Part shown: piece after piece, positions 1 to 38,037 of the stretch
Numbering within the stretch: the stretch's first letter is position 1
Layout: every line of letters begins with the position of its first letter
Virus record (IMG/VR): IMGVR_UViG_3300024243_000048
Span: 1-38,037 of that record
Direction: 5' to 3' (one strand)
DNA: 38,037 bases
DNA from: a virus
The notes under the pieces: model-generated
Seen by the model: only the letters and a program-made list of their open reading frames with translations
What the model was told of the DNA's origin: nothing
Databases searched by the model: none
Made by a program: the position numbers and the translations under genes

Positions 1-135
1 TTCAAGCAGCGTAGATTCATCAAGAGTTTCACCCTTTGCAAGAGCCTCTTTTACTTCAAAATCAACTAGAGCTGAATTGCTTTTTCCGCCCTTACCTTCT
101 TTATCAAATTCGCTATTTCTATTTCCTCGTGCCAT
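1..135 (-). CDS. Hypothetical protein, N-terminal part only
   Basis: The first 45 codons of a gene that runs off the left edge of the window. It starts with MARGNRNSEF and is rich in charged and small residues (Lys, Glu, Gly, Ser), with no recognisable domain. It begins 12 bases after the TAG stop of the structural gene at 147-827 and has a GGAG-type ribosome binding site just before its ATG, so it is probably co-transcribed with that gene. No function can be assigned. Confidence 0.6.
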   Translation of the reverse strand, partial: MARGNRNSEFDKEGKGGKSNSALVDFEVKEALAKGETLDESTLLE

Positions 136-146
136 TATCTATTCTC

Positions 147-827
147 CTATACGCCAGGTGTTGTGTAAATTGATCCAGTTGGAGGAACAATTGTTACATT
201 AAGCTCTGCTTGTCCACCTGTCTCATTTGCAATTACTGTAATCGTGCCAACTCTATTTGCAACCTGCAATGCTGTCACATCTTTAGCAATCACTCTAAAT
301 GTTTTACCAACACGGATTGTAGATTTCTGCAATGATGCATCATCCATCCAAGATGGCGATGTTCCAATTGAAGTTTGATCTGCTGCTACTTCTTGAACCT
401 CTAATGTAGCCAAATCTGAATTTGACAGGATGCAAGTGTAGCCTAGTGTGCTATTATCAAAACCAGCAATATAAGATGTTGTTGATGGAGTAACAACAGA
501 CTTTTGATTGAAGTTTAGTGATAATACAGTTGGTGTAACGGCAACAATAGGCATTTTTGAAGTACCTTTTGGAAACGTTACTAATTTTCATTTCATAGAA
601 AGTGTTTCATCAACGGGAGCCTCTAAGACGGGCATTGAAGTAATTTCAGTCCCATAAGAAGTTGAGCCAGAAGGATGATTTGTATTATACATTCGATAAT
701 CAACACCCTCATCGCTTACGGCAAACTTCGTAATCTTAAATTCCGACTCGCCCTTTGAAAGCAATTCTCTTCCCTTTTTGGTTAATACACAATCGATTGT
801 TGTTGTGCTTGAATCTAAAATACCCAT
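147..827 (-). CDS. Virion structural protein, 226 aa, one in-frame TGA (read as Trp)
   Basis: Under the standard code this looks like two ORFs (825-588 and 554-147), but they share a frame and are joined by a single TGA at 588-590 (residue 80). The joined text around it, SMKWKLVTFPKGTSKMP, reads as one smooth segment, and as I recall related phage proteins have Tyr in the equivalent KYKLVT-like segment. The N-terminus (MGILDSSTTTID, then a KKGRE helix) resembles a hypothetical structural protein widespread in T4-like phages. The C-terminal half is beta-rich, Ser/Thr/Val-rich and Ig-like in composition. The start at 827 has AAGGAG upstream and a late-type TATATTTAT element at 862-870. The stop is TAG. 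The exact virion role is unknown. Confidence 0.75.
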
Positions 828-861
828 TATAAATCTCCTTTGTGTGTTTCTACATATAATA

Positions 862-870
862 ATAAATATA
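862..870 (-). promoter_or_regulatory. Late-type promoter element TATATTTAT
   Basis: Nine-base element read on the minus strand, 35 bases upstream of the start at 827, in an AT-only stretch between two structural genes. The identical nine bases occur at 11314, 15038, 16237, 30985 and 36480, each in a gap upstream of a minus-strand unit. Likely a -10-like element of the phage late sigma factor encoded at 11392-12147 (inference). Confidence 0.5.
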
Positions 871-885
871 TATTTTTTACAAAAA

Positions 886-3800
886 TTATTTGACTCTAAT
901 GATTGCACCCGAACTTTGGCTAACTTGTACCACAGCTCCATCATAATTGGTGGCATCTGTGTTCTGAGTGCCTTTATATGTTGCATTTGACAATAATTCA
1001 AATACAGTTAAATATTGAGAGCTAGATACGGTGCTATCTGCCGATGAATAGAAACTATTTGATCCTAGTTGCGATCCAGTTACCTCATAAATTACCGAGG
1101 CAGACATCATAGATCTGTCAGATCCCGTAATTGGGAATGTTGTTGTAATATCAATGCTCTGTGATGTATTGTTTGCAATTGATTCAGATAATATTGTGAC
1201 AGTCGTGACATCAAATGAACTTGAATTATGATTTGTTGCAACAGAACTCTTTTCCCATCTATATTTTGTTCTTTCTAGAATAGGCTGCTCTATTAAAATT
1301 CCACTTCACAATTTTGCTCTCATTGGAACTACCGTCTCTACAATTTTCATAATGCTTTGATCAAAATTTCTAATAAATCTCATATAAGCATAGAAATCAT
1401 AATTATTAGGTAGCTTCTTAAAATAAAACTCACGTCACGATTCTAGATCTAGATATTTTTCATTATACATATCAGATGGATCTCCAATGGCATCGTTAAA
1501 GTCATACATGGCAAAATCGCTTATGATATCTTCATTGATTGCCTTGACTGGTGAGAAAATAATATCAATCACATTTGTATTTTCAGTCTGAGATTCAGAT
1601 GTGTGCCCAATATTGATTTGATTTGACGAATATTTGCTAGTCATAAAATAGTTCAAATTAGTTTTTGTAGATTTTGTGAAATTGCTATATTGATTTCCAG
1701 TAAATCCATTTAGTGTCACATCAATAACTGGTGGATATGAATAGTCATTGGCTGTCGATCCGGTCACATTATCATTTAGTTTGTAGTGTGCTACAAGATT
1801 GTCATCAATGTCAAAAGGATTTATCATTGCTACAGATCTAAAATCATAAGCATGCTGAGTTAATGCAGGTTCGCTTAATGATGAGCTCCACAATCTTACC
1901 TCTTGCATTGCACCAGAGTATGCTCCAACAGATCCGGTAGCACCAAAGAATAAAACATTACCAGCATAAACACCGGCATCCAAATAAGATTGAGATACGG
2001 CACTAAGTGTTGCCGAGCCAGAAAGATCGTAGAACATTTGATCCTCTTTAAAGTATTTTGTCTTAAGAGTTAATTCAGAGCCAGATCTTCTAAGAATAAT
2101 ATTGAACCAATCACCATTGAAGTATGGCACAGCATCTGATCCACTAGCATTTCAAATTGTAGGCGATCCAGAGATGTTACAAACTATAGATCCATAGTCA
2201 TCAGCATCTCCATTGTCTTCAAGTGTTACATTAAATCCAGTATTTCCAAATAGCGGTAGGTCGCCAGAGGATGTTGTTGCATATCTCATTTCAATTGTAA
2301 AGTCAGATCCAGATAGCTGGCTATAGTTTGCATTTTGAACCTCAATGCTTTCACCACCCCAGAAATTTAATGCATAAGTGTTGACATCTTCATCAACATA
2401 ATCTGATCCAGAAGTTTTGCTTCCTCCAAATTCTCTAATTGTGAGTATTGATCTAGGAATTCCATAGATGTTTAAAATGGCATCAATTGATCTTCTTGTT
2501 CCACGAATTTTATTCAAGTATGGCATTGAAGAGAATAAGCGAATCCATTTTTCTCGTGTGACATCTCGTAAAGCTGCCGATCCAGATGCTTGATTAGAAC
2601 CATGAAGATATGATGAAGCTCTTACATCGTCATATCCAGAGAATAATTCTATATTAAATACTGAAGAGTATAGATGTAGAATTTCATCTGGAACTGAATT
2701 AATCTTGTCATAGTCAAATGTGAACAAGTATTGGAACTGCTCTATGTATGATTTAATATAATCAAAGAAATCCCCTCATGATCCTAATAGAGATCTTAAG
2801 TATCTCTCCGAATCTTCTAGAGCAATAACTTCTGGAATATTTTTAATCAACGAATACTTGTTGTTTTTATCAAATACAGATCCAGATAGCTCTTGTATTC
2901 CGTACCATGTTTGAACCTGTGATGATGAGTATGAATAGTTTATAGATGAAGTACCGGATGAAAATTTTGGTCAAGCATAGCTACCTGATTTTTCATACAT
3001 ATATCTTTCATACTGAGTAAAATCATTCTTGATTTCAGTGATTTTATCCGAATAGCTTTGACTTGTCACAAGTGCATCAGAAGATGTAGGAAATGTCTGG
3101 ATGATTTCATTGTATGCCTCAATATCTCTAATCTTTGTGTAGGCATTGACGAACTTATCTTGTGCCAGACCAAAGTATGTATGATTTTGGAAAGCCTCAT
3201 AGTCGATGTTTAGGTTTTTAACACCAGATACTTTTGATGATGATATGTTTTGTTCAAACGAACCACTGTCATTGAGCACTAGCTCTTCATAGTTGAACCA
3301 ATTTGTATTTCCTGTACTATCATTTCTAGTAGATCTGTCGGTTAATTCAATTGTTGCTCCCTGTCCATGTTCTTCAAAATAGACATATACATTTTGATAT
3401 GATACTGAAACATATTGCTCTGTATAGATGTGAGAATTATTGATTGGAACTTCGGTCGGTCCTTTATAAGGATTTTCTAATTTAACAATCATCGTAGCAT
3501 ATTGCATGATGTTATTAAGATCTACCTGATACTGTGCCAAGCTTGTTTGTAGATTTTCTATAGATGATACAAATTCTAAAACAATATCAGCAGGCATGTT
3601 GGCCGCTCCACTTACTTGGGCCTGCTTAGAGCTAATTAATTCTTCAGTATTAGAAATATTTTCCTCAATAGGTCCTTGCATTTCAATAACTTTAGAATAG
3701 TCAGGTGTTACATTGATGATTCTAAAGTGTTCGCCATTAGCAGTGACAAACTTGTCAAATGATGCTAAAAAACTATCTGGAAAATTAAGCCAATAGTCTC

Positions 3801-4149
3801 ACTGAGTATCTTCCTCGACCGATAGACCGACACGCATTTCCGTCTTTGATGGTGAGACGTCTTTAATGAAAATATTACTATTGATCTCTTTTTCAAATGA
3901 AATTTTAATATCATAGTTATCAGTAGGCAGCTCAACGCTTAGATATCTAGACATGTGCAGATTTAGATTAATATCTAGTCCAGTACCCCCAGTAGAATAG
4001 ATATATTCATCAGGCTGCAAGATTCTCGAAGATACAAACGTTCCATCTAGCTTAAATACTGTAATATATACTTCTGCAGTTCCTCCTGTTGAAGCATCTT
4101 CTACGTCAGGAACAACTCCATATGTATTTTCAGTGTTTGGATTTATCAT
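886..4149 (-). CDS. Giant tail/baseplate protein with LamG-like domain, 1087 aa, six in-frame TGAs
   Basis: One continuous frame of 1088 codons from ATG 4149 to TAA 886, interrupted only by TGAs at 3799, 2971, 2776, 2152, 1435 and 1306 (residues 117, 393, 458, 666, 905, 948). Read as Trp they give natural contexts: EEDTQWDYWLNFPDSF, GSYAWPKF, LLGSWGDFFDYIK, PTIWNASG, LESWREFYF and RAKLWSGILIE. TGG is used as well. Residues about 600-770 look like a concanavalin/LamG fold (NGDWFNIILRR, MQEVRLWSSSLS, LVAHYKLND). The C-terminal part (MRAKLWSG, LERTKYRWEKSS) resembles the end of large T4-like phage tail proteins. The stop of the next gene upstream overlaps closely (TAA, two bases, ATG). Under the standard code no intact protein could be made. 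Probably a baseplate or tail-fibre connector; the exact role is inferred. Confidence 0.82.
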
Positions 4150-4151
4150 AA

Positions 4152-5471
4152 TTAAAAGGGTCCTTCTATGCTAACAAGACTTGGCTTCTTCGTGCCAGCA
4201 ATGATTAGTTGATCTGCAGCTATGTTAATTTTCATGTCACCAGTTAGAACAACTAGATTAGATCTTTCACTATAATCTCTAATTGATCCATTTTGTATTT
4301 TATCAAAGCGAACATCTAGTACGCTTGCAATGCTTAATGAATTATTCTCACTTAGGTCGTCAACAAATCTATCTTCAGCAGCCTCTATTGATGGAACACC
4401 AATATAGCTTCTAAATGCTATAATGTAATATGAATCTAATCCGTTTTTAATTGATCGGCTTTGTGCAGAATTTAGTTCAATGACTTGATGTTGAGGCTCT
4501 ATAGATCTTTCATCTGTCGTATATGAGTTTCTCAACCGACCAATATCGGAAGTATTATCGCTCACGTTAATTCCACCAAAAATAAGCTGAGGATAGACTC
4601 AATATAGATCTCCTAAGATAGGACCTTCTTCGCTATATCCTGTTGGTCCCAGTGGAGCATCAAAGTCTCACACGCTTAAGAAATCTCATCTAATTCCATA
4701 GAATAGATCTATGCTCTTTGAATAAGCTTGAGTATTGACAGTGTCTTCTACGCGAATAACAATGCCACCTATGTCAAATCCAAATGTAACATGATTTCAC
4801 TCATTTAGCTGTACAAGTTGATTAGCATCAGAAGTAACAGACATAATTTCAGTTTTCTGATCGTCTCTATCCCATATCCATGCATTAAATCTATATCTCA
4901 TATTTGATAACAATTCAAGATCTCATCCCATATACCCTGGAGTATGTAAAACTTTATGCCTAACAATGCTCAATGTGCTATTTGGTCTCAGCGTTGGCAT
5001 TCAGTGGAGTGTAAAAATATTCTGATCTAAATTATATGAGCCAACGGTTTTGTATATGTTTGGGAATCTGATCTTGTGGGGAGAAGAAGTTCCAGCAAAC
5101 GGTTGCTTACCTGTGATCATACATATCTGATCTGTATCGATGAATAATCCCTTATTCTTAACAAGTCTTTCATTTTCTACAATTGTGTCAATTTCTAATC
5201 TCACTCGTGTAGAAAAGTCTACTAATTCTTCATTTGACATTTCGCCAAAATCTGCCTCAAACTCGGCATATAGATCTGCTATAATTTCATCATGAGCTCT
5301 ACCACCTGTACCACTGTTTGGTAATATGGGATCTTTTGATACTAGTTCACTAATATCAAGTTTGGCTTTTTTGATAATTGATTTTTTGAGCGCTTCACTA
5401 TCTAAGGCCTGAGTCTGAGCTCTAACTGTCTGAGTATTTACAGTCGATCTATTAATAAGGATTTTATTCAT
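4152..5471 (-). CDS. Tail/baseplate protein with LamG-like domain, 439 aa, six in-frame TGAs
   Basis: A single 440-codon frame from ATG 5471 to TAA 4152, with TGAs at 5001, 4923, 4797, 4686, 4668 and 4599 (residues 157, 183, 225, 262, 268, 291). The most telling is residue 225, LNEWNHVTFGFD: this is the W-x-H-V motif of LamG/concanavalin-like domains (commonly GEWHHVA), where Trp is the family residue. IRWDFLSVW and GDLYWVYPQ also read well. The N-terminal ~150 residues are helical and charged, the middle is the LamG-like beta domain, and the C-terminus is beta-rich. It is two bases from its downstream neighbour and two bases after its upstream one, so translation is coupled. Function is probably receptor-distal baseplate or fibre structure; no T4 gene equivalence is claimed. 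Confidence 0.82.
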
Positions 5472-5473
5472 AA

Positions 5474-6484
5474 TTACTCCGTGGTTCTAAATGAGTGAAC
5501 ATGGTAGAATTTTTTAACATTTGATGCAAGCGAATGTTGTAATTTTAAACTATATGCTCGATTAGGCTGTAATACATCCATGTCAATATTAAAATAATTT
5601 TTTGAACTATCATAGCTGCAACTTGTGTATGCACTAAATGGAATTACAGTCTCTTTTGTAGCAGTGTCTATAATTGTATAAGCCAGATTTGTCAAAGGAA
5701 TTGATGATAGCGATCCTACACTTGTATCAAATGTCAGTGTTGGATCTTGTAATCTTGTATGAAGCTCGCAATATACTTGCTCTTGTATTGAATATACTTC
5801 TTGTTTATTTTTTAATGTAACTACATACTCAACAGATGCCGATGAATCTGCTACCGAGCCAGTCGTTGCTACATCATTCCATTTGGCATAAATTACTGGG
5901 TCGTATATTGTGAACGAATCCTTTGAATAGAAATATTTTGGATCTTGATTCTGAACCGTAGATTCGTCTCGTAGCCTGATCAAAAATCCATAATTGTCAT
6001 ATTCAGAATTGATTGATTGGCTAATAATTGTTGTAACATCTAGGCTTAAGTCTCCTGATGAGGTTGGAAAATATTGTGAAGCCGTGGGCGATGCCAAATA
6101 ATCTGATCCTGTTGTCACTCATGCTGCTGTTGATGATGAAATCCATGATACAGAACCTGATGCATTATTATCTGATACAGAACCAGTTCCCTCTTGTCAA
6201 GAGGATGACAGTATGTACGCATCAATATAGAATGCATCTTGTAACATTGTCGAACCTTGATTTGAATGTACTAATAGTTCGAAATTGCTTCCTGAGTTAA
6301 TTGATCCGGCAGCAAAAGATGCTGAAATCACACTAATGTCAAATGAAATTAAAGAACGCTTAGGATATACAGCACTACTGCTAATAATCCTGCCTACCTC
6401 AAGTAGCTCATCCTTCCCGAAATTATTTTCGCCCAACTTTTTGTCAATAAAAGAGTCTTTATTGGCTGTGAATTTTTTATACAT
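5474..6484 (-). CDS. Tail protein with DNRLRE-like domain, 336 aa, two in-frame TGAs
   Basis: A continuous frame from ATG 6484 (GGGAGAAAATTA before it) to TAA 5474, crossing TGAs at 6197 (residue 96) and 6119 (residue 122). The N-terminal ~150 residues match the feel of DNRLRE/CBM96-type beta-sandwiches, seen in fibre and surface proteins: KRSLISFDIS strand, then SSSWQEGTGS and GSVSWISS. In that family the motif W-x-E-G-T-G is conserved, and the Trp here is the TGA codon, while the second motif Trp is TGG. The remainder is beta-rich and Ser/Thr-rich. It sits between the gp6-like wedge protein and the LamG protein in the structural operon. Role: probably a fibre or baseplate accessory protein. 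Confidence 0.78.
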
Positions 6485-6498
6485 TAATTTTCTCCCGT

Positions 6499-8400
6499 TT
6501 AGCTTGCACTACCGATGATATCTTGATTTGGGTATTTTAATTCAAAAATACTTACATCTCTAATCGGATATATAATGCCTTTTTGTGTCATTGCTGGAAA
6601 ATCTACTGATTTTGATGAATGTGTTCCTCCGCTAACATTAATAATATCAACATTTGGCACCGATTGAACACCGGCTACATCATTCAACACTTGATATACT
6701 TTAGAGTATACGATTGGCTGATTGAAGCTTCAATTGTCAATGTTAAAAAATGTCTTTAGTGCGTCTACACAATTGATCAAAATGGCTCGCTTATTCTCAT
6801 GAGGATCAACGATGATCTCAAATAAGACTTTAAAGTTTACAATAGTCCCATCAACAATATTAACAGTATCTGTAAGAAGCCTGTATTGTGATAGATATGT
6901 CTTCAAGTTCTTTTTGAGAGCATATGAACATGCTTGAAGATTCTTATTCGAATCATAACTCAATGAAAATAAATTGATTGCCAGTGGATTTGCATGGCTT
7001 GGAACAATTCCTAGTGCAGGATTAATATCATCCGATCCCACAGATCTTGTTAGGTCATCCTTTTCCACATATACTTTTGCAATCGATCCAAACTTGGCCG
7101 GTAGTAAATATGATCTTACAATATAATCCTCTTTGATTACACATCTCTTCTGAGCATTGAGGTTTGCCTTGGCATTAAATGCAATACTATTGATGTCTTC
7201 CTCGGTTCTGCCACCTGTTGATTTTCCTGGGTTTGATGCTCTAATCGAATTTTTTACATCTGAGAGAGCAAGACTGTCCAGTGTTGATTCGGTTACTGAA
7301 AATGTTCATGTAGCATTTCCAACTTCTGTAATAGCTTTTGCCGGGACATTCGTAGCTAGACCTCCGCCGTCTCTATAGCTTATTGTTAAAACTGTATTTG
7401 CTGGAGCTTCACCGAATGTAGTCGTCTTTAAGAAATTTTCAGGATCGATTGCATAGTCATATTTATTATCAACGTTTGCAAATGGAGTACCAACATTATT
7501 TGGATTTGGGATAATCTCTTCATCATTAGACGTAAGAACTCCAGATCCAAATAGAACATATGTGAGGTTATTTTCATCAACCTCTGTTTCAAATCTCTTA
7601 GGAACTTTTTTCAATTTCAATAAATATGGAACTGAACCGCTATACGCACTCAATTCTGGATCATTGGCTGATGTATTTTGTTGCTCAACGAATACTGTAT
7701 CCTGTGCCAATGAGTCGACCTGATACCATTTATTACCTTCTGAATCTGTAATTGAGATAACTTCAGAAACTGTTTTTGAAGGTAGCTGTATTTTTAAATA
7801 TTTTTGTGGTGATGTGACAGTCTGGGTCATAGTTTTTGTTTCGCCAGACAATACACGAACTGTTTTTCTAATTAAAAAATGAGTAGGAATGTCAGAGCCA
7901 TCAACGGCAAATATAACTACCTCTACATTGTTGCTATCAAGCTCAGTATCAATTATTGCAAAATTAATATCCTCTTGAGTTTCAAATATGTGGGCCGGAC
8001 TCTTTGTTGAAATTTGCAGACCTGCACTAATTACTGGACAGTATCTGAGATCAGGAGTCTTTGCTCCAGTCGATCCAGTTGCAGGAACAACGATAAACAC
8101 ATCTTCATCTGTAATAGAACTTATGGCAGCTGTACTTTTATATCCAAATAGCTTAGCTCGTGCCAATACATTCTTCCGTTGCTTAGGATCAAATAGCTCA
8201 TTAAACATGCTATCTTGATAGAACGATAGAACATCTCCAACGTATGCAGGTATTTCCATAAGCATTTCACCTGGAGATGAATCTGTGAAGTCTTTGTATG
8301 TGTTCCCAAAGTACGACTTAATGAATGTATAAATGTTTTCCCGTAAACCAGAGAAATCTCTTCCAATATAATTTACATTTTTCTTTACTGGCGTTGCCAT
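6499..8400 (-). CDS. Baseplate wedge protein, gp6/baseplate J-like, 633 aa, two in-frame TGAs
   Basis: Continuous from ATG 8400 to TAG 6499 across TGAs at 7306 (residue 365, VGNATWTFSV) and 6730 (residue 557, NIDNWSFNQPI). N-terminal features NYIGRDFSGLRENIYTFIKS and SSPGEMLMEIPAYVGD are typical of T4 gp6-type wedge proteins. The middle holds the baseplate J core (NPGKSTGGRTEEDINS, QKRCVIKEDYIVRS, PAKFGSIAKVYVEKDD). The C-terminal FNQPIVYSKVYQVLNDVAGV is the usual J-protein end. T4 gp6 is of similar length. It assembles with gp25 and gp53 in the wedge; the gp25-like gene lies directly upstream. Confident family call; the late-only TGA codons are the odd feature. Confidence 0.88.
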
Positions 8401-8410
8401 TAATATTCTC

Positions 8411-8845
8411 CTATGATGTTAATACCACAATCTCTTCTGCGGTAACATCTATATTATCTTTAAGGTGAAATTTTATCTGAACACCTAGTATTTGAAGCTC
8501 TTTTTCGCTTGCAGATTGATCAAGAGCTATAGAATCTAGAGTTACCTCTGGTATTCATATCTCAACAGCTGTTGCAATATTGTCTTTAATTCTTTGTTCG
8601 TCTTCATCATCAACTTGTTCAAATATAAACTCTTTTAATCGTACGCCAAATGTAGGCTTCATTGGTCTCTCACCCACATTTGTTCTTAATAGTATTCGAA
8701 TGTTTGCTCTAATTCTATCAAGCGAAGTTGTAGTAGCTCCAAACGGTGCACCAGTCAATCCAAATGGATAGTCAAGCCCAATGTTTTCTTCAGTAATTAA
8801 TACTGTTTCAGAATCTGATCCTGTATAGTTATATAAAACTGGCAT
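8411..8845 (-). CDS. Baseplate wedge subunit, gp25-like (GPW_gp25 family), 144 aa, one in-frame TGA
   Basis: Frame from ATG 8845 to TAG 8411 with one TGA at 8555 (residue 97). The segment DYPFGLTGAPFG, RANIRILLRTNVGERPMKP and FGVRLKEFIFEQ is the gp25/lysozyme-like wedge family. The family next has a helix ending in a conserved Trp-Pro type motif (Ai..W.PRv); here it is AVEIWIPEV, with Trp being the TGA codon. T4 gp25 is 132 aa, close to this length only if the TGA is read; stopping at TGA would give a 96-aa truncated protein. It follows its upstream neighbour with TAA directly abutting the ATG. In T4 gp25 joins gp6 and gp53 in the wedge core. Confidence 0.9.
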
Positions 8846-9091
8846 TTAGCTTATCATTCCTGTCCCTGTTACGGTTGTTGCAACTGGAGCCACAGTTACT
8901 TGTGCTGCCGGAGATCCTGCTGTAGGTATTCCGGGAGGTGCAATTCCAGCTCCATTCACTGTCACCAGAGCAGATTTTATATATGCATCAATGATATCTG
9001 CGAGTTCTGATGCAGCATCTTCTGGTGACTTGTTATTACTCTTAAAATACGCAGTCAGTTGCTGAACTAACTGAGGTTTTATTAGTGGCAT
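8846..9091 (-). CDS. Small structural-operon protein, 81 aa
   Basis: Starts at ATG 9091 one base after the TAG of the gene upstream and ends with TAA directly before the gp25-like start. The N-terminal half is helical (KPQLVQQLTAYFKSNNKS, then ELADIIDAYIKSALV). The C-terminal half is low-complexity, rich in Gly, Pro, Ala, Thr and Val (PPGIPTAGSPAAQ). No known domain. Its location between spike and wedge genes suggests a baseplate accessory or chaperone-like role, by context only. Confidence 0.7.
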   Translation of the reverse strand: MPLIKPQLVQQLTAYFKSNNKSPEDAASELADIIDAYIKSALVTVNGAGIAPPGIPTAGSPAAQVTVAPVATTVTGTGMIS

Positions 9092-9092
9092 C

Positions 9093-9581
9093 CTATATGA
9101 TACCCTTTTGCATCATAGCTGTTGCTCTAGATGCCTTCTCAGTTTTTGCTGTTCCTGCCATTATTCGAGAATAGTCTGACCCATATAGCTTGTTGTGCAA
9201 TTCTACAACTGCTGGATTATTTACATCAATCTTCTGACTTAAATCATCAACTGCAGTTTCCTGCCCGAAGTCTGTCATATCCATGGGAATATTTACACCG
9301 CCAACATTCAGCGAGACTGGTGCATTAGTTGTTTCAGGTTCTTCTTGAACGAACTGATTTGCAATCTCATTGATACTAGCAGCCGGCATGGTTTTTACCG
9401 GGCGAATTGATTCTGCGACAGGTTGTGCATTAATAAGCGATAAAGCATACTTTACCTCTTTACGTACCTGACGACGAATCATTTCCTGCACAGCTTGTGA
9501 TTTGAGCAATTTAGTCATGTCTTTCTTCCATACTGGTCGAAGCATTCCTAACATTTTCTGTGCTAATTGTTTAATATCCAT
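9093..9581 (-). CDS. Hypothetical structural-operon protein, 162 aa
   Basis: Begins at ATG 9581 with an AGGAGTG ribosome binding site. The N-terminal ~65 residues are a basic amphipathic helix (KQLAQKMLGMLRPVWKKD, then RRQVRKEVKYALSLI). The middle is acidic, Pro- and Thr-rich and probably flexible, and the C-terminal end is helical. It contains one Trp, encoded TGG, and no TGA. It lies between the spike gene and the small gene at 8846. No recognisable family; possibly a virion linker or assembly factor. Confidence 0.68.
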   Translation of the reverse strand: MDIKQLAQKMLGMLRPVWKKDMTKLLKSQAVQEMIRRQVRKEVKYALSLINAQPVAESIRPVKTMPAASINEIANQFVQEEPETTNAPVSLNVGGVNIPMDMTDFGQETAVDDLSQKIDVNNPAVVELHNKLYGSDYSRIMAGTAKTEKASRATAMMQKGII

Positions 9582-9594
9582 TTTGTCACTCCTG

Positions 9595-10635
9595 TTAGTT
9601 TGTTTTATTTACAGCACTTAGTGTGCCTGCAATCTTTGCTTTTATCTTTGTAAATATGGCTGCATTAATTGGAGGAGTAGAAGGTCCTGTTGCAGTTCCA
9701 ACTGTCATCTTTAAGATGGCATCTACTAGCTCATTCATTAAAGCATCATACTTATTACCGAGAACAAGTGCCTCACTTGCCCCAGTACCTAAATAAATCT
9801 CTGGACTATTTATCGTTGTTTTTGTTTGTGTGTCGATATTAATATCTTGAGCCGCCGCAATTCCTATAGTAGCAGCTGATGATAAGAATATTGATCCTGC
9901 ATCAGATGAAATTCGTATCTTATCTGATTTTAAATTTATTGCACTCCCTAGATCTTCACTTGGTTTATTTGAAGAGAATCCATCTGGAAATGTCTGAGAT
10001 GAGTCAACATCTGCTTCACCAAATACTGATATTCCATGGGTATTTATATCATATTCTGCTCCTTGTCTATTTATATAGATCGAAGTGACAGAATTTCCGA
10101 TTTCATCATATGAGAATATTAGAGTGTTATTGTGAAACCCTTTTATGATATTGTCTCCCTCTTTTTCAATAATCGGTATGATCTCTGAATCTGGTCCTAC
10201 AAATGTTGTCTCTGAAGGTTCTTCAATCGGGCCTCCTGCTGCCATAGTATCTTCATAGCTATCAGCCGAATCATCAACAACTGTTTGTGTTTCAACTGGT
10301 GATAGAAAGTCAGAAATTATATCAAGATTGTCCGTGTCTGAATAGTTAATAATTCCAGTATAGAAGAACTTGCTCTGGACAGCTTCTATTTGTATATATG
10401 ATCCAACAACTGGCTTGCTAAATGAATTGGGATCTTTTGGTGTTGCCACCTCAGACTCTGTGGATTGATTGTCTAAACCAGGGATATTAAACTCAATCTG
10501 TCCTACAACGTTCGATTCAGGTATTGAAACAACCTTTGCAACGAACATGACATTTTTTTCGCTATTTATACTCCGATCTATACTCCCAAATAAATCTGAA
10601 AACGAACCTTGAAACGTAGAATTATTTGATCTCAT
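9595..10635 (-). CDS. Baseplate spike/hub protein with N-terminal OB fold (gp5/gpV-like), 346 aa
   Basis: The start at ATG 10635 (MRSNNSTFQGSFSDLFGS) is chosen because it overlaps the stop of the upstream gene; the frame is open for 16 more codons upstream without a good start. Residues about 25-110 resemble the OB fold of tail spike proteins (VMFVAKVVSIPESNVVGQI, FNIPGLDNQ, PVVGSYIQIEA). The middle is acidic. From about residue 240 the sequence turns into repetitive beta-strands (INLKSDKIRISSDAGSIFLS, INIDTQTKTTINSPEIYLGT), the pattern of a trimeric beta-helix needle. It has no lysozyme insertion, unlike T4 gp5. It should form the membrane-piercing tip at the centre of the baseplate. No TGA codon occurs, and the sequence has no Trp. 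Confidence 0.78.
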   Translation of the reverse strand: MRSNNSTFQGSFSDLFGSIDRSINSEKNVMFVAKVVSIPESNVVGQIEFNIPGLDNQSTESEVATPKDPNSFSKPVVGSYIQIEAVQSKFFYTGIINYSDTDNLDIISDFLSPVETQTVVDDSADSYEDTMAAGGPIEEPSETTFVGPDSEIIPIIEKEGDNIIKGFHNNTLIFSYDEIGNSVTSIYINRQGAEYDINTHGISVFGEADVDSSQTFPDGFSSNKPSEDLGSAINLKSDKIRISSDAGSIFLSSAATIGIAAAQDINIDTQTKTTINSPEIYLGTGASEALVLGNKYDALMNELVDAILKMTVGTATGPSTPPINAAIFTKIKAKIAGTLSAVNKTN

Positions 10636-10831
10636 TACCGCTTTCTTCTTCGTCTTCATCACCCTCAAGATCAGGAAGATCAATTTCTAAATTCTTACAT
10701 AGAACTTTAATTTCATTTCTCGTTCTATAGATTTGAAACAATAGGTCGTTGAGGTCCTTTGACTTCAGCTTGTATTCTTCAACGCAATCGTTGAGCCTAT
10801 TAATTTGGTTGTTCTTGTCCTGTAGATCCAT
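10622..10831 (-). CDS. Small coiled-coil protein, 69 aa
   Basis: ATG 10831 lies 32 bases inside the end of the upstream gene and the TAA overlaps the start of the spike gene by 14 bases. The N-terminal ~50 residues form a charged coiled coil (LQDKNNQINRLNDCVEEYKL) and the C-terminus is a strongly acidic tail (EGDEDEEESGNE). No known family. The overlap on both sides suggests tight translational coupling in the structural operon. The long overlap makes the exact start uncertain, although no other in-frame ATG exists. Confidence 0.62.
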   Translation of the reverse strand: MDLQDKNNQINRLNDCVEEYKLKSKDLNDLLFQIYRTRNEIKVLCKNLEIDLPDLEGDEDEEESGNEIK

Positions 10832-11282
10832 TTGATTTTCCCACTTTACTATCTATTGTATTTTTTATTACATCAGCTTCTCTAGCAATTTGTTTGGCCG
10901 TCTCTTTGGCTTCTTTAATGATCTCTTCCTTCCGCACTTCCCACGGTTTTGTTGAATCAATTTCAGCTTGAGCAGCTTGCTTTGTTGTTAAGAATTTCTG
11001 ACTTACTGTTGCCAGATCAATATAGTGCTTCTTATTCTTGACAGACATGTCAATGAAATCCTTGATCAATGGTGCTGCAAATCCCATAATTGTTTCATAG
11101 TCTATCTGATTTTCACTTTCTCCATCATCACCCACTGGATTGTTAGCAAACACTTCCATAAGATTCGTGATAGTCGTCTTTATGAGCTCATCTTCTTTTT
11201 TTGTTTCATCGAAAATATGGCTTAACAAATCAGATACTGTTTTGCCTTCGAATAGCTCTTCTTTTAGAATGTCATCGGTCAT
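10800..11282 (-). CDS. Hypothetical protein, first gene of the structural operon, 160 aa
   Basis: ATG 11282 follows a GGAGTAATAAA ribosome binding site and lies 32 bases downstream of a late-type TATATTTAT element. The protein is mostly helical and acidic in the N-terminal half, with a basic helical C-terminal part (WEVRKEEIIKEAKETAKQ) and a Gly/Ser/Gln tail. Its only Trp is TGG. It resembles no family I can name; by position it could be a virion assembly or baseplate protein. Confidence 0.68.
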   Translation of the reverse strand: MTDDILKEELFEGKTVSDLLSHIFDETKKEDELIKTTITNLMEVFANNPVGDDGESENQIDYETIMGFAAPLIKDFIDMSVKNKKHYIDLATVSQKFLTTKQAAQAEIDSTKPWEVRKEEIIKEAKETAKQIAREADVIKNTIDSKVGKSNGSTGQEQPN

Positions 11283-11313
11283 TTTATTACTCCGTTTTGT
11301 GCACGTTATAGTA

Positions 11314-11322
11314 ATAAATATA
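11314..11322 (-). promoter_or_regulatory. Late-type promoter element TATATTTAT for the structural operon
   Basis: Identical to the element at 862. It lies between the terminator of the sigma gene and the first gene of the structural operon, so it is the natural promoter of the whole tail/baseplate transcript that carries most in-frame TGAs. Promoter function is inferred from repetition and position. Confidence 0.55.
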
Positions 11323-11341
11323 AAATTTTACAATTTTTCGC

Positions 11342-11367
11342 AAAAAAGCCCACCGATTAAAGTGGGC
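11342..11367 (-). terminator. Rho-independent terminator
   Basis: Minus-strand hairpin GCCCAC, 8-base loop, GTGGGC followed by six Ts. It lies 24 bases after the stop of the sigma factor gene and ends the transcript that comes from the right. It separates the early/middle-to-sigma region from the late structural operon. Confidence 0.85.
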
Positions 11368-11391
11368 ATGGATAGAGCATTGTCTGCTGGT

Positions 11392-12147
11392 TTAAATTGT
11401 AACTGATCCTGATATGATTTCACCTTTGTTGACGTAGTTCTGTCGGAGATGAACATATGCTGTTCGCATTTTCTTGATTGTCGGTGTAATATTCTTTGTC
11501 TCATGTCCTGTCATTTCACGGACATAGATATACAATTCTTTCTTGTTGGTGTTTTCAATATTCTGAGCATTAGCAAGCAGCTGTAATATTGAATGCATAA
11601 TATCAATTTCCTTCTGTATTTTAATACCAATCTTTAGATGGTTGTCTTCAAACCATTTAGACATTTTACCAATGAAAATCTTATCGTCATTCTCATATGT
11701 GTCTAGATGCATAAGATCTGGATGATCAATATAATTAATGAAAGTATCATCATCATTTAGATCCAACCTGCGTCTGTATCTCTGTTGGGCCTGTTTAGAT
11801 AGTCTAATTAAATGTCGTTTGATAATTGTACCAAAGAACGAATATGCTCTTGGTTTTTGTCCTGTCGATGTAAGTCTTTCTGGGTCGAATTTGTCGAATT
11901 TTTCTAGAATGTATGTGAGACAAATGGCTTTCAACTCTTGAGTCTCATATCCCATTTTAAAGAATCCATGATAGTTCCCATATGTGTTAATAATATTTTC
12001 ACTTAATAGACTCAATGGTCGATATAGATTTTGTTCAAAAAAGTAATTTTTTTCTCCGACTGATCTCCACTCTGTTGCTAAATATTCTTTAACAAACTGT
12101 TCTTCCTTAGAACCAAAATAATTATTTGATGTGCTCTTCTTTGGCAT
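11392..12147 (-). CDS. Late RNA polymerase sigma factor, T4 gp55-like, 251 aa
   Basis: The core NYHGFFKMGYETQELKAICL, ILEKFDKFDPERLTSTG, RAYSFFGTIIKRHLIRLSKQ resembles the sigma region 2 of T4 gp55 and its relatives, including the F-D-x-E-R and aromatic-rich helix before a basic patch. Length is somewhat longer than T4 gp55 (185 aa). In T4, gp55 directs the host polymerase to late promoters with a simple -10 element and works with the sliding clamp. It overlaps its upstream neighbour by 26 bases and is followed by a clear terminator. The six TATATTTAT elements in the window are likely targets (inference). The stop is TAA. Confidence 0.75.
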   Translation of the reverse strand: MPKKSTSNNYFGSKEEQFVKEYLATEWRSVGEKNYFFEQNLYRPLSLLSENIINTYGNYHGFFKMGYETQELKAICLTYILEKFDKFDPERLTSTGQKPRAYSFFGTIIKRHLIRLSKQAQQRYRRRLDLNDDDTFINYIDHPDLMHLDTYENDDKIFIGKMSKWFEDNHLKIGIKIQKEIDIMHSILQLLANAQNIENTNKKELYIYVREMTGHETKNITPTIKKMRTAYVHLRQNYVNKGEIISGSVTI

Positions 12148-12481
12148 CTGTTGATACTCCCATTCGTAATTTATTGTAAACCTTTTCGACCTCTGCTAAA
12201 CTTGAGTCAATCATATTGAAAAACTCTGCCACCTTGGCATTTTTCTCATAATAAAAATTCATTTCAGGATTTGATGTTAGACTCTTTTTTACCTCCTGCA
12301 GTGTATTCCATATGTCTTCCAATACGTCATTTTTTCCATTGATCTCAGTAATCAGTGTGTCGATTTCCGCTTCGTGATCTTTAATCATATTTAGATAGAG
12401 AGAATTTAAGAACCAAAGCCTCCCTATTGTTGCTACCAATATAACCAAAAAACCTATTGAAAAAACAGTTATTAATTCCAT
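12122..12481 (-). CDS. Membrane-anchored coiled-coil protein, 119 aa
   Basis: The N-terminal residues 3-30 form a hydrophobic membrane helix (ITVFSIGFLVILVATIGRLW), followed by a long charged coiled coil. It resembles spanin-like or inner-membrane phage proteins in layout, but no lysis genes are next to it. It overlaps the sigma factor start by 26 bases and follows the HD hydrolase with one base between. No firm function. Confidence 0.65.
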   Translation of the reverse strand: MELITVFSIGFLVILVATIGRLWFLNSLYLNMIKDHEAEIDTLITEINGKNDVLEDIWNTLQEVKKSLTSNPEMNFYYEKNAKVAEFFNMIDSSLAEVEKVYNKLRMGVSTDAKEEHIK

Positions 12482-12482
12482 C

Positions 12483-13145
12483 TTACTTTCCTTTTTCAGC
12501 TTGCATATCTAAATGCTCGCGCTTTTGTGCTGCCATCATGTCAGAAGTTCGTAGTATTTCTGTTAAGAGACAGATTTCGTTTGAATATCCATAACGTTTC
12601 AGTTGATTTCCACCATAGTTGCATCCATCATGGATTCGTATGGCTTGATATTCTTCAATGTCCATTGTGATGCCAAATTTCTGTAAAAGAAATAAGCTTT
12701 TGTCACAGTGTTCCAACCCAGCATCAGTTTCGTCATTCAGTTTAAAGTTAAATCCAAGATTTTTCCTATGCCAGTCGGAATCCTGAGGAACATAATTGGG
12801 ATCTTTACCATCAGTGACCTTGCCTATGTCATGGAACACAGAAACAAAAACGCACTGTTCCACGGTGGGGACGTCCAATCCTTCTTGCTCATACACGCTT
12901 CTAATTAACAGCACATATGGGATTACATCTAATATGTGTTCAACCAGTCCTCCAATGTATGCTCCATGTCCCCCGGGAGAGGCAGGCGAGCTTGCAAAAT
13001 CGGCTTCAATAGTCTCGAGCATGGGTCCAATCTGTTCCCAACGGTCAGCATATTTGAGATGCTTCTGTATAATTTTTTCAAGCTCTTCATAATTTTTGAT
13101 TTGATCTTTCTCTGGGATTTTGTAAACGTTTCTAACAATTTTCAT
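12483..13145 (-). CDS. HD-domain phosphohydrolase, 220 aa
   Basis: The metal ligands of the HD superfamily are all visible: H70 (GGLVEHILD), H105-D106 (FHDIGKV), H172 (IRIHDG) and D202 (LRTSDMM). These bind one or two metal ions and hydrolyse phosphate esters, often nucleotides or cyclic dinucleotides. Similar HD proteins occur in T4-like phages, where the substrate is usually unknown. Ribosome binding site AGAGG precedes ATG 13145. Located in the operon that ends with the late sigma factor. Substrate not predictable from sequence alone. Confidence 0.82.
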   Translation of the reverse strand: MKIVRNVYKIPEKDQIKNYEELEKIIQKHLKYADRWEQIGPMLETIEADFASSPASPGGHGAYIGGLVEHILDVIPYVLLIRSVYEQEGLDVPTVEQCVFVSVFHDIGKVTDGKDPNYVPQDSDWHRKNLGFNFKLNDETDAGLEHCDKSLFLLQKFGITMDIEEYQAIRIHDGCNYGGNQLKRYGYSNEICLLTEILRTSDMMAAQKREHLDMQAEKGK

Positions 13146-13146
13146 A

Positions 13147-13485
13147 TTAGCCTCTTTTTTTAAGGATTGCTTTTAACTCTTCATTATCTGAGGCAAACTC
13201 AATAAAGTCGTCCAGATAACCTAGTATTTTTGTTGTTAATTCTTGTAATTCATTTTGCTGTAATGATGAAGCAAATTTAACATCTTCTCTCAGTTTAGAA
13301 ACCAAGGCAGGACTATCACCATAATTCTCAGCAAGGAACGATAATGATATCGCTAGATACTGAATGTCAGTTAGAACTGTATTGAGATTTCCTGTGAGTT
13401 CATTACAAGTTTCAGATACTGCTACTATTCGTTTGAGCACATCTACTAATGAAGGTAGATTATTTGATGCTTGATTTGATGTCAT
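13147..13485 (-). CDS. Hypothetical helical protein, 112 aa
   Basis: All-helical, acidic, no Cys and no Trp. ATG 13485 lies 26 bases inside the end of the gene upstream and its stop is one base from the HD gene, so the three are translationally coupled. Contains long heptad-like stretches (VDVLKRIVAVSETCNELTGN). No family recognised. Confidence 0.66.
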   Translation of the reverse strand: MTSNQASNNLPSLVDVLKRIVAVSETCNELTGNLNTVLTDIQYLAISLSFLAENYGDSPALVSKLREDVKFASSLQQNELQELTTKILGYLDDFIEFASDNEELKAILKKRG

Positions 13486-13960
13486 CAGAGCTGAGCACCT
13501 TTTCCGTTATTGTTATTGGACCAACCTCACCCACATGCTCTTTAAAGGGAGCGTCTTCAGAACTAGCATCAATATGAATAGCTCCTTCAGATCCAGTCTC
13601 ATTTCCTGTCAGTGGTGGGTGAACAATTACAAGTGGCTCGTCTTCAATCTTGACTTCATCTACTATAAACTCATGTTTTTTGGAAACCGATTTTGGTTTC
13701 CGAACGGCCGATGCAACCGATTTTGGTTTCCGAGGCTTGTAATAAATATCGCATCTATTAACTGTAGCATCAAATAGATCTCCCACAAATACTGCTGTAG
13801 GCTCCATACTAATTGCGACGCCATTCTTATCGGCCAAATATGTTTCAGTCTCAAACTTGTTGTATGGCAATTCTCTTAGATGAATAATCGTATATGTACC
13901 TTTGGCACTCTTAACAAGTATTGCTTTCCCAGGCCATGTGTGTGATAGATTGGTTCTCAT
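13460..13960 (-). CDS. Hypothetical protein with a basic KPKSV repeat, 166 aa
   Basis: The start ATG 13960 (MRTNLSHTWPGKAIL) lies four bases after the TAG of the upstream gene; the frame is open further upstream but those codons lie inside that gene. The N-terminal ~85 residues form a compact beta-rich domain. They are followed by a basic linker with two copies of a KPKSV motif (residues about 90-110), with unusually repeated DNA (CCGATTTTGGTTTCCGA twice at 13690-13732 on the plus strand). The C-terminal tail is acidic. No family recognised. Confidence 0.65.
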   Translation of the reverse strand: MRTNLSHTWPGKAILVKSAKGTYTIIHLRELPYNKFETETYLADKNGVAISMEPTAVFVGDLFDATVNRCDIYYKPRKPKSVASAVRKPKSVSKKHEFIVDEVKIEDEPLVIVHPPLTGNETGSEGAIHIDASSEDAPFKEHVGEVGPITITEKVLSSDDIKSSIK

Positions 13961-13964
13961 AATA

Positions 13965-14180
13965 CTATCCGTGAAGCAATTCTTTTTTAGGTCCAAGATC
14001 CTCAATGTCTGCAAACTCACGCAATGAGAAAAACAATACGAATTTCTTATCTACGTTATGCGAATTGACATAGTCATATCCTTCTGAAGCCCAGTAACCA
14101 ATTACCGACTGAACATGCTGATCAAGATCTGGCCTATTCAGGTCAGTTACTGTTACTACTTTTGTGCGCTCTTTTGTCAT
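13965..14180 (-). CDS. Hypothetical protein, 71 aa
   Basis: ATG 14180 has AAAGGATG upstream and begins 23 bases after the tmRNA 3' end. The compact alpha/beta sequence includes TKVVTVTDLNRPDLDQHVQS and SEGYDYVNSHNVDKKFVLFF, resembling small phage proteins of unknown function. Stop is TAG. Confidence 0.62.
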   Translation of the reverse strand: MTKERTKVVTVTDLNRPDLDQHVQSVIGYWASEGYDYVNSHNVDKKFVLFFSLREFADIEDLGPKKELLHG

Positions 14181-14202
14181 GATGCATCCTTTATTTAAAA
14201 AT

Positions 14203-14560
14203 TGGTGGAGCCGGGGAGAATCGAACTCCCGTCCGCAAAGCTTCCTTCAACAAGTCGTTCACAAGTTTAGTTGGTTTCTTTCAATTAATACGAATTTAGA
14301 ACTCCAACAAATCTTATCGGCATGTATACTCATGGCCGCAGTGATCCAGTTTCAATTCGGTGAAACTTGTTGCATAAATACCTATTCGAAAACGACGTTA
14401 GACCTCCATTATCGAAGTCGTGGAGCTAACGGCTGCCTAATTCCTTAGGCTGCGATTGCGTAGTTTGTGCCAGTTATCTCTGGTTGTTTAGTTTTTAAGA
14501 CTCACTCTGTCTACTTGCACTTATTGTCAAAAATCATCCCGTCGAATCCAGGTCGGCCCC
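14203..14560 (-). ncRNA. ssrA: Transfer-messenger RNA (tmRNA, SsrA)
   Basis: A one-piece tmRNA of 358 nt. The 5' end GGGGCCGACCTGGATTCGAC and 3' end with T-arm GGGAG-TTCGATT-CTCCC, ending CGGCTCCACCA (CCA encoded), form the tRNA-like domain. The acceptor stem has the conserved G3-U70 wobble needed for alanyl-tRNA synthetase. The mRNA-like part contains an open frame ending in NYAIAA then TAA at about 14444. The best resume codon is GGC preceded by UAACU, giving the tag GTNYAIAA; longer in-frame readings (EITGTNYAIAA) are possible. Its role is to free stalled ribosomes and tag proteins for proteolysis. The gene lies in the same orientation between protein genes (6 bases from the CDS upstream), so it is probably processed from a longer transcript. 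tmRNA genes are rare in phages. Confidence 0.95.
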
Positions 14561-14566
14561 AGTTTC

Positions 14567-15004
14567 TTATTTTACAGTCAACTTTTTATTACCTTTTGAA
14601 TCTTTTACTTCAAATGCCGGTGCTTTCTCATCAAATTTAAGAGGAGTTGCCTCTTCTTCTCGAACCTGATCTACATCAGCTTGAGTTATTGGAGGAGGAG
14701 TATCTTTCAATCCTGCATTTTCTTCAGCTAATTCAGCATTTTCATCATTGAGAAGATCATTAACTTTAGTCAGTCTTTTGACTTCCTTTTCCAATGCTTT
14801 GAACTCATTAAGCTTGGGTGCAATTACAACAGTTTCATTGTCGTTAACACACTCAAGGTGAGCCAGCCGTACATCATCTGCAAATCGTAATTCATTACCA
14901 GCTGAAGAATTAGTCACAAATGTCTCACTTACGATCTTACATTTGTTTTCTATTTCACCGCCACATACGTCACAGAAGAATTTATTTACAGTTAGTTGTT
15001 CCAT
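14567..15004 (-). CDS. Zinc-binding coiled-coil protein, 145 aa
   Basis: Residues 11-14 CDVC and a later H-x-x-C (LAHLEC) form a likely zinc site. They are followed by a long acidic coiled coil (EFKALEKEVKRLTKVNDLLN and the next heptads) and a basic C-terminus. ATG 15004 has AAGGAGAAA before it, and both a TATAAATA and a TATATTTAT element lie 27-42 bases further upstream. It contains no Trp and no TGA. The gene ends six bases before the tmRNA, which suggests co-transcription. Function unknown; possibly a late virion or assembly protein. Confidence 0.68.
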   Translation of the reverse strand: MEQLTVNKFFCDVCGGEIENKCKIVSETFVTNSSAGNELRFADDVRLAHLECVNDNETVVIAPKLNEFKALEKEVKRLTKVNDLLNDENAELAEENAGLKDTPPPITQADVDQVREEEATPLKFDEKAPAFEVKDSKGNKKLTVK

Positions 15005-15030
15005 ATATTTTCTCCTTGGTTAGTTGTCAT

Positions 15031-15046
15031 TATTTATATAAATATA
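15031..15046 (-). promoter_or_regulatory. Late promoter with overlapping TATATTTAT and TATAAATA
   Basis: On the minus strand TATATTTAT (15046-15038) overlaps TATAAATA (15038-15031); the latter is the exact T4 late promoter -10 consensus. It lies 27 bases from the start of the gene at 14567-15004, which carries the tmRNA downstream. Good support for a gp55-like sigma being the user (inference). Confidence 0.6.
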
Positions 15047-15075
15047 TATAAAATTTGCAATAGTTTGATTTCTTT

Positions 15076-15333
15076 TTAGGCCTTTATGTCGATCGTCTGA
15101 CCTGGGTGTGCTGGAAGTATAATCGAGGGCGTCCGTTTCTTCTTTGTAGATTTAGCTTTAATGGGACTAAACTCTGCCTCTTCAATTTCTTCCAGAAACC
15201 ATTCTTCATTTGTTTGTTTCGAAAATATCCGCTGATCATGTTGGATCCCTTTAACGATAGAATCAGTGACACGATCAGCAGGTATCTTATGTAGCACTCT
15301 ATACTTAGTGCCTTTGAATTCGATTATTTTCAA
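15076..15333 (-). CDS. Hypothetical protein, 85 aa
   Basis: ATG 15333 overlaps the stop of the upstream gene by four bases (TAAAGATTG context). The protein is basic in its C-terminal half (AKSTKKKRTPSII). One Trp, TGG. No family recognised. It is the last gene of a unit starting from the late element at 16237. Confidence 0.62.
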   Translation of the reverse strand: MKIIEFKGTKYRVLHKIPADRVTDSIVKGIQHDQRIFSKQTNEEWFLEEIEEAEFSPIKAKSTKKKRTPSIILPAHPGQTIDIKA

Positions 15334-16136
15334 TCTTTAGCCTTTCCACATTTGGGACAGAAATTATATCCCTTTTTGAATTTAGTGCCATCAACAGGAC
15401 AATACTGCACCAAGTCTCTTTGATTGGCTGGTTGAAGACTAATTGGAAGTAATTGCAAAACAACCTTTGTATCTACAATCCAGTTAAAATCAGCCTCAAC
15501 ACTTTGAAATTCTTGATTAGAATTTTCATTCGACTTATTAATCCTTCCTGTCTCAATTGGCTCTGGTGCTGCCATTGATCTCATCAGCTTATGTCTAGCG
15601 TTCTTCTTTGGACTCTGATTGAGATTGGTGCTGCAATAATTTACAGTAGTATTTTCTGATATTCCACCACTGTTGCTTATTGTCGTATTGTACTGATCAA
15701 ATGTATTGCCGTGAAATCCAAACCAATCTCCAGTATATGTAAACTGTGCTGGCCAGTTGGTTGTGTTATTCAATAGAGGAATAGGATCGTTTTCTTGATG
15801 AAATTCTACCTCTATTAATCCATTCTTACTGATTGCTGCTTTTGCAGCTGGTGAATCATCCACTTCATATGTGTTAAATTCAAATCGTTTCTTTGTTTCA
15901 ATAAACCTGTCCAGAAAAATACGTTGGCCTGGGTCTATGATCAAATGTCGATTAGACATGTATTCCCCATTGAATAGAAATTTGACTCCATAACGGCGCT
16001 GAGTTGGATTGAATAGTTCAATCTCAAACTTGGCTTTGTCAGAAAGATATACTTTTCCACGGAATCTTTGTAATCTGTTTTTGTCAATTGAAATGTGTGC
16101 TTCGGGCTGAGTGCCCACTCTTTGAGTAGTGTTCAT
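15330..16136 (-). CDS. Late protein with C-terminal zinc ribbon, 268 aa
   Basis: The start ATG 16136 (MNTTQRVGTQ) is chosen for its AAGGAGACACATC ribosome binding site; an upstream in-frame start lacks one. The body is beta-rich (KFEIELFNPTQRRYGVKFLF, RFIETKKRFEFNTYEVDDS), with a Gly/Asn/Thr-rich region (TISNSGGISENTTVN). It ends in a zinc ribbon CPVDGTKFKKGYNFCPKCG. Beta-rich surface-type sequence and the late element at 16237 suggest a virion protein. Trp codons are all TGG, so not every late-type gene uses TGA. No named family. Confidence 0.7.
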   Translation of the reverse strand: MNTTQRVGTQPEAHISIDKNRLQRFRGKVYLSDKAKFEIELFNPTQRRYGVKFLFNGEYMSNRHLIIDPGQRIFLDRFIETKKRFEFNTYEVDDSPAAKAAISKNGLIEVEFHQENDPIPLLNNTTNWPAQFTYTGDWFGFHGNTFDQYNTTISNSGGISENTTVNYCSTNLNQSPKKNARHKLMRSMAAPEPIETGRINKSNENSNQEFQSVEADFNWIVDTKVVLQLLPISLQPANQRDLVQYCPVDGTKFKKGYNFCPKCGKAKD

Positions 16137-16236
16137 GATGTGTCTCCTTATTAATATCTCCACTTAACATTTTGTTGCTATCATGTAACAACTCTAAAGG
16201 TCTTCATGCCTCACGTTAAACGGATTCGAGTTATGT

Positions 16237-16245
16237 ATAAATATA
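16237..16245 (-). promoter_or_regulatory. Late-type promoter element TATATTTAT
   Basis: Same nine bases as at 862 and 11314, lying 101 bases upstream of the start at 16136 in an otherwise gene-free gap (16137-16271). Confidence 0.42.
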
Positions 16246-16271
16246 TATCAAAGAGCAAAAAGTCGGTTTTA

Positions 16272-16433
16272 TTAACTCCCAAAAATTAGTGCATAAACAC
16301 CAATCCCTATAACTAAAAATGGAATTAGTGGAACAATTGGGATCAGTGTCCACCACCATTTATCTAGCCAGTCCCACATAGCTCGTTCTGCCAAGTGATC
16401 TTCATATTCATCATGATAAAATTCTTGATACAT
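16272..16433 (-). CDS. Small membrane protein, 53 aa
   Basis: Too short for most gene finders but well supported: the ATG overlaps the TAA of the RNA ligase gene (TAATG). The peptide starts MYQEFYHDEYEDHLAERAM, continues with a run of Trp residues (WDWLDKWWW) and ends with a single membrane helix (LIPIVPLIPFLVIGIGVYAL). All six Trp codons are TGG. Probably an inner-membrane peptide produced with the ligase; function unknown. Confidence 0.7.
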   Translation of the reverse strand: MYQEFYHDEYEDHLAERAMWDWLDKWWWTLIPIVPLIPFLVIGIGVYALIFGS

Positions 16434-17533
16434 TAGTTACTCCATTTGGGAAGTTCTGAGACTTCTTTGATTTCATTTGCTTTCGGTCTGATTAAGGGCC
16501 AGATTCTGCTTTCAAATTCTTTTCCATCAAGAATTGCAAACATCATTCCGGGATATTTATATCCAGTAAATTCAACTGCATAGTCTTTTCGAACTGGTTC
16601 GCCTTCTTTATGCAATGCAAGATCAAACACACTTGCAACAGCTTTGCTATAATCATCTTCAACTTGTTTTTTAATTGCGTGATATTCTTTCCAGAGAGCA
16701 GTCACAATTGTTTGAGCCCATTTAAATAGTTCGTCAGGAACCTTGTCAATAATGTCATTGATATTATTTCCTTGACCCAACAGTCTCCAGATGCTTAGCT
16801 CTGATAATCCAGTTACGATTCTATGCAATTCAACATAGTCGGCAAACTTGATCTTCACACGATAGTTGTCTGACCCTGGCCAGTGTGCAACCCATCCTTC
16901 TTCATTTTCAGTATTAAGCTCTTTGATCTCATCAAAATCCCACTTACCTTCTAGAGTTTCAACAACATCAAATCCAAGAGCATTGTTTTTGTAATTTGGA
17001 TATTCATACCCAGTTTCATTCTCAACAATAGTCAATAGGACAAGATCATCATATCCATTATAGTCAACAACAATTCTATTTTCTGGGTAGATCACTTCAA
17101 AGATGTATGTCAATCCTTCTTGAAATTTATCCAATTCAAATATGTCAGGGTGTTTTTCGTTAAGAACTTTCATAGCATGTTCAGCCTGATCAGATTCGAA
17201 TGAGCCACGAGTAGCTACAACAACATATCCATCCCATTTAACAATTTCTAGGAATGATCCATCCATTTTCTTCGTCAATGTATAATTACCTTTTGGAAGA
17301 TTCTCAAGAGTATGTTCACCTTCGCCAAGATTGAAGAATTTCTTTAATGGGCGTGAAACAATATTTCCTTCACCATCAAGGATCAAACCACGGCACATCA
17401 TAGTCCACTCATTCCAATTCTGTTCGAACTGACATTTGTGAGTATAATTGTAGATGTATAAATCAAGAGTCGGATGCTTCTGAAACCTGATATATCGCTC
17501 GTCAATTAGTTCTTGTGGTATTTTAATCTTCAT
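16433..17533 (-). CDS. RNA ligase, T4 Rnl1-like, 366 aa
   Basis: Nucleotidyltransferase motif I K-x-D-G-S is at residues 89-93 (TKKMDGSFLEIV), with Lys89 the predicted AMP-accepting lysine. Further ligase motifs follow: ATRGSF (about 108-112), FEVIYPENRIVVDY (145-158), EGWVAHW (212-218) and VKIKF (226-230). The N-terminal Arg-rich region CRGLILDGEGNIVSRPLKKF fits Rnl1. T4 Rnl1 is 374 aa, close to this. It seals broken tRNA, as when host anticodon nucleases cut tRNA, together with polynucleotide kinase (present at 18937). Neighbours RlaP-like and Pnkp genes support an RNA repair module. Trp codons are all TGG. Confidence 0.9.
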   Translation of the reverse strand: MKIKIPQELIDERYIRFQKHPTLDLYIYNYTHKCQFEQNWNEWTMMCRGLILDGEGNIVSRPLKKFFNLGEGEHTLENLPKGNYTLTKKMDGSFLEIVKWDGYVVVATRGSFESDQAEHAMKVLNEKHPDIFELDKFQEGLTYIFEVIYPENRIVVDYNGYDDLVLLTIVENETGYEYPNYKNNALGFDVVETLEGKWDFDEIKELNTENEEGWVAHWPGSDNYRVKIKFADYVELHRIVTGLSELSIWRLLGQGNNINDIIDKVPDELFKWAQTIVTALWKEYHAIKKQVEDDYSKAVASVFDLALHKEGEPVRKDYAVEFTGYKYPGMMFAILDGKEFESRIWPLIRPKANEIKEVSELPKWSN

Positions 17534-17538
17534 TATAT

Positions 17539-17877
17539 CTACCTTTCAATTGGTATGATTCTCATAATTGTATATCCTGCATTATCAACAATCATAGAAT
17601 AATCAATAGCATTTAAGTATTCAATCTGGATTGGGCCCACAACTCCAGTTGATATATGCCGAACAGTCACAACTTCACCCTTGTTATATTTCTCCTGTCG
17701 CATATTCTTCTGCTCTTCCGATTGATAGTCTTTTAGAAAAACAACATATTGATTAATCTTCATCGATTGGTCATATTCAGAATTTTCATCGCTGAATGGC
17801 TTGTTTTTCATTTTCTCAATTTGATATCGAGCTTCAATAACCAAACCAATGAATGCCAATAATATTATATATTTCAT
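17539..17877 (-). CDS. Small secreted or membrane-anchored protein, 112 aa
   Basis: ATG 17877 overlaps the TGA of the upstream gene (ATGA). The first ~17 residues MKYIILLAFIGLVIEA form a membrane anchor or signal sequence. The rest is a beta-rich domain with NQYVVFLKDY, GEVVTVRHISTG and GYTIMRII. Stop TAG. No family recognised; it lies between RNA ligase and the nucleotidyltransferase. Confidence 0.62.
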   Translation of the reverse strand: MKYIILLAFIGLVIEARYQIEKMKNKPFSDENSEYDQSMKINQYVVFLKDYQSEEQKNMRQEKYNKGEVVTVRHISTGVVGPIQIEYLNAIDYSMIVDNAGYTIMRIIPIER

Positions 17878-18644
17878 TTTGAATACCAAAGTTCTTCATA
17901 GAATCCAATTAGTAATTCATTCATCCGATCCCGACTTGGTTCTTCACGAAGCCACTTTCCAATTGAAGCATGCTCATGTGATTTTTTAATGTCAGCATCA
18001 AGGCTTTCTACATGCTGATAAAATTCAGTAGCATTTTTATAGAAATCACCTTTCCGAATCTCTTGTAAAACGGTAAGAAGGCCGCTATCCTTGAAATTTG
18101 GAGTTAACATCCCAGTCTGAATAATTTCTAATCCATTATACATCATGCGAATTGTGTGCATTGCATATTTTGAATCATATGGATCTTGAGGATCTCCACA
18201 TTTATATTTTTCACGTAAGGATCCATGAGAAGACTTATGCTTGCTTTGTTGAACCTGTCCCCAAGCATATCCTGAGTAACTATTATAGCATTTTAGAGAT
18301 AAAAAGTCATCACGATTGTCAAGGAACCATTTTGCAAACAAGGGATGAATATATTCTGCCGTACCATTCATGAATAAAAGTTCAATGACATTAGGACTTG
18401 CATTTGAGGCCAGCTTAACAAATTTTTGCAAACCATGGAGCATTGCATCTTCAGTGTCAGGCCAGTATTTTTGTTTATCTCGCGTTAGGCTACCAATTAC
18501 TTCTTCCTTAGTATTCACAAACACCCCACGATAATCATAGTCAGACTCATCTGTGTGAGTTGAATATCCTCGTGACCCTGCAAGAACAAGGTAGAGCAAT
18601 TTCTCTTTCTCAAAATCTTTGATATATTTTACAATGTCAGACAT
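17874..18644 (-). CDS. RlaP-type nucleotidyltransferase (DNA polymerase beta superfamily), 256 aa
   Basis: Residues 23-40 GSRGYSTHTDESDYDYRG are the catalytic motif G-S-R...D-x-D of the polymerase beta superfamily, in the RlaP/PF10127 style, a family that accompanies RNA ligases in RNA repair gene sets. Adjacent Rnl1-like and Pnkp genes agree. The C-terminal part is helical. Oddity: this is the only gene in the window whose first stop is TGA (17874). Reading that TGA as Trp adds WNI and meets TAA at 17865, so termination is backed up either way. The ATGA overlap with the next gene suggests normal termination at TGA when it is expressed early. Confidence 0.82.
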   Translation of the reverse strand: MSDIVKYIKDFEKEKLLYLVLAGSRGYSTHTDESDYDYRGVFVNTKEEVIGSLTRDKQKYWPDTEDAMLHGLQKFVKLASNASPNVIELLFMNGTAEYIHPLFAKWFLDNRDDFLSLKCYNSYSGYAWGQVQQSKHKSSHGSLREKYKCGDPQDPYDSKYAMHTIRMMYNGLEIIQTGMLTPNFKDSGLLTVLQEIRKGDFYKNATEFYQHVESLDADIKKSHEHASIGKWLREEPSRDRMNELLIGFYEELWYSK

Positions 18645-18655
18645 ATTGCTTCCTT

Positions 18656-18874
18656 CTAAAAATAATAAATTGACCCAGCATATTGTGGGTATTTCTTTTC
18701 GGTTAATTTCTTTGTCGCATGAACAGCACCTTGGAATGTAAATGAATAGATGTAATGCTTTTCAAGCCATTTGATTCTATTACCTCTGTGTGCCCTGACA
18801 ATTCTATCGTCAAAATCTACATAAATGAATGGCTCAATAAGATGACCTTTTTTGAATTTTTGTAACCATTTCAT
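18656..18874 (-). CDS. Hypothetical basic protein, 72 aa
   Basis: Preceded by an early-type promoter (18900-18933) and the leader CAACCAAAGGAGT. It is basic and aromatic-rich (MKWLQKFKKGHLIEPFIYVD, KWLEKHYIYSFTF). Stop TAG. No family recognised. Confidence 0.62.
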   Translation of the reverse strand: MKWLQKFKKGHLIEPFIYVDFDDRIVRAHRGNRIKWLEKHYIYSFTFQGAVHATKKLTEKKYPQYAGSIYYF

Positions 18875-18899
18875 TGTGTACTCCTTTGGTTGTTACTGC

Positions 18900-18933
18900 A
18901 ATATACTATACTGCATTAACAAATGAAACCGTT
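18900..18933 (-). promoter_or_regulatory. Early-type promoter, AACGGTTTCAT-N17-TATATT
   Basis: One of eight near-identical elements. The box TTTCAT is at 18928-18923, the -10 TATATT at 18905-18900, spacing 17. It is followed by GCAGTAACAACCAAAGGAGT, the shared leader with ribosome binding site. It drives the gene at 18656 and the RlaP/ligase unit. Confidence 0.72.
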
Positions 18934-18936
18934 ATT

Positions 18937-19923
18937 TTAGAAATCTCCATATTCTACTTGAAATGTTGGTAGTCCAATTTCTTGTCTCCAGTTGTCTACT
19001 ACTTGATTTCTATCATCCAATACAAATAGAACATTATATTGCCCTCTGATGTGAGCATCATATAGCTCTTGCTTGATGATAGAATCTTTGCGTTGATCAT
19101 TTGGTGCTCTCATGAATAGATTGTCACCATAGACAACTTCGATCTTCATCTTTTCTTTGAACCAGCGGATTGTCTCATCCTTTGCTGCTCCATCACGACC
19201 TGATAAGTAGATCATTTTTACATCATCATACTCTTGTGTCTCACCAGCTAACTCATAACCATAGCCAACGAAATCATTACTGTTTTGAATTATTTTAATC
19301 AACTCTTCTACAGGTTTATTCACATCATCTCTGAATACATTGTGCCATTCAAAAGGTCCACGCTTTCCATTCATAAGAGCTGCTGTTCCATCAATATCAC
19401 AGATAACTGCTCTAGGTAATGATTCATCTTGAACAATGTACTGTCCAGCTCTATCAACTGGTGGGTAATATGTCTCTTCACGAATTTTCATATTCTTAAC
19501 ATATTTATTAAACTGGTTCTTAACTACATCAGCTCCGACTTTCTTTTCACGAGTCAAATCTCTTTTAAGCGCTTCTTTCAGAGTGATGTCCATGTATTTT
19601 TCAACAACAGTAATATTACCAATTTTTTCAGCAATATTGTGCCATTCAGTAACATACTTTTGTCTCAAGTTCATATCGTCAGATATAACATTGAATCCTG
19701 CACGTAAAGCATCTTCAGCCATTCGGTGTGTTGCTTTTGAAATCAAATTTTCTACTCTCATATTGCCATAGAAATAGTCGTTAATCATAAATCGAAAATC
19801 ATCTCGATTTATTCTAACCCAGCTATTTGGATCTTTAGCAACCATTGCTTTTGATTTTGTAGATTTACCAGACCCTGGTATTCCTCTCATGAGTACTAAT
19901 TTTACAGATTTTTGTTTTGTCAA
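18937..19923 (-). CDS. Polynucleotide kinase 3'-phosphatase (Pnkp, T4 PseT-like), 328 aa
   Basis: N-terminal kinase: P-loop GIPGSGKS (14-21), then RINRDDFRFM. C-terminal HAD-type phosphatase: DIDGT at 176-180 (catalytic Asp), followed by YLSGRDG and VLDDRNQVVDNW. T4 PseT has the same kinase-then-phosphatase order and 301 aa. It phosphorylates 5' ends and removes 3' or 2',3'-cyclic phosphates so that the Rnl1-like ligase can seal cut RNA. Start at ATG 19923; the gene begins four bases after the upstream stop. Strong functional link to 16433 and 17874. Confidence 0.92.
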   Translation of the reverse strand: MTKQKSVKLVLMRGIPGSGKSTKSKAMVAKDPNSWVRINRDDFRFMINDYFYGNMRVENLISKATHRMAEDALRAGFNVISDDMNLRQKYVTEWHNIAEKIGNITVVEKYMDITLKEALKRDLTREKKVGADVVKNQFNKYVKNMKIREETYYPPVDRAGQYIVQDESLPRAVICDIDGTAALMNGKRGPFEWHNVFRDDVNKPVEELIKIIQNSNDFVGYGYELAGETQEYDDVKMIYLSGRDGAAKDETIRWFKEKMKIEVVYGDNLFMRAPNDQRKDSIIKQELYDAHIRGQYNVLFVLDDRNQVVDNWRQEIGLPTFQVEYGDF

Positions 19924-19927
19924 TTTA

Positions 19928-20119
19928 TTAGTCCTTTTTATATTCCAATAATGCTTCTATGATATTGACATTTGCAACTGGGCTTTCAAATCCGTGCTTG
20001 CTCTCTGTTATAATTTTAGTTATTTTGTCAAGAACGATTTCAGCCTTATGCCACTCAATGATGTCCGTGGCGTCACCGCCTGTGAACTCTATTAATGCAA
20101 CTAATGTTTCAATGCTCAC
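19928..20119 (-). CDS. Hypothetical protein, 63 aa, GTG start
   Basis: The frame is open to 20161, but the only codon there is TTG and it lies inside the KH-protein gene. GTG 20119 follows GGAGAG and sits right after the TAA of the upstream gene, so it is the better start. The short helical protein (VSIETLVALIEFTGGDATDI) has no recognised family. Confidence 0.55.
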   Translation of the reverse strand: MSIETLVALIEFTGGDATDIIEWHKAEIVLDKITKIITESKHGFESPVANVNIIEALLEYKKD

Positions 20120-20120
20120 A

Positions 20121-20474
20121 TTAATCTCTCCAGAGCTCTGCCCATAGTCGTGTTTCTTCAATATGTATTTTCAATACTTTATCAGGGAACTGTGCCTGCA
20201 TATAAAGCTGAATCTGAGTGATAAGCCATCCCTTGGCACCAATGATATACCCAGGTCGAGTAGTCTTAATTGTGACAATATATTCATTGTCGGCATTGAT
20301 CTTTGCAGTGACGTCATGAATATCATGGAGATAGTCGTGATCACCTAAGCTATTGGAACCAAAATTCACTTCTCTATTCCAATGAAAGAATTGATACAGC
20401 TCTTTCCTGAATGGCTTCGAATTGATCTCTTGTTCATAGCCACATTTACGTGCCAGCCACAGTGTTAATCCCAT
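20121..20474 (-). CDS. Small KH-domain-like RNA-binding protein, 117 aa
   Basis: Residues 75-82 GYIIGAKG followed by a helix (WLITQIQLYM) match the G-x-x-I-G-x-x-G loop of KH RNA-binding domains, in a beta-alpha setting like type II KH domains (TIKTTRPGYIIGAKGW, then LKIHIEE). The N-terminal 50 residues include basic and aromatic segments. AAGGAGATC precedes ATG 20474. It probably binds RNA in the cytoplasm; the target is unknown. Placement in an RNA repair neighbourhood is suggestive. Confidence 0.62.
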   Translation of the reverse strand: MGLTLWLARKCGYEQEINSKPFRKELYQFFHWNREVNFGSNSLGDHDYLHDIHDVTAKINADNEYIVTIKTTRPGYIIGAKGWLITQIQLYMQAQFPDKVLKIHIEETRLWAELWRD

Positions 20475-20486
20475 TTTTGATCTCCT

Positions 20487-20810
20487 TTAAGCATACATTG
20501 CTGCTGGATCTTCAAAGCCAACATGTGTTCCGCCGGCTGGATCTATCCAAACTCTATGTTCACGAGCATGCTCTTCATATTCTTCTGATGCCATGTATGA
20601 GGTCGTGAACAATCTATCACTTGTCATACCAAAACGTGATGCAACCTTTTGAAGCAAGGCTTCATGTTCTTCATCTGGGAAATCAACCGTGCTGAACTCA
20701 CCAAAATCGATTGCATGACTCATTTCAACTGACTCATTGTACCTCTCCATCATAGGCTTGACGAGTCTTTCATAAGCTTTTGTTGCGATTCTTTCATTCT
20801 TTGTAATCAT
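20487..20810 (-). CDS. Hypothetical acidic protein, 107 aa
   Basis: ATG 20810 (MITKNERIATKAYERLVKPM) is chosen because the AAAGGAGTT ribosome binding site and early promoter lie directly upstream. The protein is acidic and helical with SEEYEEHAREHRVWIDPAGG near the C-terminus. No family recognised. Confidence 0.62.
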   Translation of the reverse strand: MITKNERIATKAYERLVKPMMERYNESVEMSHAIDFGEFSTVDFPDEEHEALLQKVASRFGMTSDRLFTTSYMASEEYEEHAREHRVWIDPAGGTHVGFEDPAAMYA

Positions 20811-20834
20811 GTTAACTCCTTTTGTTGTTACCAT

Positions 20835-20867
20835 AATATACACCCTGCAGCGCCAAATGAAACAGTT
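20835..20867 (-). promoter_or_regulatory. Early-type promoter, AACTGTTTCAT-N16-TATATT
   Basis: TTTCAT at 20862-20857 and TATATT at 20840-20835, spacing 16, followed by GGTAACAACAAAAGGAGTT. It abuts the stop of the small gene at 20868, so the promoter occupies the entire short gap. Confidence 0.75.
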
Positions 20868-21011
20868 TTAGTCATCTAAATTGAAATGATGATCAATTTC
20901 TGGACAATGACATGTCTTCTTTTTATTCTTAAACTTCTTTAATAGTCCTGCAATCAGTCCAAATAGAAATGCACCGATTGAGACCTCTACAACTCCACCA
21001 CAAATACACAT
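20868..21011 (-). CDS. Small membrane-associated protein with Cys pairs, 47 aa
   Basis: Small ORF not found by length filters. The ATG overlaps the TAA of the upstream gene (TAATG). It encodes MCICGG, a short hydrophobic segment (VSIGAFLFGLIAGLL), a lysine-rich patch and CHCPEIDHHF. It may be a tiny membrane anchor with metal-binding Cys/His. No known family. Confidence 0.6.
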   Translation of the reverse strand: MCICGGVVEVSIGAFLFGLIAGLLKKFKNKKKTCHCPEIDHHFNLDD

Positions 21012-21202
21012 TATCTCTTAATCTCCTTTATTGCGTTGATGACATCAATACTGCCATCTAAATATGCCCTGTCAAGTTCAGTTTTAATCAAGTTCAAATT
21101 GCCAGGTCCCACTTTTTCACCCATTGCGTCTAGCATTACTTTGATCCTATCCATTGCCAGTGCTACTACTCCATCTTTAAGTTTATCTAGATTATAGTCC
21201 AT
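21011..21202 (-). CDS. Hypothetical helical protein, 63 aa
   Basis: TAATG-coupled to the gene upstream (21202) and to the one downstream (21011). It is amphipathic helical (MDYNLDKLKDGVVALAMDRI). No Trp. No recognisable family. Confidence 0.58.
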   Translation of the reverse strand: MDYNLDKLKDGVVALAMDRIKVMLDAMGEKVGPGNLNLIKTELDRAYLDGSIDVINAIKEIKR

Positions 21203-21477
21203 TAGATACCTGCTACGCTCAGACCTTTTCCGGTCAAATATGCATTTGTAAGGTAGTACTGATTCTGAGTTACTGAGCCGGACATAAGCTTTTCAGTTAA
21301 AGCATTCCGATATTTTTCAGATACGCTAAAGCCTTTGGTTTCTTCATTAATAAAAGAAATAAGATCTTCAGGATTTGACGATAATGTCATAAGCTTCTGA
21401 TAATTTTCTTTGACAAAACTGGTGAAAGATTTGGGATTTTTCGAGAGGTCTTTTCTCATCATTGTTGCTTTATTCAT
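21202..21477 (-). CDS. Hypothetical protein, 91 aa
   Basis: First gene of a small operon behind an early-type promoter; AAAGGAGTT lies before ATG 21477. Basic N-terminus (MNKATMMRKDLSKNPKS), helical middle, C-terminal YLTNAYLTGKGLSVAGI. No recognised domain. Confidence 0.62.
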   Translation of the reverse strand: MNKATMMRKDLSKNPKSFTSFVKENYQKLMTLSSNPEDLISFINEETKGFSVSEKYRNALTEKLMSGSVTQNQYYLTNAYLTGKGLSVAGI

Positions 21478-21502
21478 TGCGAACTCCTTTTGTTGTTACC
21501 TG

Positions 21503-21535
21503 AATATACACTTCAAAACGATTAGATGAAAGGTC
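21503..21535 (-). promoter_or_regulatory. Early-type promoter, TTTCAT-N17-TATATT
   Basis: TTTCAT at 21531-21526, TATATT at 21508-21503. The upstream part (GACCT instead of AACTG) is the most divergent of the set because it overlaps the end of the gene at 21535. The leader CAGGTAACAACAAAAGGAGTT is conserved. Confidence 0.68.
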
Positions 21536-21735
21536 TAATCTGGGATAAGTTCGAGATTTACAAAGATTGCCACAAGCAATACACCAAATGCAACCCAGAA
21601 TCCTGCTCCCATCCATATGATTGCAAAACCAATCCACTTTGAACTGTTTCGAGCGACCTGTTTTTGCCTATATGTAAGGTCAGCTGTGTTAATCTCTGTC
21701 CCGCCAATTGTGAATTTTATGTCTGTATCTTTCAT
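21535..21735 (-). CDS. Small membrane protein, 66 aa
   Basis: A hydrophilic N-terminal half (MKDTDIKFTIGGTEIN) is followed by one or two membrane helices from residue ~33 (WIGFAIIWMGAGFWVAFGVL). The ATG overlaps the upstream TAA (TAATG). All Trp codons are TGG. Function unknown. Confidence 0.62.
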   Translation of the reverse strand: MKDTDIKFTIGGTEINTADLTYRQKQVARNSSKWIGFAIIWMGAGFWVAFGVLLVAIFVNLELIPD

Positions 21736-22262
21736 TATTCTGTTACCTCATATTCTTCTTTTCCAAATTTGATTGATTTAATACTGGCCAATTTGATGTC
21801 ACGAAGGATGATCTCGTTTTCAACATCTTGCCGTCCTGAACCTTCACGTTTCTTGGGAAGCCATTCAGTAAGAAGCTCTGGATCAATTGCTTGACCTTCA
21901 TTGAAATATTGAACCGAATCAACACCAACATTCTCAACCTTGAGCTGAAGATAGAAATTACCTTTATGCTCAACAAATTTTCCACCTTCCATGACCGTTC
22001 CCCAAGCCCTTGGTTTGGATTCAAAAACTTCTTCAACGCCTTCTTTTCCACGTTGGTTATTTACTGACTTTTCATAGTCAAATCCAATAGCTCCATTGAG
22101 ATAAGAAGCTTTTGTAATCTGTTCATGGTAGGGATTTATTGCTCGTCCAGCTCGTCCACCTTTGGCCATTTTGACCGGTGATTCGATTGAACATGAAATG
22201 AATGTAACTCCACGATATTGATTTAGCTTTTCAACTAACTCTTTATGTGTGATTTTTTGCAT
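21735..22262 (-). CDS. Hypothetical protein, 175 aa
   Basis: ATG 22262 (MQKITHKELVEKLNQYRG) is chosen for its AAAGGAGTTGTT ribosome binding site and the early-type promoter behind it. Contains a basic Gly-rich stretch (VKMAKGGRAGRAINPYHEQ) and a beta-rich middle (GNFYLQLKVENVGVDSVQYF). It may bind nucleic acid; no family named. Known T4-like phages carry similar proteins of unknown function. Confidence 0.63.
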   Translation of the reverse strand: MQKITHKELVEKLNQYRGVTFISCSIESPVKMAKGGRAGRAINPYHEQITKASYLNGAIGFDYEKSVNNQRGKEGVEEVFESKPRAWGTVMEGGKFVEHKGNFYLQLKVENVGVDSVQYFNEGQAIDPELLTEWLPKKREGSGRQDVENEIILRDIKLASIKSIKFGKEEYEVTE

Positions 22263-22286
22263 AACAACTCCTTTGTTTGTTGCCAC

Positions 22287-22320
22287 AATATACTATAGAG
22301 ATGACTTGGATGAAACAGTT
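22287..22320 (-). promoter_or_regulatory. Early-type promoter, AACTGTTTCAT-N17-TATATT
   Basis: TTTCAT at 22315-22310, TATATT at 22292-22287, spacing 17, followed by the leader GGCAACAAACAAAGGAGTTG. Confidence 0.75.
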
Positions 22321-22386
22321 ATTTCGTCCAAGTCAAATAAAAATAGAACCACTTTAACAGATCTATAAGATCTCTATAGAACAACT

Positions 22387-22707
22387 TTAACTCTCGGCAG
22401 GTTTATATAGCCAAAAGATTACATACTCTCCAGTGATATTAACTTCCTTCTGGAGGAATGTTCGTAGCTTGCCATGGAAAAACGGTTTATCATCAATCTT
22501 CTCCGTGTCAGGATTAATAAACTGAACAACTACATTTGTAGAATCTTTGTCCAGCTTCTGTAATTCGTGATATTCTTCACGACTGATTGACATGCTTTTC
22601 CGATCGTAGTAACTTTTACTTGTTGGTGCCACAACTCGGTAAGCTTGGTGTGTATTTCCATGCTTTGAAGCTTTCACTTCGGTTATTTTGAACTGTGCGT
22701 CTTGCAT
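22387..22707 (-). CDS. Hypothetical protein, 106 aa
   Basis: ATG 22707 (MQDAQFKITEVKASKHGNTH) follows AGAGGAGAAGAAGA; the open frame upstream has no ribosome binding site. Beta-rich with conserved-looking QAYRVVAPTSKSYYD and GEYVIFWLYKP. No domain recognised. Confidence 0.6.
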   Translation of the reverse strand: MQDAQFKITEVKASKHGNTHQAYRVVAPTSKSYYDRKSMSISREEYHELQKLDKDSTNVVVQFINPDTEKIDDKPFFHGKLRTFLQKEVNITGEYVIFWLYKPAES

Positions 22708-22777
22708 TCTTCTTCTCCTCTGATTATGGGTTATTGTATATAGTGAAATATGCAATAGGTCCTTCGATTATCGGTTT

Positions 22778-23284
22778 TTATTTCTTGATAAGTTTACATT
22801 CAATGAAATCTTTGTTCCATTTTACAGCATCCATCTCAATACCAAATATTTTAATAGCATGATCAAGATGTGCTAAAAGCATCCCATCCCAAGTTGCTGT
22901 ATGAACAAAATGTTCTCTTTGACCATCAAGCATGTCACCATCATCATCAAGAATTACATAGTTCTCTACTTCAGGATGTCGATCTAACCAATCTTGAATT
23001 TCGTGTCCACGACTTAAATCATAGAGATGTATAGTTTGCCAGTCCTTGTGGAGCTTTTTAATGAGATCATATTTTTCAAGTTCGCGATACAATCTTGATT
23101 CAGGATCAATGACGCTATCTTTCTTTCCACCTCGCCAAGTTGACGAGATCACAAGCTGAATTTCTGGATCAGCATCCAATATCTTCAATAATCCATTAGT
23201 GCAAACTGGATTAAATTCTCTATAGTTTGATGCCCAGGTTGCTGTAGTCAATACACCATCGATATCTAAAAATATTACTTTCAT
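22778..23284 (-). CDS. HAD-superfamily phosphatase of the RNA-repair (SAK) type, 168 aa
   Basis: Motif I D-I-D-G at residues 7-10 (FLDIDGVL), motif II ISSTWR at 46-51 and motif IV VILDDDGD at 110-117 are the HAD catalytic residues. The pattern ISSTWR plus RGHEIQDWL resembles the HAD domain found in multi-domain RNA repair proteins (PF18143 style). It probably removes phosphates from RNA ends or small molecules. Its neighbour at 23632 belongs to another family seen with RNA repair. Exact substrate unproven. Confidence 0.75.
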   Translation of the reverse strand: MKVIFLDIDGVLTTATWASNYREFNPVCTNGLLKILDADPEIQLVISSTWRGGKKDSVIDPESRLYRELEKYDLIKKLHKDWQTIHLYDLSRGHEIQDWLDRHPEVENYVILDDDGDMLDGQREHFVHTATWDGMLLAHLDHAIKIFGIEMDAVKWNKDFIECKLIKK

Positions 23285-23623
23285 TTAAATACCCTTTTTG
23301 ATACTTATTTTATTGTCAACAAAGCAATTCTTATTACCCATATAGTGCTTTGTACCAAACATCTGCATGATTCTCCATAGCTCTGTTGTTAGAAATCCAT
23401 CTTTGATCTCTTTTTCATAGGCAGAATATTTCTCTTCAAAACCAAAATCCACATCAACAGAATCAAATAGAATTACATACCAAAGTCTATGAACACTTCT
23501 TCCATAGTCTGTGAGTTGAACAGTTGCTTGATCATTCATATTGAAATCTGTTGGTGGAACTATAAGAGTAGAAACTTCGCGATCTCTTCTACAATAACAG
23601 CAATCACAATTATTTACTGACAT
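23285..23623 (-). CDS. Hypothetical protein with Cys-rich N-terminus, 112 aa
   Basis: Abuts the HAD gene (TAA directly followed by ATG). The N-terminal residues NNCDCCYCRRDRE form a Cys cluster that could bind metal; the rest is alpha/beta (HRLWYVILFDSVDVDFGFEE). No family recognised. Confidence 0.6.
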   Translation of the reverse strand: MSVNNCDCCYCRRDREVSTLIVPPTDFNMNDQATVQLTDYGRSVHRLWYVILFDSVDVDFGFEEKYSAYEKEIKDGFLTTELWRIMQMFGTKHYMGNKNCFVDNKISIKKGI

Positions 23624-23631
23624 AATTCCTC

Positions 23632-24042
23632 CTAGAAATTAAATATTTGAACGCGCTTGGCTTTGATGAATATACCTTTCATATTCTCAGCACCAACTGT
23701 ATTTAGTGAGTGAATAAATACCTGCTCCTTGAGACCATTTACTCCTTGATCAGATAGAAACATACTGAATGCATATCCAGTATTCGGATCAGTACTTTCA
23801 ACCATTACTTTTCCATCAAGATCATGATCTAAGAAATATGCATCAAAAGGTTGGTGTTCATTCCAAAGCAATTCAGCATTTTGAACTGTGCTTGCTTTGA
23901 ATATTTCAATTTTCACATCCTTATAATCTTCAAATGGTTTTGCGTGTGCTCTTATTTGATCGGCAAGATGGTTGTTAAACCATTCCATTCTCTTTGGATT
24001 ATCTTCAAGAACAAATATCTTGAAGTCTTTTTTATCAGTCAT
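23632..24042 (-). CDS. Cyclic-phosphate processing receiver-like protein (cREC), 136 aa
   Basis: The start ATG 24042 overlaps the upstream TAA (TAATG) and follows GGAAGGA. The protein is receiver-like: FVLEDNPKRMEWF (acidic pocket, residues 10-22), DAYFLDHDLDGK (67-78, phospho-acceptor region) and FIHSLNTVGAENM (109-121). The last motif with H and N/GAEN is typical of the cREC family (PF20274), seen in RNA repair gene neighbourhoods. It is expected to act on cyclic phosphate ends; the role is inferred from family and context. Confidence 0.68.
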   Translation of the reverse strand: MTDKKDFKIFVLEDNPKRMEWFNNHLADQIRAHAKPFEDYKDVKIEIFKASTVQNAELLWNEHQPFDAYFLDHDLDGKVMVESTDPNTGYAFSMFLSDQGVNGLKEQVFIHSLNTVGAENMKGIFIKAKRVQIFNF

Positions 24043-24260
24043 TATTTCAGATCCTTCCATTTATAATAGCACTGATTGATGGTCATGTCAACCGATCCAG
24101 AATAGTTATCTTTTGAATCAAGATACAATTCAACAAGCTCGGCATCAATTTCACTATATGGAAACATATTCATTGCGTGCCCTTGGATATTTGCCAATGC
24201 TTCCTGAACAGTTTCCATTCCACATTCTTTTCCAATTCGAAGAGCTTGATCTAATTTCAT
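24042..24260 (-). CDS. Hypothetical protein, 72 aa
   Basis: TAATG-coupled on both sides. Helical, acidic (MKLDQALRIGKECGMETVQE). No family recognised. Confidence 0.58.
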   Translation of the reverse strand: MKLDQALRIGKECGMETVQEALANIQGHAMNMFPYSEIDAELVELYLDSKDNYSGSVDMTINQCYYKWKDLK

Positions 24261-24400
24261 TACTTGTCATTCCATATTTTAAAACCGTTTAATGTCGTCA
24301 TATACTGATCGCTTTTACAGTTCCAGCATACTCTTGTCCACCTGTATTTCCCGTATAGCCAGTTATGTAAGCCTAACCAGCATAGCATATTTCTAAACAT
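24260..24400 (-). CDS. Small Trp- and Cys-rich protein, 46 aa
   Basis: Short ORF missed by length cutoffs, with ATG overlapping the TAA upstream (TAATG) and TAA overlapping the ATG downstream. It encodes MFRNMLCWLGLHNWLYGKYR then VCWNCKSDQYM, with a Cys-x-x-Cys and five TGG-coded Trp residues. It may bind metal. The tandem couplings are the main evidence. Confidence 0.62.
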   Translation of the reverse strand: MFRNMLCWLGLHNWLYGKYRWTRVCWNCKSDQYMTTLNGFKIWNDK

Positions 24401-24678
24401 TATATTATCTTGATCATGTCAAGTTGAAGAAGAGGCTGTAAGCTAGGTTGGGCGATTACAAGAAGATCGTGCTTTGAATCCCACCCACTCCAATAGTAGT
24501 CTCCGTTTTCTCCCCAAGACATAATTGGCGACATGCGAATATAAGTCGTTTTCTCTATGTCGCTTTTCCTGACAGCATACCCAATATATTTGTTGAATTT
24601 TTTGTGTGGCTGATACCCTGTGATGATTACAACATCGTCATTTTTCGTTAAGTAACAACGCCCAACTTTAAGTTTCAT
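24400..24678 (-). CDS. Hypothetical protein, 92 aa
   Basis: Beta-rich small protein beginning MKLKVGRCYLTKNDDVVIIT with SPIMSWGENGDYYWSGW in the middle; it may fold as an SH3-like barrel. TAATG-coupled to the small gene downstream. No named family. Confidence 0.6.
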   Translation of the reverse strand: MKLKVGRCYLTKNDDVVIITGYQPHKKFNKYIGYAVRKSDIEKTTYIRMSPIMSWGENGDYYWSGWDSKHDLLVIAQPSLQPLLQLDMIKII

Positions 24679-24693
24679 CTGTAACCTCTTTTC

Positions 24694-24957
24694 TTATCCC
24701 TCTATTACTAAGTGAAATTTGTTTGCCGCTACAGGTAGCTTGACCTTCCGGCCATTAAAAATATTTCTAACTGTATAAATTGTGTTTGTACCATCTTTTG
24801 TTGCTGAGTTAAATTCAGCCATGAATTGTGTTTCGTCATTAATAACTTCAATTACATCAGGTAAATCATTATAATCAAGGCCAAGCTTTTCAGCTGTTTG
24901 TGAAAAAGTGTTGTCGGAATAATTCATCTGAGACTTGTTGAAGGTGCGTACGTCCAT
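24694..24957 (-). CDS. Hypothetical protein, 87 aa
   Basis: First gene of an early unit; AAAGGAGTTCCAC precedes ATG 24957. Small acidic alpha/beta protein (EKLGLDYNDLPDVIEVINDE, then IYTVRNIFNGRKVKLP). No recognised domain. Confidence 0.62.
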   Translation of the reverse strand: MDVRTFNKSQMNYSDNTFSQTAEKLGLDYNDLPDVIEVINDETQFMAEFNSATKDGTNTIYTVRNIFNGRKVKLPVAANKFHLVIEG

Positions 24958-24983
24958 GTGGAACTCCTTTTGTTTGTTGATTG

Positions 24984-25017
24984 AATATAACCCGTGAACG
25001 GCCGTGCTAAAACAGTT
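24984..25017 (-). promoter_or_regulatory. Early-type promoter, AACTGTTTTAG-N17-TATATT
   Basis: TTTTAG at 25012-25007 and TATATT at 24989-24984, spacing 17; leader CAATCAACAAACAAAAGGAGT. It starts right after the stop of the gene at 25018. Confidence 0.68.
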
Positions 25018-25554
25018 TTATTGCTGATTGGGATTAAAGTTTTCCTCCGGAACCTCTGATTGTAGCTGAACTACATTTTCAATTAGCTGCTGATTCCCAT
25101 CCATCTGATACCATTCGGCAAACGGAATATAATTTCCCAGTTCCCAAATTCGATATCCACTATTGAACAGTGCTTGCATTTGAGCTCCATGAATGACTTG
25201 ATCAATATACCATTCTTTGGGCATACATTGTTCATGATTACAGCGGCCACATCTTGCTTCTTCCATAGTGCTACTTGGAAGTCTATCAATTTTGGTGTTT
25301 TCTGTAACATCGCAACAGACACAATTTGGCTCTAACCACTGTGACTGACCTGCGAGTGCCATCTTTTTTTCCATCTGATCTTGTGTAAGCTTGTTCTCAC
25401 CATGGACAATTTGACTTTCTGGTCGGGTTATAGATCCGGCTGATCCATCTAATACTTGTAAAAATCCATTAAGTACGTCGCTTAATAAATTTGGATTGAA
25501 CGCATTTCTCAACTGCTCAATCTGTTCGTGTAAATGCTTAAGATTGTCTGACAT
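25018..25554 (-). CDS. Hypothetical zinc-binding protein, 178 aa
   Basis: N-terminal helical coiled coil (NLKHLHEQIEQLRNAF), then a Cys cluster VCCDVTENT and RCGRCNHEQC (about residues 79-110) that could hold zinc. Acidic Gln/Asn-rich C-terminus. ATG 25554 directly follows the TAG of the gene upstream. No family recognised. Confidence 0.62.
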   Translation of the reverse strand: MSDNLKHLHEQIEQLRNAFNPNLLSDVLNGFLQVLDGSAGSITRPESQIVHGENKLTQDQMEKKMALAGQSQWLEPNCVCCDVTENTKIDRLPSSTMEEARCGRCNHEQCMPKEWYIDQVIHGAQMQALFNSGYRIWELGNYIPFAEWYQMDGNQQLIENVVQLQSEVPEENFNPNQQ

Positions 25555-25725
25555 CTATGTTTCCTTTCGATTATTTACTTTTACCACATAAGAACCAAGA
25601 TCAATTTCTTCAATTTCAATTTTGCTGGTTGAATATATAATCTGATCCTGTATTAATTTTTTGATTATTAGATCTCTGACATCTTCTAATTCTATCTCAA
25701 TCAATATTTCTTTAGTTATTTTCAT
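25555..25725 (-). CDS. Small hypothetical protein, 56 aa
   Basis: Short ORF between genes at 25018 and 25712; ATG 25725 lies 14 bases inside the upstream gene and TAG abuts the ATG downstream. It encodes MKITKEILIEIELEDVRDLI and SYVVKVNNRKET, a plausible alpha/beta fold with Ile/Glu-rich strands. No family recognised. Confidence 0.6.
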   Translation of the reverse strand: MKITKEILIEIELEDVRDLIIKKLIQDQIIYSTSKIEIEEIDLGSYVVKVNNRKET

Positions 25726-25915
25726 AGTGAATATATTTTCTATTGACCCATGTTGCTATCTGAACCTTATTAAAATGGAACAGAACAGCTTCATATGTGA
25801 GATGAATAGGCGTGTCTTTGTCGAATTCATCTCTGTCATTTTTAAAAGGTCTTCCAGTAATTGGACAGACTCGTGCGTTGATTCTATCCCAAATAATCTT
25901 ATCAATTTTAGCCAT
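25712..25915 (-). CDS. Hypothetical protein, 67 aa
   Basis: Basic small protein (MAKIDKIIWDRINARVCPIT GRPFKNDRDE) with ATG four bases after the TAG of the metallophosphoesterase. Residues RVCPITGRPF suggest a single Cys knuckle. No family recognised. Confidence 0.6.
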   Translation of the reverse strand: MAKIDKIIWDRINARVCPITGRPFKNDRDEFDKDTPIHLTYEAVLFHFNKVQIATWVNRKYIHYENN

Positions 25916-25918
25916 TAG

Positions 25919-26512
25919 CTATCTCCAATATTCTTTATTAATTGCTGCTATAACTTTTCTATTTGCATGAGGATCTCTAACAATAGATGCAGATATCTCA
26001 TAGTATTCTTTTTTCATCTTCTCTTTTGCTTCCATCTTCTTAACAACTTGAGACCATTCGACCGGCTTATAATCCCATAGATCAACACATACATCAAATG
26101 ACAATTTATGCTGATGTTCAAATGCATTTCCATGTGAATGCCCATATAGATGCCATGATCCATGATAGGAGGCATTCCACTCTGATAATTGATAGTGACA
26201 GAATACTGCCCTTTGGCCTTCTATTTTTGTGTCCCATAGATCTTTGATAAATTCATATCCCTTTACTTGGCCTCTATAATCATGATTGCCACGAATGAGA
26301 ATTTTTGATCCATTCAGTGCTTGTAAATATTCTTCAGGCCTTTTCCATGCAAAATCACCCACAACAATTACTCGATCATGAGGACCCACAACGCTATTCC
26401 AGTTTTCTATTAGCACCTTATCCATTTCATATTTGTTCTCGAATGGCCTTTCACAGTGCTTGATAATGTTGCCGTGTCCAAAATGCTGATCAGATGTTAC
26501 AAATGTTTTCAT
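25919..26512 (-). CDS. Calcineurin-like metallophosphoesterase, 197 aa
   Basis: The start ATG 26512 overlaps the TAA upstream (TAATG). Metal-binding motifs of the superfamily: D8-x-H10 (TSDQHFGH), G-D at 52-53 (VVGDFAW), G-N-H at 75-77 (IRGNHDYR), H106 and G-H-S-H at 124-127. It cleaves phosphomonoesters or phosphodiesters; phage members may act on nucleotide or RNA ends. A second, unrelated-sequence member is at 31475. Substrate unknown. Confidence 0.85.
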   Translation of the reverse strand: MKTFVTSDQHFGHGNIIKHCERPFENKYEMDKVLIENWNSVVGPHDRVIVVGDFAWKRPEEYLQALNGSKILIRGNHDYRGQVKGYEFIKDLWDTKIEGQRAVFCHYQLSEWNASYHGSWHLYGHSHGNAFEHQHKLSFDVCVDLWDYKPVEWSQVVKKMEAKEKMKKEYYEISASIVRDPHANRKVIAAINKEYWR

Positions 26513-26766
26513 TAAACGTTTCCTATATAAGTATGTTGCCAACATGAATCACAAAGCTGTCCAGCTCCTTCAACATAATATAGTCTTAGGGCGACATTTG
26601 TGTCTCTTCTATAAGGTGTTTCGGCGCCACAAGATACGCAAAGCTCTTTATCGCTTTTCTTGCTCATGTCGACATTCTTAGAATAAACATTCTTAAAATT
26701 GTGTTGCTTTTGACCAAACATACTATTGATCGTGTTTGCTGCCCATTGCTTTTGTTTCTCAAACAT
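26512..26766 (-). CDS. Small zinc-ribbon protein, 84 aa
   Basis: Start ATG 26766 (MFEKQKQWAANTINSMFGQ) overlaps the upstream TAA (TAATG). The C-terminal part has two Cys pairs, CVSCGAETPYRRDTN and CDSCWQH, forming a zinc ribbon. Likely a small nucleic-acid-binding or adaptor protein. Confidence 0.66.
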   Translation of the reverse strand: MFEKQKQWAANTINSMFGQKQHNFKNVYSKNVDMSKKSDKELCVSCGAETPYRRDTNVALRLYYVEGAGQLCDSCWQHTYIGNV

Positions 26767-27419
26767 TATTCCGTTCCTTTCAGATTTATAACTGCTAGCA
26801 TAATCCAACTTTCATTCCAGTTGGTTGTTAAAGCACTTCCCCACTGAAGGATATTTCCTTGCTCTAGTGGAACTTCAATAATTCCAAATGTTTTGATTTC
26901 ATCATCTGGAAAATTTTCATATAGAATGGTTCCAAATTCTAGCGGATCATATTCATAGAGATGTGTTCCTCCATTATATGTCCATGTTGGAGTTTTTCTC
27001 TTTGGAGTGCTAATTATAATTGTCTCTTTAGTAACCGACTTAATTGATTGAAGATATTCTCCAATTCGTTCTGGTGGTAGATGCTCAAACGTCTCAATTG
27101 AAGTACATACATCAAACTTATGAGACTTGAAATATTCTTTTAGCTGAAATATATCAATGGCAGTAAATTTCATTCGGCTAGATGTCATTCGTCTAAATGC
27201 TTCATCACATGCATCTGAATCTAAATCGATTCCATGAACACTTGAAGCTCCCAATGCTTGCAATATTCCAGATCCATAGCCATACCCACATGCTGCATCA
27301 AGTACGGACTTGTCTTTACACCAGTGAGATGCGATAGCATATCTGTCAATCATCGTAGACGTGTTGGGTGTAGCTACTCGATCTATTTCACCGATGTGAG
27401 TATTATCTGAGGTTTTCAA
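26766..27419 (-). CDS. Class I SAM-dependent methyltransferase, 217 aa, TTG start
   Basis: Motif I VLDAACGYGYGS at residues 39-50 binds SAM; GIDLDSDAC at about 65-72 is motif II; FDVCTSIETFEHL around 103-115 is motif IV; conserved RYAIASHWC lies before motif I. Start at TTG 27419 is chosen because the family-like N-terminus (GEIDRVATPNTSTMIDRY) begins there, with AAGGAAATATACG upstream; the next ATG is at residue 23. It overlaps the deacetylase by 17 bases. Probably a small-molecule or sugar methylase; the deacetylase neighbour suggests glycan modification. Confidence 0.78.
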   Translation of the reverse strand: MKTSDNTHIGEIDRVATPNTSTMIDRYAIASHWCKDKSVLDAACGYGYGSGILQALGASSVHGIDLDSDACDEAFRRMTSSRMKFTAIDIFQLKEYFKSHKFDVCTSIETFEHLPPERIGEYLQSIKSVTKETIIISTPKRKTPTWTYNGGTHLYEYDPLEFGTILYENFPDDEIKTFGIIEVPLEQGNILQWGSALTTNWNESWIMLAVINLKGTE

Positions 27420-28095
27420 CGTATATTTCCTTATGATATTCTGAGAATGTCATAAATTTACAATCATACAGTCTCTTCAGTTCTACAATCTGCTCTCTCC
27501 ATCCTTGGAAATTTTCAGCATTGATGTTGTTTGCATTTCTAGCCATTTTAGAATTGTTGGCGTGTGCATGAAGAATGACTCTGTCGTTTAGATCGATATG
27601 AAACATTTCAGTTAGTGGATTAATTGTATTGTCATGTCTATGATTTGGGTGTGAGACAACATATTGAAAATAGTGTTCGGCCCATTGCAATGATTCTCGA
27701 GTAATTAACCAACCTGGAGTTTTAAATCCAACTGGCCTATGCCCTATTAGATTCCATTCATATAGAATCTTATTGAACCTCTCTTTAATCTCTTCAGTTT
27801 CTCGAAGTGAATCAAACTCTGTTTCTCGAGAAGTTCCTGCAATTAAATGTGAATATCCATGAGAGGCTAGTTCAGCCCAGTCTTTCCGATCGTTCCAATA
27901 CTTGAAAAAATCTGGATGTTCACTCACTGGAAACTTATAATGATAATTGGCTGGAACAAATAATGTAAATTTTGCTCCAAACTCCTCGTTCAAATAATTT
28001 AGATACTCTGATTGTTCATCACGACCATTGCACCACCCTTGTTCTGGATGAGCATCGTCAACAGAGAACAACACATATTTCGTTTGCTTAACCAT
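27403..28095 (-). CDS. Polysaccharide deacetylase-like protein (NodB-type), 230 aa
   Basis: FSVDDAH (residues 10-16) gives the catalytic Asp and metal Asp; SHGYSH (78-83) gives metal His; GFKTPGW (123-129) is the third motif; HAHANNSKM near residue 178 the fourth. These are the hallmarks of the NodB deacetylase superfamily. It may remove acetyl groups from a sugar in a glycan. Start ATG 28095 with AAAGGAAAT, overlapping the upstream gene by eight bases. Phage proteins of this type may alter capsule, cell wall or sugars on viral DNA. Confidence 0.75.
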   Translation of the reverse strand: MVKQTKYVLFSVDDAHPEQGWCNGRDEQSEYLNYLNEEFGAKFTLFVPANYHYKFPVSEHPDFFKYWNDRKDWAELASHGYSHLIAGTSRETEFDSLRETEEIKERFNKILYEWNLIGHRPVGFKTPGWLITRESLQWAEHYFQYVVSHPNHRHDNTINPLTEMFHIDLNDRVILHAHANNSKMARNANNINAENFQGWREQIVELKRLYDCKFMTFSEYHKEIYVENLR

Positions 28096-28381
28096 TAAAT
28101 ATTTCCTTTACTATTGTATTAATTGCTGTTTCAGAACCAAGGTTCATCTGCATTGTGTCAAATTTCTTAAGACTATCTCTAACTGAATCTTCAGAAACTG
28201 TAACATTTAAGCTTTGTTTTGTAAATGCAGTTGGCATTCCATCATGTGTCTTATGAACAATGTCATTATGAATAAAATACTCATATTCTAAATCGTGTGC
28301 ATTCTTCCATATTAATGAAATATTTCCATAATTAGTCTTCATGTGATCCATGCAAAGTGTATTTTTCCATGTCGGTTTCAT
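28088..28381 (-). CDS. Hypothetical protein, 97 aa
   Basis: ATG 28381 (MKPTWKNTLCMDHMKTNY) has AGAGGATATTTAAA upstream. Alpha/beta fold, no recognised family. It lies between the large TerD-like protein and the deacetylase. Possibly an enzyme subunit by context. Confidence 0.6.
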   Translation of the reverse strand: MKPTWKNTLCMDHMKTNYGNISLIWKNAHDLEYEYFIHNDIVHKTHDGMPTAFTKQSLNVTVSEDSVRDSLKKFDTMQMNLGSETAINTIVKEIFNG

Positions 28382-28405
28382 TTTAAATATCCTCTTATAT
28401 TTCAG

Positions 28406-30550
28406 TTATACTAAATAATTTCCAATGATTTCATCAAAGGCAAACGGTGTTATGCCGTCTTCTATTGAAAATACTGTGTCAGCTTCTTCTTTTGTGTCTA
28501 CAAATGTAGATCCTCTACCAACACCATGCATAAGAAATAGATCATAGAGATTAGGCTTGACCATATTTACCATCGCATATGCTGTTGCTTGGATTCCAAC
28601 CATATTTGCCTCAACAGTAGAACTCCAACCTCCATTAGAAGACATTCCTGCAAGATCTAGCCATATAACCTCACGGCTTTCAAGATCTATAACCAGTGGC
28701 ATTACAGCTCTTGTCTCTGAAGTAACATCAATTTTATTTGCTACCGTTTGAGGTGAAAATATTTCCCCACTATTGACTTTGCTTCTATCCATCCATCCAG
28801 CATAGCATTTTGACATATCTGAAAATTTTTGTCCACTATAACTATAGACATTCATCATTACATATTTTGCTCCACTCTCCAATGCAGCTTCTATGTTAAT
28901 ATCAATAAATTCAGCTGCTCCATTTGGAGCTGAAGTGATGTCTCCACTATGACAAGAGCCCATATCTCCATTGCGTAAATTTGTATATGAGACATGAGAG
29001 TGATAGCTGAAGTCTGGCTTTAAGAATGCAGCACTCAAATCTACATCAACATTTCCACCTTTCCAATAGATGAAAAATCGGACAGCTTCTTGAGATTCTG
29101 ATAATGAGATTCTTGATCCTCGGACAATAGTTTTTAATGATTTTGATGCTGATCGTTGTGAGAATGGTACAAGATATCCCTTTAGGCTCTCATCAATAAA
29201 TACATTTCCCAGCGTTTCAAGCTTAGAAAATCTATCTACCAGTGTAACCAAACATATATCTGAAATTTCTTGACATACTGATCTTTTGATCTCTGGTTTG
29301 TCAAATGGCATAATTTTTGTTTTAGCTGTTCTACCCTTTGGCATTATCACGGTTGGTAGTTCTTTATATCGATTCATAAAGTGATTACGAACTTGTAGTA
29401 ATACTGGAGTTGATACTTTTCTTGCAACTCCTTCAAAGGCTTGACAAACTGCTCTTTGAGAATTTGAATAAGTGTTTCTTCTTAACAAAACATCTAGCTT
29501 TCTTGCAAGCTCACCTGGGCGGTTCTTCAGCATTGATAAAAGATTACTAATATCAGGATCGCTCAACTCTCCCTTAGCTAATATTGTTTCAATACTGCCA
29601 GCAAATGTAGCACCAAGGTTGTCGTTGAATGTCTTTTTAAATATGTCTGCTGCTTGAGCAAATCTATTTGAATAGTCTCCTGGGTGTAGTTTCTCACCAA
29701 GTCTAATAAAGATTTCACGGCGATGTTTGATGTCATCTGCATAGAATTTTAATTCATCAAATAGACCCAATAGGAACTGTCGTTCTGGTCTATTGAAGTT
29801 TCTAAATTTTGTATTATCTGACAATGATACATCTCCATCAGACATAGCCACAGACAACCTTAAAATATCAGTTGCTGTTGAATATGATTTTGATAGAATG
29901 TGTCCCAGGGCATGAATATCTGTGATATTCTTAAGAAGCAGATTTGTAGTAAATGACAATACTTCTTTATGAGTAATACGATTTGGCATGTATTCTAGAA
30001 TTTCGTCTTTGTAGTTTTCCACAAAGAATGTGATATCTTCAAAATCTTGTTCTGATAATGAAGTAGTTGTGTTCAACATGTTATTGAAAATAGTTAGAAA
30101 TTCGTGTTCGTCTCCCAGCTCAATAACTGTTAATTTCATTTCACTCTTTGGAAGAGCAGCTCTCTTATCTACATCATATTTTGGCATGATTCTAAGGCCA
30201 GCCCAGTTTCCCCAGTAGTGCATCATAGCATTAAAGAATAATTCTGCATCACTAGCTTCCATAACTTGTTTTGGAAAGTTAGGGTACATTGGTTCATACT
30301 TGACATCAGCACCTAGCATCATCTTAAGATCATTTACCAATCTAGTTGAAAATGTTCTAATGCCCTCAACAGAATACCACTGTAAGACATTCAGCAAATC
30401 ACTAGATAGTGTATATCCAAGACTTTCAATATTTTTCAATACTGTAAGGATTGCAATAATAGAATCATATTTTGGTTTTTGGTCGCGGATTGTTGCGTGA
30501 AGAGGTAGACATACTTTACTTTGTCTACGTAAAAACATTGTGTTGTTCAT
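28406..30550 (-). CDS. Large TerD-domain-like protein, 714 aa
   Basis: The N-terminal ~450 residues are helical and include RPGELARKLDVLLRR, seen in bacterial helical proteins fused to TerD domains. From about residue 480 the sequence is beta-rich and resembles TerD: WKGGNVDVDLSAAFLKPD, GSCHSGDITSAPNGAAEFID, ALESGAKYVMMNVYSYSG and QKFSDMSKCYAGWMDR. TerD-like proteins bind calcium or act in stress and phage-related defence systems. An AAAAAGGAGTTCAC ribosome binding site precedes ATG 30550. All Trp codons are TGG. Phage-borne TerD fusions are uncommon; function unknown. Confidence 0.55.
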   Translation of the reverse strand: MNNTMFLRRQSKVCLPLHATIRDQKPKYDSIIAILTVLKNIESLGYTLSSDLLNVLQWYSVEGIRTFSTRLVNDLKMMLGADVKYEPMYPNFPKQVMEASDAELFFNAMMHYWGNWAGLRIMPKYDVDKRAALPKSEMKLTVIELGDEHEFLTIFNNMLNTTTSLSEQDFEDITFFVENYKDEILEYMPNRITHKEVLSFTTNLLLKNITDIHALGHILSKSYSTATDILRLSVAMSDGDVSLSDNTKFRNFNRPERQFLLGLFDELKFYADDIKHRREIFIRLGEKLHPGDYSNRFAQAADIFKKTFNDNLGATFAGSIETILAKGELSDPDISNLLSMLKNRPGELARKLDVLLRRNTYSNSQRAVCQAFEGVARKVSTPVLLQVRNHFMNRYKELPTVIMPKGRTAKTKIMPFDKPEIKRSVCQEISDICLVTLVDRFSKLETLGNVFIDESLKGYLVPFSQRSASKSLKTIVRGSRISLSESQEAVRFFIYWKGGNVDVDLSAAFLKPDFSYHSHVSYTNLRNGDMGSCHSGDITSAPNGAAEFIDINIEAALESGAKYVMMNVYSYSGQKFSDMSKCYAGWMDRSKVNSGEIFSPQTVANKIDVTSETRAVMPLVIDLESREVIWLDLAGMSSNGGWSSTVEANMVGIQATAYAMVNMVKPNLYDLFLMHGVGRGSTFVDTKEEADTVFSIEDGITPFAFDEIIGNYLV

Positions 30551-30607
30551 GTGAACTCCTTTTTAAAAGTTATGAGGTAATCAATGACTCTGATATTCGA
30601 TTATAAT

Positions 30608-30760
30608 TTAGAAGGAAGAATCAATATAGCCTCAATTGTTTAGATGGAAATCGGTAACTCTGGATTTAGCAGATCGGCTGCCTTTGTCCCCGAAGGGCTT
30701 CCCGGCCGGCCGATTTTCTCGTAGTTATTAGAAGGAAGAACTACCATAGCCATCAATTTT
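30608..30760. repeat. Two direct repeats with 120-bp period
   Basis: TTAGAAGGAAGAA plus a diverged tail (ATAGCC, TCAATT) occurs at 30608-30640 and again at 30728-30760. The two copies flank the GC-rich hairpin in a gap (30551-30822) that holds no ORF. Function unknown. Confidence 0.6.
30673..30714 (-). ncRNA. GC-rich structured RNA element
   Basis: On the minus strand the element starts ATCGGC and ends GCCGAT (6-bp closing stem) and contains CCC-TTCG-GGG, a very stable UUCG tetraloop hairpin. It is a GC-rich island in an AT-rich gap. It could be a terminator, a processing hairpin, or a small folded RNA or ribozyme; no known family could be matched by eye. Confidence 0.5.
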
Positions 30761-30822
30761 GTAGAATCAATATTGCTCACCATTGGAGTAATAAGATTCA
30801 ATTTGTTTCAAAAAACATTTAG

Positions 30823-30896
30823 TAGCGGAGGGTGGATTCGAACCACCGACCTCTTGGTTATGAACCAAGTGAACAACCAGACTGCTCTTCACCGCA
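30823..30896 (-). tRNA. tRNA-Met (CAU), elongator-like, imperfect acceptor
   Basis: Anticodon loop TTCATAA in stem CTTGG/CCAAG, T-arm GGTGG-TTCGAAT-CCACC. The 5' acceptor half TGCGGTG pairs with CTCCGCT with two T-T mismatches, and A rather than T is at position 8. Either a degenerate gene or one needing editing. It is the leftmost tRNA and is separated from the main array by three genes. Confidence 0.7.
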
Positions 30897-30984
30897 ATTT
30901 AATAATAACGGTGAGAACATTCTGTGTCATTGAAAGGAGTTCACATATATGAACATTCTCACCTAATTGTTTCAAATAACATAT

Positions 30985-30993
30985 ATAAATATA
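30985..30993 (-). promoter_or_regulatory. Late-type promoter element TATATTTAT
   Basis: Exact copy of the nine-base element. It lies 89 bases upstream of the tRNA-Met gene and between it and the gene at 31036. An inverted repeat (GGTGAGAA/TTCTCACC) occupies 30910-30965 between them. No other feature is visible in 30897-31035. Confidence 0.4.
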
Positions 30994-31035
30994 TATCTAT
31001 ATACTGGAAATCAATTTAATGTATAAAAAATTCCA

Positions 31036-31413
31036 TTAAATTTGCTGTGCGGCCTCTTTGAACTGATCACAGTATTCTTTTGAATTCTTAAGTCCTGCTC
31101 CAGTGTCTTGCCTTACAACCTTTACGGCTTCAATGAAATGACCAAGCACGATGTTTGCCATCATTTTTGCAAAAGTCAGATCTGAAATATTAATGAGAGC
31201 AATCTTATCTTCATAGTTTGAAATTGCTTTCTTGATCTGTTCAGATTTTTCAATATTAAAACGAGTTGGAGTGTTTTCATCTGAGTAATAATTTTCAGAA
31301 ATTTCACTGGCCAAGGTATTTACAGTTGCCAGCATTGCAGCAAGAGCACCCGATTCGTCATCAGGCTGAAAAGCTCTTTTAAATTTATCGTTCATATAAT
31401 CTGCAGCTTTCAT
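31036..31413 (-). CDS. Hypothetical helical protein, 125 aa
   Basis: AAAGGAGTAAACA precedes ATG 31413, behind an early-type promoter. Helical, with ALAAMLATVNTLASEISENY and LTFAKMMANIVLGHFIEAVK. No recognised family. Confidence 0.62.
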   Translation of the reverse strand: MKAADYMNDKFKRAFQPDDESGALAAMLATVNTLASEISENYYSDENTPTRFNIEKSEQIKKAISNYEDKIALINISDLTFAKMMANIVLGHFIEAVKVVRQDTGAGLKNSKEYCDQFKEAAQQI

Positions 31414-31438
31414 TGTTTACTCCTTTAGTTGTTGCTGT

Positions 31439-31471
31439 AATATACACTTAACTTGCGCAGATGAAACAGTT
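31439..31471 (-). promoter_or_regulatory. Early-type promoter, AACTGTTTCAT-N16-TATATT
   Basis: TTTCAT at 31466-31461, TATATT at 31444-31439, spacing 16; leader GCAACAACTAAAGGAGT. It fills the gap after the metallophosphoesterase stop. Confidence 0.76.
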
Positions 31472-31474
31472 ATT

Positions 31475-32161
31475 TTAAATGATTTGCTCAGGCTTGCCGT
31501 TATAGTGACAATGAAACTTTCCCAAAGTGACATCTTCGTGCATGTGTCCAAAGTGCCATTCATCGTATTCAATATTTGCTCTAATATGAGATAAAAATCT
31601 TGAAGTTGAACAATTTGCTTTGTGCGAAATAATCATCTCAACAACCTCAGTAGGACATGTGTGAGTAAAAACATAGTCAAACTTATAGTCATGTTCAGCA
31701 AGAATATCTAGTGCCAGCTCTTGTTCTGCATGGCTCTGAACTTCTTCTGGCCACCAAGACAATCCTTCAGTCCTCCATGCTTTGTCATGAGATTCAGCAC
31801 CTCCAAAACAGAATATAGACTTGCCTTCAATATTTAATACAGAAGGTCTCTCAGCCATAAAAATTGAATCGCTAATCTGTCGAACTCGGCCACCAAATTT
31901 TGTCATTAAAGGATATTCTCTTAATCGGTGCCAATTCTCATGATTTCCGGGGACGATGATTGTAGTGAATTTCTGCTCATTAAACCATTTGATCCAATAT
32001 GCTTCACCATTATCCATCTCACCTTTCCAGATCACACCCCAGTCTCCAAGAACTACTAAAATATCATCCTTTGTGAGTTCTTTTTTCTCTGGCCAATTTT
32101 TACTGTTGAGCTTTCTCATGTCAATAGGACAATGATTGTCTCCACATACAAATAATTTCAT
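31475..32161 (-). CDS. Metallophosphoesterase, 228 aa
   Basis: Motifs D8-x-H10 (VCGDNHCP), G-D-W-G at about 39-42 (VLGDWGVI), G-N-H-E near residue 72 (VPGNHENWH), THT (about 163-166) and G-H-M-H near 207-211 complete a calcineurin-like active site. Sequence differs clearly from the 197-aa member at 25919. It hydrolyses phosphodiesters or monoesters; substrate unknown. It fits the RNA repair and nucleotide-metabolism setting. Preceded by a gene at 32181. Confidence 0.84.
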   Translation of the reverse strand: MKLFVCGDNHCPIDMRKLNSKNWPEKKELTKDDILVVLGDWGVIWKGEMDNGEAYWIKWFNEQKFTTIIVPGNHENWHRLREYPLMTKFGGRVRQISDSIFMAERPSVLNIEGKSIFCFGGAESHDKAWRTEGLSWWPEEVQSHAEQELALDILAEHDYKFDYVFTHTCPTEVVEMIISHKANCSTSRFLSHIRANIEYDEWHFGHMHEDVTLGKFHCHYNGKPEQII

Positions 32162-32180
32162 TCTATATTAATCCTTTATT

Positions 32181-32543
32181 TTATATCCAACTAGGTCGCG
32201 TCCATAGTCGAGCAGTTTCAATTCCTTCTTGACGGCCTTCTTCTCTAGCAATCAATTTTGAAAGAGCTGTTAGATCTTTTTGTTTATCCAGTGTTGCTAC
32301 GAAATCAGTTAGCGTCTTGATGTGATCTTTCCTCATCTTATCAATTTCTTGTGCTTCACTAAGACTATGTTCAAATAATTCAATTAATAAAGTATTTGTA
32401 TCGTTAAGGATTTGTGAAACAGTTGCAAGATCTAATGTGTCGAGATTGTTTTCGAATATTGCCTTCTGTATTCTAACGTTAGCATCAACAATGTTATTAA
32501 CTCTCTTGACCATACCATCAAGTTTTTCAAATTTGTCGCTCAT
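32181..32543 (-). CDS. Hypothetical coiled-coil protein, 120 aa
   Basis: The start ATG 32543 (MSDKFEKLDGMVKRVNNI) is chosen because further upstream the frame would run through the tRNA-Gly gene. ACGAAAGG lies before it. Mostly helical, acidic. No family recognised. Confidence 0.6.
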   Translation of the reverse strand: MSDKFEKLDGMVKRVNNIVDANVRIQKAIFENNLDTLDLATVSQILNDTNTLLIELFEHSLSEAQEIDKMRKDHIKTLTDFVATLDKQKDLTALSKLIAREEGRQEGIETARLWTRPSWI

Positions 32544-32568
32544 TTTATAACCTTTCGTTTTATGTTTG

Positions 32569-32639
32569 TGCGGGATAGGAGACTCGAACTCCTGACTCAT
32601 GCTTGGCAAGCACACGTATTACCACTATACTAATCCTGC
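32569..32639 (-). tRNA. tRNA-Gly (GCC)
   Basis: Acceptor GCAGGAT/ATCCCGC (one A-C mismatch), D-arm, anticodon loop TTGCCAA giving GCC, T-arm AGGAG-TTCGAGT-CTCCT, A73. CCA is not encoded. First complete tRNA left of the main cluster. Confidence 0.9.
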
Positions 32640-32644
32640 AATAA

Positions 32645-32806
32645 TTAATAATGTAAGGGCGTGAAGCCTTCTGGAATAGTGTCAAACATATTTTCCAATT
32701 CAACCTTGATAGCTGCCCTAACGAGAGGATCAAGATTTACATTATAAAGATCGCTATTCAAATTTTCAATTCTCTTTAAAGCTTTTTCTACATATTCTGT
32801 TTTCAT
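32645..32806 (-). CDS. Small hypothetical protein, 53 aa
   Basis: Small ORF between tRNA-Gly and tRNA-Ser, too short for the ORF cutoff. ATG 32806 has AAAGGGTAGT upstream; helical acidic peptide beginning MKTEYVEKALKRIENLNSDL. No family recognised. Confidence 0.6.
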   Translation of the reverse strand: MKTEYVEKALKRIENLNSDLYNVNLDPLVRAAIKVELENMFDTIPEGFTPLHY

Positions 32807-32826
32807 AATACTACCCTTTATTTTAT

Positions 32827-32915
32827 TGGCGGAGGAAGCAGGATTTGAACCAGCAACTCGGAGTTACCGAGCCACACTTTAGCAAAGTGCTTGACGTACC
32901 AATGTCGATTCCTCC
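32827..32915 (-). tRNA. tRNA-Ser (GCU), CCA encoded
   Basis: Class II tRNA with long variable arm (GGCTCGG...CCGAG), acceptor GGAGGAA/TTCCTCC, anticodon loop TTGCTAA giving GCU, discriminator G and genome-encoded CCA. The encoded CCA is exceptional in this array. Confidence 0.9.
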
Positions 32916-32917
32916 AA

Positions 32918-33181
32918 TTATTTTATTAGTCCAGCTATGATGTCTGCAACAATATCTGCAGCTTCATCATTATTATCATGAAGGTCTGCCAAATAGTGTC
33001 CAAACAAATGTCTTGCATGATATATCGATTCACAATCTTGCTCTTTTATTCTTACATAAATTGGTGGGCATGTTGTGTCGCATTTATCAGTTCTAAATGA
33101 GGGGGCAATGCCGGGAATTTCTAATCCATGGTAAATACATAGCCTCATAAATTCTTTTTTTACATCTTCATATGAGCTCAA
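32918..33181 (-). CDS. Hypothetical protein, 87 aa, TTG start
   Basis: Start TTG 33181 follows GAGGAGTCAAT and lies just after tRNA-Ile; the frame upstream runs through the tRNA and is not coding. Acidic protein with CDTTCPPIYVRIKEQDC and ADIVADIIAGLIK. No family recognised. Confidence 0.55.
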   Translation of the reverse strand: MSSYEDVKKEFMRLCIYHGLEIPGIAPSFRTDKCDTTCPPIYVRIKEQDCESIYHARHLFGHYLADLHDNNDEAADIVADIIAGLIK

Positions 33182-33201
33182 ATTGACTCCTCTTTGTTTT
33201 G

Positions 33202-33276
33202 TGGGCCGGGCAGGATTCGAACCTGCGACCTGCCGATTATGAGTCGGTTGCTCTAACCAGACTGAGCTACCGGCCC
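33202..33276 (-). tRNA. tRNA with CAU anticodon, Ile2-like
   Basis: Acceptor GGGCCGG/CCGGCCC, D-arm GCTC/GAGC, anticodon arm GACTCATAATC, T-arm GCAGG-TTCGAAT-CCTGC. The GACTCATAATC arm is that of tRNA-Ile2 (lysidine-modified CAU), so it could read AUA; tRNA-Met is the alternative. Confidence 0.85.
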
Positions 33277-33365
33277 TTTGTAAACTTTTTGACGAAATCA
33301 CACAGTATGACACTTCCAGCAATGATCCATCCAGCCCAATATATGATCAGTATAAAATATTCCAC
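33267..33365 (-). CDS. Tiny membrane peptide, 32 aa, GTG start
   Basis: Starts at GTG overlapping the TAG of the gene upstream (TAGTG) and encodes one hydrophobic helix (YFILIIYWAGWIIAGSVI) with a basic tail. Its last codons run ten bases into the tRNA-Ile2 gene. Coupling is the main support; weak otherwise. Confidence 0.38.
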   Translation of the reverse strand: MEYFILIIYWAGWIIAGSVILCDFVKKFTKGR

Positions 33366-33526
33366 TAAACAGTCATATTTTTAAAATATTGTGCATTGTC
33401 ATATTTGACACGAAGTTGAGCACATGCATCATCAAAATCAATTGCACTTCTGACGAGTACAGTATCCCAGGTATTTTCATACCCCTGACAATATATCTGA
33501 TGCTTGAATTTAATTAAGAAACTCAT
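33365..33526 (-). CDS. Small hypothetical protein, 53 aa
   Basis: ATG 33526 follows a perfect AAGGAG. It encodes MSFLIKFKHQIYCQGYENTW and a short alpha/beta fold with two Cys residues. It lies between tRNA-Arg(UCU) and tRNA-Ile2. No family recognised. Confidence 0.62.
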   Translation of the reverse strand: MSFLIKFKHQIYCQGYENTWDTVLVRSAIDFDDACAQLRVKYDNAQYFKNMTV

Positions 33527-33596
33527 ATAGACTCCTTGTAACATTTCTTATGTTATGTAACATTTGCTTTGTTAATGATCGGAAATAGTGTTACAG

Positions 33597-33670
33597 TACT
33601 CCCGGAGGGATTCGAACCCCCAACCTACGGTGTAGAAAACCGTTGCTCTATCCAGTTGAGCTACGGGAGC
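33597..33670 (-). tRNA. tRNA-Arg (UCU)
   Basis: Acceptor GCTCCCG/CGGGAGT, anticodon loop TTTCTAC giving UCU, T-arm GGGGG-TTCGAAT-CCCTC, A73. It reads AGA/AGG, codons common in AT-rich phage genes. Confidence 0.92.
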
Positions 33671-33673
33671 AGA

Positions 33674-33871
33674 TTATTTACCTTTGATCAAGAATGATAA
33701 GACTGCTGTTAAGCTCCATGCCTGCCAGTATGTAACTGGAGCAATAGCGAGATAAGTAACAATCAACCAGTTCCATAAATGCATCATAGGGATTGCAAGT
33801 ACGAATGACGATAAAAATATGGCCAGTACTAAACCAATTCCACCAAAAATTAATTGAATCAATGCGTTCAT
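33674..33871 (-). CDS. Small membrane protein, 65 aa
   Basis: The start ATG 33871 (MNALIQLIFGGIGLVLAIFL) has AAAGAGGTTACAA upstream. Two hydrophobic helices, residues about 5-30 and 35-60. It starts 19 bases after the stop of the gene at 33891 and its stop abuts the tRNA-Arg gene. Function unknown. Confidence 0.62.
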   Translation of the reverse strand: MNALIQLIFGGIGLVLAIFLSSFVLAIPMMHLWNWLIVTYLAIAPVTYWQAWSLTAVLSFLIKGK

Positions 33872-33890
33872 TTGTAACCTCTTTCTTTGT

Positions 33891-34094
33891 TTATTCGTTT
33901 TCATTACGATCATAGATAACAATCGGTAATGTGTTTCTGATAAATTCTCTGAATTCTGCATCAGTTGCTCCTGTATTATCTACATTTGCAGCAATTGTTT
34001 GAACAAAATTGTCTGCAGGAACGACCGGCTCTTCTTGTACTGGTGATCCATCCGTTTTGATAAGCTTCCAGTTGTTTGGTAATTTCTTATCCAT
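33891..34094 (-). CDS. Hypothetical acidic protein, 67 aa
   Basis: ATG overlaps the stop of its upstream neighbour (TAATG). Acidic C-terminal part, GDN-rich (PADNFVQTIAANVDNTGATD). No family recognised. Confidence 0.56.
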   Translation of the reverse strand: MDKKLPNNWKLIKTDGSPVQEEPVVPADNFVQTIAANVDNTGATDAEFREFIRNTLPIVIYDRNENE

Positions 34095-34309
34095 TAGTCG
34101 ATATCCTTTGTTTCTTCATTTAATTCTTCTAATGAATCGAATGGGCCATAAGTCACAGCATCCATTCCTCTTAGATCATGTAACCAAAAACCCGACTTAT
34201 CTTCAATCATTTGAAATCCATCTCCAACTGATACTAAATAATCATGAGAATATTCAGACTGATTAACAGCCAGCTCATTGTTTAATTTTTCTAAGCCTTT
34301 ATAGTCCAT
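34094..34309 (-). CDS. Hypothetical acidic protein, 71 aa
   Basis: First gene after the early-type promoter at 34336; AAAGGGTTTCATA precedes ATG 34309. Acidic, with HDYLVSVGDGFQMIEDKSGF. No family recognised. Confidence 0.58.
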   Translation of the reverse strand: MDYKGLEKLNNELAVNQSEYSHDYLVSVGDGFQMIEDKSGFWLHDLRGMDAVTYGPFDSLEELNEETKDID

Positions 34310-34335
34310 TATGAAACCCTTTATTTTGTTGAATC

Positions 34336-34368
34336 AATATAACAATATCAGCGTACAATGAAACAGTT
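34336..34368 (-). promoter_or_regulatory. Early-type promoter, AACTGTTTCAT-N16-TATATT
   Basis: TTTCAT at 34363-34358, TATATT at 34341-34336, spacing 16; leader GATTCAACAAAATAAAGGG is a weaker variant. It lies directly downstream of tRNA-Ser(UGA). Confidence 0.7.
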
Positions 34369-34374
34369 GTTTTG

Positions 34375-34459
34375 CGGAGGCTGAGGGACTTGAACCCCCA
34401 AGCGGTGTTACCCGCCGACTGTTTTCAAGACAGCTTCCTCGTCCAGCCGGACAACCTCC
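34375..34459 (-). tRNA. tRNA-Ser (UGA)
   Basis: Class II tRNA, acceptor GGAGGTT/AGCCTCC, anticodon loop CTTGAAA giving UGA (reads UCN serine codons), long variable arm, G73. Not to be confused with a UGA-reading suppressor. Confidence 0.9.
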
Positions 34460-34468
34460 CTTGGTTTG

Positions 34469-34543
34469 AATCGTAGAGGGGACTTGAACCCCCATAATCC
34501 GGATTTGCAGTCCGGTGCCTAAGCCATTTCGAGCCACTACGAT
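34469..34543 (-). tRNA. tRNA-Cys (GCA)
   Basis: Perfect 7-bp acceptor ATCGTAG/CTACGAT, anticodon loop CTGCAAA giving GCA, T-loop TTCAAGT, discriminator T73, which is the Cys identity base. Confidence 0.92.
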
Positions 34544-34550
34544 ATCTATG

Positions 34551-34603
34551 TGTACACTATTTGCGCATGTACACTCTGAGTGAACGCGTTAGGATAGTGT
34601 ACA
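34551..34603. repeat. Ten-base inverted repeat in a tRNA spacer
   Basis: TGTACACTAT at 34551-34560 pairs with ATAGTGTACA at 34594-34603, with an inner CACT-CTG-AGTG hairpin. It fills the spacer between tRNA-Cys and tRNA-Arg(ACG). Likely an RNA processing hairpin. Confidence 0.7.
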
Positions 34604-34605
34604 TG

Positions 34606-34685
34606 AACTCCCGGTCAGGCTCGAACTGACATCTTCCTATCCAATTAGCTTTATACCGGCTCGTAACCGGCTGGCATACGGGAGC
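34606..34685 (-). tRNA. Aberrant tRNA-Arg-like gene (ACG) with displaced arms
   Basis: Acceptor GCTCCCG/CGGGAGT and T-arm GTCAG-TTCGAGC-CTGAC are intact. The anticodon-like hairpin CCGG-TTACGAG-CCGG (ACG) comes directly after position 9, and a D-arm-like GCTAATTGGATAGG follows it, the reverse of normal order. It could be a pseudo-tRNA or a rearranged form. Arg identity is tentative. Confidence 0.5.
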
Positions 34686-34687
34686 AT

Positions 34688-34888
34688 TTATTTTGCGATA
34701 GCCTTCCAGTTGTCATTTGATTTAAAATATCCAATCAGTTGATGAACTATTTCACTCTTTTTCCCTCTTAGTGGATAATCAAAATAGCTACCCATCAATT
34801 TTAACTCAGGAATTGTTAGTGCTTCTAGAAGACTTTTTCTAAGAACTGGATCACACTTAGCCCAGTTTTCATATATCTTATCTCTCAT
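34688..34888 (-). CDS. Small SAP-domain-like protein, 66 aa
   Basis: ATG 34888 abuts the stop of the gene upstream. The motif LTIPELKLMGSYFDYPLRGK followed by KSEIVHQLIGYF resembles a SAP-type helix-loop-helix that often binds DNA. Domain assignment is a guess from pattern. Confidence 0.55.
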   Translation of the reverse strand: MRDKIYENWAKCDPVLRKSLLEALTIPELKLMGSYFDYPLRGKKSEIVHQLIGYFKSNDNWKAIAK

Positions 34889-35053
34889 TTAATATCCTCT
34901 TACATTCTCATGTACAATTTCACCTTTGCTATTGGCGACATAGCTTTCATTACCAGTTGCAAAGGTGTATTCTTTTGATTCTTTAATTGCGGCTTGCCTT
35001 GTGGTAGGTTCACAAAGACCTGTATCATTGTGGTTGTACGCTGTAAAAGTCAT
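34889..35053 (-). CDS. Hypothetical protein, 54 aa
   Basis: The start ATG 35053 (MTFTAYNHNDTGLCEPTTRQ) follows AAAGGAAGCTAAC. Small, with KESKEYTFATGNESYVANSK. No family recognised. Confidence 0.6.
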   Translation of the reverse strand: MTFTAYNHNDTGLCEPTTRQAAIKESKEYTFATGNESYVANSKGEIVHENVRGY

Positions 35054-35054
35054 G

Positions 35055-35513
35055 TTAGCTTCCTTTTGTTTTTTTGCTAAATACTTTTCCCTCAATAAGA
35101 TATTCCCATCCTTGTTCAACAAGGCCATCATAAACTGCTGAATCTGATTGGTATGAGAAATATAATTTGCTGAGCATCTCTGCAAAAAACTTTTCAACGG
35201 TTGCAATAAATCTTATATCGTTTGTTCCTTCAAACCAGTAAGTTTCAGCTTCTTTATAGATATCAGAATCAGATGCAGAAGCTATTAGAAATTTATCGGC
35301 AAGCTTCTTTAGTTTGGTAGGTCCACCGATGATAACTCCAGCTTCTAATGTGTGGACATTCCAGCCATCAAGCTCAACTTCAAATCTCCTTGCAGCTTCT
35401 TGAGCTGGTGCATCATAATCTTCAGGAACAGATATTAGTCTGTTTCTGCTAATTATGTGCTGCTGAACTTCTGTTGGAAGCTCCTCAAATGTGTAAATGT
35501 TAATTGTTCTCAT
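35055..35513 (-). CDS. Hypothetical protein, 152 aa
   Basis: The start ATG 35513 (MRTINIYTFEELPTEVQQHI) has AAAGGAGTTGAC upstream and an early-type promoter. The N-terminal pattern is shared with a group of hypothetical proteins in large phages. The middle holds SASDSDIYKEAETYWFEGTN. Its TAA lies one base before the ATG downstream. Confidence 0.63.
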   Translation of the reverse strand: MRTINIYTFEELPTEVQQHIISRNRLISVPEDYDAPAQEAARRFEVELDGWNVHTLEAGVIIGGPTKLKKLADKFLIASASDSDIYKEAETYWFEGTNDIRFIATVEKFFAEMLSKLYFSYQSDSAVYDGLVEQGWEYLIEGKVFSKKTKGS

Positions 35514-35537
35514 GTCAACTCCTTTTGTTGTTGGTAG

Positions 35538-35570
35538 AATATACACCAGAACAGCGAGAATAAAACAGTT
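35538..35570 (-). promoter_or_regulatory. Early-type promoter, AACTGTTTTAT-N16-TATATT
   Basis: TTTTAT at 35565-35560, TATATT at 35543-35538, spacing 16; leader CCAACAACAAAAGGAGTTG. It begins directly after tRNA-Val. Confidence 0.74.
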
Positions 35571-35575
35571 ATTTG

Positions 35576-35663
35576 TACTCCGTCTTGGATTTGAACCAAG
35601 GTAAACCTAGGAGGCCTCCTGCTTGTAAGGCAGGCGCTCTATACCGGACTGAGCTAACGGAGC
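35576..35663 (-). tRNA. tRNA-Val (UAC) with a 17-nt variable region
   Basis: Acceptor GCTCCGT/ACGGAGT, D-arm GCTC/GAGC, anticodon arm CCTGC-CTTACAA-GCAGG giving UAC, T-arm CTTGG-TTCAAAT-CCAAG. Val tRNAs are normally class I with about 5 variable bases; here 17 bases follow the anticodon stem, including the palindrome AGGAGGCCTCCT. Confidence 0.8.
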
Positions 35664-35726
35664 AAATTATTGCCTAGAATGAACGGACTATTGATTGGTG
35701 CCATCCATAATAGGACTTACATATTG

Positions 35727-35798
35727 CAGAGGTAGAGAGACTCGAACTCCCAGTCACGCTTTTGGAGAGCGTTGGTTTGCCAATTAACCGATACCTCT
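35727..35798 (-). tRNA. tRNA-Trp (CCA) with C at position 9
   Basis: Perfect acceptor AGAGGTA/TACCTCT, U8, C9, D-arm GGTT-AATTGGCA-AACC, anticodon loop CTCCAAA giving CCA, T-arm, discriminator G73 as expected for Trp. In E. coli tRNA-Trp position 9 is A, and an A9C change is a known way to make it read UGA. The nuclease CDS stops inside its D-loop. It is the only Trp tRNA in the window. Confidence 0.93.
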
Positions 35799-36461
35799 AA
35801 TTAGTTTTTGAGGACATTTTTTAAGCTCTGACAACGATAGTCCAAGCTGGCTGTATCGCTTGTCGTCGCTATATATAATTAATAATTTAAAATCATTAAG
35901 CTCAACAGCATTGTTCATCTTATGATTTAAAACTACATTAACTCATCCTTTATATTCGACATAATAATCAAATTCTGGAATATAGAAATCGGGATAATAT
36001 TTTCTATCTCTACCTTCTAGATCGACATATCTAAAACCTTTTCAGTTACGATTTCATAATATCTCTAATGAGTCAAATATTTTTGCAACTTCAATTTCAT
36101 GTTTATTTAGCTTAACTAACCCAGCATATTTACTATCATATTCAAACACCTTTGATCTTCCTCCACCTGTTCTCAAACCACCAGACCCTGATTTATGGGG
36201 CTTTCTTAATAGAGATCTATATTCTTCACTTTCATATAGGTGTTTTTGACAATATCCAAGCTGCGTTCTAGATCCAATTTCTACATTGCAGATCTTACAG
36301 AATCTGATTGGTTTATTAATTTTTAATTTTCTAGATACTTTTTCATTAATGTTTTTTCTTTTTGCCTTAGTGCTAAATCCTCTTGCACATTTATCTGAAC
36401 AGAATCTACCAGATCCATATTGTCCATCATGCTCTTGTTTGCAATTTTCACATATATTCAT
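35784..36461 (-). CDS. Zinc-finger nuclease with three in-frame TGAs, 225 aa
   Basis: Continuous frame from ATG 36461 to TAA 35784 crossing TGAs at 36054, 36042 and 35943 (residues 136, 140, 173). The N-terminus has two Cys clusters: C4, C7, C21, C25 and C55, C58, C71, H74. The C-terminus holds the nuclease part RKYYPDFYIPEFDYYVEYKG with D158, E169 and K171 (D-x10-E-x-K), followed by W173. The match LWNRNWKGFRYVDLEG fits the aromatic, R-N, aromatic pattern of such phage homing-type nucleases. Under the standard code only 135 residues, zinc fingers without nuclease, would be made. It lies in a tRNA array, a common site of homing endonucleases, and its end overlaps tRNA-Trp by 15 bases. A late-type promoter lies upstream. 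Confidence 0.83.
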
Positions 36462-36479
36462 ATTATTCTCCTGTTTAAT

Positions 36480-36488
36480 ATAAATATA
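36480..36488 (-). promoter_or_regulatory. Late-type promoter element TATATTTAT
   Basis: Exact copy of the nine-base element, 19 bases upstream of the nuclease ATG, so the only non-structural TGA-containing gene also has this element. An AGGAG-type ribosome binding site lies between. Confidence 0.5.
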
Positions 36489-36515
36489 CTCGAACTATAA
36501 AAATGGTTTTGATTG

Positions 36516-36589
36516 TAGCCTCTACAGGAATTGAACCTGTGACCTTCGGATTAAGAATCCGCTGCTCTAACCTACTGAGCTAAGAAGCC
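36516..36589 (-). tRNA. tRNA-Lys (CUU)
   Basis: Acceptor GGCTTCT/AGAGGCT with wobbles, anticodon loop TTCTTAA giving CUU, T-arm ACAGG-TTCAATT-CCTGT, A73. Confidence 0.9.
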
Positions 36590-36594
36590 AAAAT

Positions 36595-36640
36595 ACGAAT
36601 CCCAATTAATTGTCGGACGCTATCCTATAATGAGATTCGT
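36595..36640 (-). repeat. Spacer hairpin between tRNA-Lys and tRNA-Ile
   Basis: ACGAATC at 36595-36601 pairs with GATTCGT at 36634-36640, closing a 32-base loop. Likely a processing or stabilising hairpin in the tRNA transcript. Confidence 0.6.
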
Positions 36641-36644
36641 TTCG

Positions 36645-36716
36645 TACACCACCTAGGAATTGAACCTAGTACCTTCTGCATATCAGGCAGCTGCTCTACC
36701 GTCGAGCTCATGGTGC
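36645..36716 (-). tRNA. tRNA-Ile (GAU)
   Basis: Acceptor GCACCAT/GTGGTGT, anticodon loop CTGATAT giving GAU, T-arm CTAGG-TTCAATT-CCTAG, A73. Confidence 0.9.
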
Positions 36717-36723
36717 ATTATTG

Positions 36724-36794
36724 TGGGTTATAACAGACTTGAACTGCTATCTGTCGCTTTACAGGCGAGTATTCTACCATTGAACTAATAACCC
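36724..36794 (-). tRNA. tRNA-Tyr (GUA) with short variable loop
   Basis: Acceptor GGGTTAT/ATAACCC, anticodon loop CTGTAAA giving GUA, T-arm AGCAG-TTCAAGT-CTGTT, A73. Bacterial tRNA-Tyr is normally class II with a long variable arm; this one has only about four variable bases. Confidence 0.86.
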
Positions 36795-36798
36795 GAGT

Positions 36799-36859
36799 GT
36801 CCGGCAGAGCTATCCGGACTATTGAGATAAAATTGCAGGCTCTTTCTCTGCTTATCTCA
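36799..36859 (-). repeat. Two spacer hairpins between tRNA-Tyr and tRNA-Ala
   Basis: GTCCGG (36799-36804)/CCGGAC (36814-36819) forms a 6-bp hairpin, and TGAGATAA (36823-36830)/TTATCTCA (36852-36859) an 8-bp one. They fill the spacer. Confidence 0.65.
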
Positions 36860-36862
36860 AAG

Positions 36863-36935
36863 TGGAGCATACAGGGATCGAACCTGCGACCTCCGCAGTG
36901 CAAGTGCGGCGCTCTCCCAGCTGAGCTAATGCCCC
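36863..36935 (-). tRNA. tRNA-Ala (UGC)
   Basis: Acceptor GGGGCAT/ATGCTCC with the G3-T70 Ala identity pair, anticodon loop CTTGCAC giving UGC, T-arm GCAGG-TTCGATC-CCTGT, A73. Confidence 0.92.
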
Positions 36936-36946
36936 TTCTATTGTTG

Positions 36947-37019
36947 TCGCACTGAGTGGGCTTGAACCACCAAATCTTCCGGATATGAGCCGGGGGCTTT
37001 ACCATTTAGCTACAGTGCG
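36947..37019 (-). tRNA. tRNA with CAU anticodon (Met-like)
   Basis: Perfect acceptor CGCACTG/CAGTGCG, anticodon loop CTCATAT giving CAU, T-arm GGTGG-TTCAAGC-CCACT, A73. It lacks the initiator features (C1-A72 mismatch, three G-C pairs in the anticodon stem). Confidence 0.86.
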
Positions 37020-37024
37020 ATATG

Positions 37025-37095
37025 CAGTCGATACAGGACTTGAACCTATAATAGCAGGATCAAAACCTGCGGTGTTACCATTACACTAACCGACC
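37025..37095 (-). tRNA. tRNA-Gln (UUG)
   Basis: Acceptor GGTCGGT/ATCGACT with wobbles, anticodon loop TTTTGAT giving UUG, T-arm ATAGG-TTCAAGT-CCTGT, G73 as in Gln tRNAs. Confidence 0.9.
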
Positions 37096-37100
37096 ATTAG

Positions 37101-37177
37101 TCACGCATACCGGATTCGAACCGGTGACCTTCGGGATGAAAACCCGACGTCCTAGAACCAGACTAGACCAATGCGCG
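37101..37177 (-). tRNA. tRNA-Glu (UUC)
   Basis: Acceptor CGCGCAT/ATGCGTG, anticodon loop TTTTCAT giving UUC, T-arm ACCGG-TTCGAAT-CCGGT, A73. Confidence 0.9.
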
Positions 37178-37181
37178 TTAA

Positions 37182-37314
37182 AAGAGAAGAGGTACCGCCT
37201 TCCACAAGTTTAGGCTTTCCAAAGAAATTAGGACCGCTGATATCACCCTCTTCTGAATGTGGTTCAGTGAGGCAAAGATAGAGCAGGCTTGTCGCCCTAG
37301 TAGGTCATTCTCTT
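37182..37314 (-). ncRNA. Structured spacer RNA between tRNA-Glu and tRNA-Phe
   Basis: This 133-base spacer is longer than the others and has no ORF. AAGAGAA (37182-37188) pairs with TTCTCTT (37308-37314), closing the whole spacer; alternatively AGAAGAGG pairs with CCTCTTCT near 37247. It could be a small RNA or a processing structure. Confidence 0.4.
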
Positions 37315-37316
37315 AG

Positions 37317-37390
37317 TCCCCCGGGCCGGACTTGAACCAGCATCGCATACGATTTCACTGTACCGCTCTACCAATTGGAGCTACCAGGGG
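37317..37390 (-). tRNA. tRNA-Phe (GAA)
   Basis: Acceptor CCCCTGG/CCGGGGG, D-arm GCTC/GAGC, anticodon GAA in loop GTGAAAT with an imperfect stem (31-39 mismatch), T-arm GCTGG-TTCAAGT-CCGGC, A73. Confidence 0.82.
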
Positions 37391-37439
37391 ATGTGGCTAT
37401 GGTTTTTGAATAGAACCACAGCTCTAAACTATTTAAATC

Positions 37440-37772
37440 TTACCAGTACCAGCCTTTGCAATTAAGCTTTGGATCGAATTCATATTCTTCCCAATCTTTC
37501 CATGAGTTGATTTTTTGCATTTCGTGTCTGGCTTTTGTTCTGTAATCATTGTTTAGCATTTTTGCATACCAACTTGGTACGGGCCATTTTCTACCAATTC
37601 CAGTATCAGAATAGTATTTTGCAATGGCTATTTTTTGATCTTCCTCACTTATAGGCAACCATTCCCAGTAATAAATGTAATAATGTTCTTTGATTCGAAC
37701 ACCTACTTTTACATAGTCGTGAGTGACATGTTGTGGGATTGGTCCTTTTTTTCTTCTTTGGGTCTTACTCAT
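37440..37772 (-). CDS. Hypothetical Trp-rich basic protein, 110 aa
   Basis: ATG 37772 has AAGGAGACCGAAA upstream. Basic N-terminus (MSKTQRRKKGPIPQHVTHDY) and many aromatics (YYIYYWEWLPISEED, NCKGWYW). All nine Trp codons are TGG. It lies next to tRNA-Phe at the right end of the array. No family recognised. Confidence 0.66.
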   Translation of the reverse strand: MSKTQRRKKGPIPQHVTHDYVKVGVRIKEHYYIYYWEWLPISEEDQKIAIAKYYSDTGIGRKWPVPSWYAKMLNNDYRTKARHEMQKINSWKDWEEYEFDPKLNCKGWYW

Positions 37773-37785
37773 TTTCGGTCTCCTT

Positions 37786-37808
37786 GATTTAGTTTAACTA
37801 ACTAAATC
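37786..37808. repeat. Nine-base-pair hairpin
   Basis: GATTTAGTT, five-base loop, AACTAAATC lies between a tiny ORF and the ribosome binding site of the gene at 37440. No T-tract follows on the minus strand, so it is more likely a processing or regulatory hairpin than a terminator. Confidence 0.55.
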
Positions 37809-37830
37809 GACCGATTCCTCCATTGCTCAT
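37798..37830 (-). CDS. Possible 10-codon peptide ORF
   Basis: AAGGAGAATGCT precedes an ATG that encodes MSNGGIGRFS then TAG, ending within the hairpin at 37786-37808. It may be a leader peptide or simply chance; reported because the ribosome binding site is perfect. Confidence 0.25.
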   Translation of the reverse strand: MSNGGIGRFS

Positions 37831-37840
37831 AGCATTCTCC

Positions 37841-38037
37841 TTATTTTGTTTTTTGTATTCCGAGTTGATAACCTCTTAAAAATATATTGTAATCATGTGT
37901 GTGAATTGTAAGAAATTCTCCAATTCCAAATCCTGGGCTATCAATTAATAATTCACTATCGGGATTTGTCCATCCAAAATCATCAAAAATCATTATGCCA
38001 TTCACATTTAATAATTTATCTGCCCAGTATGCATCTA
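37841..38037 (-). CDS. C-terminal part of a methyltransferase-like protein
   Basis: The gene continues off the right edge; its last 64 codons end at TAA 37841. DAYWADKLLNVNGIMIFDDF resembles the C-terminal end of class I methyltransferases of the cephalosporin-hydroxylase/Methyltransf_24 kind, which have a similar D-x-Y-W, L-L, G-G-x-x-x-x-D-D pattern. Without the SAM motif the call remains tentative. Confidence 0.45.
   Translation of the reverse strand, partial: DAYWADKLLNVNGIMIFDDFGWTNPDSELLIDSPGFGIGEFLTIHTHDYNIFLRGYQLGIQKTK

Follow-up and report, generated by a model that had tools for sequence, protein, structure and literature searches.

Late-gene recoded phages, in which TGA stands for tryptophan (translation table 4), were reportedly described by Borges et al. 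in 2022. According to one account (PMC10746230), TGA is read as tryptophan in their structural and lytic genes, the recoding is proposed to hold back late proteins in hosts with the standard code, and some of them carry a UGA suppressor tRNA, RF1 and TrpRS. Phages of code 4 hosts, of the Mycoplasma and Spiroplasma type, would be expected to use TGA genome-wide. In phAss-1 and other table 15 phages it is TAG that is recoded, to glutamine, and the stops lie inside structural genes; phAss-1 is siphovirus-like according to its authors and has three tRNA-Sup(CTA) genes and a large tRNA set for which they found no cognate synthetase.

The phage described here comes from the marine IMG/VR record IMGVR_UViG_3300024243_000048, positions 1-38,037 of which form the window, that is, the whole stretch of DNA analysed. 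It is a T4-like marine myovirus, with Flavobacterium phage immuto as a distant relative, and it belongs to the late-gene recoded TGA-to-tryptophan type, a kind already known. It is like those phages in the TGA codons of its structural genes, in their alignment with tryptophan and in early genes nearly free of TGA, the last of which sets it apart from the Mycoplasma/Spiroplasma type. The suppressor tRNA, RF1 and TrpRS kit of some late-gene recoded phages was not seen in the contigs searched. With phAss-1 it has in common the stops inside structural genes, a large tRNA set and a tRNA-Trp (86% identical), while the recoded codon differs.

Judged by the gp6-like protein, the closest named relatives are immuto (NC_055915, 38% identity) and Mel-JY01 (PP395634, 40%). 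Both have a similar structural gene order; unlike the phage, they show no recoding in the aligned genes, and their 4 and 1 annotated tRNAs include none for tryptophan. Because the examined relatives are not recoded (4 TGA against 2365 TGG codons in 132 loci), the change appears, as far as the scans show, to be confined to one branch. The phage thus provides a clean case of TGA recoding that can be compared gene by gene with its relatives. Further contigs, linked via overlaps of 38-40 bases, bring the phage sequence to about 144 kb in all and add the head genes; one gap is left, from the giant fibre ORF (end of L042) to the genes ahead of TerL (start of L194).

Open frames across TGA in the structural block

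Positions 147-8845 of the window hold six minus-strand genes, each with an ATG start, a length divisible by three and a TAA or TAG end. Under table 11 they fall into fragmented ORFs, and every break is a TGA. The first-pass annotation had read six genes here through 18 in-frame TGA codons, ending at TAA or TAG, with no frameshift or other stop needed, and our recount agrees: the internal stops are 18 TGA and no TAA or TAG. TGA accounts for 40% of the stops (202/506) in the remaining two frames of that strand, so that random nonsense would give 18 of 18 breaks as TGA with a chance of about 7e-8. When TGA is taken as sense, ORFs of at least 150 aa cover 93% of positions 1-8845 instead of 47%, with no rise for TAG; over positions 8846-38037 the gain is not specific (50% to 54% with TGA and 56% with TAG as sense).

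The 226-aa late structural gene (147..827) has one TGA (590-588) and ends at TAG. Translation probably begins at the ATG at 827, with a ribosome-binding-site-like stretch ahead; the start at 1001 in the ORF list is too early. Homologues cross the TGA, with tyrosine there in 7/8 and serine in 1/8. A baseplate or tail-region protein of 1087 aa follows (886..4149; stop TAA), with six TGA codons whose first bases lie at 3801, 2973, 2778, 2154, 1437 and 1308. Its residues 282-1003 align with a Mel-JY01 protein (L048:27763-31773, E 6e-41) over a span that includes five of these codons, and tryptophan is the commonest residue in relatives at one of the six sites (codon 393, 8/12). The 336-aa protein (5474..6484; TGA at 6199 and 6121, stop TAA) is spanned by Mel-JY01 L048:25361-26521 (E 6e-24); its TGA-encoded position 96 faces tryptophan in 20/20 relatives, and position 122 is not conserved.

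A gp6-like baseplate wedge protein of 633 aa (6499..8400; PHROG 219; TGA at 7308 and 6732, stop TAA) has codon 557 matched by tryptophan in 29/29 relatives, and by TGG-coded tryptophan in 23/23 distant ones; codon 365 is matched by tryptophan in 0/23 of the distant relatives. In the 144-aa gp25-like baseplate wedge protein (8411..8845; TGA at 8557, stop TAG) the PF04965 match (E 3.7e-15, residues 43-130) runs across the TGA, where relatives have tyrosine 17, asparagine 7, tryptophan 3 and phenylalanine 1 times. Segments joined across TGA align with relatives as one protein. Recoding restores full-length homologues in the structural genes, with the exception of a 439-aa protein (4152..5471; stop TAA) for which no homologue was found and BLASTP gave no similarity to its positional neighbour in Mel-JY01. 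Its six TGA codons (5003, 4925, 4799, 4688, 4670 and 4601) are taken as sense from the open frame alone; a single-sequence AlphaFold model (mean pLDDT 30) was uninformative and set aside.

The amino acid at TGA

Homologues from standard-code relatives suggest that UGA very probably means tryptophan in this phage, chiefly in its late genes; this estimate excludes the question of the decoder. At 30 alignable TGA sites tryptophan accounts for 362 of 821 aligned residues (44.1%), close to the 1191 of 2505 (47.5%) at 180 TGG sites, against a background of 0.36% elsewhere. These tallies exclude five second gene copies, keeping 57 of the 62 genes with matches; with the copies left in, the values are 44.8% (TGA) and 47.1% (TGG). 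Among TGA-site columns at least 90% conserved, seven of eight are tryptophan. Tryptophan also gives the best mean BLOSUM62 score per TGA site (2.92; next tyrosine, 0.65) and TGG sites give the same order, one of the five duplicate copies having been removed for these means.

Further such columns are codon 298 of the adaptor (tryptophan in 63/63 relatives), codons 117 (38/38) and 297 (43/43) of TerL, codon 155 of the protease (56/65) and codon 563 of the sheath (15/22). There are contrary cases, with asparagine at adaptor codon 85 in 57/61 relatives and arginine or lysine at TerL codon 449 in 38/44. The scatter is similar for both codons, tryptophan being the commonest residue at 12/30 TGA and 78/180 TGG sites. 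The base following the codon is a weak test: T is found after 8/64 TGA and 23/87 TGG codons (p 0.04), and against the composition of codon position 1 the comparison gives p 0.20. The earlier suggestion that the phage recodes TGA as an amino acid is thereby borne out, with homologues pointing to tryptophan. The TGA-to-tryptophan precedent that it invoked applies only in part, since the contigs searched showed no TGA-reading tRNA(UCA).

Late and early genes

Beyond what had been proposed for the six genes, the recoding is focused on late genes rather than spread over the whole genome. TGA and TGG number 45 and 90 in 27 late genes against 3 and 125 in 30 early genes (Fisher p 5e-12). The tally takes in all genes that have a homologue, classed as late or early from their function and position; the 439-aa gene (6/2) stays out, two early TGAs ahead of a better start are set to zero, and a tryptophan codon before the ATG at 827 is removed. 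A hand-picked table gave 51/81 for 20 late and 1/165 for 31 early genes (3/165 before two start corrections); it left out eight genes of the late blocks that have homologues but lack TGA (L042 98-1228 and seven of L198). For tryptophan, UGA and UGG occur together in the late structural genes; replication and nucleotide genes rely almost entirely on UGG. Primase and SbcCD have no TGA though flanked by late genes.

ORFs without homologues lie outside the tally. Among those that bear TGA in the late blocks are L038 250-552 and 565-1440; L042 2282-3076, 3092-3640 and 5885-6646; L191 2583-2906 and 4539-4892; and L194 2-484 and 495-1031. L038 12611-14365, also without a homologue, has 12 TGG and no TGA. 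In the early blocks, TGA occurs among others in the uncounted ORFs L040 3110-3625 and 13763-14314, L041 6354-6755 and 35784..36461 of the window. The last, on the minus strand, encodes a 225-aa nuclease-like protein outside the six-gene block, with three TGA codons (36056, 36044 and 35945), no TGG and a TAA stop inside the tRNA-Trp gene; in its two matches tryptophan stands opposite TGA 136 in 2/2, TGA 173 in 1/2 and TGA 140 in 0/2. One early-placed ORF of 136 aa (L038 15809-16219), which does have a homologue, speaks against the recoding with its 2 TGA and 2 TGG. Two minus-strand genes end at TGA with a TAA close behind: an early-region gene (15324..16163; TGA at 15332-15330, TAA the second codon beyond) and an RlaP-like RNA repair gene (17865..18644; TGA at 17876-17874, TAA the third codon beyond).

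Within the late genes the load is uneven. Single genes carry up to 6-10 TGA codons, within domains and several at conserved tryptophan columns. The major capsid protein (for which the best 80 of 583 relatives were aligned), tube and sheath together have 1 TGA and 22 TGG codons against 44 and 68 in other late genes (p 6e-4 in a post hoc test), and their CAA, AAA and GAA usage is ordinary.

What could read UGA?

From the early genes we infer a host with the standard code. UGA might then be a stop at first; as infection proceeds, the phage would shift the balance of tryptophanyl-tRNA against release factor 2, until UGA reading became sufficient for the tail, baseplate, packaging and fibre proteins. 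Were this so, the stop codon might perhaps act as a dose-dependent switch for late genes, an idea we hold as doubtful. Our leading guess for the reader, a tentative one, is near-cognate decoding by the phage tRNA-Trp(CCA) with its C9 core. The scarcity of UGA in major capsid protein, tube and sheath is compatible with such an inefficient decoder. Whether UGA can be recoded by a plain CCA tRNA-Trp is a testable question, posed by the scarcity of TGA in those three genes and by the lack of the usual helper genes from the contigs searched.

The tRNA in question (35726..35798, minus strand) is the sole tRNA-Trp seen in the phage contigs. It lies in a cluster whose part in the window (30822..37390, minus strand) holds 17 tRNAs; on the longer contig L041 there are 27, covering all 20 amino acids. 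Records G009, G011 and G015 have no tRNA of any kind. A tmRNA gene is found at 14203..14560 on the minus strand (RF00023, 120.8 bits; tag GTNYAIAA). The tRNA-Trp has a 5-bp anticodon stem (ACGCT/AGCGT), C9, the D-stem GGTT/AACC and C24. This C9 stands over the pair U12-A23, an arrangement shared with the A9C read-through mutant of E. coli tRNA-Trp; both A9C and G24A are described as promoting UGA reading by tRNA-Trp(CCA) (PMC5311926, PMC13092985). The A24 of the Hirsh G24A mutant is absent, and the 4-bp anticodon stem with which a Blastocrithidia-like tRNA-Trp(CCA) reads UGA does not fit either, five pairs being counted by eye. C9 itself, a mutant state in A9C, occurs naturally in further genomes, those of phages included: it is not specific, because it occurs with GGTT in 33 stretches of bacterial genome contigs, in the phAss-1 tRNA-Trp and in the phage contigs G005, G006 and G007, where TGA as sense gives no specific gain. 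We therefore rejected C9 as a marker of UGA reading: three phages that are not recoded carry the same D-arm, and the phage tRNA-Trp is no more than a candidate decoder.

Host release factor 2 might alternatively be removed or blocked, so that an ordinary host or phage tRNA-Trp(CCA) reads UGA, a possibility that overlaps with near-cognate reading and that we consider rather unlikely. The single tRNA-Trp with a plain anticodon agrees with it, as do the searches: ARAGORN found no tRNA(UCA) in the phage contigs scanned, part of the genome being unread, and the RF-1 family (PF00472) and tRNA-synt_1b (TrpRS, PF00579) were each found in 0/3 records searched (G001-G003). Loss of release factor 2 would be more tolerable for the phage because in some relatives few ORFs end in TGA (6-9% in immuto, 7% on the G012 coding strand), although it ends 14-31% of Mel-JY01 ORFs.

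It is unlikely that the reader is a dedicated tRNA-Trp(UCA) encoded where no contig reaches, whether or not RF1 and TrpRS accompany it. Room for it exists, as relatives measure 160-190 kb against about 144 kb covered, and the mechanism is given for some code 4 phages in the account cited above (PMC10746230). The 27 tRNAs, however, all lie in a single cluster of about 10 kb that has been read completely, and the 19 of relative G012 also form one cluster; avoidance of TGA in major capsid protein and tube would be less likely if an efficient cognate tRNA were at work.

That the host itself reads TGA as tryptophan, in a code common to phage and host, is very improbable. Of the 27 INPHARED phages with predicted use of table 4, 22 are Mycoplasma or Spiroplasma phages (PMC11210395). 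Such a host would, however, lead one to expect TGA throughout, against the 3 TGA and 125 TGG codons of the early genes; the named relatives infect Flavobacterium and Microcystis, and in the aligned genes of relatives there are 4 TGA and 2365 TGG codons. Programmed partial read-through, in which TGA-ended fragments and joined proteins would both be made and both matter, deserves slightly less credence still: UGA reading may be incomplete and several late genes have a single TGA, but up to 6-10 TGAs in single genes, several of them in domains and at conserved tryptophan columns, are not the layout of a regulated site.

Decay or sequencing error, which the first-pass annotation had already discounted, would account for ORFs fragmented under table 11 and is next to inconceivable, given that all breaks are TGA without any frameshift, that several sites are conserved tryptophan columns and that independent contigs agree. 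Sequencing error in particular is unlikely because contigs from five other IMG/VR records (L002-L006), which span all or part of the six genes at 99.95-99.995% identity, show no change in any TGA or TGG codon throughout the overlap. Nor was strain variation seen at tryptophan codons of the called ORFs, among contigs 99.0-100% identical, some of these comparisons being of a contig with itself. In phages of this kind, standard gene calling splits the genes for packaging, tail and fibre proteins.

Open frames across TGA in the genes at 147-8845

The six genes at 147-8845 (minus strand, like all genes discussed here, of the 38,037-base IMG/VR virus record) contain 18 in-frame TGA and 14 TGG codons and no internal TAA or TAG, and each closes with TAA or TAG. 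In the other two frames of the minus strand, TGA accounts for 202 of 506 stops (40%), and at that share the probability of all 18 breaks being TGA is about 7e-8; the breaks are therefore not a product of chance. With TGA as sense, ORFs of 150 aa or longer cover 93% of 1-8845 instead of 47%; TAG as sense leaves the coverage unchanged. Fourteen other IMG/VR records hold contigs of this phage, and those from five (L002-L006) overlap the six genes; identity across all compared overlaps is 99.0-100%, and not one TGA or TGG codon of the called ORFs is changed. The first-pass annotation had described six seamless genes that run through 18 TGAs to end at TAA or TAG and had attributed the breaks to neither decay nor sequencing error: the codon count bears out the former, and the improbability of random breaks, together with the constancy of every TGA and TGG codon among overlapping contigs, supports the latter.

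The residue at UGA and its distribution

For alignment to the ORFs of relatives (138 loci supplied), every TGA in the phage proteins was masked as X; 30 TGA and 180 TGG sites are covered after removal of second gene copies. In tallies whose relatives include mutual near duplicates, the aligned residue is Trp in 362 of 821 cases (44.1%) at TGA sites and in 1191 of 2505 (47.5%) where the phage has TGG, against 0.36% at other positions. Trp is the commonest residue at 12/30 TGA and 78/180 TGG sites, and occupies 7/8 and 43/57, respectively, of the columns conserved at 90% or more. It is invariant at gp6-like codon 557 (29/29 relatives; baseplate wedge gene, 6499-8400), adaptor codon 298 (63/63) and TerL codons 117 (38/38) and 297 (43/43), and prevails at prohead protease codon 155 (56/65) and sheath codon 563 (15/22). 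Three sites count against Trp: adaptor codon 85 (Asn in 57/61), TerL codon 449 (Arg or Lys in 38/44) and gp6-like codon 365 (Trp in 0/23). Residues at TGA sites spread just as they do at ordinary Trp codons. UGA very probably encodes Trp, chiefly in late genes; the original finding is correct and its interpretation stands, and the phage belongs to a known kind of TGA-to-Trp recoding.

Other contigs cover about 144 kb of the phage, a figure that sums the lengths of unjoined pieces. TGA recurs there in TerL (4 TGA/10 TGG), the prohead protease (3/1), the head-tail adaptor (4/2), the sheath (1/5), the hub (1/1) and a fibre ORF (10/11) that exceeds 2500 aa and is cut off by the contig end, as it does in the baseplate genes of the window. 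No TGA occurs in the eight replication, nucleotide and repair genes listed: SSB (8 TGG), UvsX (3), DNA polymerase (9), ribonucleotide reductase (12), primase (4), SbcCD (6), RNA ligase (11) and Pnkp (5). Counting every gene with a homologue, classed by function and place, 27 late genes have 45 TGA/90 TGG and 30 early ones 3/125 (p 5e-12). One early TGA lies in a glycosyltransferase, where 3/3 relatives have Trp; the other two belong to an ORF of 136 aa flanked by the PolA-like gene and SSB. Early blocks also contain TGA-bearing small ORFs without homologues, some of which may be late genes. Eleven of the 27 late genes are free of TGA. A contrast of capsid (0/11), tube (0/6) and sheath (1/5) with the other late genes (44/68), chosen post hoc with the counts already seen, gives p 6e-4; these three genes use CAA, AAA and GAA normally.

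Among relatives, 132 loci (226,414 aligned residues) hold 4 TGA, at most one per locus, and 2365 TGG. Among named phages, Mel-JY01 of Microcystis (PP395634; 40%) and immuto of Flavobacterium (NC_055915; 38%) are closest by the gp6-like protein, and in viral contigs the gp6 and sheath queries matched either the same phage or relatives of at most 52% identity. Together with the codon counts at the relatives' loci, this confines the recoding to one branch, as far as the scans show.

TGA terminates 3 of the 42 ORFs (at least 80 aa) in the window's early part. One is the first part of a nuclease-like gene (35784-36461); in the other two TAA is the second or third codon past TGA, so that with TGA read as Trp each product would grow by two or three residues, counting the Trp. 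As a stop, TGA is also scarce in immuto (6-9% of ORFs) and on the coding strand of a relative, G012 (7%), but not in Mel-JY01 (14-31%); scarcity would make reassignment easier.

Candidate decoders of UGA

The 27 tRNAs of the phage serve all 20 amino acids, and it also encodes a tmRNA. Its sole tRNA-Trp seen (35726-35798, minus strand) has a CCA anticodon, a five-pair anticodon stem and C9 over U12-A23. We consider this tRNA the leading candidate decoder, though less likely than not. In E. coli tRNA-Trp, A9C and G24A favour UGA reading (PMC5311926, PMC13092985). As a sign of such reading, C9 was nevertheless rejected: the same D-arm is present in bacterial genome contigs (33 stretches) and in three large phage contigs (G005, G006, G007), the latter with no specific gain from TGA as sense, and phAss-1 shares C9 and the GGTT stem yet recodes TAG. 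C9 therefore fits UGA reading but is no evidence for it.

Loss of RF2, after which a plain tRNA-Trp would read UGA, overlaps with reading by the phage's tRNA-Trp(CCA) and is slightly less probable. In the three records searched (G001-G003), neither the RF-1 nor the tRNA-synt_1b family gave a hit. Less likely again is a tRNA(UCA) encoded in the unread part of the genome. None of the tRNAs that ARAGORN reports for the window, G003 1-80000, G002 39501-58283 and G001 28001-46387 has a UCA anticodon; by Rfam RF00005, G002, G003 and G010 all contain the same tRNA cluster, and G009, G011 and G015 zero tRNAs. One survey reports a Sup-TCA tRNA in 11 of the 73 phages with predicted table 4 use, and its authors name Mycoplasma and Spiroplasma phages as one reason (PMC11210395); a missing tRNA(UCA) is thus not unprecedented.

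Associated features

The TGA-bearing nuclease-like gene has its 3' end within the tRNA-Trp gene. A short (72-base) tRNA with a GTA anticodon lies at 36723-36794, and a longer tRNA-Tyr at 7104-7187 of the tRNA-cluster contig (L041); a long variable arm is usual in bacterial tRNA-Tyr. The complete tRNA set is accompanied by a clustered tRNA/RNA repair set on the minus strand, comprising a T4-type RNA ligase (16433-17533), an RlaP-like gene (17874-18644) and a Pnkp-like kinase-phosphatase (18937-19923). TAG recoding is possible in other phages: ORF coverage of G007 1-20000 (L220) increases from 37% to 56% with TAG as sense, and L152 has a tRNA with a CTA anticodon at 477-551.

Several small proteins of the head-gene region (L191 8047-9904 and 13114-13431) have a common start like MERLPDTRTLINE. 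The stretch 35504-35574, perhaps a shared leader or promoter, is repeated elsewhere in the phage contigs at 80-84% identity, for example ahead of the gene at 20487-20843, whose ORF also starts MYI..TTKGV.
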